A stretch of DNA of 41,263 nucleotides from an uncultured Actinomycetes bacterium (GCA_903873715.1 CAIQPS010000112.1:1-41263); one strand, 5' to 3'; shown: positions 1-41,263, numbered from the stretch's first letter. Numbers and translations: made by a program. The notes: generated by a model not told the origin, from the letters alone.

Positions 1-1611
1 CATGAGAGCCTGCTCGTTCATGAGCTTCACGATGGCGGCGGTCCCGGCGATCTGGGTCGCTTCGTCGGTGCCGGCGTTCGCGTCGGCGAACAGCTTGGTG
101 AACTCGTCCGGACGCTTGAAGCTCACGAGGTTGGTCATCGGGGTCGGCGACCACCAGCGGTTGCAGGAGATGAGAGCGTTCGGGTCCATGCCGCTGAACA
201 TGAGGCCGAGGTCTTTCCACCCGGTGCCGAACATCGAACCGTAGAAGCGGCCCGGGTCGGCGACGTCGAGGTTGGTCTGGAACCCGGCAGCATCGAGGTA
301 GCCCTTGATGGCTTCGGCGTAGGCGTTGCCGCCACCCGTCTGGGCGATGGCGAGGATGTCGATCGGGCAACCGTTGGCGTAACCGGCGTCGGCGAGCAGC
401 TGCTTGGCTTTTGCCGGGTCGTAGGTGCGCTTGACGGCGATCGCGTCGCCGCCCCACTCGCCCGGGGGCTCGACCGCGTAGACCGGCACGTCGATGCCGT
501 AGCCGAGAGCCGCGATCATCTCTTCCTTGTTGATGGCGTACTCGACCGCTTCGCGGACCTGCTGTTTGTTGCACGGGGAGGCGGGGTCCATCGTGTTGGG
601 CATGAGGTGGTAGATGAAACCGGCCCACGCCGACTGGTCGATGATCCCGGCCTTCTTCATCTGGTCCTGGGCCTTGGCGTCAGCGTTCTGCCAGATGTCC
701 GCCTGGCCGGACTGCATCAGCTGGGCCGAAGTGGTGGCATCGGGAAGGATCTTGTAGTCGATCCCGTCCATGAGCGGGAGACCCTTCTGCCAGTAGTTGG
801 GGTTCTTCTCCCAGGTGATGGACTGGTCGCGGATGTATTCCTTCATCACGAACGGGCCGGTGGCGACGCAGTGATCCAGGGCCCACTTCTCGCGGGCCGC
901 GTCGTCGGCGCCGCCCTTCATGTAGGCGTCCTGGGAGAACATCGGCACCCAGCCGAGGGAGTTGATCAGCTGGTTGTCCCACCTGGTCAGGTTGATGACG
1001 TAGGTGTACTTGTCCTTGACGTCGATGGACTTGATGACATCGGCATACTGGAGCTTCTTGCCGTTGATGCCCATCTCGTAGTTCCACTTGGCCACGTCGG
1101 CGGTGAGCTCGGTGCCATCGTGGAACATGACGCCCTGGTTCAGCTCGCACGTCATGGTGAGGGCCTTCGGGTCTTCCACGAAGGTCTTGGCGAGGAACGG
1201 GACGAGCTTACGGTCGGCCGTGTACTCGTTGATCCTCTCCACGGACGGGAAGATCGGGCCTTCGTCGGTGGGGCCCATCTTCGCCCAGAAGCCGACGTTC
1301 TGCGGGCCGGCCGGGGTGATGTGACGGATGATGCCGCCGGCGACCGGTCCGCCCGCGGCGGTGGTGGTGGTCTCGACAGCGGCCGTGGTGGTCGGGCCGG
1401 CAGCGGTGGTGGTGGGGCCCGCAGCCGTGGTGGTCGGGCCGGCTGCCGTGGTCGTGGTGGTCTCGCCGCCGCACGCCGCGATCAGGCCACCAAGGCCGCC
1501 GGCCGCCGCGATCGTGCCACCGGCCAGTCCGGCGTATTTCAGGAACTGCCGCCGGCTGACCGGCCTTTCAGCAATGGTCTCGTCCATGGATTCCCGGGGT
1601 TCGTCTGTCAT
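1..1611 (-). CDS. ABC transporter substrate-binding lipoprotein, peptide/nickel type (3' end outside window)
   Basis: Periplasmic or surface-anchored solute-binding protein of the SBP_bac_5 (DppA/OppA) family, delivering peptides or similar solutes to the permease genes that precede it in transcription. The frame is open from the ATG at 1611 to the window edge, giving about 537 residues without a stop. An in-frame ATG eight codons later is an alternative start. The N-terminus has a twin-arginine motif (SRRQFLK), a short Ala/Gly hydrophobic stretch and a lipobox ending in IAAC. A Thr/Ala/Pro linker follows. Family-like segments include GVMFHDGTELTADV, a WEKNPNYW segment and VREAVEYAINKE. It is the last visible gene of the transporter operon, about 100 bp after the second ATPase gene. 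The ligand cannot be read from sequence. Confidence 0.93.
   Translation of the reverse strand, partial: MTDEPRESMDETIAERPVSRRQFLKYAGLAGGTIAAAGGLGGLIAACGGETTTTTAAGPTTTAAGPTTTAAGPTTTAAVETTTTAAGGPVAGGIIRHITPAGPQNVGFWAKMGPTDEGPIFPSVERINEYTADRKLVPFLAKTFVEDPKALTMTCELNQGVMFHDGTELTADVAKWNYEMGINGKKLQYADVIKSIDVKDKYTYVINLTRWDNQLINSLGWVPMFSQDAYMKGGADDAAREKWALDHCVATGPFVMKEYIRDQSITWEKNPNYWQKGLPLMDGIDYKILPDATTSAQLMQSGQADIWQNADAKAQDQMKKAGIIDQSAWAGFIYHLMPNTMDPASPCNKQQVREAVEYAINKEEMIAALGYGIDVPVYAVEPPGEWGGDAIAVKRTYDPAKAKQLLADAGYANGCPIDILAIAQTGGGNAYAEAIKGYLDAAGFQTNLDVADPGRFYGSMFGTGWKDLGLMFSGMDPNALISCNRWWSPTPMTNLVSFKRPDEFTKLFADANAGTDEATQIAGTAAIVKLMNEQALM
1391..1453 (-). repeat. Three tandem 21-bp units encoding the Thr-rich lipoprotein linker
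   Basis: Three consecutive 21-bp units (1391-1411, 1412-1432, 1433-1453) each encode a GPTTTAA-like heptapeptide just after the lipobox cysteine. Imperfect extra units flank them. Such linkers are common in actinobacterial lipoproteins and hold the binding domain off the membrane. Copy number may vary by slippage. Confidence 0.8.
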
Positions 1612-1707
1612 CGTATCCCTCCCTCTACGCTGTCTTTTCTGAACACCTTGTGTCGCGGAGATCGCTACCCGCTAACCGTTCCTCCCCTTCCCGCTCGCGC
1701 ACTTCAA

Positions 1708-2745
1708 TCAACCACCCCCCGGCGTAACCGCGAGGCAGGCGACCTCGTGATCGTTCCCCACCTGTTTGAGCGTGGGCACAGTCGTGCGGCAGGCCGGCAT
1801 GGCGTCCGGGCATCTGGTGTGGAAGGAGCAGCCCGCGGGTGGGTTCACGGGACTCGGCACTTCCCCCTCCAGCACGATCCTGGCGCGACTCGCTTCGATA
1901 TCGGGATCGGGCACACAGACCGCCGAGAGCAGAGCCCGTGTGTAGGGATGGATAGGATTGGCGTACAGCTCCTCGGGCGTCGTGATCTCGAGGATGCGTC
2001 CCAGGTACATCACCGCGATGCGGTCGCTGATGTGCTTGACCACCGAGAGATCGTGCGCGATGAAGATGTAGGTGAGCTCCGACTGCCCCTCCCTCAGGTC
2101 CATGAGGAGGTTGATGATCTGGGCCTGGATGGACACGTCGAGCGCAGAGACCGGCTCGTCGCAGATGATGAGACTGGGGTCGCCTGCCAGCGCCCGGGCG
2201 ATACCGATGCGCTGCCGCTGGCCCCCGCTGAACTCGTGGGGATACCGCGGCATGAGATTGGAGGCCAGGCCCACCTTGGCGAAGAGGCTCTCGAGTCTCT
2301 CGTTGTACTCGGCCTTGCTCTTCACCAACTTGTGGATGCGCAGAGGCTCGCCCACGATGCTGCCCGCGGTCTGCCTGGGATCGAGCGACCCGTAGGGGTC
2401 CTGGAAGATGATGGAGATGTCGCTGCGGAGCGGCCTGAACTCCTTCTCCGGCAGCGAAGAGATCTCCTTGCCGTTGAACCAGATCTGTCCAGCGGTCGGC
2501 TTGTAGAGCCGGCACAGGCACCGCCCCACGGTGGTCTTGCCACAGCCGCTCTCGCCGACGAGGCCGAGAGTCTCTCCCTTTCTCAGCTTGAACGAAACGC
2601 CGTCGACGGCCTTGATGTCGCCCACCCTGCGCTTGAGCAGCCCCCGGGTGATGGGGAAGTACATCTTGAGATCCTGGACCTCGAGGATCGTCTCGTCGGA
2701 GCCGGTGGCGGCAGGGGCTTGCGCCACATTCGGGAGGGACGTCAT
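1708..2745 (-). CDS. dppF: Oligo/dipeptide ABC transporter ATP-binding protein (DppF/OppF-like)
   Basis: Cytoplasmic ATPase, 345 aa, the second of the two nucleotide-binding subunits that power the peptide importer. Visible motifs are Walker [10 protein letters not shown], the ABC signature [15 protein letters not shown] and Walker [13 protein letters not shown]. The C-terminal oligopeptide-transporter extension has paired cysteines ([10 protein letters not shown]) that in this family often bind an Fe-S cluster. The ATG at 2745 overlaps the upstream TGA as ATGA and has AAAGGA seven bases upstream. A longer reading upstream in the same frame lies inside the preceding gene and was discarded. 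The Dpp-versus-Opp label is by family resemblance only. Confidence 0.95.
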
Positions 2746-3767
2746 TCGCCCGTCCTTTCCGCAGGGTTGTAGCACCGCACGAGGTGCCCTTCCCCATCGG
2801 CCGCCGTCAGGTCCGGCCAGGGCTCGGTGAGGCAGCGTTCGGTCCGCTCCGAGCAGCGGGGGTAGAAGGCGCAGGTGGGCGGTAGGTCGATGAGGTTGGG
2901 CGGCGTCCCCACGATGGGGACCAGCCGGTGCCCGCGCACTTCGTCCAACCGGGGGACGCTCTTGAGCAGGCCGACGGTGTACGGGTGCCGCGGCCGGTAG
3001 AAGATGTCCCGGCAGAGGCCCTGCTCCACGATCTTGCCCGCATACATGATGTAGATGCGCTGGCTGTAGCGGGCGACCACCCCAAGGTTGTGCGTCACCA
3101 GCACCAGCGACCCTTTGCAGGCGTCGATGGTGGAGAGCATGAGTTCCAGCAACTGCGCCTGCGTGGTGCAATCCAGGGCGGTGGTGGGCTCGTCGGCTAT
3201 CACCATCTTGGGCTGGCAGGCCACACCGATGGCGATCATCACGCGCTGCCTCATCCCGCCGCTGAACTGGTGCGGGTAGTCGTCCAACCGGCTCGCCGGG
3301 CTCGGGATGCCGACCAGATCGAGCAACTGGGTCGCCCGGGCACGCGCTTCCTTCTTGTTCATCCCCAGGTGGAGTTCCAGGGACTCGGTGAGTTGGCGGC
3401 CGATGGTGAGCACCGGGTTGAGCGAGGTCATCGGTTCCTGGAAGATCATGCTTATCTTCCCGCCGCGGATCGCACGCATCTCGGCGCTCTTGGGCCCGTA
3501 CTCGAGAAGGTTCTGCCCCTCGAACCAGACCTCTCCGCCGACGATCTTGCCGGGCCTCTGGAGCAACTGCATGATGGAGAGCTGCGAGACGGACTTGCCG
3601 CAGCCGCTCTCACCCACGATGCCGATGATCTCCCGCTCGCGGAGCGAATAGGACACTCCGTTGACGGCGCGGACCACGCCCTCGTCGACGCGGAACTGCG
3701 TCTCGAGGTCTTTGACGCGCAGCATCTCTTCGCCGGCCGGAACGCCGCAGGTGGTCTGGTCGCTCAC
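2742..3767 (-). CDS. dppD: Oligo/dipeptide ABC transporter ATP-binding protein (DppD/OppD-like)
   Basis: First ATPase subunit of the peptide importer, 341 aa. It has Walker A GESGCGKS, signature [12 protein letters not shown], Walker [13 protein letters not shown] and the C-terminal Cys-containing extension ([14 protein letters not shown]). The chosen start is a GTG at 3767 that overlaps the dppC stop as GTGA, suggesting translational coupling. No strong Shine-Dalgarno sequence is present. An in-frame ATG at 3725, just before the MLRVKDL strand that opens the ABC domain, is an alternative. The gene is coupled to dppF by a four-base overlap, so the two ATPases should be made in similar amounts. 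Confidence 0.95.
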
Positions 3768-4660
3768 AGTTTGCCCCGCAGTTTGGGATCGAGGGCGTCG
3801 CGCAGACCGTCACCCACCATGTTGAAGGCGAACACCACCAGCATGATCGCGAGGGCCGGAGCGAACGAGAGCAGAGGATGGGTCCCGAGGTCCCTGAAGC
3901 CGGCCGACGCCATGCTGCCCCACGCCGCTCCCGGAGGCTTGATGCCGATGCCCAGGAAGCTCAGGGAAGCCTCGGCCAGGATCACGTTGCCGAGCATGGT
4001 GGTGACCAGCACGATCACCGGTTGGATGGCGTTGGGCAGGACGTGCCTCACCATGGTGCGGAGGCTCTTCGCTCCGATGGCCCGCTGCGCCAGGATGTAC
4101 TCGTTCTCCCGGACGCTCAGTGTGGTACCGCACATGAGACGGGTATAGCCGGGCACCGTGGCGACGCCCAAGGCGATGATGACGTTCTGGATGCCGGCCC
4201 CCAACACCGCGACCAGCAACAAGGCCAGCACGATCATGGGGAAGGCCATCAGCGTGTCCATGGCCCGCATGATGATGGCGTTGGTCCAACCTCCAAGGAA
4301 GCCGGCCAACAGGCCGAGGATGACGCCCAGGATGGCCGCGAACGCCACCGTGCCGAAGCCGACCTCGAGCGCGGTCCTTGCCCCGTAGACCAGGCGGCTG
4401 AACACGTCCCTGCCGAGGTTGTCGGTGCCCAGCCAGTGTTGTGAGCTCGGCGACTGCAGCGAATGGGCCATGTCGTTCTTGTAGGGGTCGTACTGCGCGA
4501 TGAGCGGCGCGAAGATCGCGACCAGCACCAGGCACAGCAACACGAAGACCCCGAAGACCACGAGCTTGCGCTGGAAGAGGATCTTGAGGAAGCGCTTCCA
4601 CTCGCTGACCCTGGGAGCAGCCACCGTTTCGGGCGCGTCCATGACGAAGACCTCACTCAT
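3764..4660 (-). CDS. dppC: Peptide ABC transporter permease (DppC-like)
   Basis: Inner-membrane permease subunit, 298 aa. A cytoplasmic N-terminal tail is followed by a first hydrophobic helix at about residues 30-52. The DppC-type loop reads SQHWLGTDNLGRDVFSRLVYG. The transmembrane core follows, ending in the SLSFLGIGIKPPGAAWGSM segment, which includes the EAA loop that contacts the ATPases. The ATG at 4660 has GAGGA six bases upstream. It overlaps the end of dppB by eight bases and the start of dppD by four. A second Met at codon 7 is a less likely start. Confidence 0.95.
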   Translation of the reverse strand: MSEVFVMDAPETVAAPRVSEWKRFLKILFQRKLVVFGVFVLLCLVLVAIFAPLIAQYDPYKNDMAHSLQSPSSQHWLGTDNLGRDVFSRLVYGARTALEVGFGTVAFAAILGVILGLLAGFLGGWTNAIIMRAMDTLMAFPMIVLALLLVAVLGAGIQNVIIALGVATVPGYTRLMCGTTLSVRENEYILAQRAIGAKSLRTMVRHVLPNAIQPVIVLVTTMLGNVILAEASLSFLGIGIKPPGAAWGSMASAGFRDLGTHPLLSFAPALAIMLVVFAFNMVGDGLRDALDPKLRGKL

Positions 4661-5612
4661 AGCGGATCCTCGGGTCGAGCCCGCCGTACGAGATGTCGAC
4701 GATGATGTTCACGACCACGATGATCGTCGCGATGACAAGCGCGCCTCCTTGGATCACCACGTAGTCCCTGGCGAACACGCTGGTGGCCAGGAGTTGCCCC
4801 ACACCCGCGATGCCGAAGATGGTCTCCTCGATGACCGCGCCGCCGAAGATGATGCCCACGCCGATGCCGACCATCGTGACCACCGGGATGAGGCTGTTCT
4901 TGAGGATGTGCCTGGTGACGATGACCCTCTCGCGGAGGCCCTTGGACCACGCCGTGCGGATGTAATCCATGTTGTTGACTTCCAGCACACTGGACCGCAT
5001 CTGCCGGGCGGTGACCGCCAGGGGGATCGTGGCGAGGCAGATGACCGGCATGATGCTCTGCTTCACGCTCATCCCGAAGTCCTTCCACGGCGGCGTCCAG
5101 CCCACGATGGGCAGCCAGTGGAGCTTGAACCCGAGCACGTAGATGAGCACGAAGGCCAGCAGGAACACCGGTATGGTCAAACCTATGTACGAGAGGAAGG
5201 TGACGAGCGTGTCGATCCAACCTCCTCTCCTGATGGCGGCCACCAATCCGAAGAAGATGCCGAGGATGGTGCTGACGATCACCGAGAAGAAGCCGAGGAT
5301 AAGGGTGACGGGGAATCTCTGCGCGAAGAGCTTGCCCACATCCTGCTGGTATCTGATGGATGTGCCGAGGTCCCCGGTGACGACCCCCTTGACCCAGTTC
5401 CAGTACTGCACCGGGATGGGCTTGTCCAGCCCGAACTCCTTGCGCACCTCCTGGAGTCTCTCCTCGGTGACGCCTTGCCCCCCCGACTGACCCGAGACAT
5501 AGATGAGCGCGGGGTCGCCCGGGAGCAGGCGGAGAGCGAAGAACACGACAAGGGAGACGAGGATGAGCACCAGGATGCCCATGAGGATACGTCGGATGAT
5601 GTAGGTGACCAT
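4653..5612 (-). CDS. dppB: Peptide ABC transporter permease (DppB-like)
   Basis: Inner-membrane permease subunit, 319 aa, first gene of the transporter operon. The start MVTYIIRRILMGILVL is typical of DppB. The extracytoplasmic loop contains LGLDKPIPVQYWNWVKGVVTGDLG-type sequence, and further helices carry the EAA-type loop around residues 210-235 (DYIRTAWSKGLRERVIVTRH). The ATG at 5612 has only a weak ribosome-binding site. The 200 bp upstream holds a candidate operator palindrome at 5742-5756, so operon control probably lies there. Partner of the dppC product in the membrane channel. Confidence 0.95.
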   Translation of the reverse strand: MVTYIIRRILMGILVLILVSLVVFFALRLLPGDPALIYVSGQSGGQGVTEERLQEVRKEFGLDKPIPVQYWNWVKGVVTGDLGTSIRYQQDVGKLFAQRFPVTLILGFFSVIVSTILGIFFGLVAAIRRGGWIDTLVTFLSYIGLTIPVFLLAFVLIYVLGFKLHWLPIVGWTPPWKDFGMSVKQSIMPVICLATIPLAVTARQMRSSVLEVNNMDYIRTAWSKGLRERVIVTRHILKNSLIPVVTMVGIGVGIIFGGAVIEETIFGIAGVGQLLATSVFARDYVVIQGGALVIATIIVVVNIIVDISYGGLDPRIRYE

Positions 5613-5741
5613 GCCGGACGCCTAGGCTTCGAGGGAGAGGGCGTGGGGAGCCGGAACGTCAGAAAACCGCCTGCGCGTAGCGCTGCGCCCTTGATCTGGC
5701 GGTAATACCACTAACCCACCCCCCCAGATGGAAAACACTTG

Positions 5742-5756
5742 CTGAATCAGATTCAG
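5742..5756. promoter_or_regulatory. Perfect 15-bp palindrome upstream of the peptide-transporter operon
   Basis: CTGAATC-A-GATTCAG is a perfect inverted repeat with 7-bp arms. It lies about 130 bp before dppB in an AT-richer patch. A weak minus-strand promoter (TTAACT, 17 bp, TGTTTT) would overlap it. It differs from the operator shared by tetR and the OYE-type gene, so a different regulator probably binds here. Confidence 0.5.
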
Positions 5757-5812
5757 TTAAGCGTCACAAGAAGTACCATGAGCGCACCGCCAGAGTCAAG
5801 CGGTCGGGGGTC

Positions 5813-6469
5813 TCAGGACCCCTTTTGAGTACCAGGGAGAGACACCTCGACACCTGGTGCCGCATAGGCCGAGAGCAGCCGCACGAAGTTGCGGCGCCCC
5901 GCGCCGCCGGCGGTGACCTCCTGCACTCCGGACAGCAAGGCCATGTCTTCGGCCCAGAAATACATCATCACGGCCCAAGCCAGATCGGCGGCGGGAAGAT
6001 CCGCGCGGATGCTGCCTTCGCGCTGGCCCTCCTCGACGATGGGCAGGAGCACGTCGTAGGTGACGAGGACCACCGCGGGGGTGACCCCGTCGCTGCGCAC
6101 CGCCTCGGAGACCCCCACCAGGGCAAAAGTCGGGCGGACGAACGATTCGAGGGACTGCGTCGACCAGGTGAGGTGGCTGTCGATGATGTTCTCGAGACGC
6201 TCCAGAGCGTTGGCGCCTTCCGAATGGACGAGCCAGTCGTGCGCATGTTCCCCGAGAAGCTGGATACCGGCCGTGAGGACCTCTTCGCGGTTGCGGTAGT
6301 GCTGGTAGAGAGCCCCGTTGGAGATGCCGACGGCTCTGGCGATGCGGGCGACGGAGGTGCCGTGGTAGCCGTACTTGGACATGAGCTTTATGGCCGCCTG
6401 CGCGATCTCGCGGCGCCGCACGTCCTTGGTCTTCCTCGTGCGCTTGTTCGGAGTCGCATCCACGCTCAT
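5813..6469 (-). CDS. TetR/AcrR-family transcriptional regulator
   Basis: DNA-binding repressor, 218 aa. The N-terminal TetR helix-turn-helix is clear at residues about 16-62: RRREIAQAAIKLMSKYGYHG, then TSVARIARAVGISNGALYQHYRNREEV. The C-terminal ligand domain is unassigned. The ATG at 6469 has AAGGGG close upstream. The gene is divergent from the glycyl radical activase. The 31-bp promoter/operator between them (6503-6533) points its -35 and -10 towards this gene, so autoregulation is likely. A near copy lies before the OYE-type gene at 13544, which is therefore a probable second target. The inducing ligand is unknown. Confidence 0.93.
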   Translation of the reverse strand: MSVDATPNKRTRKTKDVRRREIAQAAIKLMSKYGYHGTSVARIARAVGISNGALYQHYRNREEVLTAGIQLLGEHAHDWLVHSEGANALERLENIIDSHLTWSTQSLESFVRPTFALVGVSEAVRSDGVTPAVVLVTYDVLLPIVEEGQREGSIRADLPAADLAWAVMMYFWAEDMALLSGVQEVTAGGAGRRNFVRLLSAYAAPGVEVSLPGTQKGS

Positions 6470-6502
6470 CGAGCCCCTTATCCTAGGCCCCCAGATAGTC
6501 CG

Positions 6503-6533
6503 AACGATAACGAACCTCGTTCAGTAACTCAAG
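6503..6533 (-). promoter_or_regulatory. tetR promoter with overlapping operator, copy 1
   Basis: On the minus strand there is a -35 TTGAGT (6532-6527), a 17-bp spacer and a -10 TATCGT (6509-6504). The inverted repeat AACGA-N3-TCGTT lies within the spacer. Of 31 bases, 28 match the block at 13577-13607. The layout fits a TetR-type operator that blocks RNA polymerase. Confidence 0.7.
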
Positions 6534-6549
6534 GGGAATCTGCTATTTT
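6520..6549 (+). promoter_or_regulatory. Candidate plus-strand promoter of the activase gene (leaderless)
   Basis: TTCAGT (6520-6525), an 18-bp spacer and TATTTT (6544-6549) could form a weak promoter. Its start site would fall at about the ATG at 6556, giving a leaderless mRNA. This fits the absence of a close ribosome-binding site. The -35 overlaps the tetR operator, so the same repressor could control both directions. Confidence 0.4.
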
Positions 6550-6555
6550 CATGAC

Positions 6556-7536
6556 ATGGACCGCGGACCGAGCACCGTAGGCACCGTCTACGACATACAA
6601 GGTTTTTCAGTCCAAGACGGGCCGGGGATCAGGACCACCGTCTTCCTGAAGGGCTGTCCTTTGCGCTGCCCCTGGTGCCACAGTCCCGAATCTCAGCGCT
6701 TCCATATACAGCTTTCGTGGCAGAGAAGCAAGTGCGTGGGCACCCAGGAGTGCGGCTTGTGCCTGGACCGCTGCCCGAAGAGTGCGATCTCGGCGGCCGG
6801 TTCGGAGCCTGTGGACCCGGCCGGGAATGATGCGGCCGGCGGCGGCGCGGTCGCCACCATCGACGTCGATTGGAGCCGCTGCGACGACTGCGGTGTCTGC
6901 GCGGAGGTCTGTCCTGCCGGGGCCCTCTCGATGTGGGGTAAGCGGCAGACCGTCCAGGAGGTGCTGGAGCGGGTGGTGAAGGACCGACCCTTCTTCGAGC
7001 GCTCTGGCGGCGGAGTGACCATCTCCGGGGGCGAACCGCTTTCCCAGGCGGATTTCACGCTGGCACTGCTCGCAGCGCTCAAGCAGGCGGGGCTCCACAC
7101 AGCCCTGGACACCACCGGCTACGCGCCGTGGGCAGTGGTGGAGGAGACACTGCCGTACACCGACCTCTATCTGCTTGACCTGAAGGCCGTGGATCCCGAC
7201 GCCCATCGGGCCGCGACGGGCGTCGACAACGCGCCCATATTCGAGAGCGCCCGCGCCCTGGCGGCGCGCGGCGCGCGGATGCAGGTGCGCATCCCGCTGA
7301 TCCCGCGGTTCAACGACGGCCGCGAGACGGTGCAGGAGATGGGCAGATTCGTCTCGTCGCTGGGGCCGGCGGTCACCGTCGTGCAGTTGCTGCCCTACCA
7401 CGCGATGGGCGTCTCCAAGTGGGACCGCATCCGGCCGCAGGGACCGGTGTTCGAGGCGCAGACCATCCCCGAGGACCGGGTGGCGGGACTGAAGGCCGTC
7501 CTCGAGCAGTGGGGTCTGAGCGTACAGGTGCACTGA
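6556..7536 (+). CDS. Glycyl radical enzyme activating protein (radical SAM)
   Basis: Radical SAM enzyme, 326 aa, that uses S-adenosylmethionine and a 4Fe-4S cluster to place the glycyl radical on its partner, encoded 35 bp downstream. The radical SAM motif CPLRCPWC (C34, C38, C41) follows the family-typical GFSVQDGPGIRTTVFLKG region. Two ferredoxin-like motifs follow (C60, C66, C69, C73 and C109, C112, C115, C119), as in activases of dehydratase/decarboxylase-type partners rather than PflA. The first has five residues instead of two between its first two cysteines. A Gly/Ala-rich insert of about 20 residues separates the two motifs. SGGEPLSQ is the SAM-contacting GGE motif. The start is the ATG at 6556, which has no nearby Shine-Dalgarno sequence. 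Confidence 0.95.
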   Translation: MDRGPSTVGTVYDIQGFSVQDGPGIRTTVFLKGCPLRCPWCHSPESQRFHIQLSWQRSKCVGTQECGLCLDRCPKSAISAAGSEPVDPAGNDAAGGGAVATIDVDWSRCDDCGVCAEVCPAGALSMWGKRQTVQEVLERVVKDRPFFERSGGGVTISGGEPLSQADFTLALLAALKQAGLHTALDTTGYAPWAVVEETLPYTDLYLLDLKAVDPDAHRAATGVDNAPIFESARALAARGARMQVRIPLIPRFNDGRETVQEMGRFVSSLGPAVTVVQLLPYHAMGVSKWDRIRPQGPVFEAQTIPEDRVAGLKAVLEQWGLSVQVH

Positions 7537-7571
7537 GCTGTGGAAGTCGAAGCAAGGCATTGGGGGGCGTG

Positions 7572-9989
7572 ATGTACGAGTTCTCTCCGATAGGGCCACG
7601 GGTGGCGCAGGTCCGCCAGACGTACCGGGACAGCATCCCGAGCGTGTGCGTCGAGCGGTTCCTGCTCGTCAGCGAGTTCTACCGGGCCAACCCGACCATG
7701 CCGCCCATGATCAAGCGGGCCAAGAACCTCCTGAACCTGTGCGAGAACGTCACCATCCTGGTGAACGACGGCGAGGTAGTGGTCGGGGAGGTCGGCTCCC
7801 GGTACCGCGCTTCCGCTCTGTTCCCCGAGTACGGCATAGGCTGGCTGTTCCAAGAGATCCGGTCAGGCCACTTCCTCGACCGGGCCCTCGACCCCTATGC
7901 CATGACCCAGGCGGACATGGACGCCATCATGCCCTGGGAGGACTTCTGGGCCGTCAACAACCTCAGCGCCTACACCGACGCGGCGCTGCCGCCCGAGTTC
8001 GCGGACATCGTGGGCAACGGCGTGGTGCAGTTCGGGATCGAACACACGGGCGCGGGACCGGTGGGCCACTTCTGCGCCGGGTACGACACGCTCATCCGTA
8101 AGGGGTTCGGGGCCATCAAGACGGAGGCGCTCGAGAGGATCGACGCCATGAAGGGCCGACTCTACGGCGAGGACGCCCTCAAAGAGGAGTTCTACCGGGC
8201 GGTCGCCATCTGCGCGGACGCCACCATCACCCTGGCCCGGCGCTACGCGGCCGAGTGCCGCCGGCAGGCGGCGGAGTGCACCGACCTCGCGCGCCGCGCC
8301 GAACTCACCGAGATGGCCGAGGGGCTGGAACGGGTGCCGGAGCATCCGGCCCGCACGTTCCTGGAAGCCGTCCAGTCGATGTACATCTACCAGATAGCCA
8401 TGTCGCTCGACGGCAACCTCCACGGGCTCACGTTCGGCCGGGTGGACCAGTACCTGAACGACTTCTGCCAGGCCGACCTCGCCGCCGGGCGCATCACCCG
8501 GGAGAGGGCCCAGGAGATCCTCGACCTCTTCTGCCTCAAGATCGCCGAGATGAACAAGATCTGGCCCTCCTTCGCCACCGAGGCGGCCGGGGGATACACC
8601 AGTGGCCAGCTCATCACCCTGAGCGGGGTCAAGAAGAACGGCACCGACGCCACCAACGACGTCACCTACATGCTCATCGAGTGCGCGCGCCGGCTGCTGC
8701 TGCACGACCCGCCGATGTCGCTGCGCATCCACGAGGGCACGCCCGATCTGCTGTGGGATGCAGCCGTCGAGTGCACCAAGGCCTGCGGCGGCGTGCCCAC
8801 CTTCGAGAGCGACAAGGTCATCATCCCGAACATGCTGCAGCGCGGACTGTCGTTGGAGTCGGCGCGGAACTACTGCCTCATCGGCTGCGTGGAGCCCGGC
8901 GGCTGCGGAGACGACTGGTCGGCCAACGGCGGCCCGGGCCAGGAGAGCTTCTGGCGCATCCCGAGCGCGGTGCTGCTGGCCATCAACGACGGCGTCAACC
9001 CGATGCCGCACTTCGACGGCTCGCCTCAGACCCGCACCGGCCTGGCGACCGGCTACCTCTACGAGATGGAGACCTTCGACCAAGTGCTCGACGCGGTCAA
9101 GCGGCAGATGGAGTACTTCGTCGACTGGCAGGTGGCGTTCACCAACATCCGCGAATCGGTGGCGCGGCACTACATGCCCCTGCCGATCGCGTCGGCTACG
9201 TTCGACGGCTGCCTGGAGAGCGGCAAGGACGTCATGTGGGGCGGCGCCCGCTACAACGGCACGGGGACGGCTGCCGTGGGCATCGGAACGGCCACGGACA
9301 GCCTGGCGGCCATCAAGCACATGGTGTACGACACGAAGCTGGTGAGCGCCCGCGAGTTCTACGACGCGCTCATGGCCGGCTGGGTGGGCTACGAGCCGCT
9401 CCGCCAGCGGGTCATGAAGGAGACGCCGCACTACGGCAACGACCTCGAGTATCCCGACGAGATCGCGGAGTGGATCTCCAAGGTCTACAACGACAAGGTC
9501 CGGTCCTGCGTGGGCATCCGCGGCAACCACTGGTCGCCGGGGTTCTACCCCGTGGCCACGCACGTGGCCTGGGGTAAGCTCACCTGGGCGACGCCCGACG
9601 GCCGCAAGACCGGCGACCCGCTGTCCGACGGGATCTCGCCCATCCAGTGCATGGACGTGAGCGGTCCGGCGGCCACCCTCAAGTCGGCGCTGCGCGTGGA
9701 CCACGAGCGCTGCGGCAACGGCACCTTGCTCAACATGAAGTTCCACCCGAAAGCGCTCGAGGGCGGCGGCAAGGCCAAGCTCATCGACCTCATGCGCACC
9801 TACTTCGACCTGGGCGGCATGGAGCTGCAGTTCAACATCGCCGATGCCGACATGCTCCGCGACGCCCAGATCCATCCCGAGCAGCATCGAGACCTGGTGG
9901 TCCGCATCGCCGGGTTCAGCGCCTACTTCGTGGAGCTGCACAAGCAGCTGCAGAACGACGTGATCCGCAGGACGGAGCTACAGCTGTAG
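7572..9989 (+). CDS. Glycyl radical enzyme of the PFL/dehydratase superfamily, substrate unassigned
   Basis: Oxygen-sensitive radical enzyme, 805 aa, within the normal family length. The active-site loop is IGCVEPGG with thiyl Cys439 and a glutamate two residues later (Glu441). That C-V-E arrangement is shared by choline lyase, glycerol dehydratase and hydroxyphenylacetate decarboxylase-type members, unlike the double Cys of pyruvate formate-lyase. The C-terminal radical loop VRIAGFSAYF carries the predicted glycyl radical at Gly781. Other family segments include SLRIHEGTP, GTLLNMKFHP and ISPIQCMDVSGPAATLKS. The start is the ATG at 7572, with a GTG codon just before it. The frame is open further upstream into the activase gene; I rejected that extension. 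Context suggests an aromatic or phenolic substrate, but this is inference. Confidence 0.93.
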   Translation: MYEFSPIGPRVAQVRQTYRDSIPSVCVERFLLVSEFYRANPTMPPMIKRAKNLLNLCENVTILVNDGEVVVGEVGSRYRASALFPEYGIGWLFQEIRSGHFLDRALDPYAMTQADMDAIMPWEDFWAVNNLSAYTDAALPPEFADIVGNGVVQFGIEHTGAGPVGHFCAGYDTLIRKGFGAIKTEALERIDAMKGRLYGEDALKEEFYRAVAICADATITLARRYAAECRRQAAECTDLARRAELTEMAEGLERVPEHPARTFLEAVQSMYIYQIAMSLDGNLHGLTFGRVDQYLNDFCQADLAAGRITRERAQEILDLFCLKIAEMNKIWPSFATEAAGGYTSGQLITLSGVKKNGTDATNDVTYMLIECARRLLLHDPPMSLRIHEGTPDLLWDAAVECTKACGGVPTFESDKVIIPNMLQRGLSLESARNYCLIGCVEPGGCGDDWSANGGPGQESFWRIPSAVLLAINDGVNPMPHFDGSPQTRTGLATGYLYEMETFDQVLDAVKRQMEYFVDWQVAFTNIRESVARHYMPLPIASATFDGCLESGKDVMWGGARYNGTGTAAVGIGTATDSLAAIKHMVYDTKLVSAREFYDALMAGWVGYEPLRQRVMKETPHYGNDLEYPDEIAEWISKVYNDKVRSCVGIRGNHWSPGFYPVATHVAWGKLTWATPDGRKTGDPLSDGISPIQCMDVSGPAATLKSALRVDHERCGNGTLLNMKFHPKALEGGGKAKLIDLMRTYFDLGGMELQFNIADADMLRDAQIHPEQHRDLVVRIAGFSAYFVELHKQLQNDVIRRTELQL

Positions 9990-10025
9990 GGAGCGCGCCC
10001 TGGTAGCGGCGCAGCGGGCCGACGG

Positions 10026-10916
10026 TCAGCCGGCGCCCAGCGTCCTCCGCAGGAACCCGGCCATCGACGCCCACGCCTCGGCCGCCTCGGGGACCTTCAG
10101 GTGCGTGAAGCCGTGCGGCACGCCCTCGAACCGGCGGAAGGCCACGTCTACGCCGGCCTCCACCAGCTTGTCCTTGAAAGCCTCGGCTTCCGGCGCCAGC
10201 GAGTCTTCGCTCGCGGTGATCACCAGCGTCGGTGGGAAGTGCCTCACCTGGTCGACCGTCGCATAGACGGGCGAGACGAGCGGATTCCGCGCCGCCTCCC
10301 GGGTGCCACAGTAGGCCGCGTCGAACGTGCGCGACATATGCGGGGGGATGGCGTCTTTGGGAGTGGGCTTGAGCGACGGGTCGGTGGCCAGGTCCATCGG
10401 GGGATAGTCGAGGATGAGAGCGGCGAGGCCCAGTGCGCGGCGCTCCCGGTCGAGGAGGCAGCAGGCGGCGCTGAGGTTACCGCCGGCGCTATGGCCGCCC
10501 ATGGCGATGCGGTCGGGGTCGATGCCCAGATCCGCCGCGTGCTCCCTGGCGTACGTGGCGACGGCGTAGCACTCCTCGAGGGCCTGCGGGAACGGGGCCT
10601 CCGGCGCCAGGCTGTAGTCGACGCTGATGATCTTGACGCCGGCCGTCGAGGCCAGGGCCGGCATGTAGCGGTCGTCCATCTCCGGATGGAGCATGACGAA
10701 GCCGCCGCCGTGCAGGTTTATGAACAGGGGCAGGGTCTCGGGGCGGTCGAGACCGTAGGTGAGCACCCGTACCGGGCCGGCCTGGGTAGGCAGGTGCCGC
10801 TCGGCGCCGGCCGGCCGGCGCCACACGCCTGGCATCCGCGGGTCGAGGGCAGTCAGTGCCCGGAAGACGCGGACCTTGCGCCGCACCTGCCCCGCGGTCG
10901 GAGACTCAGCGGGCAC
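10026..10916 (-). CDS. Alpha/beta hydrolase fold-3 (HSL-type esterase/lipase)
   Basis: Serine hydrolase of the hormone-sensitive-lipase group, about 296 aa from the chosen start. It shows the oxyanion-hole motif HGGGFV, the nucleophile elbow GHSAGGN, a likely catalytic Asp in ASEDSLAPEAEAF and the C-terminal His in VPHGFTH. Substrates are typically short acyl esters. The reading frame continues upstream to 11057 inside the methyltransferase gene, which is not believable as protein. GTG at 10916 (11-bp overlap with the methyltransferase stop) is chosen. GTG at 10886 and ATG at 10835 are alternatives and no start has a good ribosome-binding site. It converges on the glycyl radical enzyme gene. 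Confidence 0.85.
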   Translation of the reverse strand: MPAESPTAGQVRRKVRVFRALTALDPRMPGVWRRPAGAERHLPTQAGPVRVLTYGLDRPETLPLFINLHGGGFVMLHPEMDDRYMPALASTAGVKIISVDYSLAPEAPFPQALEECYAVATYAREHAADLGIDPDRIAMGGHSAGGNLSAACCLLDRERRALGLAALILDYPPMDLATDPSLKPTPKDAIPPHMSRTFDAAYCGTREAARNPLVSPVYATVDQVRHFPPTLVITASEDSLAPEAEAFKDKLVEAGVDVAFRRFEGVPHGFTHLKVPEAAEAWASMAGFLRRTLGAG

Positions 10917-11523
10917 GGCGCAACAGTGCGTAGGTGAACCTCTGGGCTCCACCGCCGGGGGTGATGTGATCCCGTTCGAGGCTGTGGACGAGCTGGAAAT
11001 CCGGCCCGAAGAGATCGCGGAGCATCTCCGCGTCGTAGCGGCTGACGATGAGGCCACTGCATTGCTCCGGGCCGGTCAGTGCGAAGGTCGCCATCACCAC
11101 GTAGCCGCCCACCCGGAGCGCCGCCCGCATGGAATCGAGGTACGCGGCGCGGTCGGCCTCTTCGGTGAGGAAATGAAAGACCGCCCTGTCGTGCCAGACG
11201 TCCACCTTGCCGGGCAGGCGCAGTTCGCGGACGTCGGCGGCAAGCCACTTCACACGGGCGGCGCGGTCGCCCAGACGCCGCTTCGCCCTCTCGAGCGCGG
11301 GCTCCGAGACATCGACGACCGTCACGTCGGTGTAGCCGCTGTCGAGCAGACAGTCGACCAGACGGGAAGCGCCGCCTCCCACATCCACGATAGCCGCGTC
11401 CTCGGCCGGCGCAACTGCGCCGATGAGCCCGAGTCAGGTGGCCGGCTCAGCCTCGAACCACCCCACCTCGTTCTCGGCCTTCGCGGTCCAGACGTTCGTC
11501 CAATGTGAGCGAACTTCGTCCAT
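10906..11523 (-). pseudogene. Class I SAM-dependent methyltransferase interrupted by an in-frame TGA
   Basis: A full-length methyltransferase (205 codons) can be read from the ATG at 11523, but codon 30 is TGA (11436-11434). Before the stop the frame reads SHWTNVWTAKAENEVGWF, matching the usual N-terminus of this small methyltransferase group. After it come LGLIGAV and the SAM-binding motif VDVGGGAS, then the Rossmann core to 10906. Relatives as I remember them have Ser at this place (P-x-x-S-L), so one change of TCA or TCG to TGA would explain it. A shorter product could restart at GTG 11388 but would lack the N-terminal helices. A true nonsense mutation, a sequencing error or readthrough are all possible. 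The substrate is unknown. Confidence 0.75.
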
Positions 11524-11546
11524 GACTTCAATGGTACCGCTGTGCG

Positions 11547-13544
11547 CTAGATGTATGCGGCCGCCTTGAACGCGCTCCTGGTGGCGGAAGCGATGCTTCC
11601 GGCTTCCACCGCGTCGCCCACGACGAACACCTCGGTCTCCGGCGCGCTGCGGCGCAGTTCGTCGGCGACATCCCAGCGCGGGGCCATGCCGACCGCCAGG
11701 AGCACCGTATCCGCCGGCAGCTCGACCCTCTCACCCGTCTTGAAGTCTCGCGCGACGACCGCCGTCTCCGTGACTTCCTCAAGTTTGCAGCCGAGGCGGA
11801 TGGGCACCTGCAGTTCTTCCACCATCCGCATGAGTTCCATGCCGGCGGCGCCGCCCGCGGACGCCATGAGCCCCGACATGTCGGGAGCCATCTCGATGAT
11901 GGTCACGTCCTTGCCGGCCCGCTTCAGCGCCACCGCGGACTCCACCCCCACGGACCCCGCCCCGATGATGACCGTCTTGTCGCCCGCGGCGACGATCCCC
12001 ATGTCGACGTCGGGAGCCCAATGCACCTGCGGCCTGTCGATGCCCGGCACCTTGGGCACCACCGGCCGGGCACCGACCGCCACGATGATGGCGTCATATT
12101 TCTCGGCGTCGAGCACCGCCTTCGTCGCCTCGGTGTTCAGCAGCACCCGGGCCGGCGCCTTCTCGGCCTGCCGTACCAGATAGGCCAGGTAGTCGCGCAC
12201 GTCCTGCTTGAAGGGCAGAGCCGCCGCCGGCACCACGTTCCCGCCCAGCCGGTCGCTCTTCTCGTACAGCGTCACGTCGTGGCCCCGCTCGACGAGCGTC
12301 ATGAGCGCCTGGATGCCGGCCGGGCCGCCGCCCACCACGGCCACCCGCTTCTTGACCTCCGCCTTCGGCACCTTGCCGCCGGGGAACTCGGTCTCATGGC
12401 CGAGCATGGGGTTGACGGCGCAGTTGATCACCGCCGGGACGATCAGCCGGAAGCCGCAGTACTGGCAGCGCAGACACGGCCGGTGGTCGTCCTCGCGGCC
12501 GGTGGCGAACTTCCGCGGCATCTCCGGGTCGGCGAGCAGCGGCCGGCACATGGCCACCATGTCGGCCTTGCCGCTCGCGATGATCTCGTCCGCCATGGCG
12601 ATGTTCATGATCGACCCCACCGTGCAGACGATCATCTTCGGGAACGCCTTCTTGATCGTCTCGGCGAAGTGGACGTTGTACTCGCGGTCCATCAGGTAGT
12701 TCTGCCACCAGTTGCGCATGTAGGCGAACTCACCGTGCAGGCCGGCCGACACGTGCAGGATGTCCACCTTGTCCTGGATCATCTCGATGAACTCGAGCGT
12801 CTCCTGGAGGTGCATCCCGTCGGGATGGATCTCGTCGGCGGATATCCGCATCTCGATGACGAAGTCCTCGCCCACCTTGGCCCGGGTGCGGTCCAGCACT
12901 TCGATGGCGAAACGGGCGCGGTTCTCCAGGGATCCGCCCCAGTCGTCGGTGCGCTTGTTGTAGAGGCTGCTCGAGAACTGGGAGATGAGGTTGCCGTGGG
13001 CGCCGTGGATCATGCTCATCTTGAAGCCGACGCGCTTGCAGCGGGCCGCCGCGGCGGCGTACTTGTCGATGGTCTCCTGGATCTTGGCCTCGTCCATGGC
13101 GATGGTGGACATGGGCTCGCGGCCGAACATGGGGGCGCGGAACTTCTCCATGGCCGGAATGAAGGCGGAGGAGCTATAGGCGGGACGGCCGGTCTTGTCG
13201 AAGTGGGAGTCCTTGCCGTTGTGGTTGATCTCGAGGGACGCGTGGGCGCCGAAGCCGGCGCACATCTCGGAGAAGAGGCTGAGGGGGAGCAGGCACTCGT
13301 CGCTGCCGAGGTCGAGCTGGCGCTCCTCATCGCTCGCCTCCTTCTTGTCCACCACCGAGTTGCCCACATGCAGGACGGCGACCCCGTTCTGGGCGAACAC
13401 CCGGAAGAAGTCGACGAACTCGGTGGTGACCATCCCCTCTCGGGATGCCAGGTTGGGCGACGGCGGCGCCAGCTCCAACCGGTTCTTGAAGTCGATCCCC
13501 CTGATCCTCAGAGGAGAGAACACATGCTCGTACTTCGCCCCCAT
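11547..13544 (-). CDS. Old Yellow Enzyme-type NADH:flavin oxidoreductase (2,4-dienoyl-CoA/enoate reductase family)
   Basis: Multidomain flavo-Fe-S reductase, 665 aa, the usual length. Residues 1 to about 340 form the FMN TIM barrel, starting FSPLRIRGIDFKNRLELAPP. Near residue 356 is the cluster motif CLRCQYC followed by NCAVNP (the 4Fe-4S ligands). From about residue 400 are the FAD and NAD(P)H Rossmann domains (VVGGGPAGIQALMTLVERGHDV, VIIGAGSVGVESAVALKRAG). Relatives reduce C=C bonds of enoates, dienoyl-CoAs, bile acids or flavonoids under anaerobic conditions. The ATG at 13544 has AAAGGAGC upstream. The frame extends to 13946, but that part crosses a clear promoter/operator and was rejected. 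The promoter copies that of tetR at 6469, implying shared control. Confidence 0.92.
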   Translation of the reverse strand: MGAKYEHVFSPLRIRGIDFKNRLELAPPSPNLASREGMVTTEFVDFFRVFAQNGVAVLHVGNSVVDKKEASDEERQLDLGSDECLLPLSLFSEMCAGFGAHASLEINHNGKDSHFDKTGRPAYSSSAFIPAMEKFRAPMFGREPMSTIAMDEAKIQETIDKYAAAAARCKRVGFKMSMIHGAHGNLISQFSSSLYNKRTDDWGGSLENRARFAIEVLDRTRAKVGEDFVIEMRISADEIHPDGMHLQETLEFIEMIQDKVDILHVSAGLHGEFAYMRNWWQNYLMDREYNVHFAETIKKAFPKMIVCTVGSIMNIAMADEIIASGKADMVAMCRPLLADPEMPRKFATGREDDHRPCLRCQYCGFRLIVPAVINCAVNPMLGHETEFPGGKVPKAEVKKRVAVVGGGPAGIQALMTLVERGHDVTLYEKSDRLGGNVVPAAALPFKQDVRDYLAYLVRQAEKAPARVLLNTEATKAVLDAEKYDAIIVAVGARPVVPKVPGIDRPQVHWAPDVDMGIVAAGDKTVIIGAGSVGVESAVALKRAGKDVTIIEMAPDMSGLMASAGGAAGMELMRMVEELQVPIRLGCKLEEVTETAVVARDFKTGERVELPADTVLLAVGMAPRWDVADELRRSAPETEVFVVGDAVEAGSIASATRSAFKAAAYI

Positions 13545-13576
13545 CGCACGGCTCCTTTCGCCTCTCACGGTGGGGC

Positions 13577-13607
13577 AACGATAACGAATCTCGTTCATTA
13601 GCTCAAG
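13577..13607 (-). promoter_or_regulatory. OYE-type gene promoter with overlapping operator, copy 2
   Basis: On the minus strand there is a -35 TTGAGC (13606-13601), a 17-bp spacer and a -10 TATCGT (13583-13578). The spacer holds AACGA-N3-TCGTT. It matches the tetR promoter at 6503-6533 at 28 of 31 positions, with identical spacing of all elements. The gene start at 13544 is about 35 bp downstream of the -10. Confidence 0.7.
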
Positions 13608-13788
13608 ATGGGGCGGCGCGGGCGCAGGGGCGCGTGCTGCCGGCGCCGGCGCGCGCGAGGGACATGTTTTGCTCCGGCATATGGCCGGTACGTTATCCGG
13701 TACCGGTGGTATCGGATCCGGTGCCAATCCTATGTCCGAAAAAGACCGTCGACTCGACGCCGGACAAACACGAAAGGGGACGCTCGCG

Positions 13789-14388
13789 GTGCAGCCCATC
13801 GGACCTCTCATGATCGAGCACCGGTGGATCGAACGGGTGATCGCCGGCATCGGGGCGACCCTCGACCAAGCGGCGGCTGCCGGCCCCGAGGCCGGCGGCC
13901 GGGTGGATCCGCGATATGTGGAGCGCGTGGTCGACTTCATCCGCACCTACGCGGACCGATGCCACCACGGCAAGGAGGAAGACATCCTGTTCGAGGAGTT
14001 GAAGAGCCGGGACCTGCCCCCTGACATCGCGGCAACCATGCAGCATTTGGTCGACGACCACGTCTGGGCGCGGGACACGACCCGGCGGATAGTGGCCATC
14101 AATGCGGCGGCCTCGGATGAGGCCGCGCGCGGCGGCGGGGGTGGGGGCGGTGACGGGGGCGCAGCCGCGGAGCTGCTGCGCCTGCTCGGAGAACTGGCCG
14201 CCTTCTACCCCGTCCATATCAAGAAGGAGGACGACAACTTCTTCCGTCCGGCCATGGCCCTCTTCTCCGCGGAGGAGCAGGCGCGCATGCTCGACCGCTT
14301 CGCCGAGTTCGACGCTACGCTCATCCACGAGAAGTACCGCGCCGTGGCCGCGGAGCTCCAACGCGGAGCTCCGGCGGACTCAGCGTAG
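13789..14388 (+). CDS. Hemerythrin HHE domain protein
   Basis: Four-helix-bundle protein, 199 aa from the chosen start, predicted to hold a non-haem di-iron site that binds oxygen or senses oxygen/NO. Candidate ligands lie in MIEHRWIERV, CHHGKEEDILFEEL, LVDDHVWARD and YPVHIKKEDDNFF. A Gly-rich loop of about ten residues separates helices 3 and 4. GTG at 13789 is chosen because AAAGGGG lies nine bases upstream and the product begins right at the conserved MQPIGPLMIEHR region. ATG at 13732 is an alternative. In this anaerobic context an oxygen-scavenging or protective role is plausible. The upstream DNA has short palindromes (CCGGTACCGG, CGGATCCG) of unknown meaning. Confidence 0.88.
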   Translation: MQPIGPLMIEHRWIERVIAGIGATLDQAAAAGPEAGGRVDPRYVERVVDFIRTYADRCHHGKEEDILFEELKSRDLPPDIAATMQHLVDDHVWARDTTRRIVAINAAASDEAARGGGGGGGDGGAAAELLRLLGELAAFYPVHIKKEDDNFFRPAMALFSAEEQARMLDRFAEFDATLIHEKYRAVAAELQRGAPADSA

Positions 14389-14409
14389 GCGCCCCGGCCG
14401 CGAAATGAA

Positions 14410-14437
14410 GAGGGCGGCCCCTTCCGGGGCCGCCCTC
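14410..14437. terminator. Bidirectional hairpin between convergent genes
   Basis: A perfect 12-bp GC-rich stem (GAGGGCGGCCCC and its complement) with a TTCC tetraloop, just after the hemerythrin stop and before the convergent flavoprotein stop. There is no U-tract. The remaining intergenic sequence to 14525 is GC-rich with repeated GCGCC motifs. Confidence 0.75.
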
Positions 14438-14525
14438 AGTCCTGCTGTGAGTCGCGCGCCGCAGCTTCGCGGCGGCGCCGTTCTGAGCGGCGCCATCCTG
14501 AGCTGCGCCGTTCGCCGCCGCCCGC

Positions 14526-16268
14526 CTAGATCGTCGGATACCCCTCCGGCGCCGGCTGCGGCCGGCCCGGGCCCGGCATGATGGGGGTGCTGGCATGCTT
14601 CTCGCCGCGCTCCCACTCCTCCGGGATCCAGTTGTACTGGCGGTCGCCGACGTAGTTGGGGTCGTAGCGCTTGCGGATCTCGCGCTGGAACACGTAGGTC
14701 CAGGGCTGCTTGGACTTGGACCACTTGTCGAAGGCCTGCTCGTCGGTGTAGCGCATCTCGATGTAGAGCGCTTCCTTGCCGGGCGGGTAGTTGATGGTCT
14801 TCGCGTCCTCCACGGCATCGTCCATGTGGTACCAGGCGGCCGCGGTGGACTCGTGATCGGCCCCGTCGTAGGAGACGAACTGCTCCAGGCCCATGATGCC
14901 GCCGCCCGGGTAGGCTCCGACCGTGCCCATCATGGAATCGCCGCCGGCCTGCACCAGCAGCCCGTTGCGGTAGTCGCGCTCGTAGCCGGCCGCGGCCACC
15001 GGGATGTACCCCTTGACCCAGTCGGGGGTGCCCGCCTGCATCCAGCTGCCGATGTAGTTGCCGGCGTACACGTAGTTGATCTCTTTGTGGCCCAGACGGT
15101 TCATGTACATGTTCGTGAACTCGGCCATGTCCTGGGTGCAGTACTTCTCGACCTTCCAGCCGCCCACTTCCTCGAGGATCTTGTCGAGGACCTTGTCCTG
15201 CAGCTCGGCGTCGGCCTCGCTGCGGCCCGCCATGACGATCTGGAGCGAGATGCGCATCTCCTCGGTGAGCTCGGCCATGCCGGGCTCATCGAGCATCGCC
15301 GGCAGGTCGGAGAGTTGCTTGGTGGGATCGGTGTACATCAGCCAGAAGGCGGGAGCCAGTTCGGCGCCGGCCAGGTTGTACTGGCGGTGCAGCGTGTAGC
15401 CGATCTCGTTGTCGTAGATCTTGTAGTAGAGGTCGGTCCAGGCGTCCCAGGTGGGGACGGCCACGGTGTAGACCCGGAAGGTCTTGTCGAGCGGCAGGCG
15501 GTAGGCCGGCACGGTGCCCTGGACGTTCCAGTCGGTCGAACCGGGCCAGTGGGCCAGGCGGACGGCGCACTTGGTGTAGACGCCCATGCCGCCGCGGCTA
15601 CCGAGCGTGCCGCGCATGATGCCGCGGACCGACGGGCCCGGGCCCTCGCCGCAGAACCAGCCGTCGCCCGAGCCGAGCGAGCCGTTGCGGACGATCTCGC
15701 CGCTGGGGGTGACCCATTCCATCCCGAGGACGTTCTCGGCGTTGCCGCCCATCCACATGGTGCCGGCCCCGATGCCCGAGTAGGCGCAGGCGGCAGCCAC
15801 CACGGAGCAGGACGAGCCCGCGCCGATGATGTTGCAGCTCCAGCCGCGCTTGATGGCCTCGGCGTGCAGCTGGGCGTGGATGACGTACGGCCCCACGATG
15901 GCGATGCCGTTCTTCTCGTCGATCTCGATGGAGTTCATGCGGCGCATGTCGAGCTGGACGGTGTCCTTCTCGTCGCCGTAGCGCGTACCGGGGTCGTACA
16001 TCGGGGAGGCCCAGTGGTACCAGCCGGTGCCGTGGGGCTTCACGCCGAAGTTGTACTTGTTGGCCGCCTTGACGATGGCCTGCACCTCTTCGGTGCTGCC
16101 GGGCATGACGATGGCGCCGGCGCGCGGCATGTAATGGCCGCAGTTCGGCCGCACGAGCTCCACCAGCATCTGCAGGGCATATCCGTCGAGGATGGCGGGG
16201 TCGCGGGTGACGTTCCGCTCGCCGACGATCGCCTGGAGGGCTTCATATGCTTCGTTCGAAAGTGCCAT
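14526..16268 (-). CDS. FAD-linked oxidase/dehydrogenase of the VAO/PCMH (GlcD-like) family, 580 aa
   Basis: Flavoprotein with a PCMH-type FAD-binding domain. The PGSTEEVQAIVKAANKYNFG segment (about residues 55-75) and VKPHGTGWYHW are the usual pyrophosphate-binding region. A C-terminal substrate domain follows. Family members oxidise alpha-hydroxy acids, p-cresol-type phenols or vanillyl alcohols. The 580-residue length exceeds GlcD (about 500) and is closer to p-cresol methylhydroxylase-type proteins, though I do not see the covalent flavin ligand clearly. The ATG at 16268 has AGGAGGG just upstream. It follows the Fe-S subunit gene by 12 bp, so the two are almost certainly cotranscribed and may form one enzyme that passes electrons from FAD to Fe-S clusters. 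Confidence 0.88.
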   Translation of the reverse strand: MALSNEAYEALQAIVGERNVTRDPAILDGYALQMLVELVRPNCGHYMPRAGAIVMPGSTEEVQAIVKAANKYNFGVKPHGTGWYHWASPMYDPGTRYGDEKDTVQLDMRRMNSIEIDEKNGIAIVGPYVIHAQLHAEAIKRGWSCNIIGAGSSCSVVAAACAYSGIGAGTMWMGGNAENVLGMEWVTPSGEIVRNGSLGSGDGWFCGEGPGPSVRGIMRGTLGSRGGMGVYTKCAVRLAHWPGSTDWNVQGTVPAYRLPLDKTFRVYTVAVPTWDAWTDLYYKIYDNEIGYTLHRQYNLAGAELAPAFWLMYTDPTKQLSDLPAMLDEPGMAELTEEMRISLQIVMAGRSEADAELQDKVLDKILEEVGGWKVEKYCTQDMAEFTNMYMNRLGHKEINYVYAGNYIGSWMQAGTPDWVKGYIPVAAAGYERDYRNGLLVQAGGDSMMGTVGAYPGGGIMGLEQFVSYDGADHESTAAAWYHMDDAVEDAKTINYPPGKEALYIEMRYTDEQAFDKWSKSKQPWTYVFQREIRKRYDPNYVGDRQYNWIPEEWERGEKHASTPIMPGPGRPQPAPEGYPTI

Positions 16269-16280
16269 GGTCCCTCCTTC

Positions 16281-17564
16281 CTACAGAGACTGCTCGAGCA
16301 GCTCGAGCACGTCGATGGCCTTCATGGTGCCGCCGTCCGCCGCTTTGGCGTTCCCCAGGATGCGGTTGCAGCTGGAGCACGCGGTGGCGATGGCTTCGGC
16401 GCCCGTGGACTGGGCTTCGTCGAGGCGCTTGGACGCGGTGAAGTCGGCGAAGTCTGGATACGCCTGCGGTACGGCGCCGCCGCCTCCGCAGCACCAGGCC
16501 GCTTCCTTGTTGCGCTCCATCTCCACGAGCTCCACGCCCGGGATGGCCTTGAGCACGTCACGCGGCGGCTCGTAGACGCCGAAGGCGCCGTTGTAGCGGG
16601 GCCGCGGCGGATCGTAGACGACGGCCTGGCCAAAGATCTTCTTCTCCTCGCCGTGCCAGGGGACGTAGTCCTCGCCCTGGCGGCCGAGGTGGCAGGGATC
16701 CTGGTACGTGACCTTCATCGGGACCCGCTTGGTGGGCTTGAGCTTGCCTTCTTTGATGAGGCGATCGGCCACCTGCGTGGTGTGCAGGATCTCGATCCCG
16801 TAGTCGTCGCCGGCCACCGTCGGGTAGAGGCGCTTGAAGGTCCAGAAGCAGGTGGCGCACGGCGAGACCACGGTCTTCACACCGGCGGCCGCCCACTTCT
16901 CAAGGTTGGCCTTGGCGGCCGCGGCGAAGTCGTCACGGTAGCCCATGTCGTAGGCCTTGCCGCCGCAGCAGCGCTCGTCGCCGTCGATGGCGAAGTCCAG
17001 GCCGCCCTTGGCCAGCACCCGGGCGGACGACTGCACCACGTTCCGCAACGCCGGGTTGAACGAGTAGAGGCAACCGGCGTGGAACAGCACCTCGGCCTTG
17101 TCGGTGTCGACGCCGAGCTTTTTGATGCCCATACCTTCAGCCCAGTCGGCCCGCTTGGCCTGCGGGGCGCCGGCCATGTTGCCGGTGTCGCGCAGCTTGG
17201 CGATGATGCCCGGGTACGCCGCCGGCACCGCGCCCTTATCGACCAGGTAGTGACGGAACTCTTTGGCCCCCGACAGCGGGTGCATGTCGTAGCGGCACAC
17301 CTTGCAGCTCACGTCGCAGCTGCCGCACAGCGTACATTCGAACACCACGTCGATCAGTTCGTCGGTGATCTCGCTCCGCCCATCGGTGAGCGACAGCCCG
17401 GCCACCAGCCGGCCCCCGCCCGAGTAGGCGTGGAAGTGACGGTAATCCACGCTGGGGCAGCCCTTGGCGAACTCCCAGCTCTTGATGCGGTCCTGCGGGA
17501 TCCACTTGCAGTACGAGCAGCGGTTACACCGCATCGCGTCGGCTCGATAATCTTCCAGTGCCAT
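16281..17564 (-). CDS. Fe-S oxidoreductase with two CCG domains (GlcF/HdrB-like)
   Basis: Electron-transfer subunit, 427 aa. The N-terminal cysteine groups are CNRCSYC with a later GCP, and CTLCGSCDVSC, suggesting two 4Fe-4S clusters. Two CCG domains follow (CCGGKAYDMG near residue 200, CCGGGG near residue 355), plus DPCHLG and ACSSC. This is the layout of glycolate/lactate dehydrogenase Fe-S subunits and HdrD/HdrB-type proteins. The ATG at 17564 has GAGGAG upstream. It lies between two FAD-linked oxidase genes and probably accepts electrons from one or both. The final acceptor (quinone or ferredoxin-like) is not visible. Confidence 0.9.
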   Translation of the reverse strand: MALEDYRADAMRCNRCSYCKWIPQDRIKSWEFAKGCPSVDYRHFHAYSGGGRLVAGLSLTDGRSEITDELIDVVFECTLCGSCDVSCKVCRYDMHPLSGAKEFRHYLVDKGAVPAAYPGIIAKLRDTGNMAGAPQAKRADWAEGMGIKKLGVDTDKAEVLFHAGCLYSFNPALRNVVQSSARVLAKGGLDFAIDGDERCCGGKAYDMGYRDDFAAAAKANLEKWAAAGVKTVVSPCATCFWTFKRLYPTVAGDDYGIEILHTTQVADRLIKEGKLKPTKRVPMKVTYQDPCHLGRQGEDYVPWHGEEKKIFGQAVVYDPPRPRYNGAFGVYEPPRDVLKAIPGVELVEMERNKEAAWCCGGGGAVPQAYPDFADFTASKRLDEAQSTGAEAIATACSSCNRILGNAKAADGGTMKAIDVLELLEQSL

Positions 17565-17606
17565 CGCGGCTACTCCTCTTTCCTGTTCACAAACACCCGG
17601 CAGGCT

Positions 17607-19103
17607 CTAGAAACAGAGCTTGCTGGGGTTGAGCACGTTGTTGGGGTCGACGATCTTCTTGACCGTGCGCAGCGCGTCGCGGCCGGCCGCATCCCGGTTG
17701 TAGACCGGGTCGGCCCACTCGCCGTAAGGACGGGAGAAGTAAGCGCCGTCGTCGATGAGCTTCTTGCTCGCCGCGGAGTACAGGGCGCGGGCCTTGGCGG
17801 CCTCGGCCTTGTCGTCCTTGGCGTACGGGAGGCTGAACTCCATGTGATAGGCCACGCCCTGGTGCTGCGGCTGCAGGTAGACCCCGATGTCGCCCACCGG
17901 GTATTTGTGCGCCACGGCCGCGTCCTGCATGGTGGCCAGGTAGCCGGCCGCCTTGTCGAGCGGGGTGTGGAACAGGATGTCCGCCACGCCCCCCTTGGCG
18001 CGGAGCTTCCAGTGTGCGGCGCCGTCGGCGGTCGCAGCCCCGTCGTACTCCCCGAACACGGCCGCCTCCACGCGGGAGGTCGCCAGGCCGGGGATGGCCT
18101 GCAGCAGCTGCTTGCCGGAGGCCGCCACCGCATCCGCGATGTCCTTCTCGGCCACAGCCATGCGGTCCTCGGGGAAGAGCGCCCGGCCGCCCACGCCCAT
18201 CACCAAGGTCCAGGCGGGCAGCGACAGGCTCAGCGCCGCGACGTCGGCGGCGTCCTTGCCCACCAACGCGGCTAGATAGGCGCCGTTCACGACGAAGATC
18301 TCATCCGCCACCCGGATGCGGACCACCCGGTAGGTGAGGTCGACGAGGTCGTCCAGCTTGGGAGCGGTGACGAAGAGCAGTTTGCGCGGCTCGGCGAGCA
18401 GTTCGCACTTGACCGACGCCCAGGTGACGATGCCGTACGAGCCCTCGGCGCCGGTGAGCAGGCGGTAGAAGTCGGTCTGCGCGGGACCTTTCGGGTCCAC
18501 CTGGCGGCCGCCGGAGGCCCACTGGGCTTCCAGGTCCGCCGGGCCCCAGCCCGCGTCACCGGTGAAGAACCGCTGCCCGCTGCCCCAGATCACGCCACAG
18601 TTGCGGAGCGGCTCCGGGAGCGAGTAGTTGTAGCGGGTGATGAGGGTAGGCTGCCGCTCGAGCAGGCTGCCGACCACCGACTTGTTGGCCCGCGGATAGA
18701 GCGGTGGGGTGATGCGCATGCCCTCTTTGGCGAGTTCCGGCTGGAGCTGCGCGTAGGTGACCCCCGGCTCCACGACCACCATGCGGTTGCGCCGGTCGAC
18801 GCGCAGGATCCTGGTCATGCGGCTGAGGTCCACTATCACGGCGCCGGGTACGCTGGGCACGGTATCGCCGTAGAAGTGCGGGACGCCGGAACTCACGGGG
18901 ACGAGCGGCGTGGCGGTCTTGTTGGCCCAGGCCACGAGAGCCTGCACTTCGGCCTCGCCGCCCGGCCGGACCACCATCTTGGGCTTGATGGAAAGGACGA
19001 AGCTCTCGTCCTTCGCATAAGCTTCGGTAATCACCGGATCGTCGAGGACGTTGTCGGCCCCCACGATTCCGATGAGGTCCTGTTTCATGTCTTCCACGTC
19101 CAC
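17607..19103 (-). CDS. FAD-linked oxidase of the GlcD/VAO family, 498 aa
   Basis: Second PCMH-type flavoprotein of the cluster. The FAD-binding region spans about residues 50-190 (VVRPGGEAEVQALVAWANKT, VPVSSGVPHFYGD, VVVEPGVTYAQLQPEL). The C-terminus IVDPNNVLNPSKLCF is the usual end of GlcD/VAO proteins. GTG at 19103 is chosen because AAAGGC precedes it; ATG at 19088 is an alternative. The open frame up to 19199 looks non-coding. It is the first gene of a three-gene operon with the Fe-S protein and the 580-aa flavoprotein. The two flavoproteins are only distantly alike, so they may be two halves of a heteromer or separate dehydrogenases sharing one Fe-S partner. Confidence 0.88.
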   Translation of the reverse strand: MDVEDMKQDLIGIVGADNVLDDPVITEAYAKDESFVLSIKPKMVVRPGGEAEVQALVAWANKTATPLVPVSSGVPHFYGDTVPSVPGAVIVDLSRMTRILRVDRRNRMVVVEPGVTYAQLQPELAKEGMRITPPLYPRANKSVVGSLLERQPTLITRYNYSLPEPLRNCGVIWGSGQRFFTGDAGWGPADLEAQWASGGRQVDPKGPAQTDFYRLLTGAEGSYGIVTWASVKCELLAEPRKLLFVTAPKLDDLVDLTYRVVRIRVADEIFVVNGAYLAALVGKDAADVAALSLSLPAWTLVMGVGGRALFPEDRMAVAEKDIADAVAASGKQLLQAIPGLATSRVEAAVFGEYDGAATADGAAHWKLRAKGGVADILFHTPLDKAAGYLATMQDAAVAHKYPVGDIGVYLQPQHQGVAYHMEFSLPYAKDDKAEAAKARALYSAASKKLIDDGAYFSRPYGEWADPVYNRDAAGRDALRTVKKIVDPNNVLNPSKLCF

Positions 19104-19170
19104 TGACCGCCTTTCGCTATGACCCCGGCGAATGAATTCAGCATGCAAAACCCGCCACTGGGAGAACGGG

Positions 19171-19199
19171 ATAGCACCATCATAGACCCAGCGGGACAA
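19171..19199 (-). promoter_or_regulatory. Candidate promoter of the flavoprotein/Fe-S operon
   Basis: Minus-strand TTGTCC (19199-19194), a 17-bp spacer and TGCTAT (19176-19171) lie about 65 bp before the GTG at 19103. Moderate match only. Confidence 0.35.
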
Positions 19200-19201
19200 C
19201 G

Positions 19202-19219
19202 GCGGCGCCCGAGCGCCGC
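19202..19219. terminator. GC-rich hairpin after the alcohol dehydrogenase gene
   Basis: GCGGCGC-CCGA-GCGCCGC forms a 7-bp stem with a 4-base loop. The flanking 19250-19350 is very GC-rich with further imperfect hairpins around GCCGCGGC repeats. It probably ends alcohol dehydrogenase transcripts. There is no U-tract. Confidence 0.4.
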
Positions 19220-19354
19220 AGATTGCATCAGTGGTGAGCGGTATTACTCAATTGCATAGGTCGACCGGCCGCCGCGGCGTAGCCGGCCGCGGCGCGGCGG
19301 AGCTAACGCGCCGGCGAAGCCGCCTCCCCATCGGGGCGCCGCCTGCGGGCTCCC

Positions 19355-20452
19355 CTACTCCATCAGCAGGACCGGCTTGATGACCCGCCCCGACGCCGAT
19401 TCGCCCCACGCCTCGTTGATCTGCTCGAACGGGAAAGTGTGCACCAGCCGGTCCACCGGGAAGCGGCCGTTCTTGTACCACTCCAACATCTGCGGGATGA
19501 ACAGGCGCGGCGTGGACGACCCGGCCAGGATGAACTGCAGGCGGATGCCCTTCGGGAACGCCAGCGTGCCCACCGAGTAGTCAGGCACCTGCGGCTCGGG
19601 CACCGCGAGCACCCCGAAGACCCCACCGCTACCCAGGCACTGCACGGCCGTGGTTATGGAGCTCTGCTTGGCGGAAGTGTCTATGGCGTAGCGGAAGCCG
19701 GTCGGCCTCAGCTCCGCGAGCTTGGCGACGACGTCGTCCTCCCGGGCGTTGAAGGCGTGGCTGGCGCCGAGTTCCTTGGCCAGGTCCAGCCGCGACTGGT
19801 GGATGTCCACCGCCACGATCGGATAGACCCCGGACACCTTGGCGGCCATGATGGCGCTGAGGCCCACGGCGCCCGCGCCGAACACCACCACGTCGTCCTT
19901 GGGACCCATCGCGAAGGCGTTGATCACCGAGCCAGCCCCGGTCATGATGCCGCAGGGCATCGCCGCGCGGACCTCGGCCGGGATGTCGCCGGCGACCTTG
20001 ACCAGGCTGCTCACCGGCACGACCACGTGGGTCGCGAACGAAGACTGCTGGAAGTACGAGCCGTGGATGGGCCGGCCCTTCAGCTTGATGGTCTGGGTGC
20101 CGTCAGCACGCCGCCCGCCGAAGTTGAGCGGGAACTGCATCTCGCAGAGGTCCAGCCGCCCGACCAGGCACTTGGGGCACGTGCCGCAGGTGGGCCAGGA
20201 GATGATCACCCGGTCGCCGGGTTTCACGTAGTCCACGCCGGGCGCGACTTCCTCGACGATGCCGGTGCCCTCGTGACCCACCACCGCCGGCATGCCCAGC
20301 AGGAACTGCATGTTCATGTCGGTGTGGCAGACGCCGACAGCCTCGATCTTGACGTACGCCTCACCTGAATGAAGGTCGTCGAGTTCGATGTCCTCGATGG
20401 CGAACTTGCCCTCCGGCTCGTAGACGACCGCGGCCCTGGCCTGTTTGCTCAT
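19355..20452 (-). CDS. Zinc-dependent alcohol dehydrogenase (MDR family, aryl/allyl alcohol type)
   Basis: NAD(P)-dependent medium-chain dehydrogenase, 365 aa. The catalytic zinc site is GVCHTDMN with GHEGTGIVEEV. The structural zinc site is CGTCPKCLVGRLDLC. The Rossmann motif is FGAGAVGLSAIMAAKV, and D in AVDIHQSR suggests NAD preference. Sequence style resembles benzyl-alcohol dehydrogenase-type enzymes. The ATG at 20452 has GGGAGG seven bases upstream; an in-frame TTG sits immediately before it. It is divergent from the LysR gene at 20625. The shared intergenic region has a TATAGT -10 and an AAGGAATA element that recurs before the EthD-like gene, so LysR may control both. Confidence 0.93.
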   Translation of the reverse strand: MSKQARAAVVYEPEGKFAIEDIELDDLHSGEAYVKIEAVGVCHTDMNMQFLLGMPAVVGHEGTGIVEEVAPGVDYVKPGDRVIISWPTCGTCPKCLVGRLDLCEMQFPLNFGGRRADGTQTIKLKGRPIHGSYFQQSSFATHVVVPVSSLVKVAGDIPAEVRAAMPCGIMTGAGSVINAFAMGPKDDVVVFGAGAVGLSAIMAAKVSGVYPIVAVDIHQSRLDLAKELGASHAFNAREDDVVAKLAELRPTGFRYAIDTSAKQSSITTAVQCLGSGGVFGVLAVPEPQVPDYSVGTLAFPKGIRLQFILAGSSTPRLFIPQMLEWYKNGRFPVDRLVHTFPFEQINEAWGESASGRVIKPVLLME

Positions 20453-20543
20453 CAACGTCCTCCCGTCTCACCCTCAGCCGCCCCCCGGGCTGGCACATCG
20501 ACTCCCACAGCGAGGCGTCATCCTCCGGCAGCCTCTGCGTAGC

Positions 20544-20568
20544 ACTATAATCCCAATATTCCTTAATG
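20544..20568 (-). promoter_or_regulatory. ADH promoter with element shared with the EthD/hydrolase operon
   Basis: On the minus strand CATTAAGGAATA (20568-20557) precedes TATAGT (20549-20544), a good -10 about 92 bp before the ADH start. CATCAAGGAATA followed by TATAGT recurs at 23416-23395. It may be a binding half-site of the adjacent LysR protein. Confidence 0.45.
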
Positions 20569-20579
20569 AGCGAGCGCTC
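20568..20579. promoter_or_regulatory. Palindrome GAGCG-N2-CGCTC, copy 1
   Basis: Perfect inverted repeat with 5-bp arms in the ADH-lysR intergenic region. The same arms with the same spacing recur at 26644-26655 before the MFS gene. The size and shape suit a TetR-type operator. Confidence 0.4.
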
Positions 20580-20624
20580 GGCCCCTTTGCATCGGTCCGG
20601 TTTTCCATTACACTCGCTTATGCA

Positions 20625-21518
20625 ATGGAACTTGACCAACTGAGATCATTCGTCGCCGTCGCCGAGGTCCGCAGCTTCACGAGGGCGGCATCGCTCGCAC
20701 ACCTTACCCAGCCGGCCATAAGCCGTCAAATCGCGCGTTTAGAGGGCGAACTGGGTGTCCGGCTGTTCGAGCGCTACGGCCGCCGCGTGGAATGTACGCC
20801 CGACGGCAAGCTCCTGCTTCCCCTCGCGAAAGCCATAGTCGCCCGGGCGGATGACGCCGCTCGCATGATGCGCGAGCATGCCGGGATGGTCTCCAGCCGG
20901 GTCAGGGTGGGGTCCACGGGCACAGTTTTCGGCCATCTGCTGTCCCCGGTGCTGGCGTCGTTCATCAAGACCTACCCCAAGATCCACCTGGACCTCATCG
21001 AGCGGGACGACACTCTGCTCGAGGAGGGAGTGTTCAACGGCGAGCTCGACTGCGCCATCGTCACCGCCTGGGGATCGTCACGGGCCGCCGTGATGCACCT
21101 GTTCACCGAGGAGATAATGCTGGTGGTGCGGGAAGACCATCGCTTGGCGGGCGAGAGCATCGTGTCGTTGGCGGACCTGGCGGAGGAGTCGTTCCTGCTG
21201 CCCGGCCACCAGCTGAACACGTCCAACCTGCTCATGGACGCCTGCCGCCGCGCCGGGTTCGAGCCGAAGGTCCCCTACCGGGCGAACTACCTGGAACTGT
21301 CCAAGGCGCTGGTCCGCCAGGGTCTGGGGGTCTCCCTGCTCCCGAAGATGTTCGTGTCGCCCGAGTCCATCTCCGGACTGGTGGCGCTCCCGCTCAAGGA
21401 GCACATCACCCGGGACCTGGAGCTCATCTACTCAAACGAGCGGCCGCTGGCCGTCGCCGCCCGGTCGCTGGCGCTGCACATCCGGGCCAGCCTGCAGGAG
21501 TCGCACGGAGCCGAATAG
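20625..21518 (+). CDS. LysR-family transcriptional regulator
   Basis: 297 aa. The N-terminal winged helix-turn-helix MELDQLRSFVAVAEVRSFTRAASLAHLTQPAISRQIARLEGELG is textbook LysR (shown by SFTRAA, LTQPAISRQI and LEGELGVRLFER). A periplasmic-binding-like effector domain follows. The start is the ATG at 20625; upstream in-frame codons to 20445 run into the divergent ADH gene and were rejected. LysR proteins usually activate a divergent neighbour on binding a pathway intermediate, so ADH is the first candidate target. The EthD/hydrolase operon, whose promoter shares an element, is the second. Confidence 0.94.
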   Translation: MELDQLRSFVAVAEVRSFTRAASLAHLTQPAISRQIARLEGELGVRLFERYGRRVECTPDGKLLLPLAKAIVARADDAARMMREHAGMVSSRVRVGSTGTVFGHLLSPVLASFIKTYPKIHLDLIERDDTLLEEGVFNGELDCAIVTAWGSSRAAVMHLFTEEIMLVVREDHRLAGESIVSLADLAEESFLLPGHQLNTSNLLMDACRRAGFEPKVPYRANYLELSKALVRQGLGVSLLPKMFVSPESISGLVALPLKEHITRDLELIYSNERPLAVAARSLALHIRASLQESHGAE

Positions 21519-21545
21519 GCGCGGGGCGGCAGGCGCCGGACGTGA

Positions 21546-21575
21546 ACGGGGCGAGACCTTTCGGCCCCGCCCCGT
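21546..21575. terminator. Hairpin between convergent lysR and hydrolase genes
   Basis: ACGGGGCG (21546-21553) pairs with CGCCCCGT (21568-21575), with partial pairing inside the 14-base loop. It sits between two stop codons of convergent genes. Confidence 0.65.
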
Positions 21576-21622
21576 CGTCCAGGCGTGTGACTGAGCGGCA
21601 TCGCGCCGCCCGACAAGTCGTC

Positions 21623-22534
21623 CTAGCAGTACAGGCTCCCGCCCAGTTCCTTGTAGATCCGGGGCAGGAACTCGCGCCAACGCGTGTATTCCTTGACGTT
21701 GTGGCGCGCCAGGCCCTGCACGGCCGCGGCCGGCACGGACACGTGAGGCGGCAGGCACAGTTCGGGCTTGTTCTGCTCGTTGATGCGGTAGCCCATCCAG
21801 AACCGGGTGCGGTGCCGCAGGCCGCCCTCTTCCTTGTAGAAGACGTGGACCATGAGCGCCGGCGCCGTGATGGAGTCGTCACACTTCTGCACCGCGACGG
21901 CCCAGCCCATGCCGCCGGCGAACGTCGCGATGACGTCGTCGAAGCGGGTCATGTCGAAGCCCATGTCGGCGGGGTTGCGGAAGTTGATGTCGATGTTCTC
22001 GTAACCGCAGTCGCAGTTCTCGGTGACGTAGTGGACGACGCCCCAGTTCTTCTCTTTCATGGGGACGCCCGGGTCGAGGATGCGGGCCCGGTCGATGGGG
22101 CTCAGCATGATGCCGGCGTGCTGCGGCGGATACCAGATGCGGTAGCGCAGGTCCTCCAGCGGGTGCCAGGCGAACCACCAGTCGATCATCTCCGGGGTGC
22201 TCTCCGGATACAGGATGCTGTTGCAGATGTAGCCGGCGCCGTTCGGCAGGACGCACCAGCCGATCTCCGTGCTCTGGCGCAGCCAGTCGACGTCGAGCAG
22301 GCGGTTGATGTCCTCCGGATAGAAGGCCTCACTCGGATCGATGGGGTCGTCCATCTTCGCGTAATGGGCCGGGTCCGGCTGCGGGATCTCGTCGTAGTAG
22401 TACTTGGCGAACGGGCGGGCCTTCTCCGCTTCGGTCAGTTCGGGCCGCATGGCCTTGATGACGCTGTCGAGCCGGTTCTGCGTGTAGGTCTTCTGTGCGG
22501 CCCATTCGGGCTTGCTGAGATCAGGCGTGATCAT
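21623..22534 (-). CDS. DAPG hydrolase (PhlG)/phloretin hydrolase-type enzyme
   Basis: Predicted zinc-dependent hydrolase of C-C bonds, 303 aa. Characterised relatives cleave the acyl group of 2,4-diacetylphloroglucinol (PhlG) or split phloretin into phloroglucinol and a phenylpropionate. Recognised from the family-type core TPEMIDWWFAWHPLEDLRY, RIWYPPQHAGI and VVHYVTENCDCGYENIDI. Histidines and glutamates in these segments are likely metal ligands, although I cannot assign each one. ATG at 22534 has AAAGG eight bases upstream and is preferred over the in-frame GTG at 22543, which overlaps that site. It follows the EthD-like gene by 33 bp in one operon. The substrate could be another acylphenol. 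Confidence 0.75.
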   Translation of the reverse strand: MITPDLSKPEWAAQKTYTQNRLDSVIKAMRPELTEAEKARPFAKYYYDEIPQPDPAHYAKMDDPIDPSEAFYPEDINRLLDVDWLRQSTEIGWCVLPNGAGYICNSILYPESTPEMIDWWFAWHPLEDLRYRIWYPPQHAGIMLSPIDRARILDPGVPMKEKNWGVVHYVTENCDCGYENIDINFRNPADMGFDMTRFDDVIATFAGGMGWAVAVQKCDDSITAPALMVHVFYKEEGGLRHRTRFWMGYRINEQNKPELCLPPHVSVPAAAVQGLARHNVKEYTRWREFLPRIYKELGGSLYC

Positions 22535-22567
22535 GTAAGTCACCTTTCGCGCGATCGGCTTGCGCCG

Positions 22568-23359
22568 TCAGTCTTTCGGCGGGGCGTCGTCGATGATGCG
22601 GACCGTCCGTACGTACAGGTAGAACGACTGCGACCAGTCGGCGAACTCGTACGGGCTCTCCTGGAGGGCGGCCACGTACTGCCGGAACGCGCCCACCTGC
22701 TCGATGCTGTCCACCCAGAACGACACGAACATGTCGTACACCGGCGGGTCGACCATCTTGAAGTGGGCCCGCGCGGCGGCATCGTTGTCGTTCACCCGGG
22801 AGCGCTTGCTCACGACGATCTTGCGGATCTGCTCCTGCGCGTACGGCGAGGCGGCCATGGCTTCGTCGTGGGCCTTCTGCCAGAGCTTGTAGTAGTCGTT
22901 CGGATAGACATCGTCTTTCCGCATGATGAAGTACATGACCTTGAGGCCGCCCACTCCGGGCTCGCCCAGACCGGGGTTGAACTTGGGCCGCGGGTTGGCC
23001 ACGGGCAGCTCGGTCTCCTCGGCCATGCAGAGGACGTTGGTGCGCTCGTTGGCGAAGAAGCGGCCGTCCTGGTTGGCGCGGGAGGTGGTGACACCTTCGG
23101 GCTCCAGGGTGGCGAGCATATCGCGGAACTCGCTGAAGTAGAGCTCCACGACCCCGTCACGGTCGGCGATCTTGTTCTGATGGTCGTCGTCGGCGAGCGT
23201 GCCGAAGGCGCCGTCGATCACGTGGTTCTGGATGTACTTGTCGATCTTGAAGCGCTCCAGACGGGCGACCGTGCCGTGGTAATGCTCGATGTAGCGGAAA
23301 TACTCCGCTCGGGTGAGCCCCGGCCGGCGGCGAGACACCGCAGTCAGTTTGATGGGCAC
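22568..23359 (-). CDS. EthD-like dimeric alpha-beta barrel protein (two tandem domains)
   Basis: 263 aa. Two ferredoxin-fold repeats are visible. The first opens KLTAVSRRRPGLTRAEYFRYI and continues EHYHGTVARLERF. The second starts near residue 138 (LKVMYFIMRKDDVYPNDYYKLW then QKAHDEAM). Both have the EthD pattern of a strand followed by a helix with Tyr/Trp and His. EthD-like proteins accompany catabolic operons and may act as small-molecule enzymes or ring-handling accessory proteins. GTG at 23359 has a perfect AGGAGG six bases upstream. It is the first gene of the operon with the PhlG-type hydrolase, so it probably works on the same compound. Confidence 0.75.
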   Translation of the reverse strand: MPIKLTAVSRRRPGLTRAEYFRYIEHYHGTVARLERFKIDKYIQNHVIDGAFGTLADDDHQNKIADRDGVVELYFSEFRDMLATLEPEGVTTSRANQDGRFFANERTNVLCMAEETELPVANPRPKFNPGLGEPGVGGLKVMYFIMRKDDVYPNDYYKLWQKAHDEAMAASPYAQEQIRKIVVSKRSRVNDNDAAARAHFKMVDPPVYDMFVSFWVDSIEQVGAFRQYVAALQESPYEFADWSQSFYLYVRTVRIIDDAPPKD

Positions 23360-23394
23360 CGAACACCTCCTACCTGTCGCGTGAGCGAACGGTA

Positions 23395-23416
23395 ACTATA
23401 GGACTATTCCTTGATG
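23395..23416 (-). promoter_or_regulatory. Promoter of the EthD/PhlG-type operon with LysR-region-like element
   Basis: Minus-strand CATCAAGGAATA (23416-23405), then four bases, then TATAGT (23400-23395), about 36 bp before the GTG at 23359. It matches the ADH promoter elements except that the gap there is seven bases. Confidence 0.45.
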
Positions 23417-23448
23417 TTACGAAGCCTAGAGTAGCAGAAAGTCTCCGC

Positions 23449-24393
23449 TCAGGACAGCGCGTCCGGCGGCACCGGCGGCGGCGTGGCGGCGATGGCGGCG
23501 ATGGCGGCGGCGTAGCGTTCGAACTCGGCGCTGAGGTCGAGGCGGCCGGAGTAGACGGCCTGCATGGCCAGGAACCCGCAGAGCGTGGTCCAGAGGACGT
23601 CGGCGCGGGAGTACTTGTCGTCCCAGGATGCGCGCATGACCACGTTCTCCAGGCCGCCGAGCAGGGCGTAGGCCACCAACTCGTCGGACACGGGCAGCTC
23701 GGTGCCGTGCTTGCGCCGCGTCGCCGCGAGGTCCTCTTGGACGTCCTGGGTCATGCCCTTGTAGGAGCGCTGAACGGCTTTTCGCAAAGCGCCGTCCTCA
23801 TCCTCGTGAAGAGCCTCCGACCGCACCAGCCCCATCAGATCGGGGCTGAGCGTCTGCACCCCCAGATACCCCTGGACCCGAGCCAGTTCGCGGGCGCCGG
23901 GGTCGGGCTCCGCGGTCAACCGGGCCTCGAGGAGCTTGCGCATCCACCCCACGAAGACCTCGAAGGCCTCCACGAAGAGTTCCTGCTTGGACGGGAAGTG
24001 CCCGTAGAAGACCGGCGGCGTGATGCCCACCTCGGCGATGATGTCGGCCACGCGGGTGCGCTTGTATCCCTTGCGCACGAACAGGCGGGCGGCGGCGGCG
24101 AGGATGGCCTGCCGGGTCTGCTCGTTCTGCTCGGCCACCAGGTCGACGTCGGTAGAGCCCGCCGCTTCGATCTCGGCAGCCAGACGCTTCTTGATGTCCT
24201 GCAGAGAGACGCCGCGCTCCTTGAGCGTGCTGATGTCGTGGAGCAGAGCCAGGTGACGGTCGGTGTAGAGAGCCCGGCTGGCGGCAGCCTTCTGGGCAGT
24301 GGGCAACAGACCCTCGCGCACGTAGTAGTAGATGGTGCTGCGCGGGATCCCGGACGCTTTCTCGAGATCGGTGATGGTCAGCGATTGCATCAT
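23449..24393 (-). CDS. Fused MerR-type and TetR-type DNA-binding regulator
   Basis: 314 aa with two DNA-binding domains in one chain. Residues 1 to about 70 are MerR-like (SLTITDLEKASGIPRSTIYY, YVREGLLP, then a helix with SLQDIKKRL). From about residue 95 there is a full TetR N-terminal domain (QAILAAAARLFVRKGYKR, VADIIAEVGITPPVFYGHF, PSKQELFVEAF) and a TetR-like C-terminal ligand domain. The frame is continuous with no sign of an assembly join. The start is ATG 24393 or the next codon, ATG 24390; no ribosome-binding site is visible, so the mRNA may be leaderless. It ends about 90 bp before the EthD-like gene. Targets are unknown. Confidence 0.88.
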   Translation of the reverse strand: MMQSLTITDLEKASGIPRSTIYYYVREGLLPTAQKAAASRALYTDRHLALLHDISTLKERGVSLQDIKKRLAAEIEAAGSTDVDLVAEQNEQTRQAILAAAARLFVRKGYKRTRVADIIAEVGITPPVFYGHFPSKQELFVEAFEVFVGWMRKLLEARLTAEPDPGARELARVQGYLGVQTLSPDLMGLVRSEALHEDEDGALRKAVQRSYKGMTQDVQEDLAATRRKHGTELPVSDELVAYALLGGLENVVMRASWDDKYSRADVLWTTLCGFLAMQAVYSGRLDLSAEFERYAAAIAAIAATPPPVPPDALS

Positions 24394-24446
24394 GAGCGAT
24401 GATGACACAGCCCACGCCTCAGCGGCTAGCACGAAGGGACCTATCG

Positions 24447-24650
24447 ATGGAATGCAAGAAAGAAGCCAACCTCGCCCGCTGCAGCTGCAGCTGGCCCGGT
24501 TGTTCGCGCAAAGGCATGTGCTGCGACTGCCTCGCGTATCACCTCAAGAGCCGCGAGTTGCCGGCGTGCGCCTTTCCCGAGCAGGCGGAGCGGACATACG
24601 ACCGCACGTTCGAGCACTTCGCCCGGCTGGTGGAGCAGGGGAAGGTCTGA
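24447..24650 (+). CDS. Small Cys-rich protein, DUF6485 type
   Basis: 67 aa with a dense cysteine pattern at the N-terminus: MECKKE, then CSCSWPGCSRKGMCCDC, then a later PACAFP, ending in AERTYDRTFEHFARL. The pattern resembles the DUF6485 family, found mostly in anaerobes. The cysteines suggest metal or Fe-S binding, but no function is known. ATG at 24447 has GAAGGGA upstream; an earlier in-frame ATG at 24399 overlaps the promoter side of the fusion regulator. It stands alone, divergent from the MerR-TetR gene and convergent with the EamA genes. Confidence 0.8.
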   Translation: MECKKEANLARCSCSWPGCSRKGMCCDCLAYHLKSRELPACAFPEQAERTYDRTFEHFARLVEQGKV

Positions 24651-24677
24651 CGGACTACTGCGCCGCCCGCGCCGGCG

Positions 24678-25631
24678 TCAGCGTTTCTGCGGCCGGTCCG
24701 ACACGGTGACCGGCTGCGCCGCGGGCCGCGGGCGCCTCAGCGTGAGCAACCCCTGCACGGCCAGCACCAGCAACGCCGCGATGATGCAGGCCATGCCGGC
24801 CGCCTCCATCCCGGTGACCCGTTCGTGCAACACCAGCGCCGCCGCACCGATCCCGATCACCGGGGTGGCCAGGGTGCTGATGCCGGCCACCCCGGTGGGC
24901 AGCTTCTGAAGAACGTAGAGCCAGAGCGCCCAAGCGAGCGCAGTGGCCGGGATGACGTTGTAGGCCAGCGCGCCGATGAAGGCGCCCGTCCACTCGATGG
25001 ACCGGGTGTGCGCGAACACCGCGATGATGATGATCGGGATGCTGCCGTAGAGCATCTGCCAGGCGGTGAGGTTGATGATGTCCGTCGGGCCCCGCGCTCG
25101 GATCTTCTTGACGACGATGGCGCTGAGAGCCCAGCAGAAGCCGGAGCCCAGGGCCAGCAGCTTGCTCTGCAGCGTCCCGCCCAGATGCGCCGGGTCGAGG
25201 ACCAGCACCAACCCCGCCAGTGAGAACGCCACCGCCAGCCAGGCGAGCCCTTTGATGCGCTCGCCGAGCAGCGCCCAGCCGAGGATCATCGCCCAGAAGG
25301 GCATGGTGTAGACGAGGGCGGACACCCTCCCGGCAGCGCCGCTCTGCAGCGCCCACATGAGCAGGCCGATCATCCCGGTCGTCTGGAGGAGTCCGAGCAG
25401 GATGGTGATACCGACCTGGCGGGGCTTCAGGGGCCGGCGCAGGATGACGAGCACGATGAACAGCGCCACCGCCCCCAGGCCGGTGCGGAGCGCCGTGAAC
25501 GGCCAGGGGTCGGAGTAGTGGAGACCTTGCTTCATGACCACCCAGTTGTAGCCGAGGAAGATGCTCTGGAGGGCCATGGCCAGGATGGCCAAGGGCATGC
25601 TGCGGCGGTCTGTGGATGGCGAGGCGGTCAT
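24678..25631 (-). CDS. EamA-family (DMT) transporter 1
   Basis: Membrane exporter of the drug/metabolite transporter superfamily, 317 aa. About ten hydrophobic helices form two EamA repeats (residues about 12-145 and 160-300). Family-like pieces are FTALRTGLGAVALFIVL and LVYTMPFWAMILGWALLGERI in the first repeat. The second has a matching region at TLATPVIGIGAAALVLHE. ATG at 25631 overlaps the stop of the upstream EamA gene (ATGA), so the two proteins are coexpressed and might act as a pair. The substrate is unknown: amino acids, metabolites or aromatic compounds are all possible. Confidence 0.9.
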   Translation of the reverse strand: MTASPSTDRRSMPLAILAMALQSIFLGYNWVVMKQGLHYSDPWPFTALRTGLGAVALFIVLVILRRPLKPRQVGITILLGLLQTTGMIGLLMWALQSGAAGRVSALVYTMPFWAMILGWALLGERIKGLAWLAVAFSLAGLVLVLDPAHLGGTLQSKLLALGSGFCWALSAIVVKKIRARGPTDIINLTAWQMLYGSIPIIIIAVFAHTRSIEWTGAFIGALAYNVIPATALAWALWLYVLQKLPTGVAGISTLATPVIGIGAAALVLHERVTGMEAAGMACIIAALLVLAVQGLLTLRRPRPAAQPVTVSDRPQKR

Positions 25632-26599
25632 GAGGAAGCGGTCTCTCTTTCTGAAGGGGGAGTCTCGTTGGTGGGCAGCGGCTCGGGCGCCTCAGGAGGC
25701 GGCGCAGGGGCGCGGCGCCGGGGCGGCTTGGGCAGATCGGCGGTGCTGGTCCACGCGGCGCCGGCGGCCGCCAGGACGATCGCCACGATGCCGAACAACT
25801 CCCGCACGGCCAGCCGCTGCGAGAGTATGACGAACCCCCACAGCGCAGCTATGGCGGGCTCGATGCTGAGCAGGACCCCGTAGGTGGAGGGGCGCACCCG
25901 TCTGATGGCGGCCAGCTCCAAGGCGTAGGGCAGCGCCGAAGACATCACCGCCACCGCGAGCCCGAGCAGCAGGGCCTTGCCGTGCCCGGCCACCTTCACG
26001 CCGGTGGCGCCGAAGACGGGCGTCAACACGATCGCCGAGCCGACGAGCATGAGGATGGTGGCCCGGAGCGAGCCGACATGCCGGGTTGCCCGCTTCGCCG
26101 AGAGGATGAACGCCGCCCAGCACGCGCCGGCGACCAGCGCGAAGACGATGCCCAGCCAGGTGGTCGCCCCGCCCGGCTCGGCCAGCAGCCCTATGCCGAC
26201 CGCCGCCAGGACCACCCACAGCCCGTCGAGCAGACGCCGCGACCCTGCCACGGCGACCCCCAGCGGCCCCAGGAACTCGATGGCCACCACGATGCCCACC
26301 GGCGCCCGGCTGATGGCCTCGTAGAAGGCGAAGTTCATGGCCAGCAGGCTGACGGTGAGCAGCAAGATGGGCAGGCGCTCGCCCTTGCCGGGCAGCCGCA
26401 GGAGCTTCGGCCGGGCGATGGCCAGCATGATTGCCGCTAGGGCGGTCCGCAGCCAGAGCGCCTCTACGACGCCGACATCCTTGATCACCAGCACGGCCAC
26501 AGCCGACCCCGCCTGCATGAGCAGCCCCACCACGACCACGAGCATGACTGCTGTGGCCGAGTCGCGGCGGGTGATGGTCTGTGAGGCTCGTGATGGCAC
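25628..26599 (-). CDS. EamA-family (DMT) transporter 2 (RhtA-like)
   Basis: 323 aa with about ten membrane helices in two repeats and a hydrophilic Pro-rich C-terminal tail (residues about 290-323). RAPVGIVVAIEFLGPLGVAV and YGVLLSIEPAIAALWGFVIL resemble threonine/homoserine exporter RhtA-like members. GTG at 26599 is the apparent start, with no good ribosome-binding site. The gene is divergent from the MFS gene, with a GAGCG-N2-CGCTC palindrome between them. Confidence 0.88.
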   Translation of the reverse strand: MPSRASQTITRRDSATAVMLVVVVGLLMQAGSAVAVLVIKDVGVVEALWLRTALAAIMLAIARPKLLRLPGKGERLPILLLTVSLLAMNFAFYEAISRAPVGIVVAIEFLGPLGVAVAGSRRLLDGLWVVLAAVGIGLLAEPGGATTWLGIVFALVAGACWAAFILSAKRATRHVGSLRATILMLVGSAIVLTPVFGATGVKVAGHGKALLLGLAVAVMSSALPYALELAAIRRVRPSTYGVLLSIEPAIAALWGFVILSQRLAVRELFGIVAIVLAAAGAAWTSTADLPKPPRRRAPAPPPEAPEPLPTNETPPSERETASS

Positions 26600-26643
26600 C
26601 TGATGAAGTTACAGCGGCGCGCGCCGGGAGGCAAACGCGTATC

Positions 26644-26655
26644 GAGCGACCGCTC
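26644..26655. promoter_or_regulatory. Palindrome GAGCG-N2-CGCTC, copy 2
   Basis: Perfect 5-bp arms between the divergent EamA and MFS genes. Extended, it reads TTGAGCGGTCGCTCGA on the minus strand, close to the copy at 20568. A TAGAAT -10-like box follows at 26665-26670 on the plus strand, so a bound repressor would cover the MFS promoter. Confidence 0.4.
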
Positions 26656-26668
26656 AATAGATAGTAGA

Positions 26669-27982
26669 ATGGCAGCCACTTCCTTTTCGCTATCCAGGTA
26701 TTGGGGGATTCCCTTGCGCATCGACTGGCGCTCGCCCGCGGGGCGGGGCTTCATCATGCTGGCCGTCATGACCGCGTGCTATGGCTTCGCTTCGAACGCC
26801 CAGGGCAACATCGTCACGAACTACCTCAAAGAGGTGCTGGCCTTCTCGGGGCCGGAGTTCGGCTATTTCACCGCCATCCGCGAGGTGGGCGGGCTCATCC
26901 TGATCCTGCTGATGGCGCTGCTCTACCGCATCTCCCTGCAGTGGCTGACCGCCGGGGCGCTCATCATCATGGGGTTGGGCTTCGGCCTGTTCGACGTGGC
27001 GACGGGCTTCGTCAACCTCATCCCCTGGGTGCTGATGACCAGTTTCGGGCTCCACACCATCCTGCAGACCCAGTATTCCCTCGGTCTCAGCCTGACGACC
27101 CAGGACAAGAGCGGGACCGTCCTCGGCCGTATCGCCGCCTTCGGGCAGGCCGGGACGCTTGTCGCCTACGTGCTCATCTACTTCCTGTTCCAGTTCCACT
27201 GGTTGTCCTTCAAGCCGACGTTCCTCATCCTCGGCCTGGTGTCGATCCTCGGAGCGTTCGCCATCATCCGCTTCCCCCATCTCGTGAACGGGGAGGTGCG
27301 GGAGGTGGCGCCCAAGCGGGAGCGCATCGTCTTCCGCCGCGCCTACAAGTACTACTACTGGCTCAACCTCCTGGACGGCGGCCGGCAGCAGATCTTCTTC
27401 TCCTTCGGCCTGTACGTGCTGGTGACACGCTTCAAGTTCGAGGTGCCGCAGGTGTCGCTGCTGCTGATCGTCGTTACCTTCGTGGCCATGATGACGTACT
27501 CGTGGATCGGCAAGTTCATCGACAAACAGGGCGAACGGCGGTCGCTCTCGTATATCAACATCCTGTACGTCATCGCCCTGGGCGGCTACGCGCTGTCCGG
27601 GCATTGGTGGCTGGCCTGCTTCTTCTATCTGGTCTACGGGGTGATCTCCCCGTTCTCGTACGTGGGCGCGGCCGTGTACCTGCGCAAGATCGCGCCGCCG
27701 GAGGATGTCTCCTCCAGCCTTTCGATGGGCGTGACCCTGCTCCACGCCACGGCCCTGGTGGTGCCGGTGGTGGCGGGCTACATCCTGAACTTCACGGGCT
27801 ACCAGATCCCCTTCTACATCGGCTGCGCGTTCGCGCTGGGCAACGTCTTCGTGACGATGGGCCTCAACCCGGTGAAGCAGCGCTGCGCGGCGCGCATCGC
27901 CATGGACGAAGCGGCGCTGGCGGCCGCGGCCCAGCAGGAGACCGCCGAGGCCGCGCTGCTCAAGACCGGCGGGGATATCTAG
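26669..27982 (+). CDS. Major facilitator superfamily transporter
   Basis: Membrane transporter, 437 aa from ATG 26669, with about 12 hydrophobic segments and a central cytoplasmic loop (residues about 205-225, rich in Arg/Lys). Substrate unassigned. The start is uncertain. ATG 26669 overlaps a TAGAAT -10-like box. TTG 26714, giving MRIDWRSPAG, has GGGGGA five bases upstream and may be the real start. The frame also runs back to 26603, but this crosses the palindrome and was rejected. The gene is followed by a strong terminator. Confidence 0.88.
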   Translation: MAATSFSLSRYWGIPLRIDWRSPAGRGFIMLAVMTACYGFASNAQGNIVTNYLKEVLAFSGPEFGYFTAIREVGGLILILLMALLYRISLQWLTAGALIIMGLGFGLFDVATGFVNLIPWVLMTSFGLHTILQTQYSLGLSLTTQDKSGTVLGRIAAFGQAGTLVAYVLIYFLFQFHWLSFKPTFLILGLVSILGAFAIIRFPHLVNGEVREVAPKRERIVFRRAYKYYYWLNLLDGGRQQIFFSFGLYVLVTRFKFEVPQVSLLLIVVTFVAMMTYSWIGKFIDKQGERRSLSYINILYVIALGGYALSGHWWLACFFYLVYGVISPFSYVGAAVYLRKIAPPEDVSSSLSMGVTLLHATALVVPVVAGYILNFTGYQIPFYIGCAFALGNVFVTMGLNPVKQRCAARIAMDEAALAAAAQQETAEAALLKTGGDI

Positions 27983-28103
27983 AGCGAAGGCCGGCCCGCA
28001 ACCGGGCGCCCCGGCGCCGAAAGGCGACAGCCGCAGCCACCCGGGCGGCGCTGGTGCCGGCGTGGACGGGGCGGCGCCGCGCCGGCGGTCGTAGGGAAAG
28101 AAG

Positions 28104-28136
28104 AAGGGCCCCCGGGCGGAACGCCCGGGGGCCCTT
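28104..28136. terminator. Strong bidirectional terminator
   Basis: A perfect 15-bp stem (AAGGGCCCCCGGGCG with its complement) and a 3-base loop, AA-rich on the left and TTT on the right, so it works in both directions. It lies between the convergent MFS and protease genes. A small GTCCGGC/CCGGAC hairpin follows at about 28148-28163. The rest of 27983-28171 is GC-rich with no visible gene. Confidence 0.88.
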
Positions 28137-28171
28137 TGCATACCCTGTGTCCGGCAGGCCGGACGGTGTGA

Positions 28172-30421
28172 CTACTGAGCGGGGTTCTTGGGCACGCTCA
28201 CGAGGATCTGCAGGTACAGACCGCTCTTGCTCGACCCGGTGATGCTGATCTTGGTGCCGGTGTGCGGCACTTTCACGCTGTTCCACGGGGCCTTGCTGTC
28301 GTAATAGGTCTTGAGGTCGTTGAACTCCCGCACACCGGCGAGGCTCTGGATCTTGGACACCTTGCTGAAGATGTGCAGGGTGATGGGATCGGTCGGCGCG
28401 ATGGAGAAGGTCGCATCGTAGGACTGGACGCGGCTGCGCCACGGCTTGCCATCGGGGCGTTTGAGCGCCTGCGGATGAGCGTCGACGTAGAGCAGCATGC
28501 CCGTGCCCGGACGGCTCAGGTTGGTGTTGTTGTCCGGGTACTGGGTGTCGTAGTAGCTGATGAGCATGCCGTCCTGGAGCGAGAAGTGCTCCACCCAGTT
28601 GCCCAGGGCCGGGTTGTTCAGGAAGCCGAAGTTGTACGGGCCCACCTGCAGCACCGAGTCGAAACCGGTGTAGGTCTTGTTCTCGGCGATGTAGTAATGG
28701 TGGTAGTCCTTCGTTTCCGAGCCGCTGGTGATTCGGAACCCGCGCATGGTCCATCCGGTGTCGGTCTCGGCACCGTCGACAGGGCTGTCGCCGACGGTCA
28801 CGTCGTCCGCCAGGAAGCCCTTCTCAGAGACGCCGCCATCGGTGACGTACTGGAAGCCGACGAGCAGCGTCTGGCCCGCGTAGGCGGACAGATCGGCGGT
28901 CAGCGGGACCCAACCGCTCGAGAAGCCGTCGATGCCACCCGTGGTCTCGACGCTCGAGTTGGTGAGGTTGCTGGGGATGGCGGTCCAGGTCGTGCCGCCG
29001 TCCGTGGAGACGACCACGGTGGCATAGTCGTAGCCGACCTCGATACCGTAGTTCACCATCGCGGACAGCTGGGGCGAACCAGCCGGGAGGGTGAACTCCT
29101 TGTACATCTTGTTGTTGAGGTTGTCGGCGGAACCGCTGAAGAAGAACTTCGTGCCGGCATACGGAGCGCCGATGTACTCGTTGACGGTCTTGTCCGGGAG
29201 CACCACCACGACGGCTTGTTTGCCGGTGCTGGCGTGCGAGCTCGGGCCGAGTACGTACTGAGCGGTATCACCGGCACCGATAAACGCTGCGGTCCCATCA
29301 TCCGTGTTGATCCAGCCGAGCATGAGCTTCTCCCAGGCGCCGAGACCGTTCGGCTTGGAGCCGAGGTCATGGGTGCCGTCGCTCAGCCAGGAGCCGGAGG
29401 ACATGAGGGTCCAGAAGCCCGTGTCGTTCTCACGGTAGTTGTAGTCGTAGAGGTCCGGGATGCCGAGGTCGTGCGTGAACTCGTGCGCGAACACACCGAG
29501 GCCGCCCATCTCGGGCTGGATGGTGTATTTGCCTACCCAGAAGTCGCTGTCGCCGATCTGGACGCCGCCCATCTCGTTGAAGGCGGGACCCGTTTTGCCG
29601 ATGTTGGCGTAGTAGGCGTACCAGCTATGGCTCCAGATCGCGTCGGGGCCGCCGTTGCCCTCTTCCCCGTCGCCGGCGTGGACGGCCTGGAAGTGGTCGA
29701 TATAGCCGTCCGGCTCGTTGTAGATGTGGTCTCCGTCGAAATCGTACCGGTCGTAGACATCGAACGTGGCCAGATAGGCGTTGATCTCAGCGGTGGTCTT
29801 GCCGTCGTCGATCTGGTCCTGGTACCACTGATCCAGCCCGTCCTGGAGAAGCAGCCAGACGTTGGCCGAGGTGTCCACGTCGCCGCTGCCGTCGTCGTAG
29901 TGCTTGTAGCCGTAGGGCAGCTGAGTCCAGTCGGTGACGTCGCCGTCGACCAGGAACTTGCCGGAGGACTGCTCCTTGAAGTAGTTGTACATCGAGACGG
30001 CGCCAGGCGTGGTGTTGTAGAGGATGTCCTCGTAGTACGCCTTGTCGAAGTTCTCCCAGATGGTCGTGTTGTCGACGGTCCGGTCGGGCTCCGTTGATGT
30101 GTTGTGGAACAGATCCGTGAAGTCGGTGAGGAGCGTCCAGACCCGGGCGGTGCCCTCGTTGGCGAGGTTCACCCATTCTCCGTCGCTGATCTCGACGACG
30201 TCACCTTTGATCTTGCCGTGGAACTTGTAGTCCATGGCGGTCTGCTTGAGCGAGAACTGTTTCTGGCTGAGCGGGTCGGGCCTGTAGTCCACGCGCGCGG
30301 ACTTCAGCGTCTTGGCCCCGTCCTCGGCCGGCATGGCCGTCGCGACCCCGGTGACAGACAGGATCAGGACGACGACGAGCGCGGCCAGCAACCACCAGAC
30401 CTTGATCTTCTTACCTGGCAC
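28172..30421 (-). CDS. Secreted M6 family metalloprotease (immune inhibitor A-like)
   Basis: Extracellular zinc protease, 749 aa. The N-terminus has KKIKVWW followed by a hydrophobic stretch (LLAALVVVLILSVTGVATA) that is a signal peptide. The zinc motif HEFTHDLGIPD starts at His313. The catalytic domain covers about residues 90-400. A C-terminal region with FLADDVTVGD and a YDYATVVVSTDGGTTW-type segment resembles the MAM/jelly-roll part of immune inhibitor A. GTG at 30421 is chosen because GAAGGGG lies six bases upstream and the signal peptide starts there; the open frame to 30481 adds a poor N-terminus. It probably degrades extracellular protein, possibly feeding a peptide importer. Confidence 0.92.
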   Translation of the reverse strand: MPGKKIKVWWLLAALVVVLILSVTGVATAMPAEDGAKTLKSARVDYRPDPLSQKQFSLKQTAMDYKFHGKIKGDVVEISDGEWVNLANEGTARVWTLLTDFTDLFHNTSTEPDRTVDNTTIWENFDKAYYEDILYNTTPGAVSMYNYFKEQSSGKFLVDGDVTDWTQLPYGYKHYDDGSGDVDTSANVWLLLQDGLDQWYQDQIDDGKTTAEINAYLATFDVYDRYDFDGDHIYNEPDGYIDHFQAVHAGDGEEGNGGPDAIWSHSWYAYYANIGKTGPAFNEMGGVQIGDSDFWVGKYTIQPEMGGLGVFAHEFTHDLGIPDLYDYNYRENDTGFWTLMSSGSWLSDGTHDLGSKPNGLGAWEKLMLGWINTDDGTAAFIGAGDTAQYVLGPSSHASTGKQAVVVVLPDKTVNEYIGAPYAGTKFFFSGSADNLNNKMYKEFTLPAGSPQLSAMVNYGIEVGYDYATVVVSTDGGTTWTAIPSNLTNSSVETTGGIDGFSSGWVPLTADLSAYAGQTLLVGFQYVTDGGVSEKGFLADDVTVGDSPVDGAETDTGWTMRGFRITSGSETKDYHHYYIAENKTYTGFDSVLQVGPYNFGFLNNPALGNWVEHFSLQDGMLISYYDTQYPDNNTNLSRPGTGMLLYVDAHPQALKRPDGKPWRSRVQSYDATFSIAPTDPITLHIFSKVSKIQSLAGVREFNDLKTYYDSKAPWNSVKVPHTGTKISITGSSKSGLYLQILVSVPKNPAQ

Positions 30422-30596
30422 GAAGCACCCCTTCCACTCGAACGGTGATTCCCCCCTGCACCCCTGCAGGGCATCCGGCATGCATAACTGGTCTGCATAG
30501 CCGTGATTCGACCCAGACTAAAGAACGATTCGACGGTTTGTCAAATGGTTAGTTGAGTAGGTTCATATTTGACCATTCGGATAACGAGCAGCCCAG

Positions 30597-30625
30597 TTGA
30601 TAGGCGAGTAGAAGACTCATATCAT
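30597..30625 (+). promoter_or_regulatory. Promoter of the arsR1-SQR operon
   Basis: TTGATA (30597-30602), a 17-bp spacer and TATCAT (30620-30625), with the arsR1 GTG 45 bp downstream. It lies in the AT-rich stretch 30520-30650, which otherwise holds no gene. The CATATCATTAAACATG sequence across the -10 is a possible ArsR site. Confidence 0.6.
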
Positions 30626-30669
30626 TAAACATGCAACTACCTGACCGCGAATACCGGGGATGAGGCTTG

Positions 30670-31059
30670 GTGAGCGCTGAAGAACAGCCCCTGGATATCC
30701 GCCCCCTCTTCAAGATGCACGCCACCGTGTGCCAAGCCTTGGCCAGCGAACACCGCTTGGCCATCATGTACAGCCTCAAGGAGAGCGAGAAGCGCGTGAG
30801 CGACATCGCCGAAGAGGTGGGCATATCGGTGCACAACGTGTCCCAGCACCTCCGCGTGTTGCGCCAGGCCTTCCTGGTCCGCCCGCGCAAAGAGGGCCAG
30901 ACGGTCTATTACTCCATCGCCAACCCGAAGTTCATGGACGCGTGCGGGCTCATGCGCCAGGGGCTCATAGAAGAGCATCAGGCGGCCGGCGAGTCGCTCA
31001 GGTGGGCGGCGGGGTACCTGGAATCTCTGGAGGCAGCGGGGGTCCCGGCAGACGAGTAA
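30670..31059 (+). CDS. ArsR-family regulator, copy 1
   Basis: 129 aa winged-helix repressor: ALASEHRLAIMYSLKE, VSDIAEEVGISVHNVSQHLR, and the wing LVRPRKEGQTVYYSI. It has no CxC-type metal site. Its two cysteines are Cys21 (MHATVCQAL) and Cys92 (FMDACGLM), placed near the N- and C-terminal helices that pack together in ArsR dimers. Both are kept in copy 2 at 34243. With SQR and sulfur-carrier genes downstream, a persulfide or redox sensor acting through Cys21/Cys92 is plausible, but the positions differ from those of SqrR/BigR. The start is GTG 30670, with TTG 30667 an alternative. First gene of a five-gene operon ending at the terminator at 34054. Confidence 0.92.
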   Translation: MSAEEQPLDIRPLFKMHATVCQALASEHRLAIMYSLKESEKRVSDIAEEVGISVHNVSQHLRVLRQAFLVRPRKEGQTVYYSIANPKFMDACGLMRQGLIEEHQAAGESLRWAAGYLESLEAAGVPADE

Positions 31060-31102
31060 CGACCGCCGGCAGGCGGTCCGACAGATAGGGGGTCCGCGGT
31101 AG

Positions 31103-32335
31103 ATGAAAAGGCTGCTCGTCATCGGCGCCGGAACGGCGGGGACCATGGTCGTGAACCGTCTCCGGCGGATCCTCGATATCGACGAATGGAAGATCACCAT
31201 CGTCGACCCGGTCGAGACCCACTACTACCAGCCGGGGTTCCTCTTCATCCCGTTCGGGATGTACAGCAAGAACGACGTGCTCAAGCCCAGGCGGGACTTC
31301 ATCCCCGCCGGGGTGGAGATGATCAAGGCCCAGGCGGACGTCATAGAGCCGGACAAGAACCAGGTCAAGCTCATGGACGGCGCCATCCTCCACTACGACG
31401 TCCTCGTGGTGGCCACCGGCACCGACATACACCCTGAGGAGACCCCCGGGCTGGAAGGGCCCGAGTGGCACCGGTCCATCTATGACTTCTACAGCCTCAC
31501 GGGCGCGCAGGCCCTCGCCAAGCACCTGCGCACCTGGCAGGGCGGCCGGCTGGTGCTGAACGTCGTCGAGAACCCCATCAAGTGCCCGGTCGCGCCGCTC
31601 GAGTTCATCATGCTGGCAGACTGGTTCTTCCACGAGCAGGGCATCCGCGACAAGGTGGAGCTGATATACGCCACGCCGCTCCCGGGCGCGTTCACCAAGC
31701 CCATCGCCTCCAAGTATCTGGGTGACATCCTGGAGGGCAAGGGCATCAAGGTGGTACCGGATTTCCTGGTGGAGCACGTGGACCAGGACGCCAAGAAGCT
31801 GGTCCACTACGACGAGACCGACCTGGAATACGACCTTCTGGTCACCGTGCCGCTCAACAAGGGCGACGAACTGCTGGCCCGCTCGGGGATGGGCGACGAG
31901 CTCAACTACGTCCCGGTGGACAAGCACAGCTTCCTGTCCAAGGAGCACGACAACATCTTCGTGCTCGGGGATGCGGCGTCGCTGCCCACGTCCAAGAGCG
32001 GGTCGGGCGCCCACTTCGCCGTCGACTGCTTCGCCGAGAACTTCCTGCGGTACCTGGACGGCCTGGAGACGAACCCGCCCTACGACGGCCACACCAACTG
32101 CTTCATCGAGTCGGGCTTCGGCAAGGGCCTGCTGATCGACTTCAACTACGATGTGGAGCCGCTCCCCGGACGCTATCCGCTCCCGGGCATCGGGCCGTTC
32201 GCGCTGCTGCAGGAATCGGAGATGAACCACTGGGGCAAGATGATGTTCCGGTGGATGTACTGGAACATCCTGCTCAAGGGCCGCGAGATGCCGGTGCCGG
32301 CGCTCATGAGCATGTCCGGCAAATACCCGAAGTGA
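31103..32335 (+). CDS. Sulfide:quinone reductase-like flavoprotein
   Basis: FAD enzyme of the disulfide oxidoreductase fold, 410 aa, expected at the inner face of the membrane, where it would oxidise sulfide and pass electrons to quinone. FAD motifs are LLVIGAGTAGTMVVNRL at the N-terminus and VLGDAASLPTSKSGSGAHF near residue 288. Candidate redox cysteines are Cys161 (IKCPVAP) and Cys333 (TNCFIESG), the pair expected for SQR and flavocytochrome-c-type enzymes. Cys309 is also present. The C-terminus has amphipathic, Trp/Met-rich segments (WGKMMFRWMYWNILL) that could insert in the membrane. It follows arsR1 and precedes DUF1641 and sulfur-carrier genes. Confidence 0.88.
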   Translation: MKRLLVIGAGTAGTMVVNRLRRILDIDEWKITIVDPVETHYYQPGFLFIPFGMYSKNDVLKPRRDFIPAGVEMIKAQADVIEPDKNQVKLMDGAILHYDVLVVATGTDIHPEETPGLEGPEWHRSIYDFYSLTGAQALAKHLRTWQGGRLVLNVVENPIKCPVAPLEFIMLADWFFHEQGIRDKVELIYATPLPGAFTKPIASKYLGDILEGKGIKVVPDFLVEHVDQDAKKLVHYDETDLEYDLLVTVPLNKGDELLARSGMGDELNYVPVDKHSFLSKEHDNIFVLGDAASLPTSKSGSGAHFAVDCFAENFLRYLDGLETNPPYDGHTNCFIESGFGKGLLIDFNYDVEPLPGRYPLPGIGPFALLQESEMNHWGKMMFRWMYWNILLKGREMPVPALMSMSGKYPK

Positions 32336-32345
32336 TGGTGGCGTG

Positions 32346-33068
32346 ATGGACCAGCTACCTGACACCACGGGCGCGGCGGCACGCGCAGCCGCGCCGCCCG
32401 CCGGCGACACCGCCGACCTCGCCGCGCTCAACCAGAAGCTCGACGTACTGTCGGTCCAGGTGAGCTACCTGATCGAACAGGCCCAGGAGACGGCCCGCCG
32501 CCAGCGCGAGCGTTCCGAGCTGATGCACGACGCCCTGCCCATCGCGAACGACGCCATCAACCTGGTGACCGACCAGCTGGCCGAGATCCAGGAGTACATC
32601 GACCTGTCGGACATCCTGCGGGTCACCAAGCGGATCATGCGGAGCGGCCGCACCATCGAGAAGCTGTTCGACCAGGTCGACAGCCTCCTCGACCTCGCGG
32701 CCACGATGGGGCCGCTCGCCAACGATATGGTGGAGAAGGCCTCGGACCAACTGGAGACGGCCGAACGGCGGGGTTACTTCGCCCTGGCCAAGGGAGGCGC
32801 GCGCGCGATAGACCGCGTGGCCGCGTCCCTGACCCCGGAAGACCTCGACTGCCTGGCCGACAACGCGGTGGTCGTGATCTCCGCGTTCAAAGGGCTGTGC
32901 CAGCCGGTCGAGTCGACCTCGCTGCGCTCCCTGCTCGGGCAGATGCGCGACCCTGACGTCCGCAGGGGTCTCGCTGTGGCCATGAGGATGCTCGGAGCCG
33001 TCGGCGAGCAGTCCGCGGCACGCCAGGCCGGTGCGGCCGGACCGGCGGCCGAGTATCGGGCCGAGTGA
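32346..33068 (+). CDS. DUF1641-type protein
   Basis: 240 aa, helical, with Ala-rich ends. The central part, about residues 95-210 (LFDQVDSLLDLAATMGPLAN, LETAERRGYFALAKG, CLADNAVVVISAFKGLCQP), matches the DUF1641 style, a family of unknown function often encoded beside SQR-like flavoproteins. There is no catalytic motif I can name. ATG at 32346 is preferred over the GTG just before it. It starts 10 bp after SQR, suggesting a partner or membrane-recruitment role for that enzyme. Confidence 0.82.
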   Translation: MDQLPDTTGAAARAAAPPAGDTADLAALNQKLDVLSVQVSYLIEQAQETARRQRERSELMHDALPIANDAINLVTDQLAEIQEYIDLSDILRVTKRIMRSGRTIEKLFDQVDSLLDLAATMGPLANDMVEKASDQLETAERRGYFALAKGGARAIDRVAASLTPEDLDCLADNAVVVISAFKGLCQPVESTSLRSLLGQMRDPDVRRGLAVAMRMLGAVGEQSAARQAGAAGPAAEYRAE

Positions 33069-33114
33069 CGGACGGAACAAGACCGAGAAACCCACGATCA
33101 GGAGGAACGGCCGA

Positions 33115-33435
33115 ATGGCTACCCGGGTCATCGCAGGCAAAGAAGTGCAGGTCAACGACGAAGGTTTCATGACCGACGCGACCGAGTGGAACAAGGACAT
33201 CGCCGCGGCGATCGCCGTGGAGGAGGGTATCCCCGAACTCACCGACAATCACTGGAAGGTTATCGACTGGGCGCGCGACCAGGCCAAGAACGCCAACTGG
33301 AAGTCGCCGACCCTGCGTCAGATCACCACCGGCACCGGAGTCAACACCAAGGAGCTCTTCGCGCTGTTCCCCAAGGGCCCCGCGAAAAAGGTCGCGCGGG
33401 TCTCCGGCCTCGGCAAACCCGAGGGCTGCGTCTAG
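33115..33435 (+). CDS. DsrC/TusE-family sulfur-relay protein with a single C-terminal cysteine
   Basis: 106 aa. The DsrC/TusE fold is clear: IAGKEVQVNDEGFM, EWNKDIAAAIAVEEGI, ELTDNHWKVIDWARD, then TLRQITTGTGVNTKELFALF and the flexible arm GLGKPEGCV. The penultimate Cys105 is the sulfur-carrying CysA. The second arm cysteine of true DsrC, 11 residues earlier, is Ala94 here. The protein can carry a persulfide but cannot form the intramolecular Cys-Cys bond used in the Dsr cycle, so it is closer to TusE-like proteins. ATG at 33115 has GGAGGA eight bases upstream. Confidence 0.9.
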   Translation: MATRVIAGKEVQVNDEGFMTDATEWNKDIAAAIAVEEGIPELTDNHWKVIDWARDQAKNANWKSPTLRQITTGTGVNTKELFALFPKGPAKKVARVSGLGKPEGCV

Positions 33436-33497
33436 CCGCCACCGTCACCTCAGGCACACCCGCCGCACACGCACGAAATATTGGAGGGACACCGAAA

Positions 33498-34004
33498 ATG
33501 GCCGACGAGACTCCCCGCCACATAGCGTTCATCTGCTCCAAGGGTGACTTGGACATGGCCTACCCTGCCCTGGTCATGGGCTGGGCCGCCCTCGGCAACG
33601 GGGTGGACGTGAGCCTCTTCTTCACCTTCTGGGGCCTGGACATGGTCACCAAACACCGCATCGACAAGTTGCAGTTGGCCCCGGTGGCCAACACCAGCAT
33701 GAAGATGAGCATGATGATGCCGATGCCCAAGAACTGGGGCATCCCCAACCTCATGGGCATCATCCCGGGCATGACCCGCTTCGCCACCTGGATGATGCGC
33801 AAGAAGATCGCCGCGGTCGGCGCGCCTCCGGTGCGCGAGTACCTCGAGATGATGCAGGACGGCGGCGCCAAGATGTACGCCTGCAAGATGACCTGCGACA
33901 TGATGGGCCTCGGCCAGGGGGACTTCATCGACGGAGTGGTCTCAGGCGTGACCGCCGCGGACTTCATCGACATGACCGAAGGGGCGCAGATCATCTTCAT
34001 CTAG
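33498..34004 (+). CDS. DsrE2-like sulfur carrier protein
   Basis: 168 aa of the DsrE/DsrF/DrsH-like family. It has ICSKGDLDMAYPALVMGWAA, the family-typical LFFTFWGLDMV, a long Met-rich middle (SMKMSMMMPMPKNWGIPNLM), and the probable sulfur-binding loop YACKMTCDMMG with Cys129 and Cys133. Cys13 is also present. DsrE2-type proteins bind persulfide sulfur and exchange it with TusA. ATG at 33498 has GGAGGG nine bases upstream. It is the last gene before the terminator at 34054. Confidence 0.9.
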   Translation: MADETPRHIAFICSKGDLDMAYPALVMGWAALGNGVDVSLFFTFWGLDMVTKHRIDKLQLAPVANTSMKMSMMMPMPKNWGIPNLMGIIPGMTRFATWMMRKKIAAVGAPPVREYLEMMQDGGAKMYACKMTCDMMGLGQGDFIDGVVSGVTAADFIDMTEGAQIIFI

Positions 34005-34053
34005 CCGCCGGACGTGCGGCGGCGCCGGCAGGCGCCGCACCATGGACAGCTAA

Positions 34054-34088
34054 GAAGGGCCGGACTGAGTCATCCGGCCCTTCCTTTT
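34054..34088 (+). terminator. Rho-independent terminator after the SQR-DsrE2 operon
   Basis: An 11-bp stem (GAAGGGCCGGA pairing with TCCGGCCCTTC, 34054-34064 with 34073-34083), an 8-base loop and CTTTT after it. It separates the two sulfur operons and has a GC-rich hairpin-prone patch just before it (34006-34040). Confidence 0.85.
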
Positions 34089-34143
34089 GCCTTGAGACGC
34101 CCCTAAGACGCCGCTAAGACTTCCCTATCGCTCCTTTAAATGG

Positions 34144-34172
34144 TTGACAGCCCGAATATCTATGTATATCCT
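34144..34172 (+). promoter_or_regulatory. Promoter of the arsR2-tusA-hdr operon with ATAT palindrome
   Basis: Consensus TTGACA (34144-34149), a 17-bp spacer and TATCCT (34167-34172). The imperfect palindrome ATATCTATGTATAT (34156-34169) overlaps the spacer and -10. AT-rich ATAT-N6-ATAT shapes are common for ArsR operators, so autoregulation is likely. Confidence 0.7.
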
Positions 34173-34242
34173 CAATCCTGCAAATACGCGATAGAGCAAA
34201 TGCGCAGCAAGTCACTAAGGTTTTCGAGCAGGAGTCGCCCCG

Positions 34243-34677
34243 GTGGATATGCGCCCCCTCTTCAAGATGCACGCGGCGGTATGCCAGGCTCTCTCCAGCG
34301 AGCACCGGCTGGCCATCATGTACGGCCTCAAGGAAGGCGAGCGCCGGGTGAGCGACATCGCCGACGATCTCGGCATCACCGTGCACAACGCCTCCCAGCA
34401 CCTGCGGATCCTGCGCCAGGCACTCCTCGTCCGGCCCCGCAAAGAGGGCCAGACCGTCTACTACTCCATCGCCAACCCCAAGTTCATGGAGGCCTGCGGC
34501 CTCATGCGCGAGGCCCTGCTCGAAGAGCACCAAGCTGAGGGAACGGCGCTCCACGCGGCCGCCGGGCTGTTCGACCCCGTGGCTGCCCTGTCCGTCTATT
34601 ACAGCGCCGTCGACGGCGACCACGATTCTGGTAACAGCCGGGCGGGTCTTCCGAACCCGCCATCGGTTGAAGCATAA
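34243..34677 (+). CDS. ArsR-family regulator, copy 2
   Basis: 144 aa, a close paralogue of the protein at 30670. The two are alike from MRPLFKMHA through KEGQTVYYSIANPKFM to the EEHQA region, roughly three in four residues by eye. The cysteines equivalent to Cys21/Cys92 are Cys14 and Cys85. A 25-residue C-terminal tail with no similarity to copy 1 follows. GTG at 34243 has AGGAG eight bases upstream. It heads the operon with tusA and the hdr genes, whereas copy 1 heads the operon with SQR. Recent duplication with matched operators would let both operons respond to one signal. Confidence 0.92.
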   Translation: MDMRPLFKMHAAVCQALSSEHRLAIMYGLKEGERRVSDIADDLGITVHNASQHLRILRQALLVRPRKEGQTVYYSIANPKFMEACGLMREALLEEHQAEGTALHAAAGLFDPVAALSVYYSAVDGDHDSGNSRAGLPNPPSVEA

Positions 34678-34720
34678 GCAACGGACCCAGTGACCAACCC
34701 CCCAGAAAGGGAGAAAAGAA

Positions 34721-34966
34721 ATGGACCTTTCCACACTCAAGGGCGACAAAGTCGTAGACGCGCGCGGCACCTCGTGCCCCGGCCCCATCCTGGCCGCCAA
34801 AAAAGGCATGGCTGAGGTCAAGGTCGGCCAGATCATGGAAGTGCTCGCCACTGACTCCGGCACCCTCAAGGACCTGCCCGCCTGGTCCAAGAAGCTCGGC
34901 CACGACTATCTCGGCCACGTCGAAGAGCCCGGCTACATGAAGCTCTTCGTCAAGAAGCTCAAGTAG
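34721..34966 (+). CDS. tusA: TusA-family sulfurtransferase
   Basis: 81 aa. It has the conserved CPGPILAAKKGM motif with active Cys19 at the start of helix 1, and the two-layer alpha/beta TusA fold (VVDARGTSCPGP, IMEVLATDSGTLKDLPAWSK). TusA proteins hold sulfur as a cysteine persulfide and hand it to partners such as DsrE-type carriers. ATG at 34721 follows GGGAGAAAAG. First structural gene of the hdr operon, so it is the likely sulfur donor or acceptor of the Hdr-type complex and the link to the DsrE2 product upstream. Confidence 0.93.
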   Translation: MDLSTLKGDKVVDARGTSCPGPILAAKKGMAEVKVGQIMEVLATDSGTLKDLPAWSKKLGHDYLGHVEEPGYMKLFVKKLK

Positions 34967-35008
34967 CCGCCGCCAAGCGTCGCAAGCACCTACCGAAAAG
35001 GACCGGCC

Positions 35009-35434
35009 GTGACCGCAACAGGGGGGTTCGCCCCGAAGATCCTGGTCTTTTCGACGCACACCATCTCCGATCCGGGTATCGACCTGGCGGGTAGTTCGCA
35101 CCTCCACTACTCGCCCACCGTCATGGTGATAAGCCTGCCCTGCACGAGCGGGATCAGGCCGGATTGGATCACCTACGCCATCGAACAGGGCTTCGATGGC
35201 GTCTTCGTCGCCACGGACGGAGAGGAGTGCGCCTTCCTGCCCAACTGTGCCGAGCTCAGCTCGCACATCGTCAGCCGGGCGCAGGAGATGCTCAAGGAGA
35301 AGGGCTACGAGCCCCGCCGGGTCCGGATGGCAGCCATCTGTTCGGTGTGCGCCGACCCGTTCGTGAACCACATGGCCGAGTTCTCCGCGGCACTCGCCGA
35401 TCTCGGCCCGTCCACCGAGGAGCGTGCCGCATGA
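35009..35434 (+). CDS. MvhD/FrhD-like electron-transfer protein with altered cysteines
   Basis: 141 aa, related to the hydrogenase delta subunit MvhD that links hydrogenases or dehydrogenases to HdrA. The order PKILVFSTHTIS, GIDLAGSSHLHYSPTVMVIS, LPCTSGIRPDWITYAIEQGFDGVFVA matches MvhD. The usual first cysteines (CCNWC-type) are replaced by Ser/Thr. Remaining cysteines are Cys45, Cys74, Cys80 and a CxxC (Cys111, Cys114) in a place where MvhD usually has none, so any cluster is coordinated differently. GTG at 35009 has AAAGGA upstream. The stop overlaps the next gene (ATGA), implying complex formation with HdrA. In Qmo complexes the equivalent domain is fused to QmoB. Confidence 0.75.
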   Translation: MTATGGFAPKILVFSTHTISDPGIDLAGSSHLHYSPTVMVISLPCTSGIRPDWITYAIEQGFDGVFVATDGEECAFLPNCAELSSHIVSRAQEMLKEKGYEPRRVRMAAICSVCADPFVNHMAEFSAALADLGPSTEERAA

Positions 35435-38193
35435 GCGCCGGCAGCGAGACCAAGAAGAAGTACGACGCTCTGGTGATCGGCAGCGGCATCAGCGGCATGG
35501 AATCAGCCCTCAAACTGGGCGACATGGGGTACAAGGTGCTCGTCGTGGAGAAGGAGGGCAGCGTCGGCGGGAAGATGATCCTGCTGAGCAAGGTCTTCCC
35601 CACCCTCGACTGCGCCAGCTGCATCTCCACGCCCAAGATGGGCGCCACCATCCACCATCCCAACCTCGACGTGCTCACGTATGCCGAGGTGGAGAACGTG
35701 CAGCAGAACGGCCGGGGCTTCAAGGTGAAGGTCAAGCAGAAGGCCCGGTTCGTGGACCAGCAGGCCTGCACCGGCTGCCGCCAGTGCGAGATGACCTGCA
35801 AGGTCGCCGTGCCCGACGAGTTCAACGCCGACATGGTGTCGCGGCGGGCGGCGTACATCGCCTTCCCGCAGGCGGTGCCGAAGAAGGCGGTCATCCAGAG
35901 GGAGGGCACCTCGCCCTGCACCTACACCTGCCCGGCGGGCATCAAAGCCCACGGATACGTGGCGCTCACCCGTGCCGGCGAATACGAGAAGGCCTTCCAG
36001 CTCGTGGCCGACGCCACCCCGCTGGTGGGCAGCCTGGGCCGCGCCTGCTACGCCCCCTGTGAAGAGGAGTGCACCCGCGGGCTGCTCGAAGGGCCGGTCA
36101 ACATCCGCAGGATCAAACGGTTCCTGGCGGAGACGCACTACGCCGAACCACGGGTGGCGCCTGAGAAGGCTTCGCCCAACGGCAAGAAGGTCGCGGTCGT
36201 CGGTTCCGGTCCGGCCGGCCTCACCGCCGCCTGGCATCTCGCCCGCAAGGGATACGAAGTCAAGATCTTCGAAGCCGCCCCCCTTCCCGGTGGCATGCTG
36301 CGCCTGGCTCTGCCGCCTTACCGCCTTCCCGGTGAGGTGGTGGACCAGGACGTGGCCAACGTCACCGACCTGGGTGTCGAGATCCAGACGAACGCCAAGG
36401 TGGAAGACCTCGAGGCCCTCAAGGCTCAGGGGTACGACGCCATCCTGGTGGCCATCGGGACCCATCTCGGCACGAAGCTGCGGGTCCCCGGTGAAGATCT
36501 CAAAGGGATCACCCGGGCTACGGAGTTCCTCCGGGCCGCCAAACTGGGCGAACCGCTCGAGGTGGACGGCAAGCGCGTAGTGGTCATCGGGGGCGGCAAC
36601 GTCTCCATGGACGCCGCCCGCACCGCCCTCCGCCTGGGGGCCGCCTCGGTCCAGGTGCTCAGCCTCGAGTCCCTCCAGCAGATGCCGGCCCACGAACACG
36701 AGATCAAAGAAGCCAAGCTGGAGGGCATCACCTTCCGGCACGAGTGCGGCGTGCGCAACTTCGAGGGTGACGGCGCCGTCAAGACCGTCGTCCCGATGCG
36801 CTGCGTGTCGGTCTTCGACGAGACCGGCCGCTTCAGCCCCAAATACTCCGACAAGAAGCTTGCTCCCATCGAGTGCGACCTGGTGATCGTCGCGGCCGGC
36901 ATGCGGCCCGAGTCGGGCGAGTTCGGCCTGCCGATCAACCCGTCCGGCACCATCGTCGTGGGCAGCGACACCATGCAGACCGAGATCCCGTACGTATTCG
37001 CCGCCGGCGACGTCGTGGCGGGCCCGACCATGATCACGAACGCGGCCGGCCTCGGCCGCCGCGCCGCCTACTTCATGGACCGTTGGATGCAGGACCTGCC
37101 GCTCGACTCCTACGACCTGGACACCCCGCTCCCCATGGTGGACAAGCAGGGCGTCATCGGCCGCCAGACCACCTACCGCGAGATCCAGCCCAAGCGGGCA
37201 CGCGAAGTAGTGCGCCTGGCTCCCGGCGAGTTCTATCCCGACGAGGAGACCCTCACCGAGGACGAGATCCTCAGTTGCACCGGCCGCTGCCTCGACTGCG
37301 GCGTTTGCTCCCAGTGCAACTCCTGCGTGGACGTCTGCCCGGCCGACTGCATCGACCTGAACATGAAGGACCAGGAACTCGACATCGACGTGGACACCGT
37401 GGTGCTGGCCACCGGCTACACCCTCTTCCCCGCCGACCTCAAGCCGCAGTACGGCTACGGCAAGTACAAGAACGTCATCACCGGCATGCAGATGGACCGC
37501 CTGCTGGCCCCCACCCGCCCGTTCAACTCGGTGCTCCGCCCGGGCGACGGCAAGGTGCCGGACAGCATCGCGTTCATCCTGTGCACCGGCTCCCGCGACG
37601 AGACCCTCGACGCCCCGATGTGCTCCCGGATCTGCTGCATGTACTCCATCAAGCACAACCAGCTGATCATGGGCGCGCTCCCGCTGGCGGACGTGACCGT
37701 CTACTACATGGACATCCGGACCCCCAGCAAGGGCTACAACGAGTTCTTCGAGCAGGCGAAGGCCATGGGCGCCAACTTCGTGAAGGGCCGCGTGGCTGCG
37801 GTCACGGAGAAGGAGGGCGGCAACCTCATCCTCAAGTATGAGGACATCGAGTCCGGCACCCTCACCGAGACCGAGCACGACATGGTGGTGCTCGCGGTGG
37901 GCGTGCGGCCGAACGATGAAGCCGCTCACCTCTTCGCCGACGGCCTGCTGAAACTGGACGAGTACGGCTGGGTGGGCGAGCGCGACGAGGACATGGACCC
38001 CGGCGCCACCAACATCCCGGGCGTGTTCGTCGCGGGTGCGGCCTCGGGCGTCAAGGACATCCCCGACTCCATCCTGCACTCGGGCGGCGCTGCTTCGCAG
38101 GCCGCCGCGCACATCGAGAGCAACCGGGCGGCGAACGGCGGCGCCAAAGCGGCCGGCGACCGAGCCCCGGAAGTCGCGGAGGTGACGAGATGA
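35431..38193 (+). CDS. hdrA: HdrA-like flavoprotein with an inserted GltD-type NAD(P)H domain
   Basis: 920 aa. Residues 1-155 are the start of an HdrA/QmoA core (VIGSGISGMESALKLGDMGY, TLDCASCISTPKM, ferredoxin motif CTGCRQCEMTC). Residues about 156-560 form a GltD-like unit. It holds the Cys-rich N-domain (CTYTCPAGIKAHGYVALTRAG, CYAPCEEEC), the FAD motif VVGSGPAGLTAAWHLARKGY at about 255 and the nucleotide motif VVIGGGNVSMDAARTALRLG at about 384. From about 610 the HdrA core resumes with CTGRCLDCGVCSQCNSCVDVC and ends in HdrA-type ILHSGGAASQAAAHIES. One chain would join NAD(P)H oxidation or reduction to HdrA flavin and clusters. ATG at 35431 overlaps the MvhD-like stop; the frame is open further upstream but inside that gene. 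Confidence 0.9.
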   Translation: MSAGSETKKKYDALVIGSGISGMESALKLGDMGYKVLVVEKEGSVGGKMILLSKVFPTLDCASCISTPKMGATIHHPNLDVLTYAEVENVQQNGRGFKVKVKQKARFVDQQACTGCRQCEMTCKVAVPDEFNADMVSRRAAYIAFPQAVPKKAVIQREGTSPCTYTCPAGIKAHGYVALTRAGEYEKAFQLVADATPLVGSLGRACYAPCEEECTRGLLEGPVNIRRIKRFLAETHYAEPRVAPEKASPNGKKVAVVGSGPAGLTAAWHLARKGYEVKIFEAAPLPGGMLRLALPPYRLPGEVVDQDVANVTDLGVEIQTNAKVEDLEALKAQGYDAILVAIGTHLGTKLRVPGEDLKGITRATEFLRAAKLGEPLEVDGKRVVVIGGGNVSMDAARTALRLGAASVQVLSLESLQQMPAHEHEIKEAKLEGITFRHECGVRNFEGDGAVKTVVPMRCVSVFDETGRFSPKYSDKKLAPIECDLVIVAAGMRPESGEFGLPINPSGTIVVGSDTMQTEIPYVFAAGDVVAGPTMITNAAGLGRRAAYFMDRWMQDLPLDSYDLDTPLPMVDKQGVIGRQTTYREIQPKRAREVVRLAPGEFYPDEETLTEDEILSCTGRCLDCGVCSQCNSCVDVCPADCIDLNMKDQELDIDVDTVVLATGYTLFPADLKPQYGYGKYKNVITGMQMDRLLAPTRPFNSVLRPGDGKVPDSIAFILCTGSRDETLDAPMCSRICCMYSIKHNQLIMGALPLADVTVYYMDIRTPSKGYNEFFEQAKAMGANFVKGRVAAVTEKEGGNLILKYEDIESGTLTETEHDMVVLAVGVRPNDEAAHLFADGLLKLDEYGWVGERDEDMDPGATNIPGVFVAGAASGVKDIPDSILHSGGAASQAAAHIESNRAANGGAKAAGDRAPEVAEVTR

Positions 38194-40046
38194 CGGCTGC
38201 GAACGGGACCGCTCCGGGCGGCGCCGCCACCACCCCCGGCGCCGGCGACAACGGCAAGCGCCGCATCGGCGTCTATGTGTGCCACTGCGGCGGCAACATC
38301 TCCGACTACGTGGACGTGGACAGCGTGGTGAAGGAACTCGAGGGCGACCCCGAGGTCATCGTGGCGAAGACCGCCATGTTCACCTGCTCCGACGCCACCC
38401 AGCAGGAGATCATCCAGGACATCCAGGAACAGGGCCTCGACGGCATCGTGGTGGCGTCCTGCTCCCCCAAACTGCACACGTACACCTTCCGTGACGTGGC
38501 GCGGCGCGCGGGCCTCAGCCCCTTCCAGTACACGCAGGTGAACGTCCGCGAGCAGTGCTCCTGGACCCACACCGACGACAAGACCGGCGCCACCGAAAAG
38601 GCCAAGAGGCTGGTGAAGGCCGGCGTGGGCCGCACTCGTCTGACGGTGCCGCTCGAGCCCATCGTCGTGGAGACGGTGCCCAAAGCGGTGGTCATCGGCG
38701 GCGGCGTGGCCGGTCTACGGGCCGCCCTGGGCCTGGCCGGCATAGGCATCTCGGCGTTCCTGGTGGAGAAGGAAGCGCAACTCGGCGGCTGGGCCGCCGG
38801 CTTCGGCGAGATGTACCCGTACGGCAAGAACGGTCGGGCGATGGTCAAGGACCTCGAAGCCAAGGTGCGCAGCAACCCCGACATCACGGTGTTCACCAAT
38901 GCCGAGGTCACCGGCAAGGCCGGCAGCTTCGGCAACTACCAAGTCGACGTGCGGGTGCAGCCCGGCGGCGGCAAGGCCCCTGAGACCATCACGGTAAACG
39001 CCGGCTCCATCGTGGTTGCGACCGGCTTCGCCGCCTACCCGGTGGCCGAGGACGAGTTGGGCTACGGGTTGGACGGTGTCATCACCCTTCCCGACTTCAA
39101 GAAGATGCTGGACGGTGCCACCGGCCCGCTCACCTACAACGGCAAGCCGGTGAAGAACATCGCTTACATCTACTGCGTGGGCAGCCGCCAGGACCCGTAT
39201 GAGGTCGAGGGTGGCCACGAGTACTGCTCGCGGTACTGCTGCACGGCCACGGTACACGCTTCCCTCGAGGTGGCGGCGCTGGGCGGGCACACCCACCAGT
39301 ACCACCTGCACCGCGATGTCCGCACCTACGGCAAGTACGAGAAGCTCTACGACGAGTCGCTCAACAAGGGCTCCGTGTACCTCAAGGTGCCGGACGACGA
39401 ACCGCCGGTGGTGACGCGCGACCAGAAGTCCGGCCGCCTCCTGGTGACGACCAAGGACGTCTTGGCCGAGCGCGCCGAGATCGAGATCCCGGCCGACCTC
39501 GTGGTGCTCGTCACGGCCATGGTGCCGCGAGAGAACGAGGAACTGACCAAAGCCCTCAAGCTGCCCATCGGCAAGAGCGGCTTCTTCAACGAGATCCATC
39601 CCAAACTGCGCCCGGTCGAGACGGTCGTGGACGGCGTGTACATCTGCGGCACCTGCCAGCAGCCGATGAATTCCGCGGAAGCGGTGGCGTCGGGCCTGGC
39701 GGCGGTGACCCAGAGCGCCTCCATCCTCAAGCGTGGCTTCGCCGAGCTCGACCCGCTGGTGGCCATGGTCGACCAGAGCCTCTGCACCTGGTGCGGGGCC
39801 TGTGACGAGGTCTGCCCGTACGGCGCTCCGCAGGAGATAGAAGTGACCGGCGCCGACGGCGCGGTCAAGAAGGTCGCCACGATCGACAAGACCGCCTGCA
39901 AAGGCTGTGGCGGCTGCATCCCGGTCTGCCCGGTGAACGCCATCGACCTCGAGGGCTACACCGACGCCCAGATCCGGGCCATGATCGACGGCATGCTCGC
40001 CGAGCCGGGCCTGCCTGGATGCGTGACGCAGGAGGTGATCGGATGA
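38190..40046 (+). CDS. hdrA: HdrA-like flavo-iron-sulfur protein, second copy (QmoB/HdrA type)
   Basis: 618 aa with the standard HdrA plan. An N-terminal domain with VYVCHCGGNISDYVDV and ASCSPKLHTYTF comes first. The FAD domain (VVIGGGVAGLRAALGLAG near residue 170) follows, then the CSRYCC segment. The C-terminus has two ferredoxin motifs (CTWCGACDEVCP and CKGCGGCIPVCP). HdrA flavins can bifurcate or merge electrons in some complexes; I cannot tell from sequence whether this one does. An Ala/Gly/Pro-rich 20-residue leader precedes the fold. The start overlaps the HdrA-GltD stop (ATGA), so the pair is coexpressed and probably forms a QmoA/QmoB-like heterodimer. Confidence 0.93.
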   Translation: MTAANGTAPGGAATTPGAGDNGKRRIGVYVCHCGGNISDYVDVDSVVKELEGDPEVIVAKTAMFTCSDATQQEIIQDIQEQGLDGIVVASCSPKLHTYTFRDVARRAGLSPFQYTQVNVREQCSWTHTDDKTGATEKAKRLVKAGVGRTRLTVPLEPIVVETVPKAVVIGGGVAGLRAALGLAGIGISAFLVEKEAQLGGWAAGFGEMYPYGKNGRAMVKDLEAKVRSNPDITVFTNAEVTGKAGSFGNYQVDVRVQPGGGKAPETITVNAGSIVVATGFAAYPVAEDELGYGLDGVITLPDFKKMLDGATGPLTYNGKPVKNIAYIYCVGSRQDPYEVEGGHEYCSRYCCTATVHASLEVAALGGHTHQYHLHRDVRTYGKYEKLYDESLNKGSVYLKVPDDEPPVVTRDQKSGRLLVTTKDVLAERAEIEIPADLVVLVTAMVPRENEELTKALKLPIGKSGFFNEIHPKLRPVETVVDGVYICGTCQQPMNSAEAVASGLAAVTQSASILKRGFAELDPLVAMVDQSLCTWCGACDEVCPYGAPQEIEVTGADGAVKKVATIDKTACKGCGGCIPVCPVNAIDLEGYTDAQIRAMIDGMLAEPGLPGCVTQEVIG

Positions 40047-40321
40047 GTGCCGCCGAGCACACCCCGGCGACCGGCGCCCCGGCGCCCCGCCCCGTCCGCG
40101 AGATCATCCGCGAGGAGCAGCTCATGCGGGCCCGCATCCTCAGGCTCCTTGAAGACGGCGGCAAGACCATCCCCGAGATCGCGGAAGGCCTCGGCGCGCC
40201 GACGGCCGAGGTGACCTACTGGGTGATGGGCCTGCGCAAATACGGCTGGCTGCGCGAGGACAAAGAAGTCAACGACGAGGGCTACTACGTCTACGAGGCG
40301 ATCGAGAGAGAGAACGCATGA
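40043..40321 (+). CDS. Small winged-helix protein inside the hdr operon
   Basis: 92 aa. A disordered Ala/Pro-rich start (about 20 residues) is followed by a compact winged-helix domain: RARILRLLEDGGKTIPEIAE, GLGAPTAEVTYWVMGLRKYG, and a two-strand wing ending YYVYEAI. It has no cysteines. It is coupled by ATGA overlaps to HdrA on one side and the HdrC fusion on the other, so it is made in step with the complex. It could be a DNA-binding regulator or a structural subunit that reuses the fold. Confidence 0.85.
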   Translation: MSAAEHTPATGAPAPRPVREIIREEQLMRARILRLLEDGGKTIPEIAEGLGAPTAEVTYWVMGLRKYGWLREDKEVNDEGYYVYEAIERENA

Positions 40322-41263
40322 GCACCCGAGTGAACCCGGAACTCGTCGAGGAGCTCGGTCCCTACGGGGCCGAATCGGTGCAGAAGTGCTTCAACTGCGG
40401 CAACTGCACCGCCGTCTGCTCCCTCGCCGAGGAACACGAGAACTTCCCCCGCCGTTCCATGCGCGCCCTGCAGCTGGGCATGGAGGACAAGCTCAAGGGC
40501 GGCCTGGAGCCGTGGCTCTGCTACTACTGCGGTGAGTGCTCCACCTACTGCCCGCGGGACGCGTCCCCGGGCGAGACCATGATGAGCCTGCGCCGCTGGT
40601 TGACGTCGCGCTACGACTTCACCGGCATCAGCCGGCTGTTCTACCGCAAGCCCACGGTGGAGCTCCTCATGGTGATCCTGGTCGCCGTCCTGACGGCGAT
40701 AGGCTTCACGCTGGTGGGCGTCTTCACCGGCAACATCAACGAGTACACCGGCGAGAACGCCTTCCTGCCGGCGCACAGCGTCCACATCTTCGACTGGTGC
40801 ATGGCCGCCGTCCTGCTGGCCTTCCTCATCCCCAACATGGTCCGGATGTGGTGGTTCACCCTCGGCAAGGAGACCCTGGGCAAGGGCCGCACGATGAAAC
40901 TGTCGCCCATGGCCTACCTCAAGTCGGTGTACCAGTTCCCGCTGCACTTCATCACCCAGAAGCGCTACGCCAAATGCGAGCGCAAGCGCCCGTGGGTGAT
41001 GCACCTGGCCCTCATGCTGAGCTACGTCACGATGCTGATACTCATCATGTTCTTCCTCAAGTACATGTGGGCCGGCCCGAAGATCGACTGGCGGGTGCAC
41101 GTGTTCGGCTACATCGCCAGCGCCGGCCTCATCGCCGCGACGATCTGGATGATCGTCGGCCGCATGAAGAAGATGGAGGCGCAGCACCAGCACTCGCACG
41201 AGAGCGACTGGATCTTCCTGATCCTGCTGCTGGTGGTGGCGGTCACCGGCGTGCTGCAGCACA
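40318..41263 (+). CDS. HdrC fused to a membrane cytochrome-b-like domain (QmoC/HdrE-like), 3' end outside window
   Basis: At least 315 aa, running off the window. The N-terminal HdrC domain has two 4Fe-4S motifs: CFNCGNCTAVC and CYYCGECSTYC. From about residue 110 come hydrophobic helices (VELLMVILVAVLTAIGF, IFDWCMAAVLLAFLIPNMV, WVMHLALMLSYVTMLILIMF and more). Histidines in or near them (HSVHIF, PLHFITQ, VMHLALM, WRVHVFGY) are candidate haem b ligands, as in QmoC, HdrE and NarI-type proteins. This subunit would pass electrons between the HdrA pair and the quinone pool. ATG at 40318 overlaps the winged-helix stop. Confidence 0.9.
   Translation, partial: MSTRVNPELVEELGPYGAESVQKCFNCGNCTAVCSLAEEHENFPRRSMRALQLGMEDKLKGGLEPWLCYYCGECSTYCPRDASPGETMMSLRRWLTSRYDFTGISRLFYRKPTVELLMVILVAVLTAIGFTLVGVFTGNINEYTGENAFLPAHSVHIFDWCMAAVLLAFLIPNMVRMWWFTLGKETLGKGRTMKLSPMAYLKSVYQFPLHFITQKRYAKCERKRPWVMHLALMLSYVTMLILIMFFLKYMWAGPKIDWRVHVFGYIASAGLIAATIWMIVGRMKKMEAQHQHSHESDWIFLILLLVVAVTGVLQH

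Follow-up and report, generated by a model that had tools for sequence, protein, structure and literature searches.

Near-duplicate ArsR regulators and a shared operator-like element at two adjacent sulfur operons of an uncultured actinobacterium

Gene Organisation of the Locus

The window (the whole stretch of 41,263 nt that was analysed, CAIQPS010000112.1:1-41263) comes from an uncultured Actinomycetes bacterium whose genome (GCA_903873715.1) consists of 3.33 Mb in 169 contigs; the close relatives with names are uncultured actinobacterial MAGs. Six ArsR-family matches were found in the whole genome. Two ArsR genes lie in the window, both on the plus strand, and each is the first gene of its own sulfur operon, the two operons being adjacent.

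Operon 1 begins with arsR1 (30670–31059; 129 aa, GTG start), followed by genes for a type III sulfide:quinone reductase (SQR, 31103–32335), a DUF1641 protein (32343–33068), a DsrC/TusE-like protein (33115–33435) and a DsrE2-like sulfur carrier (33498–34004), all on the plus strand. The SQR scored 616 bits (cut-off 525) against SQR_III_seleno, the model of the selenoprotein subtype of type III enzymes, yet its gene has no in-frame TGA. A terminator-like hairpin on the same strand (34054–34083; an 11-pair stem followed by CTTTTG) lies between the two operons; the scan that gave it did no better than chance overall (3 terminators found, 2.8 expected).

Operon 2, also on the plus strand, starts with arsR2 (34243–34677; 144 aa, GTG start) and continues with genes for TusA (34721–34966), an FlpD/MvhD-like subunit (35009–35434), HdrA fused to a GltD-like domain (35431–38193), a second HdrA-like subunit (38190–40046), a small winged-helix-like protein (40028–40321; named by reading its sequence, without an NCBIfam match, and kept in the operon) and a QmoC-like Fe-S/membrane subunit (40345–41262; 161.7 bits, below the cut-off of 300) that leaves the window at the contig end. 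This gene content bears out the sequence-only reading, which had placed a sulfur operon behind each ArsR gene. The sHdr cluster of lipoate-dependent sulfur oxidation has the layout hdrC1B1A-hyp-hdrC2B2 with lbpA. Operon 2 has tusA, flpD, hdrA-gltD, hdrA2 and qmoC-like genes; neither hdrB nor lbpA is among its genes up to the contig end, which falls within the operon.

Elsewhere in the window, a long ORF resembling a secreted metalloprotease (28172–30481, minus strand; HEFTHDLG motif) is divergent to operon 1, and, by sequence reading, a glycyl-radical-enzyme-like ORF (6556–9989) is preceded by a radical-SAM-activase-like ORF.

The Two ArsR Proteins

ArsR1 and ArsR2 are 73% identical over 119 aa and 81% identical over a 100 aa core, while over 105 codons they are 79% identical in both amino acids and nucleotides, so that the description of the genes as near-duplicates (core 79–81% identical) holds. 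The dN of 0.13 and dS of 0.90 between them indicate that both copies are under purifying selection. Their recognition helices (VHNVSQHLRVLRQ and VHNASQHLRILRQ) agree at 11 of 13 positions and their wings are identical. Each protein has two cysteines, one in alpha1 and one in alpha5 (Cys21 and Cys92 in ArsR1, Cys14 and Cys85 in ArsR2), at exactly the positions claimed earlier.

Both proteins belong to the ArsR/SmtB superfamily by PF01022 (50.1 and 43.2 bits, cut-off 22) and NF033788 (85.9 and 82.5 bits, cut-off 55), and the fold matches agree. As had been claimed, neither carries a classic metal-binding motif. The alpha3 CxC/CxG box of alpha3N metal sensors such as ArsR, CadC and SmtB is absent (EKRVSD or ERRVSD stands there, RVS replacing CVC/CVG), as are their N-terminal cysteines, since no cysteine precedes alpha1 in either protein, and the residues aligned with the site DxH(10)HxxE/H on alpha5 of CzrA and SmtB are N78, K80, A91 and E94. 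The vicinal alpha3 cysteines of RexT type are replaced by KR and RR. Scores against the TsoR model NF045707 (57.4 and 50.7 bits) were under its cut-off of 115, and 43.5 bits against the BigR model was far below its cut-off of 155. In an ungapped structural alignment, and in the sequence alignment, SqrR C41 and C107 correspond to Tyr27 and Leu93 of ArsR2, so that the alpha2/alpha5 positions used by SqrR, BigR, SoxR and sHdrR hold no cysteine in this protein. On these cysteine positions, motifs and model scores, the two proteins were excluded from the SqrR/BigR, metal-sensor, RexT and TsoR groups. The closest solved sequence is Rv0081 of Mycobacterium tuberculosis (E 2e-10), which has Phe at the C14 position and belongs to an uncharacterised cluster linked to hypoxia.

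Promoters and a Shared 22 bp Element

Three promoters were found in a scan of the region, against 0.7 expected. Each ArsR gene has its own, as the sequence-only reading had it: TTGATA-17-TATCAT before arsR1 (30597–30625, plus strand; 10 of 12 consensus matches, with the same architecture in relatives) and TTGACA-17-TATCCT before arsR2 (34144–34172, plus strand), both by consensus scan. One 22 bp operator-like element is present before both genes on the plus strand and overlaps the −10 box in each case (CATATCATTAAACATGCAACTA at 30618–30639 and TATATCCTCAATCCTGCAAATA at 34165–34186). It contains a weak dyad, TATnT-N12-AnATA, of which the pairs 2:21, 3:20 and 5:18 are retained in 17–20 of 20 sites, and the upstream regions of relatives contain TTGAC-N17-TATATAAGCAATCATGCAAATA.

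With a scoring matrix built from the relatives only, the window being left out, the two elements outranked all others of the roughly 82,000 window positions, at 26.0 bits (arsR2, rank 1) and 21.0 bits (arsR1, rank 2), and the third-best position reached only 2.4 bits; the match is well beyond chance. The relatives' own elements scored 15–44 bits with leave-one-out matrices. A pattern made from both window elements matched nowhere else in the 3.33 Mb genome when up to two mismatches were allowed, and at three mismatches gave two extra matches against one for the control.

In most relatives, the element includes an ATG in the ArsR reading frame, near the expected transcription start, which may serve as a leaderless start. 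Conservation of the element among relatives is partly owed to promoter and start codon. The ATG is lost in arsR2 and in two relatives (G004, G001) while CAAATA is retained, which argues that the DNA itself is conserved, beyond coding. Before arsR1, the ATG of the element opens a ten-codon frame, MQLPDREYRG* (30631–30663, plus strand), in frame with arsR1 and closed by an in-frame TGA; this leader is apparently a remnant of the MQIxD start, putatively leaderless, that most relatives have. Selenocysteine at the leader TGA (30661–30663) was considered and rejected: the downstream RNA folds worse than its shuffles (z +1.34), no SECIS-like fold follows the TGA, and relatives lack a cysteine at that place. 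SelB is encoded in the genome.

The ATAT-type palindrome noted earlier over the second −10 is not conserved in relatives, but the conserved 22 bp element overlaps it. Joint control of the two operons, as first proposed, gains support from the element, which lies inside both of the promoter regions then named. Being shared, rare and top-ranked, it makes an auto- and cross-regulated two-operon circuit well supported, in which repression and cross-regulation themselves are predicted from sequence. With recognition helices and wings that scarcely differ, ArsR1 and ArsR2 are each expected to bind the element of either operon. Separate tuning of the operons, the purpose suggested for the duplication, is possible in that the elements differ in score (26.0 against 21.0 bits), but with such similar helices and wings cross-regulation is at least as likely.

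Origin of the Duplicate

Homologues were sought in 60 relatives and 399 genomes of the class. Close (hdr-type) homologues occur in 17 other genomes, nearly all directly 5′ of tusA-flpD-hdrA, and no sqr cassette adjoined the hdr-type arsR of relatives within the locus stretches compared. The nearest sqr-DUF1641-dsrC-dsrE2 cassettes, in genomes G003 and G007 (SQR 79% identical), have neither such an arsR alongside nor the operator element. In a maximum-likelihood tree of 27 sequences, arsR1 and arsR2 are sisters (support 97/84), with the gene of G004 next. An alpha3 cysteine present in 18 of 20 hdr-type relatives is Arg in both window copies. From the sister placement, the shared Arg and the lack of a copy before the sqr cassette in relatives, arsR1 is most simply explained as a copy that arose in tandem within this lineage and came to stand before the sqr cassette. 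The duplication first noticed from the window is thus real and lineage-specific. Joint acquisition of arsR1 and the sqr cassette by horizontal transfer was rejected, given the bare cassettes of G003 and G007 and the pairing of arsR1 with arsR2 in the tree.

Conservation and Position of the Cysteines

Both cysteines are present in 22 of 22 hdr-type genes (18 genomes), confirming that the pair is conserved, and both are also invariant in a sister group adjoining SQR/DsrE/NifS/GcvH-like genes. Among 101 homologues in the class (a few rows being the same gene twice), both cysteines are present in 40, C14 alone in 26, C85 alone in 19 and neither in 16. Strict co-occurrence fails at this scale (Fisher p 0.67), and since each cysteine is found alone, an obligate pair is unsupported in the wider family. 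Most holders of C14 are adjoined by sulfur genes, the neighbours in homologue loci being TusA-FlpD-HdrA or SQR/DsrE/NifS; the link is suggestive only, because the query set was assembled from C14-bearing loci and the association is biased accordingly. Some homologues with F14 have OsmC-like, methyltransferase, nitrite/sulfite-reductase-like and other neighbours (read by eye), and C85 also occurs in groups for which no sulfur neighbours were found.

C14 aligns with SmtB F40, CzrA F20, CadC L36 and HlyU L25, which are alpha1 residues that contact their own counterparts in the symmetry mate of the dimer (PMC1665450). Cys14/21 thus maps to the alpha1 residue predicted to touch its own mate at the dimer axis. 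In alpha5, A84 aligns with the self-contacts HlyU M95, SmtB L110 and CadC I107 (PMC1665450), with a one-residue uncertainty for CzrA and SmtB and an ungapped alignment for HlyU. C85 is the next residue and would lie beside the alpha5 self-contact rather than on it; on our helix wheel, it is estimated to point sideways of the alpha5-alpha5′ contact, not straight at it. The AlphaFold2 monomer model has the cysteines in helices 4–16 and 79–109, with mean pLDDT of 89–96 for blocks of residues 11–80 and 80 for residues 81–90.

In three draft genomes, a homologous ArsR is joined to another domain, although such fusions could be errors. One ORF (G017, L038:7950-8681; 243 aa) has ArsR and TusA in one stop-free frame and, if real, is a natural fusion of sensor and sulfurtransferase. 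In two others (G009, L056:9629-10540; G014, L021), an ArsR of the C14/C85 type is fused to a glycine-cleavage-H-like, lipoate-binding-like domain (GCV_H) and adjoins a small DsrE-like gene. Both kinds of fusion would point the same way as the sulfur neighbourhood. Persulfide sensing by ArsR1 and ArsR2 appears plausible, because the cysteines are invariant in the clade, sulfur genes are neighbours, and one homologue forms an in-frame ArsR-TusA ORF.

Comparison with Known Systems

Hyphomicrobium denitrificans has two related ArsR repressors of sulfur genes, sHdrR and SoxR, both of which carry a conserved pair of cysteines; besides binding DNA upstream of its own gene, sHdrR also recognises a sox promoter region (PMC12423496, PMC10451225). 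These cysteines are missing from many ArsR proteins linked to shdr genes, which may have other modes of action (PMC12423496). The window pair is similar in being related ArsR proteins linked to sulfur genes with two conserved cysteines each, but Cys50/Cys116 of sHdrR and SoxR are of the alpha2/alpha5 type whereas those of the window are in alpha1 and alpha5 near the dimer axis, and sHdrR and SoxR have not been described as recent duplicates lying side by side. SqrR, BigR, HlyU and YgaV make up SSN cluster 4 (PMC10509353) and share with ArsR1 and ArsR2 the fold (Z 11–12 for SqrR, 13 for HlyU), sulfide genes and two cysteines, but in different positions. The thiol-based ArsR switches RexT/CyeR (PMC8960804) use Cys40-Cys41 in alpha3, where the window copies have no cysteine. 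Literature searches on TsoR, or on a thiol sensor with an alpha1/alpha5 site, turned up nothing of use.

Proposed Mechanism and Alternatives

In the mechanism we propose, which as a whole has about an even chance of being right, ArsR1 and ArsR2 are autoregulatory duplicate repressors with a single operator specificity, released by sulfur through a cysteine pair at or beside the dimer axis. As homodimers, and possibly heterodimers, they would sit on the 22 bp element, covering the −10 box and the presumed start of transcription, and so block both operons. Sulfane sulfur, made by SQR or carried by DsrE2 or TusA, would modify Cys21/14 and Cys92/85, the release signal being sulfane sulfur or persulfide supplied by TusA, by DsrE2 or by small persulfides. 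In the simplest case, the modified cysteines would form a disulfide or polysulfide between the two protomers at the axis; the modification would displace the DNA-reading heads, and we infer that release would couple sulfide oxidation (operon 1) to an Hdr/Qmo-like electron route (operon 2).

Known ArsR sulfur sensors form a two-cysteine polysulfide bridge (PMC10509353), and the cysteine bridge put forward in the sequence-only reading is taken here as a SqrR-like one within one subunit, from Cys21/14 in alpha1 to Cys92/85 in alpha5. The invariance of both cysteines in the clade fits such a bridge, and as both map near the axis they may be close to each other. It is weakened by the difference between these positions and those of the known alpha2/alpha5 pair, by the occurrence of each cysteine alone in the wider family, and by homology, according to which the cysteine nearest C14 is C14′ of its own mate. 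From the mapped positions, an interprotomer switch seems at least as likely as a bridge within the protomer, which we regard as unlikely. The cysteines could instead be structural, or generic redox thiols answering to peroxide or disulfide stress, with the repressors responding to a signal other than sulfane sulfur: C14 replaces a dimer-core Phe or Leu and may be tolerated as a hydrophobic residue, and C85 also turns up in groups for which no sulfur neighbours came to light. The invariance across the hdr-type genes, and the sulfur genes beside most C14 homologues (in the biased query set), argue against this reading, which we consider rather improbable. Least probable, and very unlikely in our view, is that two C14 and two C85 form a four-cysteine axis site that holds an Fe-S cluster, or else a metal or metalloid of thiophilic kind; the proteins would then be cluster- or metal-sensing repressors of sulfur metabolism. 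Both positions map on or beside the axis, Fe-S flavoproteins abound in the operons, and the extra alpha3 cysteine of relatives is at the position of SmtB C61 and CadC C58; against these points, C85 is beside the self-contact position and neither window copy has kept the alpha3 cysteine. We know of no ArsR protein that uses such a site.

Characterised ArsR sulfur sensors rely on one alpha2/alpha5 cysteine pair, and this clade presents a concrete candidate for an alternative site. Tentatively, and with the odds against it, the clade may represent a new class of ArsR sensor site, in which axis cysteines forming an interprotomer polysulfide or four-thiol site control actinobacterial TusA-Hdr/Qmo and SQR-DsrC operons, the regulator being fused in one relative to its likely donor, TusA. 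That fusion hints at a direct route from donor to sensor, and the lineage offers a defined candidate operator together with a natural duplicate pair and a two-site regulon.

Further ArsR Genes in Relatives

The closest relative (G004, L039:8616-8948) has vicinal cysteines, GECCVTD, near the alpha3 position of those in RexT, neither of which is retained in ArsR1 or ArsR2. In G034 (L051:9081-9449), and also in G430, a second, divergent ArsR with the alpha1 cysteine only lies beside the arsR-tusA operon, a further case of paired ArsR genes at such an operon.
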